DNA of 64,000 nucleotides from Methanolobus profundi (GTDB lineage: Archaea; Halobacteriota; Methanosarcinia; Methanosarcinales; Methanosarcinaceae): the NCBI RefSeq assembly GCF_900114835.1, contig NZ_FOUJ01000001.1:558001-622000 (forward strand), written 5' to 3'. Within the stretch, counting starts at the first letter, position 1. Each line of letters begins with the position of its first letter. The position numbers were made by a program, and so were the translations under genes. Below the pieces are notes generated by a model that made no database searches, was not told the DNA's origin, and saw nothing but the letters and a program-made list of their open reading frames with translations. Below are positions 1-64,000 of the stretch, one piece after another.

Positions 1-205
1 GCATATTCTCTGATGCGGTCAGTGTTGCTCTTGTTACCGGGCAATCCTCTGGCATTATTCCATCAGTGGGGATCACTGGTGTGGGATTCATCATTTCAGG
101 ATGTCCACAATAGTAAGCGGTTCCAACTCTTGCTCTTCCCTGTACTCCTGCACATTTCGAAAATAGGGGAATATGTTTTCTATAGTTGCATTTTGAGCAG
201 TTCAT
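1..205 (-). CDS. Partial cysteine-rich hypothetical protein (runs off left edge)
   Basis: Reading from an ATG at 205-203 on the minus strand, an open frame of 68 codons runs to the window edge with no stop. It starts MNCSKCNYRKH and contains a CxxC pair at residues 3-6, then isolated Cys residues, a YYCGHPE segment and a PEDCP segment. The Cys spacing suggests a small metal- or Fe-S-binding protein, but I do not recognise the family. A purine-rich GGACGAG lies about 4 nt upstream of the ATG. The C-terminus is missing, so its length is unknown. The competing frame on the plus strand has no plausible start or composition. Confidence 0.6.
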   Translation of the reverse strand, partial: MNCSKCNYRKHIPLFSKCAGVQGRARVGTAYYCGHPEMMNPTPVIPTDGIMPEDCPVTRATLTASENM

Positions 206-614
206 TTTTCTCGTCCTTGTTTTTCACAACCATATGATTGGAATGTTCTTATATTAGATCATTATCTTCTCAGAAACCGAGATTGATATTTAATAGAAAT
301 ATATTTATTTTTGAATTAAATGATTATATGTATTTGATCATATTTATGCCGATCGCTTTAGACTTCTATTTATATATTATTGTGTATATTTTTTAGATTT
401 AGGCTGGCATATTTTATATAGTATGCAGATAAATAAGTAAATGGTAAAAGGGGAGCTAATATTACCACCACCATCTCATTATTGTACCATACCAACCAGT
501 TTTTCATATTTTGAGAACACGGGGCTCCCCGATTACTTTTAACCAATACTTTTTCTGCATGACGGCCAAAAATATAAAATCATATGGAGTTCTTCTTCAT
601 GTCGGGGATCGATA
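206..614. other. Intergenic region with a GC-rich inverted repeat in A+T-rich DNA
   Basis: I see no gene in these 400 bases, which separate the minus-strand edge gene from the plus-strand gene at 615. The stretch 300-420 is very A+T-rich with several TATA-like runs. A perfect 7-bp inverted repeat, GGGGAGC at 450-456 and GCTCCCC at 524-530, encloses 67 bases and ends about 85 nt before the next start. It could fold in a leader transcript. Confidence 0.4.
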
Positions 615-1046
615 ATGGAAAAAAATCTTTCTTATGCTTTACTGATCATTACTGTTGGTATACTTATAGGTTTCAGCGGGAATATCTGGTCATGTGGACC
701 TGTTCAGGTAGAAGGTCTACTGGTAGTGGAAGGGGTTTCATCTATGGGTCTTGCAGAGAATAACAGTTCTGTCACCATTTACACGTACGAGTTCACTCTC
801 TATAACAGTGGGCAGGAAGATGTCTATGTAACATCAGTTGAGCCGATACTGGCCGATAGTCCCTATATTCTCACCTCACAGGATTCTGTGCTTCAGGATA
901 TCAATGGGTATGTGGAAGCAGGTTCATCTATGAATGTAGGAGGTACTGTTGAGCTCTTTACAGAAGGTATGTCCAAGGAAGAGATCATGGACCTTGAACC
1001 CATAGTAAATGTGCGTGTATCTTCAACAGAAACTATGCCTATTTGA
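615..1046 (+). CDS. Small secreted or membrane-anchored hypothetical protein
   Basis: 143 aa. The N-terminus has a short charged start (MEKN) then one hydrophobic segment at about residues 6-27 ending in FSGNIW, so the protein is either secreted or held by a single N-terminal helix. The rest (about 35-143) is polar and beta-rich, with segments such as YEFTLYNSGQEDVYV that resemble archaeal Ig-like/CARDB-type exodomains. GGGG lies about 9 nt upstream of the ATG. It stands alone between divergent or unrelated neighbours. No catalytic motif is visible and I do not recognise the family. Confidence 0.6.
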   Translation: MEKNLSYALLIITVGILIGFSGNIWSCGPVQVEGLLVVEGVSSMGLAENNSSVTIYTYEFTLYNSGQEDVYVTSVEPILADSPYILTSQDSVLQDINGYVEAGSSMNVGGTVELFTEGMSKEEIMDLEPIVNVRVSSTETMPI

Positions 1047-1184
1047 GCTATGATGCTGACCTGTGATCCTTAAGGTCTTTATTGTCATTTTATCTTGTTC
1101 TCGAACAGTCATCTGGCGAAAAAGTGAATGACCATGGATATATAATTAAATGTCATAAGGCCTATTATACGCGCAGGTGTTAAA

Positions 1185-1640
1185 ATGAAGCTTGAACAGA
1201 ATGATAAGGATAAGGTAGTATCAATAGTGGCATCACGCTATTTCTCAGAACAGGGTTGGAAATGGGTCGATCTTAACTCCGAGATATCAAAGATACACAA
1301 GGCATATGATGACCTGAAAGATCAGTATGCTGCTTATCCTTATATGAGCAGGGACTGGTATGTAAGTAATTCTGCTAACAAGAGCATCCATATGTGTGAA
1401 AGCTGGGATGATCTGAGCAGTCTTGTGGAATTCCTCGATGCTTTTGGCGAGCACTTCGATTTCCTTGTGAAGGATACAAAGAAATCACTGTGCATAGCAA
1501 GCACTGATGGATATCTGACGCCTGAACAGAAAACTGCTATATCAACTGCACGCCGATCAAGGTACAATGTATTTGTATTCAGGGTCGATGTACCTGATGA
1601 TATCGAGTTCGAGCTTATGCAGATAGGCGGAGGCATGTAA
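1185..1640 (+). CDS. Hypothetical cytoplasmic protein, 151 aa
   Basis: The ATG at 1185 is preceded by AGGTG at a normal spacing. The 151-aa product is soluble, mixed charge and rich in Trp, Asp and Lys, with no signal peptide or membrane helix. Its C-terminal part (about 95-150) alternates hydrophobic and charged residues as an alpha/beta domain would (SLCIASTDGYLTPEQKTAI, then YNVFVFRVDVPDD). I do not recognise the family. The antisense frame across the same bases lacks a ribosome site and looks like a shadow. Confidence 0.6.
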   Translation: MKLEQNDKDKVVSIVASRYFSEQGWKWVDLNSEISKIHKAYDDLKDQYAAYPYMSRDWYVSNSANKSIHMCESWDDLSSLVEFLDAFGEHFDFLVKDTKKSLCIASTDGYLTPEQKTAISTARRSRYNVFVFRVDVPDDIEFELMQIGGGM

Positions 1641-1846
1641 TTACTGCTTCATCCATCGAAACATTCATATCTTGTGTGTACTATTTCGGCCTACTTTTAT
1701 ATAGTATATATCTGTATTATACCCGACGTGGTTACAATTATGTAGCAGGCCGTAATGTAAGCGACATGTTACTTCATTAATGATTACAAAATCGGATCGA
1801 TCAAAAATCGCATTTAAATAAACTATAATTTGAGAGGAGTTTTAAT

Positions 1847-3862
1847 ATGGAATCTTTAATTTATCTTGCCCCTCTTGCTGGTCTTATTAGTCTGGTATTC
1901 GCCGGCATCTTTGCGCGCAGTGTCCTCAAAGAGGATGCAGGCTCAGAGAAGATGCAGGAGATAGCAGGTGCCGTCCAGGAAGGTGCGATGGCATACTTGA
2001 ACCGTCAGTACAAAACAATAGCAGTAGTAGCTGTAATTCTTGCAGTTCTCATCTTTGTTCTCCTTCCAGATGGAGACAAGATCGCTATCGGTTTCCTTGT
2101 CGGTGCAATAAGCTCAGCAGCAGCAGGATACGTCGGTATGAACGTATCTGTAAGGGCTAACGTCAGAACTGCAAGTGCAGCATCAAAAGGATTACAGAAG
2201 GCAATGTCCGTTGCATTCCGCGGCGGAGCTGTCACAGGTCTTGCTGTGGTAGGTCTTGCACTTCTTGGTACAAGTGGTTTCTACATACTTTATCAGGATG
2301 TAGACCTTGTAGTAGGATTTGGTTTCGGTGCAAGTCTTATCAGTCTCTTCGCAAGGGTTGGCGGTGGAATTTTCACCAAGGCAGCCGATGTCGGAGCAGA
2401 CCTTGTAGGTAAGGTCGAAGCAGGAATTCCTGAAGATGACCCACGTAATGCAGGTGTAATTGCTGATAACGTAGGTGACAATGTAGGTGACTGTGCCGGT
2501 ATGGGTGCTGACCTCTTTGAAACATATGTAGTAACAGTTCTTGCATCAATGCTTCTTGGATCACTTGTCCTTGATACATACTCAAACGCAATTCTTTACC
2601 CACTCATTCTTGGTGCAGTGGCAATTTTCGCTTCCATCATTTCCGTCTTCTTCGTGAAGGTCGGCAGCGATGGAAAGATCATGAAAGCTCTATATAAAGG
2701 AGTAGCAGTTTCTGCACTTCTCTGTCTTGTTGCTTTCTACTTCGTTACAACTTCCCTCATGGGTGACCTTACATTCTACTACGCAGCTTTAGTAGGTGTA
2801 ATAATTATGGTTCTCATGGTGGTATTCACAGAATATTACACTTCAACATCATTCCGTCCGGTAAAGACGATCGCTGCAGCATCTGAAACAGGTGCAGGTA
2901 CAAACGTTATTTCCGGTCTTGCAATTGGTTTTGAAAGTACCGCACTTCCTGTGATCATCATTATTGTTGGTATCCTGTCCTCATACTTCATTGTAGGTGG
3001 AGCAGCAGATCCGGCAATTGGTATCTATGGTATTGCAATTGCAGCAGCTGCAATGCTTTCAACAACTGGTATGATCGTAGCACTTGACTCATACGGTCCT
3101 ATTACTGACAATGCAGGCGGTATCGCTGAAATGGCAGGTATGCCTTCCAATGTCCGTAAGATCACCGATGCACTTGACGCAGTAGGTAACACCACAAAGG
3201 CAGTTACCAAGGGATATGCCATAGGTTCGGCAGCACTTGGTGCTCTGGCTCTGTTCGCAGATTACAGACACAAGGTCGACCTCAGTGGTGCAGATCTCAG
3301 TCTTGACCAGCCTCTGGTCCTTGTAGGTCTCTTCATTGGTGGACTGCTTCCATTCGTATTCAGTGCAGTTACAATGAGAGCTGTGGGTAAAGCAGCTTTC
3401 GAGATCGTGAACGAAGTTCGTCGCCAGTTCCGTGAAATTCCAGGTATCATGGAAGGAACCGGAAAGCCTGAATACGGCAAGTGTGTCGATATCGTTACAG
3501 CAGCAGCTATCCGTGAGATGGCTATCCCTGGTTTCCTTGCTATAGCCACACCACTTGCAGTTGGACTTATACTTGGTCCTGCAGCTCTTGGTGGTCTTCT
3601 TATCGGTATCATTGTCTGTGGTCTTTTGCTTGCACTCACAATGGATAACGGTGGTGGAGCATGGGACAATGCAAAGAAGCTCATTGAAGACGGAGAACAC
3701 GGTGGAAAAGGCTCAGAAGCTCACAAGGCAGCTGTTGTCGGTGACACTGTTGGTGACCCATTCAAGGACACATCCGGACCTGCACTTAACGCTCTGATCA
3801 AGGTAGTGAACATGGTAGCGATCCTGTTCGCATCACTGTTCATCGGTGCAGGACTGTTCTAA
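1847..3862 (+). CDS. hppA: Membrane-bound proton-translocating pyrophosphatase
   Basis: 671 aa with about 16 membrane segments, the usual length of the family. The enzyme hydrolyses pyrophosphate and pumps cations out across the membrane. The substrate motif [11 protein letters not shown] (about residue 180) is followed by acidic EDDPRN and [11 protein letters not shown] segments. GNTTKA near residue 447 carries Lys at the position that separates K+-independent (Lys) from K+-dependent (Ala) enzymes, so I predict a K+-independent H+ pump. The start has GAGAGG just upstream. A strong TATA-like run at about 1694-1710 suggests a leader of roughly 110-130 nt. It is monocistronic, ending at a clear hairpin terminator. 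Confidence 0.97.
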
Positions 3863-3886
3863 AACTAAAACAAAGAATAATTTGTG

Positions 3887-3921
3887 TTTCCGGCAAAAGC
3901 CGGAAATTCTTTCTCTTTTTT
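3887..3921 (+). terminator. Hairpin terminator after hppA
   Basis: TTTCCGGC (3887-3894), loop AAAA, GCCGGAAA (3899-3906), then a T-rich tract to 3921. The 8-bp perfect stem lies 25 nt after the hppA stop. Confidence 0.75.
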
Positions 3922-4021
3922 AAATATTCTATTATGACCGTTCATTCAGGATATGATCTTGAAGGTCAATAGAAAAAGCTCAGTTGCTTTCAGATGATAT
4001 TATTTCTTCAGATCAACTGAT

Positions 4022-4055
4022 AAAAAAAGAAATGACTGGTCAGGAAACTTCCTGA
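4022..4055 (-). terminator. Hairpin terminator of the 59-aa membrane protein gene
   Basis: On the minus strand TCAGGAA, a 2-nt loop and TTCCTGA (plus-strand 4040-4055) are followed by a run of seven T (plus-strand A run at 4022-4028). It lies directly after the stop of the gene at 4059-4238. Confidence 0.6.
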
Positions 4056-4058
4056 TGA

Positions 4059-4238
4059 CTATTTTCTTCCAATCAAATAGTAAGCTGCTGCTCCCAAGAT
4101 TCCAAAGATGAAAGCTACAATTATCCAGAGAGCTTTCTTGATCGGATCAAGTCCTTTGTTATTGGTGAAGATATCATATACTACCCAAATGAACGATGCC
4201 AGTACGATCAATCCCCATATATTATACAACATTGACAT
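4059..4238 (-). CDS. Small two-helix membrane protein (PLDc_N-like)
   Basis: 59 aa starting MSMLYNIWGL and ending YYLIGRK. Two hydrophobic helices (about 4-22 and 37-56) flank a short charged loop, YDIFTNNKGLDPIKKALW. This layout is that of the PLDc_N/short membrane-protein family (helix, D-x-Kn loop, W, helix with tyrosines), whose role is unknown. A strong ribosome site GAGGTG sits 8 nt before the ATG, and a hairpin terminator follows the stop, so the gene is self-contained. It is easy to overlook because of its size and because a spurious plus-strand frame overlaps it. Confidence 0.75.
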   Translation of the reverse strand: MSMLYNIWGLIVLASFIWVVYDIFTNNKGLDPIKKALWIIVAFIFGILGAAAYYLIGRK

Positions 4239-4451
4239 ATATTTTCACCTCAAAAATGATAGCCACTGCTATCATATATATTTTTCTGGGATATTTCATG
4301 AGCAGTAGTAATAAAATTGACGAGCATGTGGTAAAATTTTAATAGTTGGCATCTATCTGCTTTGCGACCTGATTATTTGGTTACTGCTAAAGCTAAGCTT
4401 CCTTTATTGAATTAAGCAACTGAAAAGTGCTATAGAAAAGAGTTACATGTT

Positions 4452-4539
4452 TTGCACGGGTGGTTGGGTTTAATGTATTTGGGGAGTGGGGTTTAAGTGT
4501 GGGAGTGGGTTTAGTGTATGAAAAGAGCCACCCGCGCAA
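4452..4539 (-). repeat. 12-bp inverted repeat enclosing G/T-only tandem repeats
   Basis: Arms TTGCACGGGTGG (4452-4463) and CCACCCGCGCAA (4528-4539) pair except at one position, which is A-C on the plus strand but G-U on the minus strand, so only a minus-strand RNA would be fully paired. The 64-base interior is nearly free of C on the plus strand and repeats GGGTTTAAGTGT, GGGAGTGGGTTTAGTGT and GGGTTTAATGTATTTGGGGAGT. The surrounding 4240-4698 holds no other gene I can support. Confidence 0.5.
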
Positions 4540-4698
4540 TAACAAATTGAAAAAAGCAATCAAGATATTTAAGTTTTATGATTTAACTCTGCGTCTTCCG
4601 ATGTTGATAATTTATTTTATTTGTTGCCATTTTGCACATTTAGTATGGGATGCAAATAAATATAAGTGTGACATAGGGACTTCATTAGGAGCTATATA

Positions 4699-5607
4699 AT
4701 GGTCGAAGACATTGGAACAGTCATTAATAAGGGGTTCAGTACCTGGAAAAGGAACCTTAATATCTGTGTTCCTTACATACTTGAAATGATAACAGCCGCA
4801 TTTTTACTGATCATTGCAACGGTAGTCTTTATAATTATATTCATTATGCCATTGGTCTCACAGCAAAACCTTGATCCTGAGGCTCTTACTCCTGATGTAA
4901 TGCTGAACCTGGTCGATTCCTTGTTCTCCGAGAGTCTCTTCTTGCTGATCGTAGCAGGACTTGTATTCCTTCTGCTCTACATGTTGTTCTCTTCTTTCTT
5001 TACAGCCGGAGCTATAGGTATGGCAAAGAAGGCATCCGAGGAAGGAAATACGAGCATAAACGATATGTTCCGAGCAGGCAGTGAGAACTTTCTCAACCTT
5101 TTCTTAACAAATGTACTCATATCGCTACTCACAATTGTTGGTCTGGTCTTCTTGGTACCCGGTATAGTCTCCATAGGGGATGTAAGTCTTTTCTTAGCAA
5201 ATCCTGAAAGTGAAGCAGCCGGAGTTACATTACTGATGCTGGGGATACTTGCATGGACACTTTACATGATAGTGCTCAATATTCTTCTTTTCTTCACAAG
5301 CTATGCATTGGTCATTGATGAGCTTGACCCGATAAGTGCGGTCGAAAGATCCCTTTCTTTCTTCAGGAATAATATATCATCTGTAATCCTTATCTGGCTC
5401 TTTGTGATGGCAATAGGCATACTACTCGCAATAATAGGTGAGATGCTATCCAGTGTGGATGTGATAGCTCAGCTATGGTCCTTTGCACAATCCATTTTGA
5501 GCATCGTAGTTATACAGCCACTTGTCACAGTCTGGCTTACACGCTTCTATCTTAACAGGACAGAAAGGAAGCTCTATTCCTTTGAAGAATATATGTTGGA
5601 CTACTGA
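4699..5607 (+). CDS. Multi-span membrane protein of unknown function (DUF7847/GDPD_2-like)
   Basis: 302 aa with about six hydrophobic segments (near residues 25-50, 70-98, 135-160, 172-200, 232-250, 255-280) and short polar loops. It starts at ATG 4699 with AGGAGC about 7 nt upstream. The pattern of long helices interrupted by amphipathic stretches (INDMFRAGSENFLNLF and ISAVERSLSFFRNN) matches the membrane region found in glycerophosphodiester-phosphodiesterase-like and YciC-like archaeal membrane proteins, which have no assigned role. The 3' end overlaps the convergent thiolase gene by 7 bp. Family assignment is by pattern only. Confidence 0.8.
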   Translation: MVEDIGTVINKGFSTWKRNLNICVPYILEMITAAFLLIIATVVFIIIFIMPLVSQQNLDPEALTPDVMLNLVDSLFSESLFLLIVAGLVFLLLYMLFSSFFTAGAIGMAKKASEEGNTSINDMFRAGSENFLNLFLTNVLISLLTIVGLVFLVPGIVSIGDVSLFLANPESEAAGVTLLMLGILAWTLYMIVLNILLFFTSYALVIDELDPISAVERSLSFFRNNISSVILIWLFVMAIGILLAIIGEMLSSVDVIAQLWSFAQSILSIVVIQPLVTVWLTRFYLNRTERKLYSFEEYMLDY

Positions 5608-6521
5608 TCCCTCTTAAGCAGTTTGCAGGCCTGGCATACATTCTCTGTACATGCCTGTCCGCATATGCTGCATTTAGAAAGTCCTTCCTGAGGGAACTCA
5701 CGTCCGAGTATGCCGGACATCTTATCAAAACCACTCAGAAGAGCGTATTTCGTACCGGGATGTTTTACTTCAAAATCATTGAGCATGACCCTTATCTCCC
5801 TTCTCATAGCTTCATGAGCATACGGACATCCGCCAAATCCCAGTGGCAGGTCATGAAGATATGCATAGAGAGCTATCTCTTTTTCAGGAATATGTCTCAG
5901 AGGTTTCATCCTCAGTACAAGTCCTTCCAGCTCTTTTGGAGGAGCAAGCCTGACCATACGTGAAACATCACCTTTCAGGTGGTTCAGGAGGATAGTTTGA
6001 GCCTCATCATCGAGATTATGTCCGATAGCCAGCTTTGTGGCACCAAGCTCCAGAGCTATCTTGTTCAAAAGTGATTTTCTAAGCACACCACAATAGCTGC
6101 ATGCTCCCTTCTCTCTCTGCTGGGGTGCGATCTCATCCATGGTGGTGTCATATTCATCTTTGAATGAACGTACAATATGTTTGATCCCAAGTCTCTCGGT
6201 CAGTTCCTTTGCAGACTGGATAGTATCAGGTCGATAACCTGCTATGCCTTCATCAATGGAAATGCCCACAAGCTCGATGTCAGGTCTTTTACCAAATATC
6301 TGATGCAGTATGTATAAAGTGGTACTACTGTCCTTACCACCGCTCAGTCCCACTGCGATCACTTCATTCTTTTTGACGCTGTAATGCTTTCTGATCGTAA
6401 GTTTTATCTTACGTTCAACGTCCTCTATGAAGTGTTTTTTGCACAGGTGCATACCTGAGTATTTCTGAAAAATAATAGCGTTATTGTTACATTTACTGCA
6501 TTTGATCGTTTTGGTATCCAT
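5601..6521 (-). CDS. ncsA: tRNA 2-thiolation enzyme, NcsA/TtuA family
   Basis: 306 aa. An N-terminal zinc finger (CSKC at about 8-11, CKKH near 28) precedes a PP-loop ATPase core with the pyrophosphate motif SGGKDSS (about 60-66). A central CSYCG (about 142) and a C-terminal zinc finger with CSICG and CQAC complete the signature of the TtuA/Ncs6 group. These enzymes adenylate a uridine of tRNA (position 34 or 54) and insert sulfur delivered by a ubiquitin-like carrier or an Fe-S cluster. The domain order and length are typical. The sequence does not decide between U34 and U54 as target, so the symbol is provisional. Convergent with the upstream membrane gene. Confidence 0.9.
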   Translation of the reverse strand: MDTKTIKCSKCNNNAIIFQKYSGMHLCKKHFIEDVERKIKLTIRKHYSVKKNEVIAVGLSGGKDSSTTLYILHQIFGKRPDIELVGISIDEGIAGYRPDTIQSAKELTERLGIKHIVRSFKDEYDTTMDEIAPQQREKGACSYCGVLRKSLLNKIALELGATKLAIGHNLDDEAQTILLNHLKGDVSRMVRLAPPKELEGLVLRMKPLRHIPEKEIALYAYLHDLPLGFGGCPYAHEAMRREIRVMLNDFEVKHPGTKYALLSGFDKMSGILGREFPQEGLSKCSICGQACTENVCQACKLLKRDQ

Positions 6522-6679
6522 TCCTGTAAGGACAGGAGATCTTAATATATAAATCTATTATTGCCCAGAATTTCAGAGTGTCTGGCAGACCTTTATTGCA
6601 CGATATTTATTTTAAAACTAAAAAGCAAGAATTAAGTACTAATGGAATATTTTCATGCAAAACGTAAAGGAAAATAATA

Positions 6680-8020
6680 ATGGATATTCTGACGGATATT
6701 CCCATGTGGGCATTTTTGGCATCGGTTTTTGCCGGTTATCTATTGGGTGTTATCTCCGGTCTGGTGCCTGGTATCCACACCAACAACTTTGCTCTTATAC
6801 TTCTTGCATTCTCCCCTATACTTTCTGATCATGGTTTACCGGTGATCTGTATTGCTGCAATGATATTATCGAACAGCATCTCGCACACTTTCCACGATAT
6901 CATCCCATCTATCTTCCTTGGAGCACCCGGTGAGGATACAGCACTCGCAGTACTTCCCGGTCACACCCTGCTTCTTGAAGGTCAGGGTGCACAGGCTATT
7001 CGGCTTTCAGCTCTTGGAAGTGCCGGTTCTGTGGTCATATCACTTCTCACGGTGATCCCACTGTCATTTCTCTTTGTTAAAGGCTACCAGATCATTCAGG
7101 AGAATATGGCATACATTCTCATCTTTGTGGTCTTTGTAATGATCATGACTGAAAAAGGTGAATATCTCCGCGGAGAAGGAAGGATACATGTGTGGAGAAG
7201 AAGAGCCTTTGCGCTTATTCTCTTTGGAATGAGCGGTATGCTTGGTGTGCTCGCATTCAGGATGGACTATCTTTCCTATCCGCTGATAGGTTGGGGTGAA
7301 GGCTCAATATTACTTCCTCTGTTAAGCGGTCTTTTCGGTGCATCACAGCTGATCATAAGCCTGTTCTCTGACCCTGTAATTCCATTACAATATGATTCAA
7401 GACCGGACCTTGAAAGAAGTAAGGTCATTCGGGCTGTGGTCACTGGCAGTGTATTAGGTTCCATTGTGGCATGGTTGCCTGGAGTATCCTCGTCCATAGC
7501 AACTGTTTTTGCACGTATTTTTGTAAGGGGGGATGAAAGTTCAGGAGATAGGTCGGAGGATAATGAAGCTTTCCTGAGTTCCTCAAAAGAGTTCATTGTG
7601 TCAATTTCCGGTGTCAACACAAGTAATGCTATATTCGGACTGATGGCACTTGCGTTCATTGGTAAGACAAGGAGCGGCGCTATGGTAGCAATCGATGAAC
7701 TTTTAGGTGGAATATCTCTTGAGGCTTCGATCGTGGTGCTATTCCTGTGTGCAATACTCCTGACATCATTGCTGTCATATTTTTCTACGATACACCTTGG
7801 TGATAATATCCATCATTTGCTGGAAAATATCGACTATCCCAAACTTTGTTATGGGATCATCTTCTTCCTCGCAGTCATGGTATTGTTATCAACAGGAGTA
7901 TTCGGATTACTGATCTTCATCATAGCAATTCCAATTGGGATGCTCGCACCATTCCTTGAAGTTAAGAAGAGTCATTGTATGGGTGTGATCCTGTTACCTG
8001 TGATCATGTACTTTATCTAA
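6680..8020 (+). CDS. TctA-like integral membrane transporter (DUF112)
   Basis: 446 aa with about 11 hydrophobic segments. The N-terminal GLVPGIHTNNFALILLAF (about 27-45) is the glycine/proline signature of the TctA/DUF112 permease family, and a second copy of the fold begins near VTGSVLGSIVAWLPGVSSS (about 255). Bacterial TctA is the large permease of tripartite tricarboxylate transporters. Archaeal versions lack the TctB and TctC partners, as here, and their substrate is unknown. AAAGGA precedes the ATG. It abuts a convergent cupin gene with only 1 bp between the stops. Confidence 0.88.
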   Translation: MDILTDIPMWAFLASVFAGYLLGVISGLVPGIHTNNFALILLAFSPILSDHGLPVICIAAMILSNSISHTFHDIIPSIFLGAPGEDTALAVLPGHTLLLEGQGAQAIRLSALGSAGSVVISLLTVIPLSFLFVKGYQIIQENMAYILIFVVFVMIMTEKGEYLRGEGRIHVWRRRAFALILFGMSGMLGVLAFRMDYLSYPLIGWGEGSILLPLLSGLFGASQLIISLFSDPVIPLQYDSRPDLERSKVIRAVVTGSVLGSIVAWLPGVSSSIATVFARIFVRGDESSGDRSEDNEAFLSSSKEFIVSISGVNTSNAIFGLMALAFIGKTRSGAMVAIDELLGGISLEASIVVLFLCAILLTSLLSYFSTIHLGDNIHHLLENIDYPKLCYGIIFFLAVMVLLSTGVFGLLIFIIAIPIGMLAPFLEVKKSHCMGVILLPVIMYFI

Positions 8021-8021
8021 G

Positions 8022-8387
8022 CTATTCCAGAACTTCAGTATCATCATGTGAATAGGCAGGAGAACAGCAACATAGTATCCTGAGATCATCAGTACCTGTA
8101 TTCTTTATGTTATGTGAAACTCCGGGATGTATGCAGACAGAATCACCTGTTTCAACCTCTATGATCTTGTCATTCAGTGTCAACCATCCGGAACCTGAGA
8201 GTATATGGTATATCTCCTCAGTGATGTTGTGTCGGTGTAAAAGAGTAGAAGTTCCTGCAGGAACAGTGGCTTCAGCAACGCTCTGTGCAGAATTACCATG
8301 TATCTGAGGATGTATCAATTCCCTGATGGAAGAACCATCTTTTGTGATATAGGCTTCAACATCCCTGCAGGAAGTCTTTATGCTCAT
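8022..8387 (-). CDS. Cupin-domain protein
   Basis: 121 aa, a single small cupin barrel. Metal-binding motif 1 is visible as HRHNITEEIYHILSG (about 51-65: two His, one Glu, one His) and motif 2 near CIHPGVSHNI (about 86-95). Single-domain cupins bind a metal and a small metabolite, act as isomerases or dioxygenases, or serve as sensors. The substrate here is unknown. Convergent with the permease gene and 20 bp downstream of the CooC-like gene on the same strand, so the two may be co-transcribed. Confidence 0.85.
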   Translation of the reverse strand: MSIKTSCRDVEAYITKDGSSIRELIHPQIHGNSAQSVAEATVPAGTSTLLHRHNITEEIYHILSGSGWLTLNDKIIEVETGDSVCIHPGVSHNIKNTGTDDLRILCCCSPAYSHDDTEVLE

Positions 8388-8407
8388 GAATATCTGTAGC
8401 TCTAACT

Positions 8408-9187
8408 CTACTGAGCTTTATCTTCCTTCTCAAAGCCTGCTATCATCTCAAGCATCCGGTCCTTGATCTGCGCTACTGAATCGACCCATTTACCACCAAC
8501 GTCAATAGGTGCAAGACCGTTGAAATCAGCCTCCATAAGACCAGGGTCATATGCTACTTCCCCAAGGACAGGTATTCCAAGTTCTTCCAGTTTTGGTTTG
8601 ATATTTGCAGCAGTTCCTTTGTTGATGATCGCAGCGAGATGTTCTACATCGATACCCTCTGAAAGTTGCTTGATCCTCTGTGCTGTCTCGATCGATCTCA
8701 TTCCTGGCTCAACTACCACTATCATAAGGTCGATACCACGGGTTGTACCTCTTCCCAGATGCTCGATACCTGCTTCCATGTCAAGTATTACAGCACTGGT
8801 ATCCTTGAGGACCACATGTCTCAGAAAAGCCTTCAGGAATGCAGAGGCAGGACACATACAGCCACTTCCACCTCTTTCTATAGTTCCCATTACAAGCATT
8901 TTGACATTATCAGGTCCTACTACTCCGAACCTGTCCACAATATCGTCCACCTTGGGATTGAATTTGAACATTCCTCCCTTTTCACCAGCCCTTTCTTCTA
9001 TAAGGTCCTGATAATCTGTAAGTGGCTCAGGGGCTTTCTCTATCCCAAGTGAGGAAGCAAGGTTCATATCAGCATCGGCATCAATGGCAAGCACATCATA
9101 TCCATCTCTTGCCAGCATCCTTGCAAGGGTACCTGACAATGTTGTCTTACCTACTCCGCCTTTCCCGGTGACTGCAATTTTAACCAT
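8408..9187 (-). CDS. cooC: CooC-like nickel/CODH maturation ATPase (MinD/SIMIBI family)
   Basis: 259 aa from the ATG at 9187. The deviant Walker A KGGVGKTT lies at residues 8-15, followed by IDADAD. CMC within GSGCMCPAS (about 111-113) is the CxC that binds the metal at the CooC dimer interface. CooC ATPases help insert nickel into carbon monoxide dehydrogenase/acetyl-CoA synthase. A 20-residue longer frame exists, but family members begin M(V)KIAVTGKGG, and a TATA-like GATATAATT about 30 nt before this ATG would give a leaderless transcript. No CODH gene is in the window, so the client enzyme lies elsewhere. Confidence 0.85.
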   Translation of the reverse strand: MVKIAVTGKGGVGKTTLSGTLARMLARDGYDVLAIDADADMNLASSLGIEKAPEPLTDYQDLIEERAGEKGGMFKFNPKVDDIVDRFGVVGPDNVKMLVMGTIERGGSGCMCPASAFLKAFLRHVVLKDTSAVILDMEAGIEHLGRGTTRGIDLMIVVVEPGMRSIETAQRIKQLSEGIDVEHLAAIINKGTAANIKPKLEELGIPVLGEVAYDPGLMEADFNGLAPIDVGGKWVDSVAQIKDRMLEMIAGFEKEDKAQ

Positions 9188-9263
9188 GTTCAGAACTGAG
9201 TATCTATCAGAATTATATCTTCCGGTTGTATAGATGCTCATTTCCATCCTTTTTCATGGGAAT

Positions 9264-10088
9264 TCAGATATCCTTTACAACCCTGAAGCCAAGTACATTG
9301 GAAGTACTGTTCGCATCAAGACTACCGCGGAAATGACTTTTACATATATTGGGTCCGTCCATCCAGCTTCCGCCACGTCCGACCCGGTTGCTCAGGTCTC
9401 CTTCTTCCCATGCACTTCCATCGGCAGGTGCACCCTCGTAGTTATTTTCCCACGTGTCCTGTACCCATTCCCAGACATTTCCATGCATATCATAAAGACC
9501 CCATGAATTCGGTTCTTTCTGGCCTACCGGATTGGTTGTACTATTTGAGTTGAGGGCACACCATCCATAACTATCGGACCATCCATAGGTATCAAGATCT
9601 GTAGCTTCATCTGTAAATGAGAGATCAGTTGATGTTCCTGCTCTGCACGCATATTCCCACTCAGCTTCTGTCGGCAGGCGATATTTGTCTGTGTTCTCGA
9701 TCTCGTTCAGCCTTTCAATGAATTCCTGTGCATCGTACCATGAGACCTGTTCCACAGGGAGTTCATCACCTTTGAAGTAAGATGGATCATCGTTCATGAT
9801 GGCTGCCCATTGTGACTGGGTAACCTCGTATTCTGCCATGTAGAACGCATTATCAATGGTCACTTTATGCATCGGATCGTCAAAGGCAACTATAGGAGTG
9901 GAGTTTGTTCCCATATAGAACTCGCCAGCAGGGATAAGAGTGAACTCCATACCAATGGAATTGTTGAACTGTTCGGGTATATCTACACTGATGTTGTTGG
10001 CAGTGCAGCCGGAAAAAAGAATGATGGTAATTAAGAACAATGTAACAGGTATTATTCTTGCTATATGTTTTTTGAAAGGAATATCCAA
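9264..10088 (-). CDS. FGE-sulfatase (SUMF1) domain lipoprotein
   Basis: About 274 aa. The N-terminus has a charged start, a hydrophobic helix and a lipobox FSGC (Cys near 28), so the mature protein should be a lipid-anchored exoprotein. The rest is a formylglycine-generating-enzyme fold: MEFTLIPAGEFYMGT, ...VEQVSWYDAQEFIERLN, RLPTEAEWEYACRAG, ...YDMHGNVWEWVQD and GRGGSW...GFRVV, in the standard order. The Cys pair of aerobic FGE is not evident, so it may be a binding or non-sulfatase member. I chose TTG 10088 because AGGTG lies 6 nt upstream; GTG 10097 overlaps that site. Separate promoter from the next lipoprotein. Confidence 0.85.
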   Translation of the reverse strand: MDIPFKKHIARIIPVTLFLITIILFSGCTANNISVDIPEQFNNSIGMEFTLIPAGEFYMGTNSTPIVAFDDPMHKVTIDNAFYMAEYEVTQSQWAAIMNDDPSYFKGDELPVEQVSWYDAQEFIERLNEIENTDKYRLPTEAEWEYACRAGTSTDLSFTDEATDLDTYGWSDSYGWCALNSNSTTNPVGQKEPNSWGLYDMHGNVWEWVQDTWENNYEGAPADGSAWEEGDLSNRVGRGGSWMDGPNICKSHFRGSLDANSTSNVLGFRVVKDI

Positions 10089-10192
10089 ATAGAACACCTA
10101 TTATCCGATTCGGAATATCGTACAAGTAGTTGTTCTACTGGATCTGTATAGTTCTCCCGTGGAGAATATCTGGCTATATATTACTTTATAGG

Positions 10193-10918
10193 TCACTCGA
10201 TCATGCTTATAAGTTCAAGCATCTCATCCATTTCGCTTTCTCCGTCGATCGAGAACAGTGTACCGTTCACAATACCGGATTCTATTCTGTGTTCTCCATC
10301 AGGTACAAATCCCATTACAAAAGTGTTCGTGTTCTCGCCTTCAAAGGCAGTGACGAACCCCATCATCTTCAGGTCTGTATCTGTGGAATTTCCTGATCCT
10401 GTGTATATTTTAACAACTGCTTCTGTTCCATCATTTAATATGATGGTCCTTGTCGTTGTTTCCTGAATGCTATCAATATCATTACCTTCTTTAAGATCAG
10501 TGAGCATTTTTTCCCTTATGTCTGATACGAGATCAGTAGGCAGTGTTGCACCAGATGGGAGTGACAGGCGGTATGTGATGATGTGTGCAGTCATGCTGTC
10601 TGGCAGATCAATTGAGACAGGTATATTGTTGTCTTCTGTGAACTGTAGTGTCTGTTCATTGATATCGTTCATGAGCCTGTCGTTGTAGTATTCCACAGTA
10701 GCGGAGCTTATGGTCAGGGTCTTTGATCCGGTGATCTGTTGTTCAAAGGTTTTTTCCTCAACAGATACCTGCGACCATCCGTATGCAGACAATGCATTCT
10801 CATCTATGGTTGCAGGAGTGGCTTCAGGGGTTTCAAGACACCCGGAGCTCATTGTAATTAATGGGATCATGAATAACAATGATATCAGTAATGTAATTCT
10901 TTTTAAGTTCAGGACCAA
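10193..10918 (-). CDS. Lipoprotein of unknown function (possibly DUF6517-like)
   Basis: About 241 aa. A hydrophobic leader ends in the lipobox MSSGC, followed by a Pro/Thr-rich linker and a single globular domain (AYGWSQVSVEEKTFEQQ onwards) of alternating beta strands and helices. The layout resembles haloarchaeal DUF6517 lipoproteins, but this is from pattern alone. The likely start is TTG 10918, which has AGGTGA 6 nt upstream; a GTG at 10927 lies inside that site. It sits between the FGE-like lipoprotein (same strand) and the divergent CDF transporter. Confidence 0.75.
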   Translation of the reverse strand: MVLNLKRITLLISLLFMIPLITMSSGCLETPEATPATIDENALSAYGWSQVSVEEKTFEQQITGSKTLTISSATVEYYNDRLMNDINEQTLQFTEDNNIPVSIDLPDSMTAHIITYRLSLPSGATLPTDLVSDIREKMLTDLKEGNDIDSIQETTTRTIILNDGTEAVVKIYTGSGNSTDTDLKMMGFVTAFEGENTNTFVMGFVPDGEHRIESGIVNGTLFSIDGESEMDEMLELISMIE

Positions 10919-11050
10919 TGGTATCACCTGGATATACTATGAATTTATTTATATATTAAACCACTTGATGTTACCAATTGTTGGCTCTCCTTCTTTTTTT
11001 AGATATAAAAATCATATACTTTATATTGTTGCTGTTCATAATCCCTATTG

Positions 11051-11932
11051 ATGTATGACATGGATCTGCGTTTCAGGAAAATACGAAAAGTAATGATATA
11101 TGTGCTTTTCCTGAACCTGGCTGTATCATTCGCAAAAATAGCATATGGATATTATACAAGCGTTCTCAGTATGCAGTCAGACGGTTTCCATTCTCTTTTC
11201 GATGGTGTTTCCAACATCATAGGTCTTATCGGGATCCAGATAGCAGCCAAACCACCTGACAAGGAGCATCCTTACGGTCATCGTAAGTTCGAGACGCTGG
11301 CATCCGTAATGATCGCGGTGATACTTGCAGTGGTAGCATTCGAGATAGTCCATTCAGCATTCGAACGCTTTGGTAATGGCAATCATCCTGAGGTTACTGC
11401 GATAAGTTTTATGGTTATGCTTGGTACCATGGCTGTGAACTATGCTGTAACGACGTATGAACGTAAGGCAGGTAAGGAACTAAACAGTGAGGTCCTGCTT
11501 GCAGATTCAGCTCATACGAAGAGCGATATATATGTGTCTCTTTCTGTGATCATCGGTCTTATAGCAATATATCTCGGATACCCAATTATCGATCCGGTTG
11601 TTTCTGTTCTCATCGCAATTGTCATATTACATGCAGGTGCAGAGATCATATTACATAGTGTCTCCATCCTTGCTGATGAATCACAGATCGATACTGAAAA
11701 GATATCGCAGGTTGTCTGTAATATAGAAGGTGTCATCGATTGCCATAAGATACGTACAAGGGGTCCACCGGGAAATGTCTATGTGGACCTTCATGTAGAA
11801 GTTGACCCTGAGATGACCACTTATAAGTCTCATACAATATCTCACATTGTCCAGTATCGTATCAAGGAGAACTTCGAGGGAATAGAAGAGGTCCTTGTGC
11901 ATATAGAGCCAGCCCACACACGGTCGATATAA
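11051..11932 (+). CDS. Cation diffusion facilitator family metal transporter
   Basis: 293 aa, with six membrane segments in residues 1-205 and a cytoplasmic ferredoxin-like domain after that (about 206-290). The metal site in TM2 is visible as DGFHSLFDG and in TM5 as DSAHTKSD, giving the His/Asp pairs typical of Zn2+/Fe2+/Mn2+ exporters driven by H+ antiport. HPYGHRKFE after TM2 is a family hallmark. A TATA-like CTTTATATT about 28 nt before ATG 11051 suggests a leaderless start there. The specific metal cannot be read from the sequence. aroC follows after 25 bp and may be co-transcribed. Confidence 0.9.
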
Positions 11933-11957
11933 ATATTATCAGGAACTCTATACGATT

Positions 11958-13055
11958 ATGCCAGGAAATTCATTCGGACATTCTTTCAGGATCACCACCT
12001 GGGGCGAATCTCATGGGAAAGCTCTGGGAGTCGTAGTCGACGGTGTACCGGCAGGACTCACACTTTCAGAAGCAGATGTTCAAAAGGACCTTGACCGTCG
12101 TCGTCCGGGGCAGAGCGAGGTATCAACACCACGTTCAGAATCTGATTCAGTGGAGATACTCTCCGGTGTACTCGATGGTGTAACAACAGGAATGCCAGTT
12201 TCCATGCTCGTATGGAACAAGAATGCAAAGTCCAGTGCTTATGATTACATAAAGGATATCCCAAGACCGGGACATGCTGACCAGTCCTATTCTGAAAGAT
12301 ATGGCATCCGTGACCACAGGGGCGGTGGAAGGTCCTCAGGCAGGGAAACCATCGGCAGGGTTGCCGGAGGTGCAGTTGCCAGAAAGCTCCTCTCAATGGC
12401 AGGTATCGAAGTATTTGCCCATGTCATTGAGCTTGGTGGTGTGAAGGCCAGATCCCTTTCCTTTGATGAGATCCGTTCCAATGTGGACAGTAATGTTGTC
12501 CGGTGTGCTGATCCTGGTGCAGCTGAAAAGATGCTCGAACAGGTCAATGCTGCCCGTCTTGAAGGTGACAGCATTGGTGGTGTTGTCGAGATAATAGCAA
12601 CAGGTGTGCCTGCAGGTCTTGGTGAACCTGTTTTCGGTAAACTGGATGCTGATATCGCCGGCGCGATGATGGGTATCGGCGCTGTGAAAGGTGTTGAGAT
12701 CGGTGCAGGTTTCGAATGTTCCGGAATGAAAGGCAGCCAGATGAACGATCCCTATGTACTTGATGACGGACAGGTTACCCCTGCAACGAATCATGCAGGT
12801 GGTATCACAGGTGGCATATCCACAGGAATGCCGGTCATCTGCAGGATAGCGGTGAAACCAACACCTTCTATCTCAAAGACACAGCAAAGTGTCGATACAG
12901 CCTCAATGAAAGAGATCGATGTCGAGATACATGGAAGACATGACCCCACGATCCCTCCAAGAATGGTTCCTGTAGCAGAGTCCATGATGGCTCTTGTTCT
13001 TGTAGATCATATGATCGGAAGCGGACTTATAGGTCCTGCTTCATTGTTGAAATGA
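11958..13055 (+). CDS. aroC: Chorismate synthase
   Basis: 365 aa, standard length. It converts 5-enolpyruvylshikimate-3-phosphate to chorismate using reduced FMN, the last step of the shikimate pathway. Signature segments are GESHGKALG (about 14-22), RRRPGQS (about 47-53) and [14 protein letters not shown] (about 118-131), with the C-terminal [17 protein letters not shown]/substrate region. No other shikimate gene is adjacent. It ends at a strong hairpin terminator that overlaps its stop codon. Confidence 0.97.
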
Positions 13056-13090
13056 GTGCTTGTTGAGCACTCTTCTTTAAGCTTTTTTGT
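13054..13090 (+). terminator. Hairpin terminator after aroC
   Basis: GAGTGCT (13054-13060), loop TGTTG, AGCACTC (13066-13072), then TTCTTTAAGCTTTTTTG. The stem starts inside the aroC stop codon. Confidence 0.75.
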
Positions 13091-13142
13091 CTTTATTTTG
13101 ATGTACTAGCGGTGTTCATTTATTTTCATGATATTTAGCTGT

Positions 13143-13178
13143 CTATATAGTTCCCAATATACCTATGAAGGAATATAG
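13143..13178 (+). promoter_or_regulatory. Putative phosphate-regulon motif, site A
   Basis: CTATATAGTTCCCAATA followed by an inverted GGAATATAG, about 60-95 bp before the PhnD-like gene. The same core recurs upstream of phoU-1, the 17597 gene, pstS and the 28408 gene. The role as a binding site is inferred from this recurrence. Confidence 0.5.
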
Positions 13179-13238
13179 CGGAATTATATATTTATGTAGA
13201 TATTCTTTTATACCAAATGCCACTGTTATGGGAAATGG

Positions 13239-14162
13239 ATGAAAAACACTTTGCTGAGCCATAACAAATATCTGCTTCTCATTCCACTTGCTCTTTCCAT
13301 TATTCTTATAACAGCTTCAAGTGGGTGTTTTGAAGGAAAGGAGGCATTGAAAGTATCCCTTGGAAGGACAGAAGCTATAGGCGATCAGGTGGCAAATGAG
13401 ATAACGATACACATTGGTGTCTTTGCCATGGCGTCTCCTAAGACGACCATGGAATATTATCAGGGATTCCTTGACCATTTATCAGATGACATAGGACTCG
13501 AGGTCGAGCTGGTCCAGAGGGACAATCCGGCTGAGATAAATTACCTGCTGGAAACAGGGTATCTTGATGCAGTATTAGTGAGGGAAGATGACTATCTGGA
13601 AGGACATGATGATTTTGGTATGGAGGTCATTGCAGTACCTGTGATCCACGGTGATATCCATTATTCCTCTTATGTAGTAACAAGGTCTGATAATAATATC
13701 GGGTCTTTGGAAGATCTCCGCGGTAAGAGATTCGCATTCAATAGCTATCGTTTCAACCGGGGTGATATTGTACCTGAGTATATGCGGTCGGAAATTAACG
13801 GGTCACCTGATCAATTCTTCTCAAGCTATATTTACAGTAACAGTCAGGATAATTTCATTGATATGATAATGCAGGGAACACTTGACGGTGCAGAGATCGA
13901 CTGTATAATGTGGGCCTATTATGTTGAAAGATCTGCCGAACTCTCATCGAACATGAAGATCATCTACACTTCTCCATCACAGGTGTCTCCTGCATTTGCA
14001 GTTCATCCGGATATTGATCCCGGGTTGAAAAGTAAGATAAGGGAATCGTTGCTCAATATGCACAATACTGACGAAGGGAGGCTTGTCCTTGAGGACATGC
14101 ACTTCAACATGTTCGTTGAGATGGATCATGATACTTATTCTTCATATGGTGATGGGTTATGA
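13239..14162 (+). CDS. PhnD-like phosphate/phosphonate-type periplasmic binding lipoprotein
   Basis: 307 aa. Signal helix with lipobox ASSGC (Cys near 30), so lipid-anchored outside the cell. The mature part is a PhnD/PBP2-type fold: IGVFAMASPKTTMEYYQGF (about 61-79), a VQRDN segment, YVVTRSDNNIGSLEDLRGKR (about 145-164) with the typical hinge, and a C-terminal LLNMHNTDEGR. There are no ABC permease or ATPase genes beside it. Instead it overlaps the next gene, a membrane histidine kinase, by 4 bp (ATGA), which points to a sensor role for a phosphorus-containing ligand. Site A of the shared motif lies upstream. Confidence 0.85.
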   Translation: MKNTLLSHNKYLLLIPLALSIILITASSGCFEGKEALKVSLGRTEAIGDQVANEITIHIGVFAMASPKTTMEYYQGFLDHLSDDIGLEVELVQRDNPAEINYLLETGYLDAVLVREDDYLEGHDDFGMEVIAVPVIHGDIHYSSYVVTRSDNNIGSLEDLRGKRFAFNSYRFNRGDIVPEYMRSEINGSPDQFFSSYIYSNSQDNFIDMIMQGTLDGAEIDCIMWAYYVERSAELSSNMKIIYTSPSQVSPAFAVHPDIDPGLKSKIRESLLNMHNTDEGRLVLEDMHFNMFVEMDHDTYSSYGDGL

Positions 14163-15985
14163 AGAACGGATCATGTCATTTAGAAACGAAATTGAGGGGA
14201 CTCGTTTCAGATATTGATAATTTCAGTATCAGAACTAAAATGATACTTACGGTAGTAGGAATTATTCTCATTCTTGGTATCCTGATGGGATCCTATCTCA
14301 ATCTGGTTCAGACAAGCATGATGAGTGCGGAGCTTGACGAGAAGGGTATCTCCATTACACGTAATCTGGCTGAGAATAGTATTAATCCTATACTTACGGA
14401 CAATCAGGTCCGGCTTCAGTGGCTTATTGAAACTATCAGAGACAGCGAGTCAGAGGTAGTTTATGTTTTCATTGCAGATGAACAGGGAGATATATTGGTC
14501 CATACTTTCCAGGATGGTTTTCCAATTGATCTCTATAGCATAAATCCTGCTATAGGTGGCAGTAGTATTATGCTGCTTGATACGGAAGTTGGATATGTAC
14601 GGGATATCTCTTATCCTATACTTGAAGGAAAGGCAGGTGAGGTCCATGTTGGAATGTCTCAGGAACACATAAGGTCAAATGTGGACAAGTTCACCATTTC
14701 GTTAGGTCTGTTCGTTCTTATGCTCATGTTCATAGGTTCCAATGTAGCTTACTTTGCAGGTTCGGTGGTCTCCCGGCCCATACTGGAACTTAAGGAAGGG
14801 GTAGAGATATTCGGTGAAGGTGACCTTGATCATAAGGTCATGATAAATTCAAATAATGAAGTAGGTCAATTGGCAAATTCATTCAATGACATGGCAGATC
14901 ATATAGGTTACCTGATAAAAGAAAAGGAAAAAGTTGCCAAAGAGGTACTTGAGACACGCAATTATCTCACAAAGATCGTCTCAGGCAGCCTTGATGGAAT
15001 AGCTGTAATAGATGATGGTGGGGAGGTAGAGTTTGTTAATGATTCGTTCATTCGGATCGCAAGATCAGGAAAAGAGTGGATAATAGGCTCAAGTATCTAC
15101 TCTTTCTTCCAGGAGAAGGAGGATGAACTAAGGTCTTTCTTGACAAGTGCTGACCGAAATGCTACTTTTATGAAGGAACTGAATTTTACTGATATGGATG
15201 GAAGGTTGAAGGTCGTTATCCTGAGTATGGGTAGTGTAGAGTATAGGGGTGAGATAAAATACGTAGCTGTTGCCAAGGATATCACGGAAATAAAGAGGCT
15301 TGAGCAGACTAAGGCCAATATTATTGCAAATATATCCCATGAACTTCGTACTCCTTTGAACATAATGAAAGGTTATGTTGAGATATCTATGGAAGAGCAG
15401 GATAGTGAGAAAAGGTATAGTTACCTGAATAGGTCATTAAAAGCTCTTGATCGGCAAAATATCATGATACAGGATCTTCTTGAGATCGCACGTGGTGAAG
15501 ATGGGGTTCATGACATGGACCTTGTCATGACCAGTATAAATGGTATCGTTGAAATGGCATGTAAGGTTTTCAATGGGAAGTTAAGTACTTCTGATATCGA
15601 GGTCATGAAAAAGTTCAGTGAGGACAAACATGTAAAAGCAGATCCTGAGAAACTCACATATGCACTCACAAAGCTTATTGACAACGCATTGAAATTCACG
15701 GAGAAAGGTGGTCTTATTGAGATCGGTACCTCTCCGGTCGATGGTGGGACCAGAGTATACGTAAAGGATACTGGTATTGGGATATCAGAAAATGATATGG
15801 AACATATCTTTGACAGATTCTATCAGGTCGATAGTAGTTCTACAAGAAAGTTCGGTGGGAATGGTCTTGGTCTGACAATAGCATCCAGTATAATCGCTGG
15901 ACATAATAGCAGATTACTTGTAATATCAGAATATGGAAAAGGAAGTACATTCTATTTTGTAATTCCTGATCACAGTGATCATTGA
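14159..15985 (+). CDS. Membrane sensor histidine kinase (sensor-HAMP-PAS-HisKA-HATPase)
   Basis: 608 aa. TM1 (about 27-48), an extracytoplasmic sensor (about 50-178), TM2 (about 182-205), HAMP (206-258), a PAS domain (about 270-380), HisKA with HELRTPL (His near 394), then HATPase_c with N box DNALKF (about 507), G1 DTGIGI (about 537) and G2 GNGLGL (about 566). All catalytic motifs are intact. It is translationally coupled to the PhnD-like binding protein, so the pair probably senses a ligand bound outside. No response regulator gene lies nearby, so the phosphoryl acceptor is unknown. The phosphate genes around it suggest a phosphate-starvation sensor. Confidence 0.92.
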   Translation: MKNGSCHLETKLRGLVSDIDNFSIRTKMILTVVGIILILGILMGSYLNLVQTSMMSAELDEKGISITRNLAENSINPILTDNQVRLQWLIETIRDSESEVVYVFIADEQGDILVHTFQDGFPIDLYSINPAIGGSSIMLLDTEVGYVRDISYPILEGKAGEVHVGMSQEHIRSNVDKFTISLGLFVLMLMFIGSNVAYFAGSVVSRPILELKEGVEIFGEGDLDHKVMINSNNEVGQLANSFNDMADHIGYLIKEKEKVAKEVLETRNYLTKIVSGSLDGIAVIDDGGEVEFVNDSFIRIARSGKEWIIGSSIYSFFQEKEDELRSFLTSADRNATFMKELNFTDMDGRLKVVILSMGSVEYRGEIKYVAVAKDITEIKRLEQTKANIIANISHELRTPLNIMKGYVEISMEEQDSEKRYSYLNRSLKALDRQNIMIQDLLEIARGEDGVHDMDLVMTSINGIVEMACKVFNGKLSTSDIEVMKKFSEDKHVKADPEKLTYALTKLIDNALKFTEKGGLIEIGTSPVDGGTRVYVKDTGIGISENDMEHIFDRFYQVDSSSTRKFGGNGLGLTIASSIIAGHNSRLLVISEYGKGSTFYFVIPDHSDH

Positions 15986-16029
15986 TATTTCTTGATCAAT
16001 ACCCACTGTTCTGGAAGACTATATTCTAA

Positions 16030-16065
16030 CTATATAGTTCTCATAGTCCCTATAATCTATACAGG
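16030..16065 (+). promoter_or_regulatory. Putative phosphate-regulon motif, site B
   Basis: CTATATAGTTCTCATAG then TCCCTATAATCTATAC, 62-97 bp before phoU-1. It shares CTATATAGTTC with site A. The motif is followed by a TATA-like stretch (CTTTATAG, about 16070-16077). Confidence 0.5.
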
Positions 16066-16126
16066 TAAACTTTATAGCCAAAATTTGATCCATTAGACCT
16101 AACTTCCTTTTGGATAGTGAGAATAG

Positions 16127-17089
16127 ATGGATACAAGAAAAGTACAGATAACAGGTAAATCCACTTATGTTCTGACCCTTCCCAAAAAATGGGCAGTTAG
16201 TTCAAAACTGGCAGCCGGTTCACATATATCTATATTCTACCAGGATGATGGGTCCTTACTTCTAAAACCACCTGGCACTACTTCTTCAAAGAAGACAAAG
16301 AAACTAAAGTTCAAAAAAGAACTGGACCATCTTAAGAGAGATATTGTAGGTCTTTACATCGTTGGTGACTATCAGTCAATAGAGGTCGTTAGTGATAGTA
16401 TATCTTCAGAGGAACATAGTGTGATCAAGGACCTTTGCCACCGTCTTGTGGGATTCGAGATAGTTGAGAGCAATGATAGGAAGATAGTTATCAAGAACTT
16501 TCTGGATACTGAGGATTTCACAATAGAGAAAGGTCTAAAACGCATGTCATCTCTCATCTATTTAATGTTGGATGAGCTTGCATCTGCTTTTGAGGAAGAT
16601 GATCGGGATATGTGTCAACATATCATTACTCGTGATGATGATCTTGACAGAATGTTCCTTCTCGTGTCAAAACAGCATGTTGACCGACTTAATCTGAAAA
16701 AACGATCAAAGAATGACAGACTTTCTCTCGTGGAGTCTTTCTATTATCGACTTGCAGCCAGTGATGTAGAACGAATTGGTGACCACATATCCAAGATATC
16801 ACTACATTTTTCTTACCTCTCTTTACCCATGGATGCACGTTCTGTGCTTGTTGATCTCTGCAGGGATTGCCAGAAACTCTTTATGGATAGCAGTGAAGCT
16901 CTAAGAGGGTCTGACCGTGAACTTGCCAATGATGTACTTGGAAGAGGGGATGTTTTCAATGAGAAGCTTATCAATGCAAGTCAGGTTCCTGTAGGAGATT
17001 CCATTGAATTGATAATTGACAGTTTCAGCAGGATAAGGGATTATGCGTCAAATATTGCAGAGTCTGCGATCGATCTATCACAACTATAG
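16127..17089 (+). CDS. phoU: Phosphate-uptake regulator, AbrB-like domain + PhoU domain (PhoU-1)
   Basis: 320 aa. The N-terminus (MDTRKVQITGKSTYVLTLPK, about 1-45) is a SpoVT/AbrB-like swapped-hairpin DNA-binding domain, and the remainder is a two-repeat PhoU helical bundle (about 100-315) with the metal-site pattern ...DDDLDRMFLL and ...ERIGDHISKIS. Archaeal fusions of this type are thought to regulate phosphate uptake directly as DNA-binding proteins, unlike bacterial PhoU. A second paralogue lies at 29602. The following membrane-protein gene starts 47 bp inside this one, so they are probably co-translated. Site B of the shared motif is upstream. Confidence 0.92.
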   Translation: MDTRKVQITGKSTYVLTLPKKWAVSSKLAAGSHISIFYQDDGSLLLKPPGTTSSKKTKKLKFKKELDHLKRDIVGLYIVGDYQSIEVVSDSISSEEHSVIKDLCHRLVGFEIVESNDRKIVIKNFLDTEDFTIEKGLKRMSSLIYLMLDELASAFEEDDRDMCQHIITRDDDLDRMFLLVSKQHVDRLNLKKRSKNDRLSLVESFYYRLAASDVERIGDHISKISLHFSYLSLPMDARSVLVDLCRDCQKLFMDSSEALRGSDRELANDVLGRGDVFNEKLINASQVPVGDSIELIIDSFSRIRDYASNIAESAIDLSQL

Positions 17090-17480
17090 GTTGATCCCTC
17101 TTTTTCTCTGTAGTGCCGTTGTGATCGATTATTCACTGACCTTCTATTTTGCCGGAAGTATTGAGAACATACTGGCACATGAGTTCAGTCCTACTCTTGT
17201 GTTTGCAGTTAAGAACGGTATTGTCCTTCCGTATCTTGCTTTAACTGTTGTTTTCTATTACATTATGGGTTATACTATACTCAGGTTCCTTGAGAACGAG
17301 GAGATATACCCGATCGGTGTTTTTATTATCCTGCTCATGAGCATCACTCATGTGCTGGGGGGTATGTCATGGTTCGTTCTGAAGGAAACGTATTCCAATA
17401 TGATATTCATGTTATCCATGACCTCGATAATAATCGCGATATCCGTGTTCGGATACGAGGTCCTGAAAAGGGAACGATAA
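17043..17480 (+). CDS. Four-helix membrane protein, DUF5658-like
   Basis: 145 aa, four hydrophobic helices (about 17-38, 55-80, 92-113, 122-140). The first helix has IDYSLTFYFA and the next region HEFSPTLVFAVKNG, the aspartate-plus-Thr helix then polar loop pattern of DUF5658. ATG 17043 overlaps phoU-1 by 47 bp in another frame; a later TTG near 17091 would give a shorter N-terminus. The function is unknown. A similar protein sits beside the second PhoU gene (30625-31020), which suggests a functional link. Confidence 0.75.
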   Translation: MRQILQSLRSIYHNYRLIPLFLCSAVVIDYSLTFYFAGSIENILAHEFSPTLVFAVKNGIVLPYLALTVVFYYIMGYTILRFLENEEIYPIGVFIILLMSITHVLGGMSWFVLKETYSNMIFMLSMTSIIIAISVFGYEVLKRER

Positions 17481-17514
17481 TATAATGGATGACAAAAGAC
17501 TGCTTTTACCTACT

Positions 17515-17555
17515 CTATTTAGTTCCCAATAGTCTACATGTGCGTACATAGTTCC
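17515..17555 (+). promoter_or_regulatory. Putative phosphate-regulon motif, site C (two half-sites)
   Basis: CTATTTAGTTCCCAATAGTC at 17515-17534 and a second TACATAGTTCC at 17545-17555, giving two TAGTTCC cores 29 bp apart. It lies 42-82 bp before the 59-aa gene at 17597. Confidence 0.5.
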
Positions 17556-17596
17556 TTTGTGCAAGGGATATATGATTACCTGAGATTCTTACAGTC

Positions 17597-17776
17597 ATGA
17601 AGAGAATGGTCAGTTTGCTGGCAGCAGTGGTACTTTCCCTCTATACCTTCTATTCTACGTGCTGGTATACCCCATCGTCATTTTTCAACATGGCGATACC
17701 TTTTGTTTTTGTCACGATGGCAGGATATGCATTGCTAGCCTATGTTCTATCTAAGAAAGTGTCAAAAAGATCATAA
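17597..17776 (+). CDS. Small two-helix membrane protein under the shared phosphate motif
   Basis: 59 aa, MKRMVSLLAAVV to KKVSKRS. Two hydrophobic helices (about 5-18 and 30-52) and a Lys/Arg-rich C-terminal tail. The ATG lies 42 bp after motif site C and the stop is 18 bp before the likely GTG start of the next exported protein, so the two form a probable operon. No ribosome site is obvious, and a leaderless or short-leader transcript is possible. I do not recognise a family. Confidence 0.6.
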   Translation: MKRMVSLLAAVVLSLYTFYSTCWYTPSSFFNMAIPFVFVTMAGYALLAYVLSKKVSKRS

Positions 17777-17794
17777 TAGTGTGGAGTGGGTCCT

Positions 17795-19834
17795 GTGAAA
17801 AAAACGAGTAGGCACATACCTAGCTTCTTCTACATAATAGCGCTGATAGTACTGTTCTCTTCATTCTTACCTTTAGCAGTAGCGGATAATTACTGTCCGT
17901 GCAATGATCTTGATACCTGTGTGGAATGGGTAGATGAAGGCTCTGTCAGTATCAAATGGGGAGAAGTAAAGACCGTAGATGTAAATGGTGTTCTTTATAC
18001 ATTCAGAGCGGATGACTTCACCGGGGATCTGGATGCAGCCCTTATTTCCATTGAGAATGATGGGGTTGTAAGAAAGGAATTCCTTTTCCTGGATGTCTAT
18101 GACAGGATGTCCTTTGAATGGGATAATGAGGTCATGGTGCTATTGGAGGATATAACAACTGATAGTTACAAGACCCCTTCTGCCAAAATAGCGATATATT
18201 ATCGTGGTATCCCTGAGCTTGATATCGAGTTCGATGCGAGTGAGGAAACTATTCAGGGTGTGGATGTTTCATCGGAACAGTATGCTCCGGGTGAGGAAAA
18301 GACCATAGAGGTTGAGGTCACCAATACCGGAGATGCGTGGATAGAGGGTGTGGTCCTTGAGATCCCTCTTGGAGAACTTCGGTTGAGGGAAAAAGGGGAG
18401 TTCCAGGTAAAGGACAATATAATACAGAAGAACCTGGGTTGTCTTGAGGTCGATGACAGTGTTGAGCTTAACTTCACAGTGGTTGCACCTGAGTGGGATG
18501 GTAAGACCTCGCCGTATGATATCAATTATTTCCTTAATGCAACGGCAGTTGGAGATGATATTAAGGGTGATGAACATGAGTTCAATGGTTCTCTGGAATT
18601 AACCTGTACTGATCCTGATATGGAGGTCCTTCTGGAACTCACCAAGGATGAGATAAATATGACCTCCTGGTATGTAGAGGAGCTGGAAAGTGGTACGGAT
18701 AGCTACAGTTCCAACAGTTATGAGATACGTGATGCAACGGAGTTCGTTTTTCTCAGGACACATATCTACAATACTGGTCTTTATACAATAGATGATCTGG
18801 ATGTACAGTTCTCAGAGATACCTGAAGATATTGTGATATCAGAGGCCTATGATTCAGGGGACCATTCATCTATGGATGCGAATGGTCAGTATTATCTGGG
18901 TCAGAAACTCATCGGTATAAGGTCAGGAAAGTACTCCTTTGATAGTGTTATTGTAACGGCAGATATCTTTGGTGAGGAAATGACGTGGAAGTCCGGTACA
19001 GAGTCACTAACGATCCACGGTCCCCATATTGTGGTCGACAAGGATATTTCAGGAACAGGCAATGACTATGCTGTTTCGCTCACATTGAACAATGATGGTG
19101 ACCGTGCAGCATGGATAAACCTGACAGACTCTATTCCTGCAAATGTAACATATGTAAGTGGAAGTGTAGAAAAAGGCCTGGCTGGAAGCAGTTTGCCTTT
19201 GAGTGAATGGGATCTCAGTACTTCAAGATCAAATGATTCATATACATTCTCTGTTGAAGGTGTGCTGCTCCCTCCTGGTTCATCGTTATCTATGTCTTAT
19301 GATGTATCATCAGATACAGCTCTTTATCTTCCTTCTGCGGTTTGTGAGTTCAGGGCTATAGGTGACTATGAGGGAGAAGTGCGTTCCTCATTCTATGTTG
19401 AGGGTAATGAGGTCAAACAATATTGGAAACCTCTGAATGGTGGATGGGTAACGGATGAGAATGCTCTTGATGATGTAGTAGTGGTACAGGTAGAACCGGA
19501 AAAGGAATTTGAGGACGAAGATGATATTGATGAAGATATTCTGTACTCATCAGATGAAGAAATACTGGATACCTCAGATGTGTCACTGGAGGTGCAACAG
19601 GAATCATCCGATACTTCGTTCTTTTCGGCTATTCTGGACCCGTTAACTTCTATGTTCGATAAGGTCCAGCAATTCGTAGGCAATACATTTGATAGTGTTA
19701 TAAATGGAGTTCTTTCACTGTTTGGTGTTGTGGAAAATTCAGCCATAGATGCTGTTGAGAACTATCTCTATGTTGTCATTATTTTAATTGCAGTAGCAGT
19801 TTTTGGTGTGGTATATACTTTGATCTCAAAATAA
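17795..19834 (+). CDS. Large exported protein with S-layer-like and CARDB/DUF11-type domains, C-terminal anchor
   Basis: About 679 aa. GTG 17795 has GGAG 8 nt upstream; an in-frame GTG at 17786 is too close to it. A signal helix (about 8-30) is followed by a domain with WGEVKTVDVNGVLYTFRADD and later VMVLLEDITTD, similar to S-layer duplication-domain half-repeats. Ig-like segments follow (YAPGEEKTIEVEVTNTGDAW; VDKDISGTGNDYAVSLTLNN; NVTYVSGSV) of CARDB/DUF11 type. Then come an acidic Glu/Asp-rich linker (about 565-605) and a final membrane helix (about 655-676) near a basic end. It should sit at the cell surface. It follows the 59-aa gene under motif site C, so it may be phosphate-regulated. 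Confidence 0.85.
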   Translation: MKKTSRHIPSFFYIIALIVLFSSFLPLAVADNYCPCNDLDTCVEWVDEGSVSIKWGEVKTVDVNGVLYTFRADDFTGDLDAALISIENDGVVRKEFLFLDVYDRMSFEWDNEVMVLLEDITTDSYKTPSAKIAIYYRGIPELDIEFDASEETIQGVDVSSEQYAPGEEKTIEVEVTNTGDAWIEGVVLEIPLGELRLREKGEFQVKDNIIQKNLGCLEVDDSVELNFTVVAPEWDGKTSPYDINYFLNATAVGDDIKGDEHEFNGSLELTCTDPDMEVLLELTKDEINMTSWYVEELESGTDSYSSNSYEIRDATEFVFLRTHIYNTGLYTIDDLDVQFSEIPEDIVISEAYDSGDHSSMDANGQYYLGQKLIGIRSGKYSFDSVIVTADIFGEEMTWKSGTESLTIHGPHIVVDKDISGTGNDYAVSLTLNNDGDRAAWINLTDSIPANVTYVSGSVEKGLAGSSLPLSEWDLSTSRSNDSYTFSVEGVLLPPGSSLSMSYDVSSDTALYLPSAVCEFRAIGDYEGEVRSSFYVEGNEVKQYWKPLNGGWVTDENALDDVVVVQVEPEKEFEDEDDIDEDILYSSDEEILDTSDVSLEVQQESSDTSFFSAILDPLTSMFDKVQQFVGNTFDSVINGVLSLFGVVENSAIDAVENYLYVVIILIAVAVFGVVYTLISK

Positions 19835-20022
19835 GTTACATATTTGATCCCTGTCATATGTATGGCAGAAATTCATTTCCCTGTTTTTGTATTTATTTTT
19901 TTAATGTGTGATGAATAAAAGAATTCGTAATTTATCAGTGCTTTTTTTAAATTCACTTTCTTTTTAAATGTAGATTGTTGTTCTTTTTCAATTTTAAGGA
20001 AAATGCTTGTTGTATATGCGGC

Positions 20023-20072
20023 AATATATAGAGATATTGGAATTCTATATTGATTATTGCTCTATATATATG
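20023..20072 (-). promoter_or_regulatory. Putative phosphate-regulon motif, two degenerate copies before pstS (site E)
   Basis: On the plus strand GATATTGGAATTCTATAT (20033-20050) and ATTATTGCTCTATATATA (20053-20070) match the reverse complement of the shared motif (compare ATTATTGGGAGCTATATATA at site D). They lie 100-150 bp before pstS. The copies are weaker than sites A, C and D. Confidence 0.4.
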
Positions 20073-20171
20073 ACTTGTAGAATGATTATATATTCAGCAT
20101 CCAATTAGATGCCAGAGCGATTAAAACTCGCTCCCGAATAGGAACATAAAACAAATTGGTGTACGATAAAC

Positions 20172-21155
20172 ATGAACTTATTTAAGAAACTTTTCAACGA
20201 TGAAGCTGGTGTTTCACCTATCGTTGCAACCCTCGTATTAGTAGTAGTTGCAATCGCTGGTGCAGCAGCAGTAGGAACGATTATGGGATCATTCTCATCA
20301 GACGTATCAGACAGTGCAAGTGCAGGCGATGCAACATCAGCTGCATCAACCGAACTTCTTATCGCTGGTTCAACAACAGTCCAGCCTGTTTCTGAGCTTC
20401 TTGCAGAAGCATACATGGCAGACCACAGCGGTATCAAGGTAACAGTACAGGGCGGTGGCTCCGGTGCAGGTATCACCTCGACCAAGCTCGACATTATTGA
20501 CATCGGTGCAGCATCAAAGGATGTTGACACAGTCAACGAATACCCATCACTTCAGAAACACCAGATTGGTGGAAGTGCTGTAGTAGTAATAACAAATGGT
20601 GTTCTTGAAGGATACAACACAACACAGTCTGAACTCTTCGCTATCTATGACAACTGTACAAGCGGTAAGTCATACTACGCAATCTCCGGTAACAATTTCA
20701 CATCAGCAACTTCTGGTACACAGATTACAGTATTCCAGAGATCAGAAGCAAGCGGTACAGAGGAAACTTTCGCAAAGTACCTTGGTGGAGACTTTGAGGA
20801 TGCAAAGGATGTAGATGAATCCGAGGCAATCGGTGCAGTAGGAAATGCTGGTGTACTTGCAGCAGTGGAAGATACAACAGATTCACTTGGTTTTGTAGAC
20901 TTTGGATTTGCAGTCAGCTCTGAAACTGTCACAATAGTCGGTGTAGATGGATACAACGATGTAGATGAAGATGCAGTTCTTGACTGTCTTGCAGGTGAAG
21001 ACACCTACCAGGAGGACCTTACAAGACCACTCAACTACCTTACAAATGGAAACCCATCCACTGTTGAGCAGTCATTCATCAACTTCGCAATGTCCCCAGC
21101 AGCAACTGAGTACTTCGAAGAAGTTGGATACTTCTCAATAATTGACTTCAGCTAA
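20172..21155 (+). CDS. pstS: PstS-type phosphate-binding protein with archaeal type IV pilin N-terminus
   Basis: 327 aa. The first 40 residues are MNLFKKLFNDEAG then VSPIVATLVLVVVAIAG, which is an archaeal pilin/archaellin-type (class III) signal: basic start, cleavage expected after G13, and a continuous hydrophobic helix. There is no lipobox. From about residue 60 the chain is a PBP2-type phosphate-binding protein: IAGSTTVQPVSELLAEAY, VQGGGSGAGI, DIGAASKDV, RSEASGTEETFAKYLGG and a C-terminal NFAMSPAATEYFEEVGYF. It would be processed by a prepilin peptidase and could be assembled into a filament or stay membrane-held. Its codons are strongly biased, as for a highly expressed gene. Downstream are pstC and pstA. 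Confidence 0.9.
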   Translation: MNLFKKLFNDEAGVSPIVATLVLVVVAIAGAAAVGTIMGSFSSDVSDSASAGDATSAASTELLIAGSTTVQPVSELLAEAYMADHSGIKVTVQGGGSGAGITSTKLDIIDIGAASKDVDTVNEYPSLQKHQIGGSAVVVITNGVLEGYNTTQSELFAIYDNCTSGKSYYAISGNNFTSATSGTQITVFQRSEASGTEETFAKYLGGDFEDAKDVDESEAIGAVGNAGVLAAVEDTTDSLGFVDFGFAVSSETVTIVGVDGYNDVDEDAVLDCLAGEDTYQEDLTRPLNYLTNGNPSTVEQSFINFAMSPAATEYFEEVGYFSIIDFS

Positions 21156-21165
21156 ATTTGGATTG

Positions 21166-21201
21166 AGATTTGTGCAATAGCACAAATCTAACCTTCTTTT
21201 T
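21166..21201 (+). terminator. Hairpin (attenuating terminator) between pstS and pstC
   Basis: AGATTTGTGC (21166-21175), loop AATA, GCACAAATCT (21180-21189), then a T-rich tract. Placed between two genes of one pathway, it probably lets pstS be made in excess of the permeases. Confidence 0.7.
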
Positions 21202-21211
21202 ATTTAAAACG

Positions 21212-22222
21212 ATGATTATGAACGACAAAAGACGACTTTTACAAATCATAAATCTTGCATTTATATCCTCTGCTGTTTTTGCAACATTTTTTGGTTCTAA
21301 TGCTCAGGAATCGAATAAAAGAGCATTATACAATCGTTCAGCAAATCTTATATTTTTTGTCTGCACTATTGTTGTAGCATTCATTGTGATTTTTTTTATA
21401 GGATTTATATTCTACACTGCTTTACCTGTATTCCAGAGTCAGGGTCTGATTAATTTTATTATTACTGATGAATGGAATTATGGTAAGAACATATACGGTA
21501 TTAGGACCTTTATAGCTGGCACTGTCATAATGACTGTTGTTACTCTGATAATGGCAGTACCAATAAGCATTTTTACAGCAATATTCCTTTCAGAGATTGC
21601 GTCTCCCCGTCTTGCCTCCACAATAAGGCCTTTCATTGAATTACTTGTGGGTATACCATCTGTGGTTTACGGTATATTCGGATTGTTCGTGCTAGAAAAT
21701 ATATTTCAGAATCACATAGAGCCTGTACTTGCTTCACTTCTGGGTTTCATTCCTATATTTGTTGATGTCAATCCTCAGTCTGGATTGGGGGTATTGTTAG
21801 CATCAACAGTTTTAGCAATAATGGTATTTCCAACTATCACAACAATTTCTGAAAATGCCATTAGATCCGTATCTGTTGAGAATAGACATGCTTCTTTGTC
21901 TCTGGGTGCCAATAGGTGGGAAACGATAAGAAACGTGGTTCTTCCAGCTGCTTCCAGTGGGATTATGACTGCAGTTGTACTTGGAATGATGAGAGCTATG
22001 GGTGAGACGATGGCTATTGTAATGCTACTGGGTAATTCCAAAACAATCCCTTCTTCAGTAATGGGTCCTGGCTATGCAATGACATCAAAGATCCTCAATG
22101 ATATTGGTCATCATTTTTCTGAAGAAGGCCCACGGGCAGCTCTGTTCGGTATCGCAGCAGTCCTCTTTGCGATTGAAATAGGTTTTGTTGCTGTTTCAAG
22201 ATATCTGGGTGGTAGAAAATGA
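21212..22222 (+). CDS. pstC: Phosphate ABC transporter permease PstC
   Basis: About 336 aa. The frame opens at 21170, but that lies inside the terminator hairpin, so ATG 21212 or 21218 is the likely start. No clear ribosome site is seen. An N-terminal extension of about 55 residues precedes TM1. Six membrane helices follow, with the ABC inner-membrane EAA-type loop SLGANRWETIRNVVLPAA (about 233-250), the contact site for an ABC ATPase. FLSEIASPR and GIPSVVYGIFGLF are PstC hallmarks. The stop overlaps pstA by 4 bp (ATGA). It should work with PstS and PstA, but its ATPase PstB is not in the cluster. Confidence 0.95.
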   Translation: MIMNDKRRLLQIINLAFISSAVFATFFGSNAQESNKRALYNRSANLIFFVCTIVVAFIVIFFIGFIFYTALPVFQSQGLINFIITDEWNYGKNIYGIRTFIAGTVIMTVVTLIMAVPISIFTAIFLSEIASPRLASTIRPFIELLVGIPSVVYGIFGLFVLENIFQNHIEPVLASLLGFIPIFVDVNPQSGLGVLLASTVLAIMVFPTITTISENAIRSVSVENRHASLSLGANRWETIRNVVLPAASSGIMTAVVLGMMRAMGETMAIVMLLGNSKTIPSSVMGPGYAMTSKILNDIGHHFSEEGPRAALFGIAAVLFAIEIGFVAVSRYLGGRK

Positions 22223-23112
22223 ACCATAGAAAAGCAAAAGAATCTTTTTACATATTCCTATGTTATTTCTCAGCAGTCTTAGCAACACTGGCTCTTTTTG
22301 GAATACTTGGAAAAATCGCTCTGGAGGCTCTTCCAAGTCTTAACTTAGAATTCCTACTTACTCCTGAAAATGAAGCAGAAGGTTTTGGAGGTGGAATAGC
22401 AAATGCAATAGTTGGGACAATTCTGCTGTCATTGCTGTCCACAATATTTGCTTCTCCTATTGCGGTAGGGACTGCAATATATATGCAAAGATATGCAAAG
22501 AATGCGCGTCTTGTTAAGAGCTTTAGTTTTATAATAGATGTCCTCTCAGGAACGCCCTCAATTGTGCTTGGAATATTCGGACTGATGTTCCTTGTGTATT
22601 ATATGCGCTTTATTACCGGTGGTTTTTCGCTTATTTCTGGTGCGATCGCTCTCACAATTCTGATCTTACCCGTGATCGAGCGTTCTGCAGAAGAGGCCAT
22701 TAAATCTGTTCCTGCAGAATTAGAGGATGCAAGTTATGCACTGGGAGCTACAAAATGGGAAACTATCAGTAAAATTACTCTTCCAAATGCAACTACTGGT
22801 ATTGTTACAGGTATAGTTCTCAGCATAGGAAGAGCTGCTGAAGAATCGGCAGTTGTGGTTTTGACTGCAGGTTATTCTCAATTTATGCCAGAGTTTGGTG
22901 TGGCTGCAAAGGAGAGTATGCTTTTTGGAATACGCATATCTCCATTACAGAATTTGGTAGCTTCTCTTCCAATAACAGTATACCATTCTTTTGAATTCCC
23001 GAGTATGGTATCTCCATCAGAAGGTTTTGCAGCAGCATTTGTCCTAATAGTCATCGTAATGGTCATCAATGCAATCACCAGATTGATTGTCTGGAGGCGC
23101 AGAATTGGCTAA
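22219..23112 (+). CDS. pstA: Phosphate ABC transporter permease PstA
   Basis: 297 aa with six membrane helices. The coupling loop is YALGATKWETISKITLPNA (about 173-191). GTPSIVLGIFGLMFL and the IGRAAEESAVVVLTAG segment are typical of PstA. It partners PstC in the phosphate channel. In most genomes pstB follows. Here the next frame, a secretion ATPase, begins inside the end of this gene and the two overlap by 8 bp, so translation is probably coupled. Confidence 0.95.
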   Translation: MNHRKAKESFYIFLCYFSAVLATLALFGILGKIALEALPSLNLEFLLTPENEAEGFGGGIANAIVGTILLSLLSTIFASPIAVGTAIYMQRYAKNARLVKSFSFIIDVLSGTPSIVLGIFGLMFLVYYMRFITGGFSLISGAIALTILILPVIERSAEEAIKSVPAELEDASYALGATKWETISKITLPNATTGIVTGIVLSIGRAAEESAVVVLTAGYSQFMPEFGVAAKESMLFGIRISPLQNLVASLPITVYHSFEFPSMVSPSEGFAAAFVLIVIVMVINAITRLIVWRRRIG

Positions 23113-25279
23113 ACTTCAGCTAAGATCTCCTTTCAGTAGAAAGAGCCATTCATCAGAGATAGATGAGGTAATTCGGGAAGTGCTTGAAATAGAATTCAGC
23201 CCCGATCAGGCAATAATCATTCCAGAGAGCGGGGCGGATGGTCATGTACCTTTAGATGAAGATGGTCCCATCCTGATATCTGATGAAGTGGAAGTAATAG
23301 AAACCTTGGATACTACTGATACTAATATGGATATTTCGGAAGAGATAACAGGTGATGTAGTATCCTTGTCTGAGGATATGGGATTGGATGTAGATGTTTC
23401 TTCTCTTCAAAATAAAATGAATGGATCCGTCAAAAAGAAGAGATTTGGGTTAGTTTTGTCGAAGAAGATCAAAGGCTCATCTGAAAAGAAGAAGAAAAAG
23501 GATAATAATCAGGTGTCAGAACCAGAAGATAATTCTCTTCTCCCAGATAGTTCTGTGGAAAATAGTAAAAAAGGTACAAAGAGGTCAAAATTCAACCTTG
23601 ACCTAAATTTTAGCTTAAAGAAGAAAAATGGCAAACAAAAAACAGCTGAGGAAGCTCTTATATCCACAGATGAGCAGGAACTGAGGTCTGAAGAAGATTC
23701 ACAGGTCTCTTTACTTCTTAAAAAGATAGAACAGATAATAACTCCCGCTCCCGAAACAATTGAAGAGATGAAATTCACTTTCGGTGAACTATCGATCCCT
23801 GCTCCCGGAGTTCCTCAAAAGGAAGTCAATATAACTTATGAAGTGACATCTGGCACTCAGTACGTTCATATTGAGTTCGATGGTGAGTCTCTTCAATACA
23901 AGTGTCTGGAACCTCCACTAAGTGATAGTGAGAAGGAAGCACTTTACATAATACAGAATGCCTTTGACAAGATGGCACACTCTGAGATATTGCTTGTAGA
24001 AGAAGAGGACCGAGCTGAGGCTTTAAGGGACAGGTTCGAACTTATCGTTGATATCTATCGTCTGAAGCTTAGTGATACACAGAAGGACAAGTTCTTCTAT
24101 TATCTTCATAAAAAATACATGGGCTTTGATAGGATGGACCTCCTGATGAAAGATCCCTATATCGAGGATGTAACCTGTAACGGTCCATTCACTCCTCTTT
24201 ATGTTAATCACAGGGTCTATGGTTCAGTTGCCACAGATGTGGTCTACGAGGAAATAGAGCTCAACAACTTTGTCATGAGGATGGCACAGGCAGCAGGCAG
24301 GCATATCTCCGTTCTTGAACCCATCAGGGATGCGACCCTTGTGGATGGAAGTCGTGCCAACCTCACACTTGGAAAAGAGGTCACAAAAAGAGGTTCGACT
24401 TTCACTATCAGGCGTTTCAGGTCCAATCCTGTTTCCTGTATCGACCTGATGAACTACAAGACATATGACTCCACGGTTCTTGCATATTTCTGGTTAATGG
24501 TGGAGTACAAGCGTTCTGTGCTGGCAGCAGGAGGTACTGCATCCGGTAAGACCACCACTCTGAACGCTCTTGGTGCATTCATCCCTCCGGAATACAAGAT
24601 AGTGTCGATCGAAGATACTGCTGAAATGAACCTTATGCATCCGAACTGGACTCAATCTATTACAAGGGCTGGTTTTGGTGGTGGCGAAAGTGGTAAGTCC
24701 GCAGGTGATATCGAGCTGTTCGACCTTCTTAAGGCCGCTTTGAGGCAGAGACCTGAATATATAGTGGTCGGTGAGGTTCGTGGTGCGGAAGCAGGTACTC
24801 TTTTCCAGGCTATCTCTGTGGGTCACCCCTGTATGGGAACCATACACGCAGGTTCTATCCATGAACTGCTTTCCAGAGTAGAATCAGAGCCTATGAACGT
24901 GCCAAGGAATCTATTTGCCAGTGTGGATATGGTGATCTTCAATTCCATGATCAAGGTCGGTGAACATTTCCTAAGGCGTGCACTGCGGATCGTTGAGGTT
25001 GTGGAACTTGATCCGGAACGTGGTGACCTTATCACAAATCCAGTTTTTAAATGGAACCCCATTACGGATGAATATGAGTTCAGTGGCAGTAGTGCTCTTT
25101 TTGATGACATTAACGAGGAGTTCGGTATCGAGCAGGCTGAACTTGTCAGGGAAATGGATATGAGGGCAAAATATCTCGAAAACCTTGCTCGTGACGGTAT
25201 AACTGAATATGAAGCAGTTGCCAGAGCGATAAGGAGGTATTCAAGAGAAAAAGATGAAATGATGGAGATGAGTCATTAA
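23105..25279 (+). CDS. Type IV pilus/archaellum-type secretion ATPase (GspE/VirB11/FlaI family)
   Basis: About 724 aa. I place the start at TTG 23105: GGAGG lies 7 nt upstream, inside pstA, and the codons overlap the pstA stop as TTGGCTAA. Residues about 30-215 are a low-complexity region, acidic then rich in Lys/Ser (KKKRFGLVLSKKIKGSSEKK), longer than in ordinary FlaI. The catalytic part has Walker A GGTASGKTTT (about 475), the Asp box EDTAEM, Walker B IVVGEVRG (about 552) and His box GHPCMGTIHAGS, all intact. Hexamers of this family power assembly of pili, archaella or pseudopili at the membrane platform encoded by the next two genes. It is not an ABC ATPase and does not replace PstB. Confidence 0.93.
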   Translation: MAKLQLRSPFSRKSHSSEIDEVIREVLEIEFSPDQAIIIPESGADGHVPLDEDGPILISDEVEVIETLDTTDTNMDISEEITGDVVSLSEDMGLDVDVSSLQNKMNGSVKKKRFGLVLSKKIKGSSEKKKKKDNNQVSEPEDNSLLPDSSVENSKKGTKRSKFNLDLNFSLKKKNGKQKTAEEALISTDEQELRSEEDSQVSLLLKKIEQIITPAPETIEEMKFTFGELSIPAPGVPQKEVNITYEVTSGTQYVHIEFDGESLQYKCLEPPLSDSEKEALYIIQNAFDKMAHSEILLVEEEDRAEALRDRFELIVDIYRLKLSDTQKDKFFYYLHKKYMGFDRMDLLMKDPYIEDVTCNGPFTPLYVNHRVYGSVATDVVYEEIELNNFVMRMAQAAGRHISVLEPIRDATLVDGSRANLTLGKEVTKRGSTFTIRRFRSNPVSCIDLMNYKTYDSTVLAYFWLMVEYKRSVLAAGGTASGKTTTLNALGAFIPPEYKIVSIEDTAEMNLMHPNWTQSITRAGFGGGESGKSAGDIELFDLLKAALRQRPEYIVVGEVRGAEAGTLFQAISVGHPCMGTIHAGSIHELLSRVESEPMNVPRNLFASVDMVIFNSMIKVGEHFLRRALRIVEVVELDPERGDLITNPVFKWNPITDEYEFSGSSALFDDINEEFGIEQAELVREMDMRAKYLENLARDGITEYEAVARAIRRYSREKDEMMEMSH

Positions 25280-26197
25280 ATGGTCAGGACCCCGGACCTT
25301 GATGTTCATCACGCTTTCAATGAGGACGAGACCAATAAGTACATTGAGAAATACAAAATGTTCTGCTATGTATTCGGTAAGCACATAGATAAGAAACCTC
25401 AGGAAGATGTTGCAAAGTCATTATATCAGGCAGATATGGTGCTGACCCCTGGCATGTTCATGTCTCTTGCACTTGTGACGGCAGGACTGGCTTCAGGTAT
25501 CATTTTCGTATTATCGATCCTACTTTTCAGCAGATCATCTTCTCCACTTGTCTATATCTCCGTTCTGACATTCCTGACATTCGGTCTGACTGTCAGTGGG
25601 TTTCCCTTCATGCTCTATAACAAGATATCGAACAAGAACATGAACATCGAGCATGAGCTCCCTTTTACACTGGGTTACATGACCATCCTTGCAAGCTCCG
25701 GTTCATCTCCGATGGATGTGATCAGGAAAGTCTCTATAGAGGACTATGGTGACGTTTCGACTGAATTTGGTAAGGTAATGTACCGTGTGGATGTTCTGGG
25801 GGAGGATGGTGTAAGTGCCATGAACCACCTTATCAGGAACACATCCTCGGAATCTCTCAGGGCCATATGTATAGATCTTGCCAATGCAATGCAGTCCGGT
25901 GGGGGTTTACGTACCTATCTTGAGATGAAATCACGTGAACTAATGGATATGAGAAGAAAGATGCAACAGGAGTTCGTGGATTCTCTTGGTGTGTATGGTG
26001 AAGGCTATCTCAGTGGCGTGGTCATGAGTGTTGTACTTGTGGTCCTGATGATAGTTGTCACAAGTGCACTTGGGATCGATCTTGGGCCTTTCACGGCCAA
26101 ACAGATGTTCCAGTTCTTCGTTTACTTCATGTTACCTTTCATCAATATCGTTTTTCTTATTTTGTTGTGGATGAAATATTCAAGGAGCACTCTATGA
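25280..26197 (+). CDS. Pilus assembly platform protein, TadC/FlaJ (T2SSF) family, first copy
   Basis: 305 aa, starting directly after the ATPase stop with no gap. A soluble N-terminus (1-55) precedes two helices (about 58-85 and 93-115). The T2SSF cytoplasmic domain then has YMTILASSGSSPMDVIRKVS and LANAMQSGGGLRTYLEMKSREL, and two further helices lie at the end (about 245-265 and 278-300). Such proteins form the membrane platform that the ATPase turns. It overlaps the second platform gene by 4 bp (ATGA), and the pair replaces the single long FlaJ of archaella. Confidence 0.9.
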   Translation: MVRTPDLDVHHAFNEDETNKYIEKYKMFCYVFGKHIDKKPQEDVAKSLYQADMVLTPGMFMSLALVTAGLASGIIFVLSILLFSRSSSPLVYISVLTFLTFGLTVSGFPFMLYNKISNKNMNIEHELPFTLGYMTILASSGSSPMDVIRKVSIEDYGDVSTEFGKVMYRVDVLGEDGVSAMNHLIRNTSSESLRAICIDLANAMQSGGGLRTYLEMKSRELMDMRRKMQQEFVDSLGVYGEGYLSGVVMSVVLVVLMIVVTSALGIDLGPFTAKQMFQFFVYFMLPFINIVFLILLWMKYSRSTL

Positions 26198-27564
26198 ACA
26201 TTGCTATGAATATTGAAAAATATCGCCTGATAATAGGGCGATATGTGCAGATACTGACACTACGGTATGATATAAAACGAGAGTATCTTACATTGGGTAT
26301 CCCGATATTTCTGGCATTCATGATACTTCTCATGGCAGTTCTTACAGGTCACTCCTTCGTTACCGATGAAGCATCAGCAGGAGCTGCTGTAAGTGATGAA
26401 GCTGCTGCAAAACATGCGGCATATGAAGCACTCGTTGCAGAGATGGAAGCCGCAGAGGCAGCAGAAAGAGGCGAGGTGATCGTTGCTGAAGAAGAGGAAG
26501 TGGAACCGGAGCCCGATGAGGAAAAAGGCAAAGATGATCTGGACCATATAATGGTCTTTGCAGTGCTTGTAGCGATCATTCCCTATTCGATAGATTCTCT
26601 ATTAGAGAAAAGAAAGCTACAGAGAAGAGAACTAGCTTTCAGTGAGTTCCTTTACAAATTATCGGAGCTTATGAGAGGTGGTATCGATCCCGTAAAAGGT
26701 TTCATCAATCTCTCAAAGACCAACCTTGGTGCGATAAGTACTCATGCACAGGATGCTGCCTCCTCAATGGTACTTGGGAAATCTTTTGATGAATCCATGC
26801 ACCGGATGTCCCGGTCCATGAACAGCCGCCTTGTAGCCAGATATATCGATGTGGTTGTCCAGGCAGCATATACTGGTGGTAATGTTGCTGACCTGCTGTT
26901 CCGTACTTCAGAGGATATGAGATCTGTCATTGCCATTCAGAGAGAAAAGGAAGCAAATCTGAAGCAGTACATTGTCATCTTCTATCTCGCACAGGGTATC
27001 ATCGTGATGCTGACCTATATCCTTTCGACATCCCTGTTGCCTCTTATTCAGGGTGTAGGTATGGAAATGCTCGGTGGTGCAGGTCTTTCAGACATAGATT
27101 TTGAGCGTGGTTTCTTCCATATGATAATATTGAATGCATTGTTCGGTGGACTTATCATAGGGCAGATCACGGAGGGTGAGATAAAACACGGTTTCAAGCA
27201 TTCGGCGATACTGATAATTTTAAGTTACATTGCATGTGTAACGCTGCTATTGCCTGCTGGTGTGGGTGCTACCTATACAATAAGTATGGTTTCCGGTGAC
27301 GCACAGGAGGTCATGGGTGGCATACCATTACAGCAGCCTATCGTATTCAATGTTACAGATACGAATGGTGCTCCTGTTCCGGGTACTTTTGTTAAGATGA
27401 CAATTTCACCGGATGGTATTATTACAAGTTCTATGACCGATGAGGATGGCAAAGTCTCAGTTGCACCGATACCAGGTTCTGATGCGGGTACGTATATCGT
27501 CACTGCAACAGCGGGTGAATCAAAAGGGACAGCAACAATAATAGTGAATGGAGGAGATGATTGA
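26194..27564 (+). CDS. Pilus platform protein (T2SSF) with C-terminal Ig-like exodomain
   Basis: About 456 aa. ATG 26194 has AAGGAG 6 nt upstream and makes an ATGA overlap with the preceding gene; the frame extends a little further 5'. Helix 1 (about 28-47) is followed by an Ala/Glu-rich insert (about 52-118: AEMEAAEAAERGEV, EEEEVEPEPDEE). After helix 2 comes a T2SSF domain (SELMRGGIDPVKGFINLSK; VVVQAAYTGGNVADLLF), then several helices. Residues about 380-456 form an Ig-like/Big-1-type domain (IVFNVTDTNGAPVPGTFVKM, SSMTDEDGKVSV, GTYIVTATAG) after the last helix, presumably outside the cell. I do not know of this fusion as a standard form. Confidence 0.88.
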   Translation: MNIAMNIEKYRLIIGRYVQILTLRYDIKREYLTLGIPIFLAFMILLMAVLTGHSFVTDEASAGAAVSDEAAAKHAAYEALVAEMEAAEAAERGEVIVAEEEEVEPEPDEEKGKDDLDHIMVFAVLVAIIPYSIDSLLEKRKLQRRELAFSEFLYKLSELMRGGIDPVKGFINLSKTNLGAISTHAQDAASSMVLGKSFDESMHRMSRSMNSRLVARYIDVVVQAAYTGGNVADLLFRTSEDMRSVIAIQREKEANLKQYIVIFYLAQGIIVMLTYILSTSLLPLIQGVGMEMLGGAGLSDIDFERGFFHMIILNALFGGLIIGQITEGEIKHGFKHSAILIILSYIACVTLLLPAGVGATYTISMVSGDAQEVMGGIPLQQPIVFNVTDTNGAPVPGTFVKMTISPDGIITSSMTDEDGKVSVAPIPGSDAGTYIVTATAGESKGTATIIVNGGDD

Positions 27565-27625
27565 TCGCTCCTTCATTCATTTGGATGTTTCATAATTTGA
27601 TATTAAAAAAGATAATAGGACAGGT

Positions 27626-28303
27626 CTAACCAACCCTTTCTCTGTTATCCATGGTAATACCCTGACTGGTGACATTATAGGCGATCATCTTGTTCAGGGG
27701 GATACTTCCTTTCATCTTAGGTATGTTGATGTATCTGTTGATCTTGCCACCGGCGTACTCTGTTCTGAACTGGATAACACCATCTACCATAGAGCGGAGT
27801 ATCTTCTCTGCTCTTTCTGGCAGAATTCCGATATCTGCTGAGAGCAGGAATGTTATATTTGCTTCCCTGCTGATCCTGATGAGGGCTTCTATAGTTTCAG
27901 AAATGACCTCTACATCCTCGTGAATGAAAAGTGATGAGAACATGTCGATCACACAGACGTCCGCATCGGCTATATTGTGCAGAGGACCAGCACCTTCTCC
28001 ATAGAGGCGGATGCACAGTTTGTGTCTTCTGTAGCACATGTCAAGCAGGGATATCGGATCTGAGAAATTTCCGATGACGGTAAGTCTCTCCTTATGATCC
28101 TGGGTCGCTGGTATGTTGAGTTCCTCTATTATATCCTTCTCGGAACTTCTGGTGGAAATGTAGTGAACTTTCTTTCCAAGTTTCAGTGCATCGGAACTGA
28201 TCTTGCGGAAGAAGACACTCTTTACATCTCCTATATCCTCTTCTATTAACAGTACCACATTGGAAGGTACGTTTTTTAAACCGAAGCTAGTTAGCACCAT
28301 CAA
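27626..28303 (-). CDS. FlaH/KaiC-like RecA-fold protein with degenerate P-loop
   Basis: 225 aa on the opposite strand, convergent with the platform genes. The chain follows the FlaH/KaiC layout: a central LLIEE...FFRKISSDALKLGKKVHYIST, then ADVCVIDMFSSLF at the Walker B position, then an arm ending MVDGVIQFRTEYAGGKINR and PKMKGSIPLNKMIAYNV. The Walker A site, which should be GxxGxGK(T/S), reads VVLLIEEDIGDVKSVFF and has no Gly-Lys-Thr. FlaH binds nucleotide beneath the archaellum motor, so this is probably a non-hydrolysing or structural relative for the adjacent pilus machine. It shares its promoter region with the pilin-like gene at 28408. Confidence 0.7.
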   Translation of the reverse strand: MMVLTSFGLKNVPSNVVLLIEEDIGDVKSVFFRKISSDALKLGKKVHYISTRSSEKDIIEELNIPATQDHKERLTVIGNFSDPISLLDMCYRRHKLCIRLYGEGAGPLHNIADADVCVIDMFSSLFIHEDVEVISETIEALIRISREANITFLLSADIGILPERAEKILRSMVDGVIQFRTEYAGGKINRYINIPKMKGSIPLNKMIAYNVTSQGITMDNRERVG

Positions 28304-28360
28304 ATCCCTAAAAGTGATTATTGCTTAAATGGTTTTGGAATAAAATGGCAAAATCTATAG

Positions 28361-28380
28361 ATTATTGGGAGCTATATATA
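28361..28380 (-). promoter_or_regulatory. Putative phosphate-regulon motif, site D
   Basis: ATTATTGGGAGCTATATATA on the plus strand, the reverse complement of TATATATAGCTCCCAATAAT. It lies 28-47 bp before ATG 28408 and 58 bp before the divergent FlaH-like gene, so it could act on both. Confidence 0.5.
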
Positions 28381-28407
28381 TTATAGAAATAAAGTATATA
28401 ATCGCAA

Positions 28408-29562
28408 ATGCACTTTTCATCAGAGATGGCTGGCAACGATATGAGCACTTTCCTGCGCAATGATCGCGGGGTTACTGTTGTATTTGGTACTTTGTTACTG
28501 ATACTTATTACGATAATCGCTGCCACGAGTGTGGCATATATGATCTCTACTACGCAGAAGCAGGCGATGGATCTTGAAAGTCACAAAGCATCCGTTGAGA
28601 ACGAGGATCTCAAAATAGTATCTATTGACCCGGTTGGTGATGGTTCTAATTGGGAGTCCATTGACCTCAAAGTTCTTAATCTCAATACTGCAGATTCCTA
28701 TATCTCAGCAATAAACGTCAATGGCGGATATTTCCTCCATTACAAGGCGTATGAGAGTGAAGGTGTGTTCGATGTCTACAGGGATTACCCTGCTGTCTAT
28801 AGTGCGAACCACAAGGTTGTGGTTCCGGCCACAAGGAGCAAGACGATCCACCTGAATTTTTCGGATATGGTCCTGGAAGGCTCAGAGACGATCGACACTT
28901 CATCATGGACCAATAACAGTCTTGACCACTCATACACACTGGATAAGCATCCATGGTATGCATTCGGTGAGGTTGCATATGACTACCATGTCAATTATTC
29001 TTCCAACGGAACAGAATGCCTTAAAACCGGTAATTTCTCAATAGATGATGAGAACCGGGAGATAACCCTTTTTGGTTCAGGTTCTGGTGGGAACCTTACC
29101 AACAATACGGATTATGATATCTTCTACAAGGTCTATCTTACTTCATATGCAGGTTCATCTCCCTCTGAGAGCGATCCTATAAAGGTCGAGATAATAACCT
29201 CTTATATCAATGTCTTCAAGGAACTTTTCACACCGCCAATGCCAGTGGCCGAGGTCCAGTTCAAGGTGGAGTATCTTCAGAATGCCAATGGTACCCAGAC
29301 CCCTAACAGTTATCTGATACTGGATGCATCTGATTCTCAGGATGTGGATGGTTTTATTACAAGCTATAAATGGGCCGTGTGGAAGGATTCGGGTAACGGA
29401 ACAGTGACACTTTATGACTATGATCTCTCAGGTATGGTTGTAAGGCCAATAGGTATCGACCCTTATAATGACAAGAATGTCACTATCGATCTTGAGATAA
29501 CAGATGATGATGGCATGACCTCCCGACTCGGTCAGGTGTCAGGTAACCTGACGATCCTTTAA
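28408..29562 (+). CDS. Archaeal pilin-like exoprotein with PKD-like C-terminal domain
   Basis: 384 aa from ATG 28408; ATG 28426 and 28441 are alternatives and the last gives the tightest signal (MSTFLRNDRG). RNDRG then VTVVFGTLLLILITII is an archaeal type IV pilin N-terminal signal and helix (cleavage after Gly). The exodomain starts with LKIVSIDPVGDGSNW and a KVLNLNTADSYIS segment seen in archaeal pilins. Residues about 280-384 look like a PKD-type beta-sandwich (YLILDASDSQDVDGFITSYK, LEITDDDGM). It would be a large minor pilin or adhesin of the machine encoded upstream. It carries motif site D in its promoter. Confidence 0.82.
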   Translation: MHFSSEMAGNDMSTFLRNDRGVTVVFGTLLLILITIIAATSVAYMISTTQKQAMDLESHKASVENEDLKIVSIDPVGDGSNWESIDLKVLNLNTADSYISAINVNGGYFLHYKAYESEGVFDVYRDYPAVYSANHKVVVPATRSKTIHLNFSDMVLEGSETIDTSSWTNNSLDHSYTLDKHPWYAFGEVAYDYHVNYSSNGTECLKTGNFSIDDENREITLFGSGSGGNLTNNTDYDIFYKVYLTSYAGSSPSESDPIKVEIITSYINVFKELFTPPMPVAEVQFKVEYLQNANGTQTPNSYLILDASDSQDVDGFITSYKWAVWKDSGNGTVTLYDYDLSGMVVRPIGIDPYNDKNVTIDLEITDDDGMTSRLGQVSGNLTIL

Positions 29563-29601
29563 ATATCTAAGATATATAACAAAATCAAAGGAAGGATATA
29601 C

Positions 29602-30657
29602 ATTTCACATAAAAGAAAGATCCAGTTGACAGGTGGTTCCACATACATAGTTTCTCTTCCAATAGACTGGGTAAGGGAAGGTGACCTTGGTGCTGGGGAT
29701 ACTGTAGTTCTTACGGTGAAGCCGGACCGTTCACTCTTGATCACTCCTGATCAGGGAAAGCAGAGAAAGAACGGCCGTTCAAAGGTCGAGATGATCGCAT
29801 CTGAAGACAGAGAAGAGAATTTCAGGACACTTGTGGCGAACTATCTTGTTGGCTATGATATCATCAGGGTAGTCTGTCCAGGTGGTTTTTCTGCAGCTGA
29901 ACGTAAGTATCTCAAAGAATCTGCCAGAAAACGTCTGATTGGTATCGAGATCGTCGAGGAGTCCAGGACCGAAGTAGTTCTACAGAATCTTCTGAACTAT
30001 CAGGATATCTCACTGGAAAAGTCCCTGCAGAGCATGTTCCGTATAATATCTTCCATGATGGAGGACTCTATCGTTGCTTTAAGGGAAGGTGATGTGGAAC
30101 TTGCTAAAGACATAGTCCAGAGGGACAATGATGTCGACAAATTCTATCTTTTAAGTGTAAGGCAGATCAAGGCTGCACTGGATGATTCTGTCCTTGCCCA
30201 GAAGATCGGTATCAAAAATTCAAAAGATTGCCTTGGTTATCGTCTTATAATCAAGCTCATGGAACGTATAGGTGATCACGTTCATGGAATAGCAAACACC
30301 GTTATTCAGATAGGTGATCATAAGAACGATAATGAGGAAGTTATCGAGATGGGTATGGTTTCACACAGGCTTTTCCAGGATTCGTTCCAGGCTGTTCTGG
30401 ATATCGATGTTGAGATCGCAAATCATATAATGAGGACCTCAAAAATATCATCTGCTCTTGGTAACAGGATAATTCAAAGATCAGAGTTATCTGATAGTGC
30501 TTATTGTCTTTATGGGGAAAAGCAAAGAAAGATAATTGAGAGTTTCCAGCGTATCGTTGAATATAGTGCCGATATCGCTGAAATGGTCATCAATATGAAA
30601 GCTACTGACATTAAAGAGTCTCTCTCAGGAGAGGCCCAGATACTCGAACAGGCTTGA
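29602..30657 (+). CDS. phoU: PhoU-2 with AbrB-like N-terminus, probable AUU start codon
   Basis: About 351 aa if started at ATT 29602, which has a strong AAGGAAGG (29588-29595) 6 nt upstream. The next standard start, TTG 29626, has no such site and would remove the first strand of the AbrB-like domain. With the ATT start the protein reads (M)SHKRKIQLTGGSTYIVSLP and aligns with RKVQITGKSTYVLTLP of PhoU-1. The PhoU bundle follows (about 110-340) with QRDNDVDKFYLL and ERIGDHVHGIANT. It follows the pilin-like gene by 40 bp and is probably part of the phosphate control circuit. Confidence 0.88.
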   Translation: MSHKRKIQLTGGSTYIVSLPIDWVREGDLGAGDTVVLTVKPDRSLLITPDQGKQRKNGRSKVEMIASEDREENFRTLVANYLVGYDIIRVVCPGGFSAAERKYLKESARKRLIGIEIVEESRTEVVLQNLLNYQDISLEKSLQSMFRIISSMMEDSIVALREGDVELAKDIVQRDNDVDKFYLLSVRQIKAALDDSVLAQKIGIKNSKDCLGYRLIIKLMERIGDHVHGIANTVIQIGDHKNDNEEVIEMGMVSHRLFQDSFQAVLDIDVEIANHIMRTSKISSALGNRIIQRSELSDSAYCLYGEKQRKIIESFQRIVEYSADIAEMVINMKATDIKESLSGEAQILEQA

Positions 30658-31020
30658 TCTTACAGTTATTACCATAAGGTTATTGATCACAAGGACAAGG
30701 CCGAACAGGCTGATCCCCATCCTTGATATATCCCATAGCTTCCTGGCATATGAATGAACCGATGTCCTGACCGATCTGTAGTTCCAGTAGATCACCAGCA
30801 GTATCAGCATCTTTACTACAAGTAAGGACCATATTCCGTGAGATGCCATTATCCCTGAAAGAAAACCATTCTCCTCAAATCCGTATCCATTGCTAAGTGC
30901 ATGGAATGTGGTAAGGAAATCCCCTATTACGTAAAGCAGGATGATGTATCTTGCATCATAGATGAATTCGTATATCTCTTCTGTGCTGAACAACCCTTTT
31001 TCGATATTTTTAGAGAACAT
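30625..31020 (-). CDS. Four-helix membrane protein, DUF5658-like
   Basis: 131 aa. A short polar start (1-25), then helices at about 26-45, 60-78 and 105-125, with GDFLTTFHAL in the first helix and the polar EENGFLSG loop, matching the DUF5658 pattern (Asp in helix 1, E-x-N/G loop). It converges on PhoU-2 and their 3' ends overlap by 33 bp. A DUF5658-like gene also overlaps phoU-1, so the association occurs twice in this window. The function is unknown. Confidence 0.75.
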   Translation of the reverse strand: MFSKNIEKGLFSTEEIYEFIYDARYIILLYVIGDFLTTFHALSNGYGFEENGFLSGIMASHGIWSLLVVKMLILLVIYWNYRSVRTSVHSYARKLWDISRMGISLFGLVLVINNLMVITVRSSLFEYLGLS

Positions 31021-31270
31021 ACCTGCATAGAAGCTTGCTCATGTATATTGGTGGAATGTAGTTATTTGAGGTAGTTATGTTCATATTTTTCTTAAAATAG
31101 AATAAATATAATTAAAATATATATTATGGTCCATAAATTATATATCTCTATGTCATATCGAAGTTATTCCGGGTATGGCATGAATGACCATTATGTGTAA
31201 TTTAAGAAAAATACAATTAATAGAATTGAGAGATCTGAAAGTAAAAATAAAAAAAGAGAGAGGTTGAAGA
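31021..31270. other. Intergenic region: upstream of DUF5658-like gene and T-rich end of dapL
   Basis: No gene is visible. On the minus strand dapL ends into CTCTCTCTTTTTTTATTTTT (plus-strand 31241-31260), a likely T-run terminator. A TATA-like TTATATATCTC lies at 31139-31149. The middle is A+T-rich. Confidence 0.5.
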
Positions 31271-32428
31271 TCAGATCTTCAGTTTGCTCATCCTTTCTAC
31301 AGCTTCGTTGATCCTCTCAACGGAGCGGGTCAGTGCAAATCTGATATAACCTTCACCGTAAGTTCCAAAGCCAACACCTGGTGTAGCTACGATACCTGCT
31401 TCCTCAAGGAGCAACTTTGAGAATCCCATTGAATCATATCCTTCAGGAACAGGTGCCCATACGTAGAATGTTGCCTTAGGTGGCTTGACGTCTATTCCGA
31501 GTTCTTTGAGTCCCTTAAGGAGTGTATCTCTTCTTTCCTCGTATATCTTGTTCATGTCAGCAACACACTGCTGGGAACTGGAGAGTGCAGTGATACCTGC
31601 CATCTGAACAGCATCGAAAGCTCCGGAATCGATGTTTGACTTTACCTTGCCGATGCCAGCTATTATGTCCTTGTTACCTACTGCAAAGGCAAGTCTCCAT
31701 CCGGTCATGTTGTAGGTCTTTGAAAGTGAGTAAAGTTCAATTCCCACATCCATTGCACCGTCAACGCTCAGGAAGCTTGGTGCCTTGTAACCATCGTAGG
31801 TCATTTCAGAGTATGCGTTGTCGTGGATGACCACTATATCATTGTCACGGGCGAACTGCACAACCTCTTCAAAGAACTTCTTATCAGCGGTTGCTGCAGT
31901 AGGGTTGTTCGGGTAGTTCAGGAACATCAGCTTTGCTTTTGCAAGTTTGTCCTTTGGTATTGCGTCAAAGTCCGGCAGGAAGTCATTTTCAGCCAGAAGT
32001 GGCATGATGTGTGCTTCTCCGCCTGCGAACTCTGTACCGATCTTGTAGACCGGATATGCAGGGTCAGGACAAAGTGCTATGTCCCCTGGGTTGATGAACG
32101 CAAGGGGAATATGTGCTACTCCTTCCTTGGATCCGATAAGTGTAAGTGTCTCTGATGCAGGATCAAGATCAAGTCCTCTTGTTTCCTTGCACCAATCAGC
32201 AGCAGCTTTCCTAAAGCTCATCATTCCTGTGTATGATGGATATGTGTGTGTTTCCGGGTTACGTACAGCGTCACACATTGATTCTACAATGTGGTCCGGA
32301 GTTGGCTGATCAGGGTCACCAACACCAAGATCTATGACATCTACACCCTTTGCTTTTACTGCAGCCTTTGCTTCATCGATCGTTGCAAATAAGTATGGTG
32401 GTAATGAATTGATCCTGTCTGAATACAT
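31271..32428 (-). CDS. dapL: LL-diaminopimelate aminotransferase
   Basis: 385 aa, PLP fold-type I aminotransferase. It converts tetrahydrodipicolinate to LL-diaminopimelate in the one-step archaeal/plant lysine branch. The N-terminal [20 protein letters not shown] and [16 protein letters not shown] are DapL markers. NYPNNPTAA (about 172-180), HDNAYSEM and [12 protein letters not shown] (catalytic Lys near 235) give the PLP site, and the C-terminal [11 protein letters not shown] binds the carboxylate. The length fits. No other lysine gene is adjacent. It is divergent from the PAS kinase at 32633. Confidence 0.95.
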
Positions 32429-32632
32429 TTATTCACCTAAATTTGATCATTTTTGTGCCAATGGGGCATTTATGCATCATCTATTGCTTCTCATCTATTT
32501 AATAGCATGGTATACGGGATCTTTGTCTATCTCTGTACACTTCTTCATATTGATCTGTGTATCGCAACAAAATCTATTAATATAAATAATATATATTGTA
32601 ATAATATATTAGTTGAAATACTGGAACGTGGT

Positions 32633-34576
32633 GTGGCCATTAATTTAGAAGAAAAAAGATCCATTCTGGAAAAAAGGGAGCGGGAGCTAGAATGCATATA
32701 CAGCATATCTGACCTGTTCGATCTTCATGTACCTCTTAAGTCCCTTCTAAAAGGGATCATGCAGAGATTGCAGCCTGCTTTTCTATACTCTGAGGTTGCA
32801 GAGGTATGCATAGTTCTGGATGGGGATATATACAGTACGGATAGATTTGAAAAGAACATCCATACTTTATCCAGCAATATAGCAGTACACGGTCATAAAC
32901 GTGGTTCTATTCACATATCTTATTCAGAAGAGCGTCCATATCATGACATAGGTCCGTTCCTTAAAGAGGAACAACGCTTGCTGGATGTTATTACATCACG
33001 TCTTTGCAAAGTGATCGAGAGAAAACATGTTGAAGAGGCTCTCCTTGAGTCTGAGAAAAGATACAGGATGATCTTCGATGTTTCCCCGCTCGGTATTTTC
33101 GTAGATAACAAAGGGACCATAAGTCATTGTAACAGAGGTTTTCTCAACATATTCGGAGTACAGAAGGCCGATGTGGTCGGTGCCGAGATATTCGACTATG
33201 TAAATGATGAAGATCTTAACAGGATCCTTGCAGGTATCTCAAAGGATACGAATGCATTCTATGAGAATGAATACTCTGCACGTACAGCAGGCAGAGAGAT
33301 CCACTTGAAGTCATATTATGTTCCTTTGAGGAACAAGGATAATTCTATTTATGGCGGTATTGGCCTGCTCGCCGATATAACTGCAAATAAGAACTCTGAA
33401 GAGGAACTTGAGAACCAGAAAGAACTTCTTACAAGTACGTTCAATGCATTGCAGGATCTTATTATCGTAGTTGACAGAGAAATGAGGGTAGTTACAAGTA
33501 ACTGGAACAGCGATCAGATAATTCCTCCACAGGAAGGTGATCAGCATCCACAGATGTGTGATCTGTTCACTCATGATCTGTTCCCTCACGACACGTGTCC
33601 TGTCAAGGATGTATTCTCTACAGGACGTATGAAAGAATTCGAACATACTGATCCTGTTGATGACCGGGTCCGGGATTTCCGTATATTCCCTGTATATGAT
33701 ACTAAAGGGGATGTTGCTATGGCTGTAAGCCATATACGCGATATCACCGAACGTAAACAGACAGAGGAAGCACTGAAAAGGTCGACCTCTGACCTTGAAC
33801 TTGCTTATGAGGAATTGAAATCCCTTGACAAATTAAAGGATGAGTTCCTGTCGAATCTCCGCCATGAACTGAACACCCCTCTTACTTCTATAAAAGGATT
33901 CAGTGAACTTCTTTATGATGGTACCCTTGGTCCATTGAACGACAAACAGGCAAATGCGATCGAGCGTGTAGTGACAAAGTCACGTAAATTGCAGAATCTT
34001 ATCGATTCACTATTATTTATCAGTACCAATCAGAACGGGAATATCAGGTACAATTTCGAACCTGTGGATATATCATCCGTTCTTAACAATGCTGTGAACC
34101 TTTTCTTTGATCCCATGAAGGAAAAGAACTTGCGTATTCATGTGGATCATACATTCGATTCATGTTCAGTAGATGCTGACAGGACATATCTGCCACAGAT
34201 ATTCCTCAATCTAATGGACAATGCAGTTAAATTCACACCTGCGAACGGGACGATCACTGTATCTGCTCATATCGAGGCAGAAGGTATCCATGTTGTTATT
34301 GGGGATACAGGAATAGGTATTTCAGAAGAGGATATCCCTGGACTTTTTAAGATGTTCCATCAGATAGATAGTTCTTCAACAAGGACCTATGGTGGGAACG
34401 GACTGGGGCTCTATATCAGTAAAGTTATCGTAGAGAATCACAAAGGCGATATTTGGATCGAAAGTGAAAAAGGGACAGGGACAGATGTTCATGTCTATAT
34501 CCCTATGAAGCAGGATCAGTTCTCAGCTTCTTCCAGCTCTCCTTCTGTATCCTGTGAAAGACCCATGCCAAGATAG
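32633..34576 (+). CDS. Cytoplasmic PAS histidine kinase
   Basis: About 647 aa from GTG 32633. The frame is open further upstream to 32453, but that part overlaps the dapL promoter and has no kinase-like content, and a TATA-like AATATATATT (about 32588) would place the transcript start near 32615. A GAF-like region (about 20-135), two PAS domains (about 140-255 and 265-385), HisKA with HELNTPLTSIKGFSELL (His near 411), then HATPase with DNAVKF, DTGIGI and GGNGLGLYIS. There is no membrane helix, so the signal is intracellular. No receiver domain or response regulator is nearby. The 3' end overlaps the convergent decarboxylase gene by 61 bp. Confidence 0.9.
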   Translation: MAINLEEKRSILEKRERELECIYSISDLFDLHVPLKSLLKGIMQRLQPAFLYSEVAEVCIVLDGDIYSTDRFEKNIHTLSSNIAVHGHKRGSIHISYSEERPYHDIGPFLKEEQRLLDVITSRLCKVIERKHVEEALLESEKRYRMIFDVSPLGIFVDNKGTISHCNRGFLNIFGVQKADVVGAEIFDYVNDEDLNRILAGISKDTNAFYENEYSARTAGREIHLKSYYVPLRNKDNSIYGGIGLLADITANKNSEEELENQKELLTSTFNALQDLIIVVDREMRVVTSNWNSDQIIPPQEGDQHPQMCDLFTHDLFPHDTCPVKDVFSTGRMKEFEHTDPVDDRVRDFRIFPVYDTKGDVAMAVSHIRDITERKQTEEALKRSTSDLELAYEELKSLDKLKDEFLSNLRHELNTPLTSIKGFSELLYDGTLGPLNDKQANAIERVVTKSRKLQNLIDSLLFISTNQNGNIRYNFEPVDISSVLNNAVNLFFDPMKEKNLRIHVDHTFDSCSVDADRTYLPQIFLNLMDNAVKFTPANGTITVSAHIEAEGIHVVIGDTGIGISEEDIPGLFKMFHQIDSSSTRTYGGNGLGLYISKVIVENHKGDIWIESEKGTGTDVHVYIPMKQDQFSASSSSPSVSCERPMPR

Positions 34577-35358
34577 TTCTCATTTGTTGGGAGCTCTAGA
34601 TAGAATTTATCAGTGCTGTCGATCTCTATTGTTCCTGACACTATTGTATAATCAAGGATGTGTCCGCCACCTGTTCTGTCATCTGTTATGAAATGCAGAT
34701 GATAACCTGGGACATTTATACCATCGATATATTCAGGCATCCAGTATCCGACAATAGTACCTTTCGTATCATTGAACTCAAAGACAGACTGGTCCTTTGT
34801 CACATCAACAAGCCTTGGATATGGCTTTTCCTGCGGTGCTACACTGCGTGTTCTCATGTAACTGAAATCTCCGGTGATCTTCACAGCATACATTATGTTC
34901 TGACTGGGAAGAAGGTCAGCTATGTGTTCTGCCATCTGCTGGCTGTCCATCTGATCATTAACTGTTTCTTCAATATCGGTCTCAAAGAAAGTGACAGCAG
35001 CGAATGGTGATGTTGTGCTATCCTCTACTTGGTAGATATTACCGTCAGCTTTGACCTGATAGATAACGCCATCAAGTACCAGCATCTCTCCATCAAGGTT
35101 ATCGAATGTGCCAAGTCCGAGATCACCTTTCTCTTTCAGTTCTCCACAACTTATCTCTCCGTCATAGACCCCTTCAAGCAGGGCATTGATTATTGAGAAC
35201 TGGTATATTGTGTCTGTTTCTGTCTCTGATGTCATTTCAGCATTACTGGCTGTGTCCACATCAGTTACAGTTCCGTCTTTCTGTTCACTGATACAACCTC
35301 CTGCTATTGCTGACAGAATAACAGTCAGTAGAATAATGAATATCTTCGATCTTCTCAT
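34516..35358 (-). CDS. budA: Alpha-acetolactate decarboxylase, predicted lipoprotein
   Basis: 280 aa. A signal helix with lipobox AGGC (Cys near 22) and a Thr/Asp-rich linker lead into an acetolactate decarboxylase fold (about 45-265): NALLEGVYDGEISCGELKE, LGLGTFDNLDGEMLVLDG, PFAAVTFF, and the zinc site GYHLHFITDDRTGGGH (His-x-His plus a later His). The enzyme turns 2-acetolactate into acetoin. Export of it is unusual; the substrate would have to leave the cell or form outside. GAGGA precedes the ATG. A C-terminal acidic tail overlaps the end of the kinase gene. Confidence 0.9.
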   Translation of the reverse strand: MRRSKIFIILLTVILSAIAGGCISEQKDGTVTDVDTASNAEMTSETETDTIYQFSIINALLEGVYDGEISCGELKEKGDLGLGTFDNLDGEMLVLDGVIYQVKADGNIYQVEDSTTSPFAAVTFFETDIEETVNDQMDSQQMAEHIADLLPSQNIMYAVKITGDFSYMRTRSVAPQEKPYPRLVDVTKDQSVFEFNDTKGTIVGYWMPEYIDGINVPGYHLHFITDDRTGGGHILDYTIVSGTIEIDSTDKFYLELPTNENYLGMGLSQDTEGELEEAEN

Positions 35359-35506
35359 TTGTATTTCCTCATTGTTTGAAGGATGTATCTATCATTTATT
35401 ATATATTTACTTTGTTAGTTCTTATCCGCTGATCTGGCCTTTGATCAGGATACGGGTTATAACACTACGTGTAAGCAAATGACGAATAGGGAAAAAGATA
35501 TGAAAT

Positions 35507-35538
35507 GATGGTATTGTTCCTTTCGGAACGTTACCATC
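35507..35538 (-). terminator. Hairpin terminator after cheW
   Basis: On the minus strand GATGGTA, then GTTCC, GAAA loop, GGAAC and TACCATC, followed by a T-rich stretch containing CTTTTTCCC. It begins about 19 nt after the cheW stop. Confidence 0.75.
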
Positions 35539-35556
35539 TGTTAGAAAAAGGTATGT

Positions 35557-36033
35557 TTATGCTGCTGCGGTTTCACTGACGATGTTCTTCAGGTTGAGCA
35601 GGATAAGTAACCTGTCTTCCAGTTTACCAACACCGTTCAGGTATTCAGCATTGATCTTCTGTGAGATGATCTCAGGGGTCTGCTCGATGCTGGAGCTATT
35701 GAGGCGTATTACCTCGCTTACGGAATCAACTACCAGTCCCACGATGGTACCATCTATATCAACTACAACGATCCTGGATTCGTCTGTTATTTCCTGTGTT
35801 GACATCCCAAAGCGTTTGTCAAGATCCATGACAACAATTATCTTTCCTCTTAAGTTGATAACACCTTTTACATATTCAGGTGATCTTGGGATCCTTGTTA
35901 TTTCAGGCATCCTTATTATTTCCTGAACCTGCATGATATTGATCCCGAACTCTTCGACTCCCAGACTGAAGATCACAAGCTGGTTAAGGTCATCATCAAT
36001 ATTGTCTGCGTAACTATCATTCTCGTTAGCCAT
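35557..36033 (-). CDS. cheW: CheW chemotaxis coupling protein
   Basis: 158 aa from ATG 36033, which has GAGGT 6 nt upstream; a longer frame to 36060 lacks a site. A single CheW/SH3-like domain: LVIFSLGVEEFGINIMQVQEI, VKGVINLRGKIIVVMDLDKR (about 70-90) and VGLVVDSVSEVIRL are the family hallmarks. CheW links chemoreceptors to the CheA kinase. No other che gene is in the window, so it is an orphan copy, or part of a system whose other genes lie elsewhere. Confidence 0.93.
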   Translation of the reverse strand: MANENDSYADNIDDDLNQLVIFSLGVEEFGINIMQVQEIIRMPEITRIPRSPEYVKGVINLRGKIIVVMDLDKRFGMSTQEITDESRIVVVDIDGTIVGLVVDSVSEVIRLNSSSIEQTPEIISQKINAEYLNGVGKLEDRLLILLNLKNIVSETAAA

Positions 36034-36270
36034 AATTTTACCTCGGTGAAACGGAACCATATTAGCACACTATGGTCCGTACATAATTATTCTGCATAAT
36101 ATTATATTCAAGTTAGTATAAATAACTTCTCTTAGGTGGCAATAATTGCCTTAATCCTCCTTCAACTCTTAAAAACCGATCCTTATTTAAGTATTTAGAT
36201 CAATAGCACGCTAAAAACCAGTATCACTATTCATTTAGTCAAATCATTTTTTACTATCACGAGGGTTCAA

Positions 36271-37752
36271 ATGAGCGATATTTTACGTAGAGGCCGCTTA
36301 TCTTCAACACCAGATGAAGATATGATAAATTTCACATCATCAATGTCCGCTGATAAATGGATATTCGAAGCTGACATCCTGGTGGACATGGCTCACACGG
36401 TCATGCTGCATGAACAGGGTATCATCAAGAAGGAAGATTGCAGTAATATCCTTACAGGATTGTTGAAGATAAGGGAAGAGGGTATCGAGAAGCTTGACCA
36501 CAGTTATGAGGATATTCACATATCCCTTGAGTCAAGGCTTATAGATATAGTAGGGGAGGACACAGGAGGCAGGATGCACTCCGGTCGTTCCCGTAATGAT
36601 GAGGTTGCAACCTGTATAAGGATCAGATTGAGAGATGAGCTTCTTTCCCTTATGGAAGAGCTTCTGGAGCTTCGAAAGGCACTTCTTGGAAGAGCATCAG
36701 AGAACACTGAGACACTGATGCCTGGTTTCACACATCTGCAGCATGCACAGCCAACCACATTCGCACATCATCTTGTTGCACATTCCGATGCAATAGGCAG
36801 GGATATAGAACGTATCGTAAGTGCGTTCTCAAGGGTGAACAAATGTCCGTTGGGTTCTGCAGCCTTTGCTTCCACAGGTTTTGATCTTAACCGTGAGAGG
36901 ACACGTACACTTCTTGGTTTTGATGACATGCTGGGTAATTCTATGGATGCTGTAAGCACCCGTGATTTCCTGATAGAATCCGCATCTTCTATGTCCAATA
37001 TAATGGTCAATCTTAGTAAGATGGCAGAGGAGATCATCATCTGGTCAAGTTCCGAATTCTCTTTCGTTGAACTTGATGATATGTATGCTTCCACATCATC
37101 CATCATGCCACAGAAAAAGAACCCTGATTCTGCTGAACTTGTAAGAGGTAAGGCAGGTACTGTGATCGGTTCACTCATGGCTTTGCTCTCTTTATGTAAG
37201 GCACTTCCACTTAGCTACAACCGTGACCTTCAGGAAGCGACACCTAACATGTGGCGTGCTGTGGAGACGACCAGAAGTGCCGTGCGTATCACAAAGGGTA
37301 TGATCGCTACCATGAAGGTGAACACTGAAAGCATGGCTGAGAAGTCTGTTCTTGGTTTCACAACAGCAACTGAGATAGCAGATACTATGGTAAGGGCGGG
37401 AGGAATTCCGTTCAGGACAGCTCACCAGATAGTTGGTGTGCTGGCACGTGGCGATGGTAACCCAACACTCGAGGAAATAGATGCGGTGGCAAAGGATGTT
37501 ATCGGCGAGACCCTGAATGGACGCGGACTTACAGCAGAGATGGTAAAGGAAGCTCTAGATCCGGTACTGAATGTCAGCAGAAGGAATATCACAGGTGGTC
37601 CTGCTCCAACCGAGATGGAAAGGGCTATCAAGGCACGTATGGAAGAGCTTGAGAGCACAAAGGCGGAGATATCCGTTCTGAACAAGGGCATCGAGGATTC
37701 ACTGAAGGTGCTTTACAGTGTCGTTGAAGACTATACCGGAACAAAGGCCTGA
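36271..37752 (+). CDS. argH: Argininosuccinate lyase
   Basis: 493 aa. It splits argininosuccinate to arginine and fumarate, the last step of arginine synthesis. The superfamily signature SSIMPQKKNPDSAE (about 278-291) carries the catalytic Ser loop. GRSRNDEVATC (about 107-117) and the TFTHLQHAQPTT-like segment GFTHLQHAQPTTFAHH (about 152-167) complete the three conserved regions. GAGG precedes the ATG. The C-terminus is about 30 residues longer than in bacterial enzymes, with a helical tail. gatD follows after 62 bp, apparently from its own promoter. Confidence 0.96.
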   Translation: MSDILRRGRLSSTPDEDMINFTSSMSADKWIFEADILVDMAHTVMLHEQGIIKKEDCSNILTGLLKIREEGIEKLDHSYEDIHISLESRLIDIVGEDTGGRMHSGRSRNDEVATCIRIRLRDELLSLMEELLELRKALLGRASENTETLMPGFTHLQHAQPTTFAHHLVAHSDAIGRDIERIVSAFSRVNKCPLGSAAFASTGFDLNRERTRTLLGFDDMLGNSMDAVSTRDFLIESASSMSNIMVNLSKMAEEIIIWSSSEFSFVELDDMYASTSSIMPQKKNPDSAELVRGKAGTVIGSLMALLSLCKALPLSYNRDLQEATPNMWRAVETTRSAVRITKGMIATMKVNTESMAEKSVLGFTTATEIADTMVRAGGIPFRTAHQIVGVLARGDGNPTLEEIDAVAKDVIGETLNGRGLTAEMVKEALDPVLNVSRRNITGGPAPTEMERAIKARMEELESTKAEISVLNKGIEDSLKVLYSVVEDYTGTKA

Positions 37753-37814
37753 AAGTTATCAGGTCTGTCAGATACATATAATACTATAATTCTTATAACA
37801 ATCAAGGGATGATC

Positions 37815-39068
37815 ATGGACTTCGAAGAAGGTGACAGAGTAAAGGTCGAGAAAGCAGGTGTGGAGTACGAAGGTATCGCCATGCCAAGCACGACCGGTCA
37901 TATAATCATAAAGATGGTAAGTGGATACAATGCAGGGATAGACCCTGAGGGTGCCACTGTTACAGTCGTGCAGAAGAAACAGGATATGGAAGCTTCTACC
38001 AAGGCAGCTGGAAAGGCTGAAGTGGAGCCAAAGAAGGGTCTTCCAAAGGTATCCATTCTCTCAACAGGAGGGACCATTGCAAGTAAGATCGATTACAGGA
38101 CCGGTGCTGTAACTTCCCAGTTCTCAGCGGATGATATCCTGCAGGCGATCCCTGAGCTTACTGAGATCGCTAATTTCAGTGGAAAGGCCATCTATAACAT
38201 CCTTTCCGAGAACATGAAGGCAGACTACTGGCAGGAACTTGCAAAGGCTGTTGTTGAAGAGATCAAAAATGGTGCCGATGGTATCATCGTTGCTCATGGT
38301 ACTGACACCATGATGTACTCTGCTGCTGCATTGTCCTTTATGATCGATACTCCTGTGCCTATTGTTTTCGTAGGTTCACAGAGGAGTGCTGACAGGCCGA
38401 GCAGTGACAATGCCATGAACGCTATCTGCGCTGCAAAGGTTGCTGTAAGTGATATTGCTGAAGTGACTGTTGTCATGCACAGTGAATCATCAGATGATAA
38501 GTGTTCCATCCACCGTGCCACCAAGGTCCGCAAGATGCACACATCCAGAAGGGATGCTTTCAGGTCCATCAATTCAGAGCCAATAGGTTATGTGGACTAT
38601 TCCACCGGGGAAATATCAACGGGTCTTTCCTACACAAAGAGGAATGAAAAGGAACTGTCACTCATGGCTTCACTGGAGCCAAAATGTGCCCTTGTGAAGT
38701 TCACTCCTGGTTCAAGTTCTGACATACTCGGATATTTCATCGATGCAGGTTACAAAGGCATCGTCATAGAAGGAACAGGTCTCGGTCACGTATCCACTGA
38801 CTGGATACCACAGATAGAGAGAGCCACATCACAGAAGATCCCGGTCATCGTTACATCTCAGTGTCTCAACGGCAGGATCTGTGACAGGGTCTATGACACA
38901 GGCAGGGACATCTTAAAAGCCGGAGCCATCGAAGGCGAGGATATGCTTCCTGAGGTTGCACTTGTTAAGATGATGTGGACCCTTGGTCAGATACAGGATT
39001 ATGATGATGCAGTTGATATCCTTAAACAGGATATCAGGTGCGAGATCAATGAGAGGAGCCTTGAATAA
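37815..39068 (+). CDS. gatD: Glu-tRNA(Gln) amidotransferase subunit D
   Basis: 417 aa from ATG 37815 (AAGGG 6 nt upstream; ATG 37809 is too close to the site). An N-terminal SH3-like domain (1-75) is followed by an L-asparaginase-like domain: STGGTIASK (about 83), [13 protein letters not shown] (about 160), with the conserved Thr, Asp and Lys of the amidase site. GatD releases ammonia from glutamine for the GatE subunit, which converts Glu-tRNA(Gln) to Gln-tRNA(Gln) in archaea. gatE is not next to it; an A+T-rich accessory patch follows instead. Confidence 0.96.
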
Positions 39069-39125
39069 GACATTCAACGGCATTTAGTAGTTACACATTT
39101 TGTATTAATATAAAATATGAATAAG

Positions 39126-39165
39126 GATATTCAATGACCCATTGAATATCAATTCCTTTCTGCTT
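39126..39165 (+). terminator. Hairpin terminator after gatD
   Basis: GATATTCAAT (39126-39135), loop GACCC, ATTGAATATC (39141-39150): a perfect 10-bp stem, then AATTCCTTTCTGCTTTTTAG. Confidence 0.75.
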
Positions 39166-39230
39166 TTTAGTATCAATCGAAGCAACTCGGGATATATGTA
39201 GTATTCTGTTAACCTTACTTACAATGCGCC

Positions 39231-39912
39231 CTATTCCTTTTTAATTATTGTATATGCAAGTACAATAATAAGAAGACTGGTTAGAACTCCTGATAAAGGT
39301 ATACTTTGACTGTTATGGAGACTTGTGCTATTTGTATTATTCATAGAATTGTTTATTCTTGAGATTCCTACTGTCATATTGTTAACATCATATCTATAAA
39401 CGGGATACTCCACAAAACCTATAATATCTTTTTCTTTTGTTAGTGTAAAAACAACAGGAATATCTTCAACTCCATCTTTCATTGCGTATTTTTCTACGAT
39501 ATCGTAAATCTCTCTAGTATCTTCTTCAGAATAATTTCCTCCCCTGTCATCATATAACTCTATTAGGAAATAACCTCTTGAAGTGTCTGAGCCATATCGG
39601 ACAATAGACCCATTAGGATAAAAATCAATTTCTTCCCATGAGCTTTCTCTGACGTGTTTCAATTTGTCTGCAAATTCATTTAGCTGGCTTGCATTATCTA
39701 TAACAGGAACATTTCCATATGCTTTCACAACCGATGCGTCATATATGGGACTTTCAGGATTAGTGCAGTTTTCAATCCCATATTGTGATAAGGTAGTAAT
39801 TCTTTCAAAAAATTCAGCTTCAGTACCTAGAGATAGCATCAAATGCACTTGCTTGTGTGATTCCTATTAATGCCAATGAAACTATAAGGATAACAACACG
39901 TATTTTATTCAT
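39231..39912 (-). pseudogene. Secreted, C-terminally anchored protein gene frameshifted after the signal peptide
   Basis: ATG 39912 has GGAAG upstream and encodes MNKIRVVILIVSLALIGIT then QASAFDAISRY and a stop at 39820. This is a clean signal peptide ending in ASA. The rest of the protein lies one base over (+1 needed): LGTEAEFFERITTLSQYGI to a C-terminal helix SGVLTSLLIIVLAYTIIKKE, with an Asn/Ser-rich stalk before it, about 200 codons without a stop. Removing one base near 39825 would join them. The body has a beta/alpha domain of no family I recognise. It could be a recent pseudogene, a phase-variable gene, programmed frameshifting or a sequence error. Confidence 0.7.
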
Positions 39913-40023
39913 GTATTAATACTTCCTTCTCTATTTTAAAAATAAAAAGTAAATTTCTTATAGATATTTATGCAAGAGCTTGTCCTAGTGATGGAAAATA
40001 ATTAGAGTGAGCAATTCCGCCTT

Positions 40024-40656
40024 TTATCCCTCCGCCTCATCAAAATACACTACCAACACGTTCTCATTATCTTCCATCTCTTCCTGTATGCGTTTTGCAG
40101 TTTCATAGTCGATTCCCTCTCCATCAAAGTAAATGTAACACCAGTAGAATTCAGATAAGTGAAGATTCTGTTCATCCAATATTTCTAAAAAATCATTGTC
40201 TTCTGCGAGTGGTATCCATACATGGATTATGGAGTAATTCCCTTTTTCAACATCTTCAGCGGAATCAATCCAATTTTCCGCATTCATCAACTCGGTTTTT
40301 ACAGCCGATTTTTTGTTGTTTTCTACCATTATGTAGTAACGCTCAGCCAGATGATAGTCAAGGTTGCATATTATTCTGTAACTCTTAATAAGGCTGTAGT
40401 TCTCAGGGATTGTAACGGCTTGTGTCTCGTTCATTCCTTCTTTGAATCCAACGTACAGTCCTGCAATTTCTCGACCATCTCCATTAAAAGTCTCAGAGTT
40501 GTTCAATTCATCGGGGAAAACAGAATCATTTTCAATTTTTGGATATGTTCCCTGAACTGAATCTGTATTGTTAATTGTAGAATTAATAAATAATACACCT
40601 AAAATCAAGAACAACAATGCAAATATAATAAAGTGTACGTGATTTTTTAGCATCAT
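40024..40656 (-). CDS. UPF0228 family membrane-anchored protein
   Basis: 210 aa from ATG 40656 (AAGGT about 6 nt upstream). One N-terminal helix (about 8-25) anchors an exodomain with the UPF0228 pattern: AGLYVGFKEGMNETQAV, YYIMVENNKKSAVKTEL, ENWIDSAEDVEKGNYSIIHV and a final RIQEEMEDNENVLVV. This family is restricted to Methanosarcina relatives, usually in many paralogues, with unknown function. Its presence is one of the main clues to the host lineage. It lies in the A+T-rich patch between gatD and aspS, on the same strand as its two frameshifted neighbours. Confidence 0.88.
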   Translation of the reverse strand: MMLKNHVHFIIFALLFLILGVLFINSTINNTDSVQGTYPKIENDSVFPDELNNSETFNGDGREIAGLYVGFKEGMNETQAVTIPENYSLIKSYRIICNLDYHLAERYYIMVENNKKSAVKTELMNAENWIDSAEDVEKGNYSIIHVWIPLAEDNDFLEILDEQNLHLSEFYWCYIYFDGEGIDYETAKRIQEEMEDNENVLVVYFDEAEG

Positions 40657-40694
40657 ACTCATACCTTCAAAAAAAGATGATTAATATTAATCAT

Positions 40695-41910
40695 CTACAA
40701 TACATATATGTAATTTGTGTGGACAATATCATCCCATTCTTCCCAGTATGTGCTACCACCATTTGCAGGGTCATTAATGTACAGTGCATTTTGACCAGAT
40801 ACCCCATAGGAATCATAATACCCTCTACAGACACGAGCATGGTCAGTTACTCCACTTTTTAGAGGGTTGGATTGAGATATTTTCGTTTTTGCCTCCGAAT
40901 AAGTTGGAGTATTGTCCAGATAAGAATTTGGTTTATTTAGTCCGTTCGATGCCTGGTAATAGTTCAATTGTTCAGTATTGGTGCATGCGCCTCCACTTCC
41001 GTCATTCATCAGGCCATAAATATAGTTCTGAGTATGTGTTACTCCATAAAATTTAGCAATCATCTGAGCGGATGCAGGAGCACAGTAATAAGACTTTGAT
41101 TGTGCGTATAATGGCACATTTAGAATTAAGTTGCCTTTAGTAGATGTAATTATTGCTGATTTTTCCCTTAGTTGACTAAGCATTTCGTTGGTGAGTGGTG
41201 TGTAGATATCCAACCCGACGTCTTCAGTACTTTTCTCAACAGAACTAACAAAATCTTCACTTTCTGTCCATTTAGCTAAATTCTCGTTTGCCTTCTTATC
41301 AGAGATTTTCTCATAAAATGACCATACACCAATTTCGCCGTCATCCGCAGTTTTGTCAGGTATAATTTCAAGAGTATATGCATCTACAAATATCCTTTTT
41401 TCTTCTCCTGTCTTTTTATCCCTTATTATTGTCATTGACCCTATGCTAGGATAGCTATATACAACCATTTTAGTAGATAGTATTTCTCCATCACTATATT
41501 TATTATTTGCAACCTCTACCGATTTTTGCATTACCATTTTAGGGTCCCATGAACGCATCCCAAATTCAAATGTTTTAACTGAGTAACCAAGAAGCTTGTT
41601 TGCGCCGACTTTTATCCGACCTATTACTTTATCTTCTTTTTCTACAGAAAATTCATAATATAATAAATCGCCATTTATGTCGTAAAGTTCAAGTGGACAT
41701 GGATTAATAGAAGATTCATTCCATGTTTCAAGTCCCGGCATGTTTTTTGTCATCGAATTAACCATATATACATTTGCATGTCTATATGCTTCTTTTATAG
41801 TTACTTCATATTTTGTATCTGACTGTGCACCCATTGTTGGCACAGTTGCAAATATAAAGCAACATTGTTGTAAACAGTGCACTGATTATAAGCGCTTTAG
41901 TTTTGTTCAT
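40695..41910 (-). pseudogene. Secreted C39-like cysteine peptidase gene frameshifted in the signal peptide
   Basis: ATG 41910 with GAGGT 8 nt upstream encodes MNKTKALIISALFTTMLL, then runs into a stop after about 34 codons. The intended continuation FATVPTMGAQSDTKYEV lies one base over; deleting one T of CTTT near 41861 would give MLLIFATVPTMGAQS, a normal signal peptide and cleavage site. The body (about 390 codons, intact) ends in a C39-type peptidase domain: SKSYYCAPASAQMIAKFYG (catalytic Cys), GVTDHARVCRGYYD (His) and INDPANGG (Asn). The first 230 residues are a secreted pro-region or PepSY-like part. Same +1 defect as the neighbour at 39231. Confidence 0.75.
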
Positions 41911-42398
41911 CGTTTATTACCTCATATAAAACTCCAGAGGCAAGATTACGTAAACCTTAAACGTCACAAAGTCAATTATAACCCTGCCTTTGGGCATTTC
42001 GGGGTTCAAGCCTACTCTGCAAAAATAGATTGGACCCCACCTCACATTATTTCAATGTGACATTGTATAATTCTTTTATTAACTATATATGCATTATGGC
42101 CATGAGCTAAAATGAATATATGTTTAATCTATATAGGTAACTATGGTGTGATTTTACTATTTCAAGAAATAATTCCATTCGTGTTTTGTTTTAATATAAG
42201 ACTAAGGTATGAATTAATACATAGAAAAAGGTTCAACTAAATTTAAGCAAAGTCTTGGATTCATTTAATAGTTAATTGTCTTTACATTTTTAATAGTAAA
42301 ACATTTTACTAATCACCAATTCGAAAACCTTTATTACGAATAAATTAGGTATTGAAGCAAATCAGTCTATTATATTAATACAATACTCAGGTGAATAT
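41911..42398. other. Intergenic region with two hairpins, promoter of aspS
   Basis: No gene is supported. Two structures stand out in 41980-42060: a nested hairpin AACCC-TGCC-TTTG-GGCA-TTTCG-GGGTT (41980-42006) and TCACATT-ATTTC-AATGTGA (42042-42060). The rest (42060-42398) is A+T-rich, with a TATA-like TATTATATTAATAC (42369-42382) about 20-30 bp before the aspS start, preceded by long T and A runs. Confidence 0.45.
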
Positions 42399-43730
42399 AT
42401 GTCATTAGCAAATCTCAGGACGCATTACACGTCACAGATCAACCCCGAGGAACTGGGTGACCAGAAGGTTACCGTTGCAGGATGGGTTCACGAGGTCCGT
42501 GACCTTGGTGGAATTTGTTTTGTTGTGCTCAGGGACCGTGAAGGAAGGGCTCAGATCACACTCGTAAAGAAGAAGACAGACCCGGAACTTCTGGAGCAGG
42601 CAAGGAAACTTGTCAGGGAATCCGTGGTTTCAATTACCGGCAGTGTAAAACCTGAAGGTAAGGCTCCAAATGGTTATGAGCTCATCCCTGATGAGATCAC
42701 AGTCCTTAACGAGGCAGACTCACCACTTCCAATGGACACCACCGGAAAGGTAGAAGCTGAACTTGACACACGTCTTGATTCAAGGTTCATCGACCTCAGA
42801 CGTGAGAGAACCACATCTATCTTCAGGATAAGACATGAGGTCCTCAAAGCAGTAAGGGGCTACCTTACAGACAACGGTTTCATCGAGACATCAAGTCCAA
42901 AGGTCGTAGCAACAGCAACAGAAGGTGGAACATCACTTTTCCCGATCACATACTTCGACAGGGAAGCATTCCTCAACCAGAGTCCTCAGCTCTTCAAGCA
43001 GATCCTTATGTCAGGTGGACTTGACAGGGTATTCGAGATCGGTCCTATCTTCAGGGCAGAGGAACACGACACCCGCAGACACCTTAACGAGGCAACATCC
43101 ATTGATATCGAGGCAAGTTTCTGTGACCACTTCGATGTAATGGAAGTACTTGAGAACATGGTAGCTTACATCTATGAACAGGTAATTGAGAATGCATCAG
43201 ACTCTCTTGCAGTTCTTGGTGTAGAGTTAAAGGTACCAGCAGTTCCATTCAAGAGAGTAACCTACGATGAGGCTATTGAGATCGTCAACGCGAACACTGA
43301 CGAGATGCTCAACTGGGGAGATGACCTTGGTACTGCTGCAGAGCACACCATTGGTGAGCATGTCTTCAAGGAAACCGGTGAATCACACTACTTTATCATC
43401 GACTGGCCAACCGAGATAAAGCCTTTCTACGCAATGCCTTATGAGGACAATCCGATCCTGTCCAAGGGATTCGACATGATGCACAGGACAATGGAACTTT
43501 CATCAGGTGCACAGCGTATACACATCCCTGAGCTCCTTGTCGAGAGGATCGAGTCACAGGGTCTTGACCCAGAAGGATTCGAGTTCTACCTCAAGGCTTT
43601 CAGATACGGTATGCCGCCACATTCAGGATGGGGTATCGGTTGCGAGAGACTTGTTATGACAATGCTGGGTGTCGATAACATCCGTGATGTTGTGCTCTTC
43701 CCAAGGGACAGGCGCAGACTTTCACCATAA
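42399..43730 (+). CDS. aspS: Aspartyl-tRNA synthetase, archaeal type, probably nondiscriminating
   Basis: 443 aa. An OB-fold anticodon domain (about 20-105) precedes the class II core: motif 2 [19 protein letters not shown] (about 220), motif 3 [13 protein letters not shown] (about 407) and the archaeal C-terminus [10 protein letters not shown]. In the anticodon domain His is found at 31 ([11 protein letters not shown]) and Pro at 90 (KAPNGYE). In the family, His/Pro at these places goes with nondiscriminating enzymes that charge both tRNA(Asp) and tRNA(Asn), and Trp/Lys with discriminating ones. Asp-tRNA(Asn) would then need GatCAB. rpiA follows after 22 bp. Confidence 0.96.
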
Positions 43731-43752
43731 TACAAGTACAGGATGGGTCTTT

Positions 43753-44445
43753 ATGAAAGAAAGAAATCCAGCAGGAGAGAGTCCTGAGAAGAAAGCTGCA
43801 GGTATCGCTGCAGCAGACCTTGTTCAGGATGGTATGGTAGTTGGTCTTGGTACCGGCTCCACCACAGCTTACACAATAGCAGAGCTCGGAAGACGTGTAG
43901 ATGAAGGTCTTGACATCATTGCGGTAGTAACATCCTACCAGTCAGAGATGCTTGCTATCCAGGCAGGTATCACCCTTACTTCACTTGCAGAGCATCCAAA
44001 CCTTGATATTGCCATCGATGGTGCAGACCAGATCGATTCCGGTATGAACGTTATCAAAGGCGGCGGTGCAGCACACACTCGTGAAAAGGTGGTTTCACGC
44101 TCCGCTGAGCGCTTTGTTGTTGTGGCTGATGAATCAAAGGTAAGTGACCAGCTCAACCACTATGTGCCTCTGGAAGTACTTCCATATGCAAAGGAGTACG
44201 TTTCCCAGCAGATAAAAAGGATCGGTGGTACTCCGGAACTTCGTCTTGCATCAAGGAAGGACGGTCCGGTAATATCCGACAATGGTAACTTCATTATCGA
44301 TGCAAGTCTTGGTGTAATTGAGAACCCTGTAGTAATTTCTGCTGTTCTCTCACAGATCGCAGGACTTGTGGAACACGGCATCTTTACCAATGCAGACGAG
44401 GTCTACATAGGTAAGAAGGACGGTTCCGTAGAAATAATATCCTGA
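43753..44445 (+). CDS. rpiA: Ribose-5-phosphate isomerase A
   Basis: 230 aa from ATG 43753, preceded by AGGATGG. The frame extends upstream into aspS, but that part is a shadow. The enzyme interconverts ribose-5-phosphate and ribulose-5-phosphate. [14 protein letters not shown] (about 29-42), IDGADQID (about 94-101) and [13 protein letters not shown] (about 107-119) are the substrate and catalytic (Asp, Lys, Glu) segments. It probably shares a transcript with aspS and ends at a GAAA-loop terminator. Confidence 0.96.
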
Positions 44446-44469
44446 TCGAAAGATCAGGAATCATTTTTT
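44440..44469 (+). terminator. Hairpin terminator after rpiA
   Basis: TCCTGATC (44440-44447), GAAA tetraloop, GATCAGGA (44452-44459), then ATCATTTTTT. It includes the rpiA stop and the last codons of the convergent PhoU/RCK gene. Confidence 0.75.
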
Positions 44470-45665
44470 CCATCAAGTGGACAGGCACACATCTCGAACA
44501 ATGCTTCTTCTCCAGTGTGTGATCCTCTGGCTATGAGGATGTCCCCTGCATGTATTATTGTTCTTTTATTTGGTCTGTAGACCCATCTGTCATCTCTCTT
44601 GATGGCCATTACGTGAACACCGGTCTCTGTTTCAAGTTTAAGCTGACCGAATGTCTTCTCGATTATTGGTGAACAATCCTGAACTACCAGTTTGGTAATT
44701 ACCTCGTCGGATTCTCTCACAGCAATTGTGATTATAGGGTGCAGGTCGATGTCCCTGAGAACAGTATCTGCAATTGTGTATGCTGCATCTGAGATGGCTT
44801 CTGCAGAGTTTGCAAGCTGAAGAAGTCCACGCAGGATATTAACGTCAGGCACATGCTTTGCAGTCTCAAGTACCCAGTGCTGGAGCTCATGCTTCATGGA
44901 GTCCATCTCTACTTCAAGTGCCCTGACCTCGTATGCGATATCCTCATTGTTGAAAAGCAGGGCAGAATATGCAAGTCCTACGGAAAGCTCTCCCATGTTC
45001 TTCATCTCGACGATTATATCAACAGCTCTCTCAAGGTCGATAAGGAATCTCTCATGCTGTACTTCCCGGGGAACATATTTGTGATTGGTCACAAGTTCCA
45101 TGAAAAGGGTAACACCTTCATCATGACCACGTGCAAAGAGTACATCGTCAGGTCTTAAACGGGTCTCATGGCTTGGGTCGTATATCCACTCATCATTTCT
45201 GCGGATGGCGATGATCCACATGCCTGCCTCTGTATCGAACTCAATGTCCTCGAGGTTCCTTCCTGCAATTTCCGAGTCCTCACTGATAGTTGCTCTTGTG
45301 ATGGTCTCATCGGCCTCTCGCATTGCGAGCTTCAATTCCATCGGGATGCCCATGTCCATCAGCACGATCTTGGCAATGTCGCCTGCAGCGTTTGCTATAT
45401 TCTCTGATGCACGGGCAACCTGAAGCACACCGGACATTTCCTCGGCTTCCTCAACACGTCTTGTGCTGAGCATGGCAGCGATCTTCATGTGGTAGTCAAG
45501 TGTATCCATCTTCTCTTCAAGACGGATCACCTCTTCAGCAATATCCTCATCATCATAGACCATAGCCGAATATGCCAGATCTACCATGAGTTCGGATGTA
45601 TCCTTCATCTCGATCAACAGATCCTTGAGATTTCGTGGAATATATCTTATTTCCTTGGGACTCAT
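44454..45665 (-). CDS. Tandem PhoU-like + RCK-C (TrkA-C) regulator of a cation transporter
   Basis: 403 aa made of two similar halves. Each has a PhoU-like helical part (LKDLLIEMKDTSELMVDLAYSAM... and RAVDIIVEMKNMGELSVGLAYSALL...) followed by an RCK-C/TrkA-C lobe (EAGMWIIAIRRNDEWIYDPS...RPDDVLFARG and ETGVHVMAIKRDDRWVYRPN...AGDILIARG). The RCK-C lobes bind ions or nucleotides and gate K+ or Mg2+ transport. The two halves are an internal duplication. The two MgtE-type half-transporter genes directly upstream on the same strand are its likely partners. No membrane helix. Confidence 0.88.
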   Translation of the reverse strand: MSPKEIRYIPRNLKDLLIEMKDTSELMVDLAYSAMVYDDEDIAEEVIRLEEKMDTLDYHMKIAAMLSTRRVEEAEEMSGVLQVARASENIANAAGDIAKIVLMDMGIPMELKLAMREADETITRATISEDSEIAGRNLEDIEFDTEAGMWIIAIRRNDEWIYDPSHETRLRPDDVLFARGHDEGVTLFMELVTNHKYVPREVQHERFLIDLERAVDIIVEMKNMGELSVGLAYSALLFNNEDIAYEVRALEVEMDSMKHELQHWVLETAKHVPDVNILRGLLQLANSAEAISDAAYTIADTVLRDIDLHPIITIAVRESDEVITKLVVQDCSPIIEKTFGQLKLETETGVHVMAIKRDDRWVYRPNKRTIIHAGDILIARGSHTGEEALFEMCACPLDGKNDS

Positions 45666-45723
45666 AGATTTCTACCGTTCAATGTGTTCTTATTCTGTAT
45701 TTGGTTTTTAAATATATTATAGT

Positions 45724-46281
45724 TTAGACTAGGTTCAGGAGATGCATTGTCATGAATATACCACTGACACCGATCAGATCACCGAATGTGGCGATAAGTG
45801 GTATCACTGTATCATCCGGGTCCACTCCGAACCTGTGAGATGCAAACGCGATGGCTATGGTTGCCGAAAATACCACCATGAGCTCAAATGAGCCAGCTAT
45901 CATGCAGAGTGCAAAAAGCTTGAAGAATGGTATTCCCATGTCAAAGATAATTCCGGTTATCCATACCGTTATAGCAACGAACATGCAGGCAGTGAGGCCC
46001 ACGATAAGGGCTGCATAGACACTGTTACGGACGACCGGGTTCCTGTGAAGGTGGCTACCAAGACCCATATGGAAGGATGAGGAAAGTCTTGCTCCAAGCA
46101 TGCTTCCCGTATCACCACCGATCTTGATGAGCGCAGGTATAAGTACGAGTATTATGGGCATAGAGACCAGTTTCTCGATCTCTATATTGAGTATCTGGCC
46201 AGAGAATATGCCTATTATCGATGTGACAAGGAGTATCGGGAATCCTCTGTTGACTATCCCGCGTACGGTGTAGTAGCTCAT
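45724..46281 (-). CDS. MgtE-type integral membrane domain protein, second half
   Basis: 185 aa with five hydrophobic helices and no N-terminal or CBS domain. IPALIKIGGDTGSMLGARLSS (about 48-68) is the divalent-cation pore segment of MgtE channels (usual form GGNAG-S). It overlaps the preceding half-transporter by 4 bp (ATGA) and is followed after 58 bp by the PhoU/RCK-C gene. Two such proteins probably pair to form one channel. The ion, Mg2+ or another divalent, is inferred from the family. Confidence 0.87.
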   Translation of the reverse strand: MSYYTVRGIVNRGFPILLVTSIIGIFSGQILNIEIEKLVSMPIILVLIPALIKIGGDTGSMLGARLSSSFHMGLGSHLHRNPVVRNSVYAALIVGLTACMFVAITVWITGIIFDMGIPFFKLFALCMIAGSFELMVVFSATIAIAFASHRFGVDPDDTVIPLIATFGDLIGVSGIFMTMHLLNLV

Positions 46282-46901
46282 ATCAGAAGCACCACCTTTG
46301 CTGCCAGGAAGAGCATTATCATCGATACGATGTCGCCGATGGTGGCAATGGCAGGTGTAACTACATTATCCGGGTCGAACCCGAAACGGAACATACCAAG
46401 TGCCAGAAGTACTGCTACAAATGACAGGATGATCCCTGAGGATACGCCTGCCAGAACTGCTATTAATGTAAGGGTCAATGCACCTGCACTTTGCATACCA
46501 AGTGCAATTGTTATGAAATGTCCTGCAATACCAAGTATAAAGGACATGATAAGACTGAGAAGAAGTGAACCTGAAACATTGTTCACAAGCTCTGGATTGC
46601 GGTCTATCTTGGTTATAAGACCCATGTGAATGGCACTTCCAAGACGGGAACCCAGTGTACATGATATGTTACCACGCATACCGAGGACGGCTGGTGTTAT
46701 GACTATAAGTCCTGGTATCAGTTCCAGTTCGTTGCTCATGCCTGAGAGGATAAGTCCTGAGATTACACCTCCAATGGTGGCCATGAGCTCAAATGGCAAC
46801 GCCTCACGCACTATGGAGCGGACACTTCCGTAATCTCCGATGTATTCCTCGACTACCTCTATCTCGTAGTCCTCGTCTTCATCACTCTGGTCGTAAGCCA
46901 T
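46278..46901 (-). CDS. MgtE-type integral membrane domain protein, first half
   Basis: 207 aa. A short acidic N-terminus (about 1-30, DQSDEDEDYEIEVVEEY) precedes five helices. The pore segment reads TPAVLGMRGNISCTLGSRLGS (about 70-90), comparable to GGNAG in bacterial MgtE. It is the first gene of a three-gene operon with the second half and the PhoU/RCK-C regulator. Bacterial MgtE carries its cytoplasmic N and CBS regulatory domains on the same chain. Here regulation is likely supplied by the separate PhoU/RCK-C protein. Confidence 0.87.
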   Translation of the reverse strand: MAYDQSDEDEDYEIEVVEEYIGDYGSVRSIVREALPFELMATIGGVISGLILSGMSNELELIPGLIVITPAVLGMRGNISCTLGSRLGSAIHMGLITKIDRNPELVNNVSGSLLLSLIMSFILGIAGHFITIALGMQSAGALTLTLIAVLAGVSSGIILSFVAVLLALGMFRFGFDPDNVVTPAIATIGDIVSMIMLFLAAKVVLLI

Positions 46902-47038
46902 TACATTGCCCTATTTCACTTTGTTATTATTTATATATATCAGGCACCAATGGACTTTTTAGCTTTTATTTTCAAGATGTACTATCCTACGGTTAAAGAT
47001 AAGTTACATGCTCACTATTTGAAATGAGAGGAAAGCCA

Positions 47039-47341
47039 ATGTTAAAACATATAGTGATGTGGAAATTGAAGGATAATGCTGAAGGAAATACCAACATCAA
47101 AAATGCTCTTTTTATGAAAGAGATGCTTGAGACCCTCAAGGATGTCATACCTGAGATCGAGATGATCGAAGTGGGGCTTAATGTCAATTCCTCAGCCGCT
47201 GCCTATGATGTAGTTCTTTATTCCGAGTTCAAGGATGAGGAAGCGCTCAAGACATACCAGGACCATCCTGAACACCTGAAGGTCGCTGAGTTCGTTGGTA
47301 AGATCAACGAGGATAGAGTGGTTGTGGATTATCTGGTCTGA
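47039..47341 (+). CDS. Dabb (stress-responsive alpha/beta barrel) family protein
   Basis: 100 aa from ATG 47039, which has GAGGAAAG just upstream. LKHIVMWKLKDNA, the EVGLNVNSSAAAYDVVLYSEF strand pair and YQDHPEHLKVAEFV make a complete Dabb ferredoxin-like domain that dimerises. Members include stress proteins and some cyclases, and the function here is unknown. It sits alone before a palindromic terminator, divergent from the MgtE operon. Confidence 0.9.
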   Translation: MLKHIVMWKLKDNAEGNTNIKNALFMKEMLETLKDVIPEIEMIEVGLNVNSSAAAYDVVLYSEFKDEEALKTYQDHPEHLKVAEFVGKINEDRVVVDYLV

Positions 47342-47380
47342 TCAGACCGGAATGATTTTTCTTTTTATTTCTTTTTAATT
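47335..47380 (+). terminator. Palindromic terminator after the Dabb gene
   Basis: The perfect palindrome GGTCTGATCAGACC (47335-47348) includes the stop codon and is followed by ATTTTTCTTTTTATTTCTTTTT. Confidence 0.7.
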
Positions 47381-47414
47381 ACTATGGGTATTTTATTTTG
47401 AAGGGGTATGCTGC

Positions 47415-48014
47415 GTGAAGGTTTCTGTTATACTGGGACATCCTTATGAAAAGAGCTTCAACCACGCCATTGCAAATGTGGTGATGGAGGCTCTGCTTAC
47501 CAGTGGCCATGAGGTCCATTTCCATGATCTTCATAAGGAAGGCTTTGATCCGCTTCTTCGGGGCGAGGAGTTAGTGGCCGATCGTTCAGAGGATCCTCTT
47601 GTCAGAACTCACTGGGCAGAGATCAGAGAAGCAGATGGAATTATCATCGTCCATCCTAACTGGTGGGGACAGCCACCGGCTATTCTGAAAGGATGGCTGG
47701 ACCGTGTTCTCAGGGAAGGTGTGGCGTACATGTTCCCGGATGATGATGATGGCTCCGGGCTTCCCATTGGACTTTTGAAGGCAAAGGCTGCAATTGTCCT
47801 TAATACCTCCAATACACCAGAGGAAAGAGAGAACAATGTTTTCGGTGACCCGCTTGAGAGGATATGGAAGGATTGTGTATTTGATTTCTGTGGAGTGACC
47901 ACTTTCCATCGCAGGATGTTCAGGACCATTGCCGGCAGTTCTTCGGAAGAGCGGGAAGAATGGCTGGATGAGGTGAGGGATATTGTCAATGATACTTTCC
48001 CACAGCTTTCCTGA
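47415..48014 (+). CDS. NAD(P)H-dependent oxidoreductase, flavodoxin-2 fold (quinone reductase type)
   Basis: 199 aa starting at GTG 47415 with AAGGGG about 10 nt upstream. VSVILGHPYEKSFNHAIANV binds FMN phosphate, HPNWWGQPPAILKGWLDRVL is the signature of the NQO1/KefF family, and GDPLERIWKDCVFDFCGV closes the fold. It should reduce quinones or similar acceptors with NAD(P)H, perhaps for oxidative or electrophile stress. It is followed after 17 bp by a pyridoxamine-phosphate-oxidase-like gene, probably in one operon. Confidence 0.93.
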   Translation: MKVSVILGHPYEKSFNHAIANVVMEALLTSGHEVHFHDLHKEGFDPLLRGEELVADRSEDPLVRTHWAEIREADGIIIVHPNWWGQPPAILKGWLDRVLREGVAYMFPDDDDGSGLPIGLLKAKAAIVLNTSNTPEERENNVFGDPLERIWKDCVFDFCGVTTFHRRMFRTIAGSSSEEREEWLDEVRDIVNDTFPQLS

Positions 48015-48031
48015 TAGAAGGGAGATATATT

Positions 48032-48526
48032 ATGAGAAGACCTGAGAAGCAGATACTGGATGAGGATCTAATGAAGACGATCCTCAATGAGGCCGTGATA
48101 TGCAGGATAGCCATGTGCAAGGACAATGTTCCTTATGTGGTGCCGATGAACTTTGCATACCGTGATAATGCTCTTTATCTTCATGCTGCTCAGAAAGGAA
48201 AGAAAATGGATATCCTCAGTGAGAACCCATGTGTCTGTTTTGAGATGGAATATAAGGCCGAGGTTACGCCTGCACCTACAAGTTGTGGCTGGAGTATGAA
48301 GTACTACAGTATAATTGGTCGTGGGACAGCTTCTTTTGTAACGGCCGGGGAGGATAAGACCAGAGCCCTCAACCTTCTGATGGAAAAGTATGCCGGAGAA
48401 AATGATCTCTGCTACGAGGATGCCATCTTGAACAAGGTTGCGATCATCAGGATAGATATCAGTGAAATGACGGGCAAGTCCTCAGGTTATCCCAAACCTG
48501 CCACTTGCGGCACTGATCATGAGTGA
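48032..48526 (+). CDS. Pyridoxamine 5'-phosphate oxidase-like FMN-binding protein (NimA type)
   Basis: 164 aa with GGGAG upstream of the ATG. A split-barrel flavin fold: AVICRIAMCKDNVPYVVPMNF, LYLHAAQKGKKMDIL, NPCVCFEMEY and SIIGRGTASFV are in the order of NimA-like proteins linked to nitroimidazole resistance and F420/FMN binding. It lacks the residues that would fix it as a true PdxH. Shared operon with the quinone-reductase-like gene. Confidence 0.9.
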   Translation: MRRPEKQILDEDLMKTILNEAVICRIAMCKDNVPYVVPMNFAYRDNALYLHAAQKGKKMDILSENPCVCFEMEYKAEVTPAPTSCGWSMKYYSIIGRGTASFVTAGEDKTRALNLLMEKYAGENDLCYEDAILNKVAIIRIDISEMTGKSSGYPKPATCGTDHE

Positions 48527-48671
48527 ATGCATCCCTTCATTTTTAAACTAAGCTATGTGATCACTGTATATTTTGATATTTTTGATGGATTTTCCTTAGA
48601 TATCTGCAAGTTTGATGCATTTATCCCCTCATCCATCAATAAAGGTTATATACAACTAGTTACATTTAGGG

Positions 48672-48703
48672 GTTGCTCGTGGGCGAAAGCGCCACCGAAC
48701 AAC
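48672..48703 (+). ncRNA. Structured element just upstream of tRNA-Val
   Basis: GTTG (672-675) pairs with CAAC (700-703) around an internal loop and a hairpin GTGGGC-GAAA-GCGCCAC (679-695) with a GNRA tetraloop and one bulged G. A TATA-like TTATATA at 48646-48652 would start a transcript close to 48672, so the element would form the 5' leader of the pre-tRNA or a separate short RNA. No C/D or H/ACA box is evident. Confidence 0.4.
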
Positions 48704-48721
48704 TTTATTCGCAAACAATGT

Positions 48722-48798
48722 GGGCCCGTGGTCTAGCCGGTTATGACATCGCCTTTACACGGCGGGGGTCATGAGTTCGAATCTCATCGGGCCCACCA
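48722..48798 (+). tRNA. tRNA-Val (anticodon TAC), CCA encoded
   Basis: Cloverleaf: acceptor GGGCCCG pairs with CGGGCCC, anticodon arm CGCC-TTTACAC-GGCG with anticodon TAC (reads GUA and other valine codons), T arm ATGAG-TTCGAAT-CTCAT. The discriminator is A and the 3' CCA is in the DNA (48796-48798). Confidence 0.95.
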
Positions 48799-48961
48799 TA
48801 CTTATCTATTTCTCTTGCAGTTTGTTTTTATAGAGTTACTACTTTTTAATCGTAATCGTTACAATGCACAATATAGCGCATGTACTCGGTTTGAGTGCTA
48901 TATGAAAAGGCAGAGGATATGAACTTAAGATCATTTATAAATAGGATATCACTCAACATTA

Positions 48962-49288
48962 TTAGAATACATATTTTTTACCCAAATCTGTAAGTCTGTA
49001 TGTGATCCACGAAGCATCTCTATTTCCTTCTATCAGATTGTTATCAGCAAGCACAGAAAGATGATAAGAAAGTTTTGAGGGAGAGGTTTTAGTTATTTTT
49101 TGAATAACGCATACACAAAGTGGTTGTATCGAAAGAAGGTTCAATATTTTTAGTCGGAGAGAAGAGGATAATGCAACATATATCTGGCTTTGTCTGCTGA
49201 TCTGACTTTCATCAGGCAGTTTTTCAATTATTTTATCTATACCTCCTATCATTTCTATTTCTTTGGATACATGTTCTGGCATTTTCAT
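48962..49288 (-). CDS. ArsR/SmtB family transcriptional repressor
   Basis: 108 aa with GAGGT 8 nt before the ATG. The winged helix is plain: SSSLRLKILNLLSIQPLCVC, then KTSPSKLSYHLSVLADNNLIEG as recognition helix and wing. The CVC pair (about 67-69) is at the place where ArsR/CadC proteins bind As, Cd or Pb through Cys (ELCVC in ArsR). An N-terminal extension (1-35) precedes the domain. It is co-directional with the small Cys protein at 49342. TTTCA-N8-TGAAA palindromes in the divergent promoter are the likely operators. Confidence 0.9.
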   Translation of the reverse strand: MKMPEHVSKEIEMIGGIDKIIEKLPDESQISRQSQIYVALSSSLRLKILNLLSIQPLCVCVIQKITKTSPSKLSYHLSVLADNNLIEGNRDASWITYRLTDLGKKYVF

Positions 49289-49341
49289 GTACAGCTACCT
49301 CCCCAAACTCATTTTGAGCTTTTCTATGCTTAAAAAATAGT

Positions 49342-49656
49342 TCATTTGAATTCAATACTGATACTACCTGACTTCTTGGCCAGGGACTCAGATAGCATTC
49401 CCATTTCAAATCTGCATACGTGTAATATGCCACAGGGTACAAGACAGTTAGCTGAACAATTTACTTCCTGAGCCTTTGCTATGACATAATTGTCCTTGAT
49501 GTCAAGCGTCTGGTCCATGGGTATTTCCATATGTGATATTTTCTTGATCTTCTCGCAATCTGTTTCGATGTCGATGATAATGTCTTTTCCTTTTACTTCC
49601 CCACTTACCGTATGCACAAATCCGCAAATGTTCGAATTGATCGTAACTTCACTCAT
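49342..49656 (-). CDS. Small cysteine-containing protein, DUF6951-like
   Basis: 104 aa with GGAGG before the ATG. ITINSNICGFV-like start (TINSNICGFVHTVSGEV), an ETDCEKIKK segment and NCSANCLVPCGILHVCRFEMG match the layout of DUF6951 (ICGF, Cys, C-x-VPxGI) but with extra Cys residues. It is soluble and may bind a metal or metalloid. It is the first gene of the operon that ends with the ArsR repressor, 53 bp apart, and its TATA-like TATATATA abuts operator 1. Confidence 0.75.
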   Translation of the reverse strand: MSEVTINSNICGFVHTVSGEVKGKDIIIDIETDCEKIKKISHMEIPMDQTLDIKDNYVIAKAQEVNCSANCLVPCGILHVCRFEMGMLSESLAKKSGSISIEFK

Positions 49657-49708
49657 GTAATTTGCCTCCAGTTTTGCTAATAAATACTACTTGATTCTGA
49701 TATATATA

Positions 49709-49734
49709 GGTATTTCAATCATATTTGAAATACC
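49709..49734. promoter_or_regulatory. ArsR-type operator 1
   Basis: GGTATTTCA-N8-TGAAATACC, a perfect 9-bp inverted repeat with an 8-bp spacer. It sits next to the TATA box of the minus-strand operon and between the divergent promoters. Confidence 0.65.
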
Positions 49735-49745
49735 AATCTATAAAT

Positions 49746-49771
49746 AGTATTTCAACATTATTTGAAACTAT
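49746..49771. promoter_or_regulatory. ArsR-type operator 2
   Basis: AGTATTTCA-N8-TGAAACTAT. The TTTCA/TGAAA core and the 8-bp spacer are the same as in operator 1, with centres 37 bp apart. It lies about 57-82 bp before the MFS gene. Confidence 0.6.
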
Positions 49772-49827
49772 TCTAAAATCACCAAATATAAACAAGTAAG
49801 CAAGATCGTGAAAAGGGCAGGCGAAAA

Positions 49828-51012
49828 ATGATGGATGAAAAAAATAAAATAATTTTAATTTTGGGGATAATGGCGTTTCTTGCAAATGGAGATAATTATG
49901 CCGCTGCACCATTATTGATAAACATATCAAAAGATCTGAACATAACAATAAGTGCTGCTGCTTTATCTGTTACAGCTTATATGCTTTCATTTGGACTATT
50001 CACTCTATTGTTTGGTCCACTCTCAGACAGGTTTGGAAAAGCAAAGATAATCAATATAGCTGCAATTGGAACTGCAATATTTAGCATACTCGGAGGATTT
50101 GCTTTTAATCTTCCATCTCTAATTTTTTTCAGGGCAGTAAACGGAGCTTTTGGGGCAGGAATTTTACCTGTAACGCTGGCACTGGTCGGACAGTCATTTG
50201 ATAATAAAAACAGGCATAAAGCTCTTGGAAAAGTAATGGGGCTTATGTTCTTTGGTGGCGCCGCTGCAACAGCGATAGGCGGAGCATTAGCATATCTTGG
50301 CTCATGGAGATTAGTGTATATCACATACGGAGTCGCAGAATTAATAATGGCATTAATTATGCTAAGAGTTCTTGAAAAAGATGAAGGCATCGTAGACAAA
50401 TTCGATCTTATCAGTGCTTACAAAACACCTCTAACAAACTATAGGTTTATGAGATTAGTACTGGTAATGTTTTTCGTCGGATTCTCAGTATTTGGAAGTT
50501 TTACATATTCAGGAAAACTGCTCCAGTCAGTAACAGGATATAACATATTACAAGTGGGAATGATATTATCATTATTTGGTGTTGGAACTGTGATTGGTGG
50601 CAGGATTGCGCCAAAGGTTAGATCAATGCTAAATCATGCTTATCTTGTAAGTGCAGGCATCATTGGATTCATATCCTTATTTGCAATGTCAGCATATACC
50701 AACATTTGGATCTTAGGTATCGGATTAATTGGTTTTGGAATGGCTTTCATTTTCATGCAATCAACACTAGTAGCCACAGCTCAGGAAAAATTACACATGA
50801 TGCGAGGCACTGCTATGTCATTGGCTTCATTTAACATGTTTGTGGGTGGTGCATCAGGAACAATATTTAATGGATATATAATGAGTCATTACGGTGTTTC
50901 ACAAATATTTTATGATGCAGGATATGTCATATTGATCGCCGGACTAATTTCCACAGTATTTATTGCAAGATTTGAAATGAGAAAAAAACTAGGCTACTAT
51001 AACAATGCTTAA
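49828..51012 (+). CDS. MFS transporter (drug/metabolite efflux type)
   Basis: 394 aa with 12 hydrophobic helices. The N-terminal half has the loop 2-3 motif GPLSDRFGKAKII (about 60-72), the drug:H+ antiporter motif A, and PVTLALVGQSFDNKNRHKALG between helices. It probably pumps a small molecule out. ATG 49828 or 49831 can start. The gene body is visibly more A+T-rich than the housekeeping genes. It is divergent from the ArsR operon, downstream of operator 2, and is followed after 11 bp by a methyltransferase gene, so both should be controlled by the repressor. Confidence 0.92.
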   Translation: MMDEKNKIILILGIMAFLANGDNYAAAPLLINISKDLNITISAAALSVTAYMLSFGLFTLLFGPLSDRFGKAKIINIAAIGTAIFSILGGFAFNLPSLIFFRAVNGAFGAGILPVTLALVGQSFDNKNRHKALGKVMGLMFFGGAAATAIGGALAYLGSWRLVYITYGVAELIMALIMLRVLEKDEGIVDKFDLISAYKTPLTNYRFMRLVLVMFFVGFSVFGSFTYSGKLLQSVTGYNILQVGMILSLFGVGTVIGGRIAPKVRSMLNHAYLVSAGIIGFISLFAMSAYTNIWILGIGLIGFGMAFIFMQSTLVATAQEKLHMMRGTAMSLASFNMFVGGASGTIFNGYIMSHYGVSQIFYDAGYVILIAGLISTVFIARFEMRKKLGYYNNA

Positions 51013-51023
51013 AGGTGGATCAA

Positions 51024-51884
51024 ATGGAAATCATAGGAAAAGTTCATAACCATACTTCAGAAGATAACTTGAAGATGTTGCCTTTATGGAGACAGGCAAT
51101 AAGTGGTATTGAGATCACAGGTACAGAAGATGAGATTTTCACAGAGGAACACTCGCATTATATAGTAATACATGACCCGCTTAAAATACAGTTTCCACAA
51201 AGCAAAGAAGAACTAAACAAAAGGTTCTGTGCAGGTATGGGAGCTTCTGTTGTGAGTTACATCCAAAAGGAAGGGAATATGCATTATATAAGGGGTCTGA
51301 TGGCTGAAAATGGTGCCAGCATCTATCATATTTTACCATACACATATTTTGATCAGATCCAGGAAGCACAGTTCCCTCAAGGTTATATGGAACCAAGGAA
51401 AATGAAGTCATTCAGTGATGTTCTTTCACTAATGGATGGAAAGAATATACTTGACGTTGGCTGTGGTCTGGGAACTCTTGCAATAATGATAGCACAAGCA
51501 AAGCCAGATGCCTTAGTATATGGGATAGACGTGCTTGATAGTGCCATAGATCAATGCAAATTCAATGCAAAAATTGAAGGCGTAACTAATACAAAATTTG
51601 TTGTAGCCAACACGTACGAGCTACCTTTTGAAGAAGGGTACTTTGATACAGTAGCCTGCTTCTTTATGCTGCATCACCTTGATGACATACCAGGAGCATT
51701 GATAGATATCAAAAGAGTTCTAAAGCCATCTGGTGAAGTAGTTGCAGTAGAGCCCATCGATCACTACCATGATGTACAAAGGTATCCTGAAGACTGGAAA
51801 GCACTTTTCCTGGAAGCAGGCTATAAGGTAGATGTCTGGGAGAAAGACAATATCTCATACATCCGTGCAGGTCACAAGCAATAA
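51024..51884 (+). CDS. SAM-dependent class I methyltransferase
   Basis: 286 aa from ATG 51024 (AAAGGTGG just upstream; a GTG at 51015 is inside that site). An unknown N-terminal domain (1-130, KVHNHTSEDNLKMLPLWRQA...) precedes the Rossmann core: ILDVGCGLGTLAIMIAQ (about 139-155), YGIDVLDSAI, VVANTYELPF and FFMLHHLDDIPGAL. It should methylate a small acceptor. The acceptor is unknown, but the ArsR control and adjacent exporter suggest a metalloid or toxic compound. Same transcript as the MFS gene. Confidence 0.88.
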   Translation: MEIIGKVHNHTSEDNLKMLPLWRQAISGIEITGTEDEIFTEEHSHYIVIHDPLKIQFPQSKEELNKRFCAGMGASVVSYIQKEGNMHYIRGLMAENGASIYHILPYTYFDQIQEAQFPQGYMEPRKMKSFSDVLSLMDGKNILDVGCGLGTLAIMIAQAKPDALVYGIDVLDSAIDQCKFNAKIEGVTNTKFVVANTYELPFEEGYFDTVACFFMLHHLDDIPGALIDIKRVLKPSGEVVAVEPIDHYHDVQRYPEDWKALFLEAGYKVDVWEKDNISYIRAGHKQ

Positions 51885-51981
51885 AAAATAGATTCTTGCT
51901 CTGTAGAGCCTGTTTTCTATTTCATTTCAGTCTGATATATGTACATATCTGAACTACGCAGCTATCCTTAATGATCAGATC

Positions 51982-52554
51982 CTATTTCTTTATTTTAGAC
52001 ATGGTATTTTGCTGAACTATATTTTCATACTTTTTCCAGCTATTTTCATCGATCACCGGCATTATATGGTTTGCTGCTTCTTTTCGTTCTTTATGGCTGC
52101 AGGAATCTATTTTGTTCTGGATCGTTCCATGGTCTGTGGTATCTATAAGATCTATAACCTCGATCTCTCGAAGAAAGCGGTTTATCGCAGTCATAGATAT
52201 CTCATCCAGATAAGGGATCACTCCCATTGATCCTATTATCTTTTTATAGCCGCCCATGGTCGAAACCCCGTTCTCTACAAGTGTTAGAATAGATTGACCC
52301 GCAAAATGCTTGCTTTCTTTACCACAAAGTATCAGGCAACTGATATTGGGATTTGAAAGTACATTAACGATAACTTTCTGTATCCCGAAATTCTCTGTAA
52401 AACATGTACCACATATTGCATAGTTCTGTAGACCAAGTGTCTGGTGATCAGAGGATAGTGTCACAACAGCAACGGAAGATCCCGGGTCACCTATAACGTA
52501 ATCTCCATCTGTTAAAGGCCAGCTATTCATTTCAGAGGACTCTGTTCTTGTCAT
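51982..52554 (-). CDS. MtrA-like corrinoid protein (soluble)
   Basis: 190 aa with AAGGTGA 6 nt before the ATG. The chain follows MtrA, the corrinoid subunit of the tetrahydromethanopterin:coenzyme M methyltransferase: GDYVIGDPGSSVAVVTLSSD, CGTCFTENFGIQKVIVNVL, NPNISCLILCGKES, KKIIGSMGVIPYLDEIS and a final EVIDLIDTTDHGTI. It lacks the C-terminal membrane helix, so it is a soluble paralogue. No other mtr subunit is nearby. An operator of the same TTTCA-N8-TGAAA type lies 220 bp upstream of its start, with a long gene-free leader between. Confidence 0.85.
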   Translation of the reverse strand: MTRTESSEMNSWPLTDGDYVIGDPGSSVAVVTLSSDHQTLGLQNYAICGTCFTENFGIQKVIVNVLSNPNISCLILCGKESKHFAGQSILTLVENGVSTMGGYKKIIGSMGVIPYLDEISMTAINRFLREIEVIDLIDTTDHGTIQNKIDSCSHKERKEAANHIMPVIDENSWKKYENIVQQNTMSKIKK

Positions 52555-52772
52555 TGGAATTCACCTTAATTGCAAATTCAATTATCGTTGTTTTGATCTC
52601 ACTCTGGCAGATACTTTCCTTATCTTATGATATTGCATGTCGGTCAGAACGATTCTCTGATCACGGTCTATTAAGCTGTTCTCTGTTATGCAGATACAAA
52701 GAAGCTGGATCGGGAACTGATCAAGTAGATCTCCAATACTATCAAATATTATTATTTTCTACTATTTAAGTA

Positions 52773-52790
52773 TTTCAATTTTTATTGAAA
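52773..52790. promoter_or_regulatory. ArsR-type operator 3
   Basis: TTTCA-ATTTTTAT-TGAAA, same half-sites and 8-bp spacer as operators 1 and 2. It is upstream of the minus-strand MtrA-like gene. The interval 52555-52772 has no gene I can support: one frame of about 60 codons lacks a start codon in a suitable place. Confidence 0.5.
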
Positions 52791-52835
52791 AAGAGTATAT
52801 TAGAGTTCTTAAGATGATCCTATCACTTAATATCA

Positions 52836-55800
52836 CTACTTTCTAACCGGTATCGTAAAAGTGAAGGTACTTCCTTTCCCTACTTCACTTTCAACATCGA
52901 TCTCACCGGAATGCATTTCTACATAGTACTTAACGATCGCAAGTCCAAGTCCGGTTCCGCCGTGATCCCGGGTTGTGAACGAACTGACCTGTTTGAACGG
53001 GTCGAATATAGCTTTCTGTTGTTCCATGGGAATACCGATGCCAGTATCGGATACAGATGTACGCAGGTCTCCATCTGTTATTCTGGAATTGAACCATACT
53101 TTACCATTTTCAGGTGTGAACTTGATAGCATTACTGAGAAGATTATAAATGATCTGTCTGATCTTCATCTTATCCGCTATGATCTCAGGATCGCTCAAAT
53201 TGATATTGACCTCAAGTCCGATCCGCTTCTCTTTGATAAGAGGGTCCATCAGTGATATGATCTCATTCATCACTTCCTGTATGTCTATCAACTCCGGTTC
53301 ATATTCCATATTGCCGGATTCTATCTTTGAGATATCGAGTATATCGTTGATAAGCTCAAGCAGGTGATTTCCGCTCTTCAGTATATTCGAGATGTGTTTC
53401 ATCTGCTTATTATTCAGGTTCCCATATGTTTTTTCCATAAGGATCTGGGAAAAACCAATGACCGAATTTAGCGGAGTGCGTAGTTCGTGGCTCATATTTG
53501 CAATGAACTCCGACTTGATCTGATTTGATTCCTCGGCCAGGGCCTTGGCCCGAAGAAGTGTCAACTCGGCATGTTTTCTTTCAGTGATATCTCTGCACAC
53601 AGAGAACACCAGCATTTTCCCATGTATAACTCCCCTGCTGGAACTGATCTCAACATCAATTAAAGTCCCGTCCTTCTGCCTGATCTTTGTTTCCACAAAA
53701 CCGTCTTTATCGTCATAATCTCTGATCAGGCGAAGAAGCTCTTCACGCGTCCATTTCGCATCCCATTCCCATATATGCATCCCCGGAACTTCATCAGGCG
53801 GATATCCTACCATAGCAGCATACTTCTTATTCGCTTCCAGTACTTTTCCATCCATATCATGGATCACTATTCCATCACTGGAATTCTCAATAAGGAGACG
53901 CCTGCTCATCATCTCTTCTGCGATCCGTTCCTCAGCTATCTTCCTTTCTGTGATATCCTGGATCGTCCCGATGACCACATTCCTTTCAGCAAAATATTCT
54001 GCAACGGAATGGATGTAGCGGATCTCACCGTCATCAGGTCTTTTGATCTTGAATTCAACTTTGTAGGGTATATTCTTTTGAAGAAGGTCTGCCATTGCAT
54101 TTTTCAGCATTTCCCTATACTCAGGCAGTGGTATATTTTGTATAGTGTCTACCGTGTGTTCATTATCTTCAATTCCGTAGATCCTTCTTGCTTCCTCTGA
54201 TGCATCGACCTTACGGGAATTGAAGTCAAATTCCCAGCTTCCTACACTTCCTACACTTTGTGCTGTGCGAAGTTGCATCTCTTTCCTCAGTAATTCCACA
54301 ACAGACATCTTGCGCTCTGTGATATCTGTTAAGAACAGAGTAAGCCCGATCACCTTTCCATCTTCATCTTTAAGAGGACTATATACGTTCTCATACCAGT
54401 GTCTTTCTGAAAAAGAATCTCCGTACTCTTCAATAATAGTGAAAGCTTCACCTGCAAGTACCCTGTCAAAATTCCCTTTAGCTTTTTCTACATCTTCAGG
54501 GTCTTTTATCTGGTCAAGCATATTTGTGCCGATATCTATTCTGGCTCCCCATAATTTTTCCATCGTTCTCTGATGGTTCATATTGTAAGCAATATACCGG
54601 TAATTCCTGTCAAGAGCGAATATGATCACATCTTTAGGACTTTCAATAACTTCCTGCAATAGCTTGTATGCCTGTCTGTATTTCTCTTCTGCCTGTTTCA
54701 GTGTTCCTTCTGATCTTTTCTGCTCAGTGATATCAGTGTGAGAACCTGACAGTCTGTAAGGGGCACCATTCTCATCTCTCTGGGCTGTACCTCTGGCAAG
54801 TATCCATACATAATTCCCATCTTTATGTTTCAAACGGAATTCTATTTTGTATTCAGGTAGCTCCCCTTTCAGGTATTTCTCAAGCTGATCTATAACTCTT
54901 TTTTTATCATCTGGATGGAGTCTCTCCTCAAAGGTAGAGAAAGAGTTCTGAAGCTCGTGATCAGCAAAGCCTATTATTTCCTTCCATCTGGAAGACAGGA
55001 ATACTTCATTAGTTATCAGGTCCCAGTCCCATATCCCATCCTGGGATCCGCTGACAGCCATAATGAAACGCTCATGACTTTTTTCCAGTTCCTTTGTCTT
55101 TTCCTGCAGAGAATGTTCAGCTTCCTTTCTTCCGGTTATATTGACCGATGCTGACATGACCCTTTGTATGCCATTGATCATAACAGGACTCAGCCGGACA
55201 TATAACCACATACGTTGTCCGTTTGCCATCTTGTGGATCCATTCGAATTCCTGTGGGCCTTCATTCACTGCTTTGTCTATCCATTCCTGTGCTTCAGCAA
55301 TAGAATATGGTGGATCAGACCAGATATTGTTTGCCTGTAACTCTTCCAGTGAGGAAAAGCCAAAAGAAGTATAAGCTGCGGGATTAGCATCAATGATCTC
55401 ACCAGTATCCTTGTCGTGGATCATGGTGGATATCGGTATCTCATTGAAAAGCTTTCTATACTGCTCGTTCCATTTCTCCATTTCTTTTTCAGCTATTCTT
55501 ATTCCACTGAGTTCATGAACAATGGCACAAAGCAAGGTAGTCTTTTCTGAAATGACAGGGATAATACTGAGCTCTACATCATGTATCTCATTGTTAGCAA
55601 GTTTGTGTCTGGAAATGAATTTGTCCCTGATCCCACTCTCTGCTTCCTCTATCTGTAATTTTGTTCCTTTTTCAGATAGTGTGCTGATATGGGATAGCTT
55701 CCTGCCAGTAAACTCTTCAGCACTTGATCCATAGAAGTTACAAGCAGCATTGTTTGCTTCAATGATATCCAGGCTGTCCGGGTCTATCAGGAGTATGACC

Positions 55801-55850
55801 AGATGCTCATTGTTGAAAAGTACCCGATATCCGGCTTCATCCATTCCCAC
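52836..55850 (-). CDS. Multi-PAS cytoplasmic histidine kinase
   Basis: 1004 aa from GTG 55850, with GGAG 8 nt upstream (ATG 55844 is an alternative). Six PAS/PAC units in tandem occupy about 1-770, each ending with a DITERK-type linker (DITEQKR, DITERKM, DITERKI, DITERKH), then HisKA with HELRTPLNSVIGFSQIL (His near 788) and HATPase with NLLSNAIKF, DTGIGI and GGTGLGLAI. There is no membrane helix, so the PAS array senses cytoplasmic signals, perhaps redox, gas or flavin. No receiver domain or response regulator is adjacent. Such large orphan kinases are common in this lineage. Confidence 0.93.
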   Translation of the reverse strand: MGMDEAGYRVLFNNEHLVILLIDPDSLDIIEANNAACNFYGSSAEEFTGRKLSHISTLSEKGTKLQIEEAESGIRDKFISRHKLANNEIHDVELSIIPVISEKTTLLCAIVHELSGIRIAEKEMEKWNEQYRKLFNEIPISTMIHDKDTGEIIDANPAAYTSFGFSSLEELQANNIWSDPPYSIAEAQEWIDKAVNEGPQEFEWIHKMANGQRMWLYVRLSPVMINGIQRVMSASVNITGRKEAEHSLQEKTKELEKSHERFIMAVSGSQDGIWDWDLITNEVFLSSRWKEIIGFADHELQNSFSTFEERLHPDDKKRVIDQLEKYLKGELPEYKIEFRLKHKDGNYVWILARGTAQRDENGAPYRLSGSHTDITEQKRSEGTLKQAEEKYRQAYKLLQEVIESPKDVIIFALDRNYRYIAYNMNHQRTMEKLWGARIDIGTNMLDQIKDPEDVEKAKGNFDRVLAGEAFTIIEEYGDSFSERHWYENVYSPLKDEDGKVIGLTLFLTDITERKMSVVELLRKEMQLRTAQSVGSVGSWEFDFNSRKVDASEEARRIYGIEDNEHTVDTIQNIPLPEYREMLKNAMADLLQKNIPYKVEFKIKRPDDGEIRYIHSVAEYFAERNVVIGTIQDITERKIAEERIAEEMMSRRLLIENSSDGIVIHDMDGKVLEANKKYAAMVGYPPDEVPGMHIWEWDAKWTREELLRLIRDYDDKDGFVETKIRQKDGTLIDVEISSSRGVIHGKMLVFSVCRDITERKHAELTLLRAKALAEESNQIKSEFIANMSHELRTPLNSVIGFSQILMEKTYGNLNNKQMKHISNILKSGNHLLELINDILDISKIESGNMEYEPELIDIQEVMNEIISLMDPLIKEKRIGLEVNINLSDPEIIADKMKIRQIIYNLLSNAIKFTPENGKVWFNSRITDGDLRTSVSDTGIGIPMEQQKAIFDPFKQVSSFTTRDHGGTGLGLAIVKYYVEMHSGEIDVESEVGKGSTFTFTIPVRK

Positions 55851-56269
55851 AATATATTCTCCATCTAAGTATTTTCAATGAGTTCCTTTTTTATAAAAGG
55901 ATATACAGATCTTGAGCTACACTATAATAAGTACTGTTTAATTGTTACATGTATATAAGTCTACTATTATATACTATATACGTCATAAAATTCTCAGATA
56001 TATTTCCTTATCAGAAGAATAAATGCAAAGAGATCACTGGTAGCTCAAATGAAATATCTTCATTTCATTCTTTTTGCCTGATCAGTGAGATCGGTAATGA
56101 TCTCAGAATTTGTCTGCAGATCAAAAATTAACTATATCTATAAGTTCACAGGTCATACAGGAAGACTATATGCAGTATCAGCACATTAGATCTTTTAGTA
56201 TATCCATGAAAGCTGATACTGACCAGCATATCCAAAAGTAGATGATCTTGATGATCAGCAGGACATAAT
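55851..56269. other. Gene-free region with hairpins; possible small RNA
   Basis: No coding frame is convincing. AAATGAA-ATATC-TTCATTT (56047-56065) followed by CATTCTTTTTG looks like a plus-strand terminator with no gene before it, and TGAGATC-GGTAAT-GATCTCA lies at 56086-56105. A TATA-like TATTATATACTATATA at about 55965-55980 could start a short transcript near 56005. Confidence 0.35.
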
Positions 56270-57115
56270 ATGATACCAATCGAAACACTTGCTATTCTTT
56301 TTGGTATAAGCTCCGCATTATCATGGGGTGCAGGGGACTTTGCCGGAGGGTATGCATCCAGACGGACCGGTGCTTATATCGTGGTCCTGGTGACACAGAT
56401 CACAGGTCTGATCATATTCCCTTTACTTGCACTTGTATTCTCCGAGAGCCTGCCACCGATGGTCGATCTTATGTGGGGTGCTCTTGCAGGTTTCTTTGGG
56501 GCTGCAGGCCTGATAGCACTATACCAGGGTATGTCCAGAGGGATGATCAGTATAACTGCCACTCTGGCTGCAGTGATAGGTGTGATCATACCTGTTATGT
56601 ATTCAGCATTGAATGAAGGGATACCGTCACTGTTCAAGATACTGGGCTTTATCTTTGCGCTTGTTGGTATATGGTCGATAGTTCGCAGGAACACCGGATC
56701 AGGTCTTAAGGCAAAGGATCTGGAATATCCGTTGCTGGCAGGAATGTTATATGGTCTGTTCTTTATATCCATTGATAACTTCAGCTCAAATGCTATATAC
56801 TGGCCGCTAACGGTTTCAAGGATCCCTGCGATGATCCTGCTTACGGGATTCATTATGTCCAAAAAGAAGATTAGCAGACCTGGCACTGGTTCTATTGCAC
56901 TGGCGATCCTTGCTGGAATATTCAATACCGGAGGTGCTGTTCTGTTCGCTCTGGCATCCGGGGCCGGAAGACTGGACATTGCCACGATACTTTCATCACT
57001 GAGCCCTGTAGTAACGGTATTGCTGGCATGTATTTTGTTAAAGGAGCAGCTAGCTATACGTCAATGGGCAGGAGTGATGGCTTCTATGATAGCTATAGTT
57101 CTGATATCGGTTTGA
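56270..57115 (+). CDS. EamA/DMT family transporter
   Basis: 281 aa with ten hydrophobic helices in two EamA repeats (about 5-135 and 150-280). ALSWGAGDFAGGYASRRTGAY is the start of repeat 1 and the end of repeat 2 reads LSSLSPVVTVLLACILLKEQL, the typical Pro/Glu segment. These are drug/metabolite exporters. The substrate is unknown. AGCAGGA precedes the ATG. It stands alone and a short hairpin (AAAGGG-TTTTG-CCCTTT, about 57178-57194) follows. Confidence 0.92.
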   Translation: MIPIETLAILFGISSALSWGAGDFAGGYASRRTGAYIVVLVTQITGLIIFPLLALVFSESLPPMVDLMWGALAGFFGAAGLIALYQGMSRGMISITATLAAVIGVIIPVMYSALNEGIPSLFKILGFIFALVGIWSIVRRNTGSGLKAKDLEYPLLAGMLYGLFFISIDNFSSNAIYWPLTVSRIPAMILLTGFIMSKKKISRPGTGSIALAILAGIFNTGGAVLFALASGAGRLDIATILSSLSPVVTVLLACILLKEQLAIRQWAGVMASMIAIVLISV

Positions 57116-57117
57116 TA

Positions 57118-57303
57118 TCAAGCAAGTGCAACACAAGAATTAAATGATCTTGATGTTTCATCTTTAAAAGATAAGCAAAGGGTTTTGCCCTTTACTTTAG
57201 CATTATTTTTCTGCCTGAACAAGAGTGCCAATCCGATAATAGCTATCGTCGGGATAACAATTGTCGAGAGCTCCGGGACCGTATCAACTATTCTATATGG
57301 TGG
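57118..57303 (-). pseudogene. Orphan PEF-CTERM sorting tail (gene remnant)
   Basis: An open frame after a TAG at the 5' side, without any ATG, GTG or TTG start before the tail, reads PPYRIVDTVPELSTIVIPTI then AIIGLALLFRQKNN. This is a PEF-CTERM-type anchor: PEL motif, hydrophobic helix, basic end. The frame runs on for about 25 more codons to TGA 57118. The exoprotein that should precede it is missing and the sequence upstream is A+T-rich. It looks like the 3' end of a deleted surface-protein gene. Confidence 0.6.
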
Positions 57304-57369
57304 CTATAAGGATACGTATTATGATAATTTTAAATATTGATCTCTTTTTTATATGTATCTGGATCTTTG

Positions 57370-57951
57370 TCAGAACCAATAACCCTTAACGTATGATTCC
57401 GTCTGCTGGATATAAGGAGTTACATATCGGAGTAACAATGGAACGATAAGCAATGAGGTTATAAAATTACCAACGAACCATCCTTGAAATGTAATACTGA
57501 ATGTATCCCATTCAGCTACCCCGGTAAGTATCAGCATCAATGCGCCCCAGGTAGCACCTGTCAGATTGTTGATAAGAACGGCAAAGAGGATGAATATTGT
57601 AATATCTTTTTTTGTTCGCAATCTGATGTTGACATTGAAATAGGAAAAAGCAGCCAGTGGTATGAGCACCTGCCACAGGTCTGCAAGCGACCATATGACA
57701 TTCAGGGAAAAAGGCATATCTGCAAGTATACCTGCTCCGATCATACATCCAAAGTATGCCGATAAGGCACCCCATATTCCGTACCATAGAGTGAACACTA
57801 TCATAAATGCCACTGCAAAGTACATGCCAGAGACTCCAGGTGCCAATGACACTGGAGAATTTATCACTGCAAATCTTGACAGAAGTGAGTTCAGCAGTAT
57901 GAGGAATAAAAATATGTTCATATATGCAGAATAGGACTCTAGATCAGGCAT
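57370..57951 (-). CDS. MASE1-like integral membrane protein
   Basis: 193 aa with about six helices and almost no soluble part. GAGG lies 5 nt before the ATG. APGVSGMYFAVAFMIVFTLW and the C-terminal GWFVGNFITSLLIVPLLLRY resemble the MASE1 sensor membrane domain (W/G-D/N...PL end), here without an attached signalling domain. Divergent from, and 206 bp before, a histidine kinase gene, so it could be a separate sensor unit of that kinase. It might alternatively be a transporter S-component. Assignment is tentative. Confidence 0.7.
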   Translation of the reverse strand: MPDLESYSAYMNIFLFLILLNSLLSRFAVINSPVSLAPGVSGMYFAVAFMIVFTLWYGIWGALSAYFGCMIGAGILADMPFSLNVIWSLADLWQVLIPLAAFSYFNVNIRLRTKKDITIFILFAVLINNLTGATWGALMLILTGVAEWDTFSITFQGWFVGNFITSLLIVPLLLRYVTPYIQQTESYVKGYWF

Positions 57952-58157
57952 TATATCCTCTATTGTTCTTTCGTTTCGTGAATAAGATAGATAGATATCT
58001 CTTCATTTCTTGCTTATAGGTATGTAAGTATGAAGGATATATCATTTATTTTATATAATATAGTCGTTATTATTAATTAACTTATAATACTGATTGTGGT
58101 CAAATTATTATTGATCGATCTGCAAGTACTATATCATTCCTGACCAGGGTATATAAT

Positions 58158-59570
58158 ATGAAAAGTGATGCTGATGACATGGATCCTCTTATGATAAGAG
58201 GCTGGTTCAAAAAACCTTATTCAGTAACGATCACTACTATTTTTATATTTTTTGCAGTACTTTATAATGCCTGGTCATATGTTGGGAAATGGCTTGATAG
58301 TATTCTCATTAATGGTCTTGTTTTAGGCGATGTGACATTCATTAAGACACTTACATTTGTTCTGATACTTTTGATGGCCAATATCATCTATATGGTACTC
58401 AACAAACAAGTTGCTCTCTTAAGGACAGTGGAAGAACAGGAAAAACAGCTCATAATGTATGAGATGAAGTTCCAGAATTTTATTGATACTGTTCCAGATG
58501 TTGCTGTCCAGGGTTTTGACCTGGACGGTAGTGTGCATTACTGGAATCTTGCCAGTGAGAAGATGTATGGCTATAAAAAAGACGAGGTCATGGGACAAAA
58601 GATGTTCGATCTTATAGTTCCAGAGGAAAGCAGAGATAATTTTGAGAACATTCTCTCTTCAATGCAGAATAACAGGGAATATAAACAGGCATCTGAGTCT
58701 ATTTTCTTAGCAAAGGATGGTAGAAAGCTGCCGGTATTCTCCAGCTACTCAACAGTTCCTGCTTCAGATGACTTGCTTGAGATATTTTCCATGGAGATAG
58801 ATCTGACCGAAAGGAAGCAAATGGAACATGATCTGAATGAAGCTAAAATAATAGCAGAGGCTTCCAGTAATGCTAAAAGCAAATTCCTGGCGAGCATGAG
58901 CCATGAACTCAGAACACCACTTAATTCTATAATCGGATTCTCTGATATCCTTGCAAATGACCATTCCGGTTGTCTTAGTGATGATCACAAGAGATATGCA
59001 AATAACATATCAACAAGCGGACAACATTTGCTTGGTATCATAAACGATATACTTGATATATCAAAAGCAGAGGCCGGAAAGATGGAGCTTCAATATGAAC
59101 CTATTCTGCTTCCCTCGGTCATCAATGAGGTGGTGGAAGCTATGCGTCCATCAACATCTGTAAGAAATATATCGATAAATACCATTATTACGCCAAATGT
59201 TGGTATAGTGAAGGGCGATCTGGGCAAACTTAAACAGATACTTTATAATCTTGTTGGAAATGCAGCTAAATTCTCCAATGATGACGGGACCATCATTGTC
59301 AGATGCGATATGGATGACAAAATAGTTCAGCTTGAAGTTGAAGACGATGGTATCGGAATAAAAGAGGAGGATATTGGAAACCTGTTCAAACCATTTTCTC
59401 AGGTTGGTGAACTTTCTACGAAAAAACATAAAGGCACAGGTTTGGGCCTGTCCCTTGTCAGGGAACTGGTGGAACTTCACAAAGGTGAGGTCTGGGTTAA
59501 AAGTGAGTATGGTAAGTACAGTATATTTGGTTTCAATATTCCCGTTGATAATTCTTTAGAACAGGAATAA
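58158..59570 (+). CDS. Membrane-bound PAS histidine kinase
   Basis: 470 aa. Two helices near the N-terminus (about 20-42 and 58-80) with a short loop leave almost no external sensor. A PAS domain (about 100-222), HisKA with SHELRTPLNSIIGFSDIL (His near 249), then HATPase with YNLVGNAAKF, EDDGIGI and GTGLGLSLV follow. All catalytic motifs are intact. No receiver or regulator is adjacent. The neighbouring MASE1-like protein may contribute sensing. Convergent with the giant surface-protein gene, 13 bp apart. Confidence 0.92.
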   Translation: MKSDADDMDPLMIRGWFKKPYSVTITTIFIFFAVLYNAWSYVGKWLDSILINGLVLGDVTFIKTLTFVLILLMANIIYMVLNKQVALLRTVEEQEKQLIMYEMKFQNFIDTVPDVAVQGFDLDGSVHYWNLASEKMYGYKKDEVMGQKMFDLIVPEESRDNFENILSSMQNNREYKQASESIFLAKDGRKLPVFSSYSTVPASDDLLEIFSMEIDLTERKQMEHDLNEAKIIAEASSNAKSKFLASMSHELRTPLNSIIGFSDILANDHSGCLSDDHKRYANNISTSGQHLLGIINDILDISKAEAGKMELQYEPILLPSVINEVVEAMRPSTSVRNISINTIITPNVGIVKGDLGKLKQILYNLVGNAAKFSNDDGTIIVRCDMDDKIVQLEVEDDGIGIKEEDIGNLFKPFSQVGELSTKKHKGTGLGLSLVRELVELHKGEVWVKSEYGKYSIFGFNIPVDNSLEQE

Positions 59571-59583
59571 AGGAAACAGGACA

Positions 59584-62500
59584 TCAGTCCTTTTTCCTCA
59601 TTACCAGAGCGGTAAAAGCGATCAGTATCACAATTGGTGTTCCACTTAACCCTGGAATGCTATTGATATCTTCCAGATCACCACTTTCATCAATATCAGT
59701 TAAGTGCTCTGTCCTGACATTTTCAGCTGGTACATTATAACGTTCCTTATCCTCTGTTCCAAGTTCGCTCATTCCTGTTATAACGAATGGTGAAAAACCG
59801 GGAGTTTCTGATGCAAAATAGATGTAATCATCATCTTCTTCCACTTTCCATGTATTCAGCTGGTTCCAGATATCATCATGATATCTGTAAAGGTATATTG
59901 ATGACCCAATAATAGAATTCTCTTTGATCCATTCCTTTGAGACCTTGAACCGTATCTGTATATCCTTTATATTATCAGAGGTTGCAAAACCTGTTTTACC
60001 TATCCAGATGTTCATGTTCTGATATACTTCACCTGAGGGGTCCTTATCTGCAAAGGACGATCTATCATTTAGGACTTCTATTGTTGCTGAGATAGGTCCT
60101 GCATTCTTGAGTGCGATGAACTTTATCGATTCAATGGCATTTTCTTCCTCTACAAAGTGATATGAGGTTTCAATATCCTTGTTCACGACTTCACGTACAA
60201 CTTCTTTTTTCATGATGTTGTCGTAATCTTCACCTGTGCTTCCGCCACCACCGCCGCCACCTGATGAACTGCCGGTAGATGTGGTGGCTTCGGTACTTGA
60301 TGTGGTGCTGGTCACAGCAAGGTCCCATGTTCTTTGTGCGTTCTCAGTTGCTGTCTCTGCAAATACAGTTATATTGTATGAACCTGCGGAAGCAGGAGTA
60401 TACGAATAGCATGATGATACACATGAGCCATTTACTTGCATTTCAGTACCATTGACCATCCATGTAATATCACATTCCTTGTTAGCAGTAATGCTAAAGT
60501 TCTGACAATTACCTGGGTAGAATTTCAGGCTGGCATGAGATGGTCCAAATGTCATGATGTCTAACGGCGTGGTCATAACATCCATGTAAGGATAGAACCT
60601 AACTTTATCTGAATCTGCGACCTTGAAGTGTATATTCTCTGTAATGTTGACAGAGCTGGCTCTTGAAAGGATAATCTCATGTCCGTTATACATTGATATG
60701 CTCTCTTCAGAAAAATTACTAATTTCCATGTTCCCGTACAGGTCACTACTGGACAAAGTGAGATATTCATCTGATATCTGGAATATTCCTTCGATAGATA
60801 TGCTGTTTGTTCCTGTCTGGTTTGTTATATCAGTAAAATGCACAGCAATTGTTGTTATATTGTCTACTGATGAGAGGTCTGTTCTGTAAGTATAATCATT
60901 ACAGGAATATACTGTTGTGGTGTCTACTATTGTACCTTCTTTTGTGAGAGACACTATGGCACTACTATTGTTTGCATTGATATGGATAACTTCCATTTCA
61001 TACCCTTCCCTGAGGGCAAGAGATGATTCAGGGTAAAGAACATAATGATTGTTGCTGTCGATCAGGACTCTGGATAATATAGAATTCGAAAGCAGGCTAA
61101 CATTGCTTTCCTGGAATGTTGTTAGATCATCATATCCAGCAAGGTATTTCTCTCCAAGGAATCCAATTGCAGTATATTCACCCCATTCGTCATGTTTGAG
61201 ATCGATCAGGAATGGGTTCGTATCATACAGCAGGCGATTTTCTTCAATGGTTCTGTCTGAGAGGTTGAGCAGTAGTCTTTCAGTCTCAAGTGGTTCATCA
61301 GAAATGTAATTAAATCCCTCAAAGTTAACTGAGGTCCATTCGGCTGTTGTTTTGTCTTCAACAACGGAACCCCTTATCTCCTGTATGTTAGCATCAACGC
61401 TTTCTTTTACAATACAGAAACTAAGGTCGTCATTATCATCAATATCAAAGTAAAGGTCGCCTGCAATTTTCACAGAAGAATTCCTTGTCAGGTCGATTGG
61501 TTCAGGATTGGTGAATCTAAGATAATCACTTCCAATTTCTGTAACCTCCAGTTGTCCAAAAATGTCTCCTGTCTCTATAAGGTGGGTATTTTCAAAATCG
61601 ATCAGCCATAGTCCTTCAATAACCATCATACCCTCCGATTCCTCCTGGAATAGTTTGGTGACATTCATTGCCATGACCACTACATCGTCTTCACCTGCAA
61701 TGTCTTTATCATAGATCCATGTATTGCCGGTAGTTGAGATATCGATTATTTCATCCTCTATGAACTCATTATCTTTAGCCAGTTCGACCCAGACTTTATC
61801 TCCCTCAACATCGATCTGCTTTGCTTCGATGGAGTAACCATTTGGTAGTTGCAGTGTTTCTCCAAGAGGAATGACTATCTTTTCATCAATATCGACCAGT
61901 ACTTCTGCCAGTTTATGTGGCATGTTTGTTTTAAGGGGTGTATAGCGTTCACCAAAGATCCCAATGAACTTATAGGAGCCTTCTATATTGCTGCTCTTGA
62001 ATCCAGTCAGCATTATTTTGGTCGTATACAGTAGTCCATCAGCTTCAATGGTGTTACCGTTTGAATACGATCCACCGAATATTTTCAGTGTTTCAGTTGA
62101 AACATTTTCGTCGTTATCATAAAGCAAGCCTGGGAAGTCGGTGGCCCCTATCGTGATATGATCCTCATCATTTGGGCCTGTAATATTGCTCAGATCAATG
62201 GCACTATAGAGAAGACTCCGTATCCTGATATCATCTTTCTCTGTATCTTCAATAGAGTTATCATAATTTGCCAGATAAGGATCCAGGAAAATATCCCTGA
62301 TCATCGCAATCTTGTTTGTCTCTCCTGAAAACACATCATCCATAAGGAAACTGATCACAGTCTGTTCATTTCCATTCACAGACCTTTCAAAATAATAGTA
62401 TTCTCCTGATCCCAGAATAATTTTGTCTGCTACCTGTCCGTTCCTGAGCAGATGGAAGTATGCTTTTTTGGCATAAATATCAACATACATTAGATCAAGG

Positions 62501-64000
62501 GTGTATCCTTCACCAATATCCAATGAACTACCAGTCTCCATAATACTTTTATTTTCCAGAGCCACAGTCCCTTCGTCAGATCCAACATGGTATACAGGCT
62601 CGAGTTCGATACAATCATTGGAAATTCCATCGAATATTTTTGAGATATTGAATGTCACTATATTGTGGATTATCTGGGTTGAAGGGTCGAACCTGCTATA
62701 GGCAAATGTAGCATCTTCTTCTATTATGTCATGATCGATGACTGTGCCGTCCTTATCAATGGATATTAAGGCTTTTTTACCAGATATCTCATCTATAATG
62801 ACTGAATATCCATTATACAGCTTCCAGATATCTCCAACTTGTATGAACAGGAAGGACTCGGTGTCGAGTGTGTTCTCATCAGAGTAAAGGGTATAGTTAG
62901 TTGAGAGCTCAATAAATTGTTCGGATGTTGATATCAGGGTATTCAGAACCGGAAGTTCAACGATAGTTACAGTCTCACCGGTGTGTTCATTCAGCCGCTG
63001 ATATACATAATTACTGTTCTCGCTTACAACACGTTTGTCCACTACAGATCCATCTCTTTCAAGTGACAGTATACAGTAATCACTTTCCTTACCAACGTCA
63101 ATAACCCTTACAGAATAATTATTTCCAATATCCCATACTTCATCAGATTCCAGTAATATTGTCGGGTCAGTATCCAGTGTACCTGCATCAGTATATTGTT
63201 CTATCTGTGAGATAACTACAATACCATAGAATTGACTTTGAAATAGATCTGAAATATAGATGTTGACGATCATCTCATCACTGCCATTAAATGACCTGCT
63301 GTAATAGTAGTAATTATCTGCTGATGCAATGTGCTGATCAACAAGTTCTCCGTTCCTGCTAAGGTTTAGCAGGATCTGGTCACCATCTATATCTATTAAA
63401 TGTGGTGTTAGAGAATATCCATTTCTCAATTCCCATGTTTGTCCTGTTCGCATTAATATTTTGGATATACTACAGTCCCAGTTCTTCTCATAGGTTTCGC
63501 TTTTGTCAGAAACTATGGCTTTGATATAATGGTGTCCGGATGAAGATGAGTTATTTATGAGGGAATCAAATGTGTAATTTGCAGTGGATACATTTTTATC
63601 TGTCTGAATGTGAGTGTTATCCAGATACCAGTCTATTGTGGAAGTACGGCTTGTATTGATATAGAAGTCCTTTTTTTCGCCAATATGCATCGAACAATCA
63701 TCCCCGATGGGATTGGTTATAATGCTATCCGATAGATGTGCTTTTACTGTCCATGTCCACTCATTCTGAAGTATTCCATTCTCATTCTCTGCTACTACTT
63801 TCAGGTTGTATGTGCCGGATGTATTACTTATATTGGTATATGAGGCTGACATAACAGATTCATTGGTATAGAGTATCTCTTCATCAAGGATCCACGTAAT
63901 ATCTGCTATTTCATTCAGTTCTATATCAAAAGTGGTCATGTCTCCTTCATAGGAGCTTGCGTAAGGAGCATCCGGTGTTAATTGAACTATCGTCAGTGGT
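59584..64000 (-). CDS. Giant S-layer-type surface protein, partial at N-terminus (runs off right edge)
   Basis: At least 1471 codons: the frame stays open from 59584 through the right edge (PLTIVQLTPDAPYASSYEGD at the edge), so the start is outside; an internal ATG at 63939 is not the true start. Beginning with Ig-like units (ITWILDEE, STIDWYLDN), it carries six repeats of an S-layer duplication-domain type pattern (LRNGYSLTPHLIDIDGDQIL, IGNNYSVRVIDVG, LYNGYSVIIDEI, IGEGYTLDLMYVDIY, LPNGYSIEAKQIDVEGDKV, LREGYEMEVIHINAN). Then come another Ig-like unit, a GGGGGGG linker, a PGF-pre-PGF type domain (TPGFSPFVITG) and a C-terminal helix IPGLSGTPIVILIAFTALVM before RKKD. It should be exported and anchored at the cell surface. 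Confidence 0.93.
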   Translation of the reverse strand, partial: PLTIVQLTPDAPYASSYEGDMTTFDIELNEIADITWILDEEILYTNESVMSASYTNISNTSGTYNLKVVAENENGILQNEWTWTVKAHLSDSIITNPIGDDCSMHIGEKKDFYINTSRTSTIDWYLDNTHIQTDKNVSTANYTFDSLINNSSSSGHHYIKAIVSDKSETYEKNWDCSISKILMRTGQTWELRNGYSLTPHLIDIDGDQILLNLSRNGELVDQHIASADNYYYYSRSFNGSDEMIVNIYISDLFQSQFYGIVVISQIEQYTDAGTLDTDPTILLESDEVWDIGNNYSVRVIDVGKESDYCILSLERDGSVVDKRVVSENSNYVYQRLNEHTGETVTIVELPVLNTLISTSEQFIELSTNYTLYSDENTLDTESFLFIQVGDIWKLYNGYSVIIDEISGKKALISIDKDGTVIDHDIIEEDATFAYSRFDPSTQIIHNIVTFNISKIFDGISNDCIELEPVYHVGSDEGTVALENKSIMETGSSLDIGEGYTLDLMYVDIYAKKAYFHLLRNGQVADKIILGSGEYYYFERSVNGNEQTVISFLMDDVFSGETNKIAMIRDIFLDPYLANYDNSIEDTEKDDIRIRSLLYSAIDLSNITGPNDEDHITIGATDFPGLLYDNDENVSTETLKIFGGSYSNGNTIEADGLLYTTKIMLTGFKSSNIEGSYKFIGIFGERYTPLKTNMPHKLAEVLVDIDEKIVIPLGETLQLPNGYSIEAKQIDVEGDKVWVELAKDNEFIEDEIIDISTTGNTWIYDKDIAGEDDVVVMAMNVTKLFQEESEGMMVIEGLWLIDFENTHLIETGDIFGQLEVTEIGSDYLRFTNPEPIDLTRNSSVKIAGDLYFDIDDNDDLSFCIVKESVDANIQEIRGSVVEDKTTAEWTSVNFEGFNYISDEPLETERLLLNLSDRTIEENRLLYDTNPFLIDLKHDEWGEYTAIGFLGEKYLAGYDDLTTFQESNVSLLSNSILSRVLIDSNNHYVLYPESSLALREGYEMEVIHINANNSSAIVSLTKEGTIVDTTTVYSCNDYTYRTDLSSVDNITTIAVHFTDITNQTGTNSISIEGIFQISDEYLTLSSSDLYGNMEISNFSEESISMYNGHEIILSRASSVNITENIHFKVADSDKVRFYPYMDVMTTPLDIMTFGPSHASLKFYPGNCQNFSITANKECDITWMVNGTEMQVNGSCVSSCYSYTPASAGSYNITVFAETATENAQRTWDLAVTSTTSSTEATTSTGSSSGGGGGGGSTGEDYDNIMKKEVVREVVNKDIETSYHFVEEENAIESIKFIALKNAGPISATIEVLNDRSSFADKDPSGEVYQNMNIWIGKTGFATSDNIKDIQIRFKVSKEWIKENSIIGSSIYLYRYHDDIWNQLNTWKVEEDDDYIYFASETPGFSPFVITGMSELGTEDKERYNVPAENVRTEHLTDIDESGDLEDINSIPGLSGTPIVILIAFTALVMRKKD

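Follow-up and report, generated by a model that had tools for sequence, protein, structure and literature searches.

In a Methanolobus genome, a phosphate transporter and a pilus-type assembly machine are joined in one run of overlapping or abutting genes, pstS-pstC-pstA-ATPase-TadC1-TadC2, within a conserved 13-gene block. Comparison with other archaea supports a real, ancient and dedicated link of a pilin-type PstS and the permeases PstC/PstA to a single clade of pilus machines. The transporter genes lie within the gene cluster of the machine and PstS carries a pilus-type tail, and therefore the machine probably places phosphate-binding proteins on the cell surface, a use previously known solely for sugars, in a distant archaeon.

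Organisation of the block

The earlier note had described pstS, pstC, pstA, a secretion ATPase, two T2SSF genes, a FlaH/KaiC-like gene and a pilin/PKD gene as one cluster, and all of these were found in the window (the whole analysed stretch, 64,000 nucleotides), on the + strand except for the ArlH/KaiC-like gene (-). The conserved block is wider than that cluster, from phoU1 (from 16127) to a DUF5658 gene (to 31020). The reported overlaps of 4-8 bp or zero gaps agree with the measured gaps of -4 bp for pstC/pstA, -8 bp for pstA/ATPase, 0 bp for ATPase/TadC1 and -4 bp for TadC1/TadC2 (ATGA, start 26194). The features are:

16127..17089, +, phoU1, AbrB/MazE-PhoU protein, block edge, position conserved (PF01895 4.7e-20, PF04014)
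17043..17480, +, 145-aa hydrophobic protein, accompanies the machine across all five families
17786..19834, +, NEW3/DUF11 surface-type protein, 682 aa, COG1361-like, machine-associated (PF01345 3e-7)
20045..20071, +, promoter element CTATATTGATTATTGCTCTATATATAT upstream of pstS, conserved at 15 Methanolobus loci
20085-20093, +, TATA-like ATTATATAT upstream of pstS
20115..20133, +, possible short 5'UTR hairpin GAGCG...CGCTC before pstS (15/15 loci, one compensatory change, weak)
20172..21155, +, pstS, class III signal and phosphate-binding domain (TIGR02136 5.6e-29; pilin structure matches; AF2/Foldseek)
21170..22222, +, pstC permease, likely start the downstream ATG (TIGR02138 1e-85, over cut-off; EAA loop kept)
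22219..23112, +, pstA permease (TIGR00974 4e-79, over cut-off; EAA loop kept)
23105..25279, +, T2SSE/FlaI/PilB-type assembly ATPase (PF00437 4e-32; NF058587 3.5e-125, below cut-off; tree)
25280..26197, +, TadC1 platform protein, T2SSF (PF00482 1.8e-11)
26194..27564, +, TadC2 platform protein, T2SSF, with C-terminal Ig-like domain (PF00482 6e-15; PF02369 5e-8, below cut-off)
27626..28303, -, ArlH/KaiC-like protein, degenerate Walker A (PF06745 1.5e-10; NF052589 5.9e-14)
28355..28382, +, promoter element GATTATTGGGAGCTATATATAT upstream of the Ig/PKD pilin gene
28426..29562, +, type IV pilin, Ig/PKD-like head (TIGR02537 4.4e-5, over cut-off)
29626..30657, +, phoU2, AbrB/MazE-PhoU protein (PF01895 5e-19; PF04014 2e-9)
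30625..31020, -, DUF5658 membrane protein, conserved block edge (PF18902 2e-5, over cut-off)

In Methanosarcinaceae the NEW3/DUF11 gene keeps its place after the 145-aa gene and before pstS, and the 145-aa protein gave no match in Pfam or NCBIfam. The TadC2 reading frame opens at GTG 26167, with 26194 used here as the start, and that of the Ig/PKD pilin opens at 28408, its orthologues beginning at 28426. The best start of the ATPase is TTG 23105, with GGAGG just upstream, and its N-terminal ~230 aa are variable. In the ArlH/KaiC-like protein the Walker A motif reads EEDIGDVKS in place of GGSGGGKS, and it is degenerate also in the orthologues. The traits of the archaeal type IV filament superfamily, a secretion ATPase, a TadC/PilC platform and a class III pilin, are all present, and a prepilin peptidase is encoded in the genome (PF01478 8.1e-14 at C15:59908).

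The element TATTGN{1-4}CTATATAYAT has three matches in the 3.1-Mb genome, as compared to none for the reversed control. Two of them precede pstS and the pilin gene, in line with the promoter motif that the earlier note had seen in common between the pilin/PKD gene and the phosphate genes. The third has a peroxiredoxin gene on one side and an ABC-type gene on the other; the element is thus not limited to phosphate genes and was rejected as a phosphate-specific box. Together with the two AbrB-PhoU genes, the shared element hints at possible control of the block by phosphate limitation. The 5'UTR hairpin was also considered as a riboswitch and set aside, its support being weak and Rfam giving no match.

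A phosphate receptor on a pilin helix

The pilin-type signal reported for PstS was borne out. Its N-terminus is a class III signal with predicted cleavage after AG, between ...NDEAG and VSPIVATLVLV, and it matches solved archaeal type IV pilins (8fj5 2.1e-4, 8rey 2.4e-3), including the subunit of the large-headed Iho670 fibre; TIGR02537 matches 19 of 21 members. The helix is the best-conserved part of the protein, with an identity of 0.80 as compared to 0.44 for the binding domain (PstA 0.59, PstC 0.54), and its conservation exceeds that of every 25-aa stretch of the binding domain. The helix is placed at 13-37, and in the AF2 model a short helix (15-37) is followed by a low-confidence linker (38-57) and then by the phosphate-binding domain. 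Canonical pilins have a long helix that runs directly into the beta domain. This is also how the neighbouring Ig/PKD pilin is modelled, with a 46-residue helix leading straight into beta domains and archaellin matches (7ofq, 5z1l), in contrast to the short helix and linker of PstS. The top Foldseek matches of the PstS model are PstS, and the ligand residues S97, D110, R190, S194 and G195 are invariant; the TIGR02136 score is 101 bits, below the cut-off of 207.

Both permeases score above their cut-offs (PstC, TIGR02138, 287 bits against 196; PstA, TIGR00974, 266 bits against 193), and their NBD-docking EAA loops are intact. A family of 910-948 aa (f15), considered as PstA fused to a surface domain, contained no domain besides the permease. 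No pstB was found in the block of the window or in the Methanosarcinaceae clusters examined. A PstB over the cut-off is encoded somewhere in the genome in 28 of the 30 genomes searched, pstB adjoins the block in G404, G447 and G053, and the Methanolobus genome itself holds a second, canonical lipoprotein operon, PstSCAB-PhoU-PhoU. We rejected a wholly new coupling, with the pilus ATPase standing in for PstB, as unnecessary because the docking loops are intact and PstB is available in trans.

Conservation and the proposed role of the machine

The earlier note had proposed a search for co-occurrence of these genes, and it revealed PstS, PstC/PstA and the ATPase linked throughout: pstSCA lies beside the ATPase orthologue in all 28 assessable ATPase-bearing genomes (20 Methanosarcinaceae and 8 from four other families), where genomes within one family are non-independent samples, as also in the co-occurrence counts below. 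Random adjacency in relatives, which the note had named as evidence against its idea, was not what we observed, and the linkage survives rearranged gene order. The Pst-linked ATPases form one clade (SH-aLRT 98), with one change on the tree against a mean of 13.7 on shuffling. Among 101 Methanosarcinaceae genomes, class III PstS was found in 21 of the 23 with the ATPase, the contigs of the other two ending inside the block, and in none of the 78 without it. One genome (G177) is missing both the ATPase and class III PstS and retains TadC1/TadC2. PstS-like matches in G090, G086 (second copy) and G001 were rejected as machine-less class III PstS, as they have a plain TM segment and adjoin a histidine kinase. 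Within Methanolobus the history of the SBP-permease cassette is unlinked to that of the machine, with the break just past the PstS helix; the promoter and the helix stay constant while the cassette is exchanged.

On balance, these observations and the Sulfolobus precedent make it moderately likely that the block encodes a bindosome-like system for phosphate, including a machine that installs PstS at the cell envelope. PstS would be exported with its class III signal, which the prepilin peptidase would cut, leaving the pilin-type helix. The ATPase, TadC1 and TadC2, with the ArlH-like, 145-aa membrane and NEW3 proteins and the Ig/PKD pilin, would form a machine able to recognise this helix. It would insert PstS into the cell envelope or S-layer or concentrate it there, with a short pseudopilus made from the Ig/PKD pilin as the probable centre. 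Phosphate would then pass from PstS to PstC/PstA, powered by a shared PstB encoded elsewhere in the genome. A more specific form is put forward tentatively: the main cargo of the machine would be the phosphate receptor, assembled into arrays or filaments of PstS, and an exchangeable SBP-permease cassette would sit behind a constant pilin tail.

It is conceivable, but rather unlikely, that the genes share only their regulation. PstS would then stay a monomer with its pilin-type helix as anchor; the machine would build only an adhesive Ig/PKD pilus under the same conditions, e.g. for attachment when phosphate is short. The canonical architecture of the Ig/PKD pilin, the common promoter element and the short helix and uncertain linker of PstS are consistent with this, as is the fact that many archaea have class III substrate-binding proteins, for which assembly is not obligatory (PMC2910488). 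However, such a co-operon leaves unexplained why class III PstS is absent without the machine, why its helix is conserved above the binding domain, and why the PstS-like proteins of machine-less genomes have a plain TM segment. The earlier note had suggested that the machine assembles PstS-type subunits or a neighbouring filament; the dedicated linkage supports this in part, but its strong form, in which PstS itself polymerises into an extended phosphate-harvesting surface filament, appears improbable. The likeness to filament subunits and the extra copies of class III PstS that five genomes with the machine carry favour it, but the core helix is too short and the linker poorly predicted, the binding protein would end up distant from PstCA, and no appendage has been seen even for the Sulfolobus bindosome (PMC4187195).

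We give still less weight to a sensor, in which PstSCA without its own PstB, together with the AbrB-PhoU proteins, toggles the pilus machine and imports nothing. The window block without pstB, the two flanking AbrB-PhoU genes and the complete second Pst operon would fit, but the intact docking loops and ligand residues, and pstB adjoining the block in three genomes, speak against it. Archaeal type IV pilus loci do hold unrelated genes, and yet neighbours brought together by chance or hitch-hiking, without a functional link, are hardly credible here; we reject chance adjacency because the arrangement is conserved in every assessable genome of five families despite rearrangement, and the co-occurrence and the single ATPase clade also oppose it.

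If the bindosome-like reading is true, phosphate becomes a second substrate class for the bindosome idea, and methanogens and their relatives an independent lineage for an idea that previously rested on one Sulfolobus species. It would also suggest how S-layer archaea without an outer membrane retain nutrient receptors at the surface. With the machine tied to its transporter in one operon, machine and cargo would be testable together, and the constant pilin tail with a variable receptor would be a natural experiment in domain exchange.

Relation to known systems

Targeted literature searches turned up no description of a pilus machine linked to Pst, in agreement with the earlier note, which had nevertheless overlooked a precedent: in the Sulfolobus solfataricus bindosome, sugar-binding proteins with class III signals need the BasEF machine to function at the surface (PMC4187195). 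The Bas system (BasABC, BasE, BasF; GlcS, AraS) likewise combines ABC-transporter binding proteins carrying a class III signal with a FlaI/GspE-type ATPase and a PilC/TadC-type platform. Its cargo, however, is sugar-binding proteins and not PstS, its genes form a separate locus whereas the machine here is fused with the transporter operon, it has one BasF as compared to two TadC genes, and no ArlH-like partner is on record for it. The archaellum (ArlI, ArlJ, ArlH) shares the ATPase, the platform, the ArlH/KaiC-like protein and a class III subunit, but every score here is under the archaellum equivalog cut-offs, the glycines of Walker A are gone from the ArlH-like protein, the block contains no archaellin or other arl genes, and a distinct archaellum-type locus lies elsewhere in the same genome. 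Membership by orthology in either system was rejected, as the ATPase scores 187.5 bits against the BasE model NF053672 (cut-off 1000) and the platform 32.5 bits against the BasF model NF053673 (cut-off 1300); the ATPase reaches 418.7 bits with the archaellum FlaI equivalog, below its cut-off of 550 yet above the BasE score.

Euryarchaeal type IV pili (Makarova et al. 2016, PMC4858521) have a similar ATPase with TadC proteins, a Pilin_N-type pilin and surface proteins, and the pst genes within the operon are the new element here; the main text of that census does not mention phosphate, PstS or ABC transporters. The likeness to canonical PstSCAB-PhoU lies in permeases over the equivalog cut-offs and a PstS-family fold with conserved ligand residues, but PstS is held here by a pilin helix and not a lipobox, and the window cluster is without pstB. 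What is new is thus the phosphate cargo, the fusion of machine and transporter in one operon, the occurrence in methanogens and their relatives, and the cassette exchange.

The conserved gene block

The cluster proposed in the earlier note was found in full: pstS, pstC and pstA are followed by a FlaI/PilB-type ATPase and two TadC/T2SSF proteins (TadC1 and TadC2), and then by an ArlH/KaiC-like gene on the opposite strand and a pilin with Ig/PKD-like domains. The genes are as tightly spaced as had been claimed, with overlaps of 4 (pstC/pstA), 8 (pstA/ATPase) and 0 bp (ATPase/TadC1), and the best start of the ATPase is a TTG at 23105 with GGAGG immediately 5' of it. TadC2 (window 26194-27564) carries a C-terminal Ig-like domain (Big_1/CarboxypepD_reg-like), unusual in a platform protein. 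Adjoining the block, at window 13239-15985, a phosphonate-binding-protein-like lipoprotein gene overlaps a histidine kinase gene; this pair is found in the compared loci L046, L047, L049 and L204 and not in L048 and L050.

ATPase orthologues (62-87% identity, followed by a gap to paralogues at ≤49%) are present in 23 of the 101 family genomes. The adjacency to the pst genes is conserved, all 20 genomes with enough contig having pstA, and pstC beyond it, upstream of the ATPase. TadC1 and TadC2 lie downstream in the same 20 wherever the contig extends, and at one locus (L057) a transposase is inserted between pstA and the ATPase. Two of the other three genomes, G091 and G093, have pstSCA on a separate contig, at its end or close to it, and the third, G099, has no sequence upstream of the ATPase. 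The full conserved order is phoU1, a 145-aa membrane protein, a NEW3 protein, pstS, pstC, pstA, ATPase, TadC1, TadC2, ArlH-like (-), pilin, phoU2 and DUF5658 (-), the outer genes being missing or displaced in individual genomes.

A TadC1 profile search within one archaeal phylum (393 genomes of the phylum and 108 of family f15) found orthologues beyond the family in f9, f10, f15 and f26. Eight genomes outside the family (G164, G105, G295, G367, G150, G402, G404 and G447) have pstS, pstC and pstA beside an ATPase orthologue; in G164 the PstS is cut by the contig end and its N-terminus is unseen. The TadC pair of f26 and f15 lies on the opposite side, yet pst and ATPase remain together, so that it is the linkage that is conserved, as distinct from mere order. 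Two or three surface-protein genes separate pstA from the ATPase in G150 and G402. G177 keeps TadC1 and TadC2, and both the ATPase orthologue and the class III PstS are absent. In a quickly built ATPase tree of 43 rows, where several of the unlinked ones sit on long branches, the 26 pst-linked ATPases form one clade (SH-aLRT 98); the nearest rows outside it, G210 and G373, also adjoin class III PstS-like proteins. At L128 (1205-2428, 10346-13985) a sister machine has as neighbours a remote PstS-like protein of class III and a separate ABC transporter; the binding protein of this transporter carries a PGF-CTERM anchor. The PstA of f15 has a C-terminal extension of 200-650 aa, and scans of two of these revealed no recognised domain:

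L133 2783-5515, extended PstA
L134 7193-10039, extended PstA
L227 8676-10199 (-), extended PstA
L231 3662-5197 (-), extended PstA

A phosphate-binding protein with a pilin-type N-terminus

The protein has a PstS fold: its top Foldseek matches are all PstS, PDB profiles also match, and the ligand-site residues S97, D110, R190, S194 and G195 are invariant. Its score under the TIGR02136 cut-off shows that it is divergent. The pilin-type N-terminus, KKLFNDEAG|VSPIVATLVLVVVAIAGAAAVGTIMG, has matches among archaeal pilus subunits of solved structure (8fj5, 2.1e-4; 8rey, 2.4e-3; Iho670 more weakly), and TIGR02537 matches 19 of the 21 family members, many weakly. Among 12 divergent PstS the helix is 80% identical and the binding domain 44%, and no 25-aa window of the latter equals the helix in conservation. 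In the AF2 model, pLDDT is >90 over most of the binding domain, residues 15-37 form a helix, and residues 29-57 are of low confidence. In the neighbouring pilin a 46-residue helix continues into beta domains, with archaellin matches at probability 1.00.

On the co-occurrence that the earlier note had asked about, the PstS profile found class III PstS in 21 of the 23 ATPase-positive and 0 of the 78 ATPase-negative genomes, which are not phylogenetically independent. The two exceptions are fragmented assemblies, G089, where the contig stops within pstC, and G099, where it starts inside the ATPase. A second class III PstS, adjoining an AbrB-PhoU gene, occurs in five of the machine-bearing genomes. 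Three more PstS-like matches, two of them in ATPase-negative genomes (G090 and G001), carry a plain transmembrane segment and have a histidine kinase as neighbour, possibly as a phosphate-sensing pair:

L199 9394-10440 (-), PstS-like protein next to histidine kinase
L200 9707-10723 (-), PstS-like protein next to histidine kinase
L201 1-996, PstS-like protein next to histidine kinase

Uncorrelated identities of pst and machine genes

The pstSCA cassette (window 20172-23112, with counterparts in L046-L060) was compared with the machine genes over 12 Methanolobus loci. Pairwise identities are correlated within the pst genes (0.71-0.90) and within the machine genes (0.64-0.95), whereas the correlation of pstS, pstC and pstA with the ATPase, TadC1, TadC2, ArlH-like, NEW3 and 145-aa genes is -0.38 to 0.24. 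When G039 is compared with G018, 30-base windows over the promoter, the leader and the first ~45 pstS codons show 83-100% identity, mostly ≥90%. Immediately past the pilin-helix codons it falls to ~60%, stays there across the binding domain, pstC and pstA, and rises again once the ATPase begins. The window is closer to G039 in the pst genes (about 0.83) than in NEW3 (about 0.66). We read this as a receptor-and-permease cassette that appears to have been exchanged behind a constant pilin-type tail, which supports the idea of a tail matched to the machine and a binding domain matched to the permeases.

The promoter element said to be common to pstS and the pilin gene was confirmed and occurs three times genome-wide, the third (L215, G000:C7:33833-33851) upstream of a peroxiredoxin gene, with an ABC-type gene on its other side. 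In the presumed pstS leader (window 20115-20133) a short hairpin, without an Rfam match, is conserved across 15 Methanolobus loci, and one compensatory change was seen. Since the Walker A glycines of the ArlH/KaiC-like protein (window 27626-28303 (-)) are lost in all aligned orthologues, it is perhaps a relative of ArlH with a regulatory or structural role; a C-terminal TRER motif is strongly conserved in these orthologues.

The source of PstB and known systems

There is no pstB within the block of the window, and the EAA loops of its PstC and PstA are intact. PstB scored above the family cut-off in 28 of 30 genomes searched, almost always away from the block, and the remaining two gave partial matches only. 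In the genome of the window a second operon, of canonical type, encodes a lipoprotein PstS, PstC, PstA, PstB and two PhoU proteins; a canonical pst operon adjoins the block in G053, and in G404 and G447 pstB lies just past the pilin gene. Most simply, PstB would be shared.

A 2016 survey of archaeal type IV pili (PMC4858521) mentions neither phosphate nor PstS in its main text, and no account linking Pst to pili came up in a targeted literature search, which covered few subscription papers. From the sequence we infer cleavage, assembly, location, transport and regulation. The Sulfolobus bindosome, Bas (PMC4187195), is a precedent for class III binding proteins together with a machine. Class III signals are also known on substrate-binding proteins of many archaea, and such proteins need not be assembled (PMC2910488). 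By sequence, the machine described here is neither Bas nor an archaellum.
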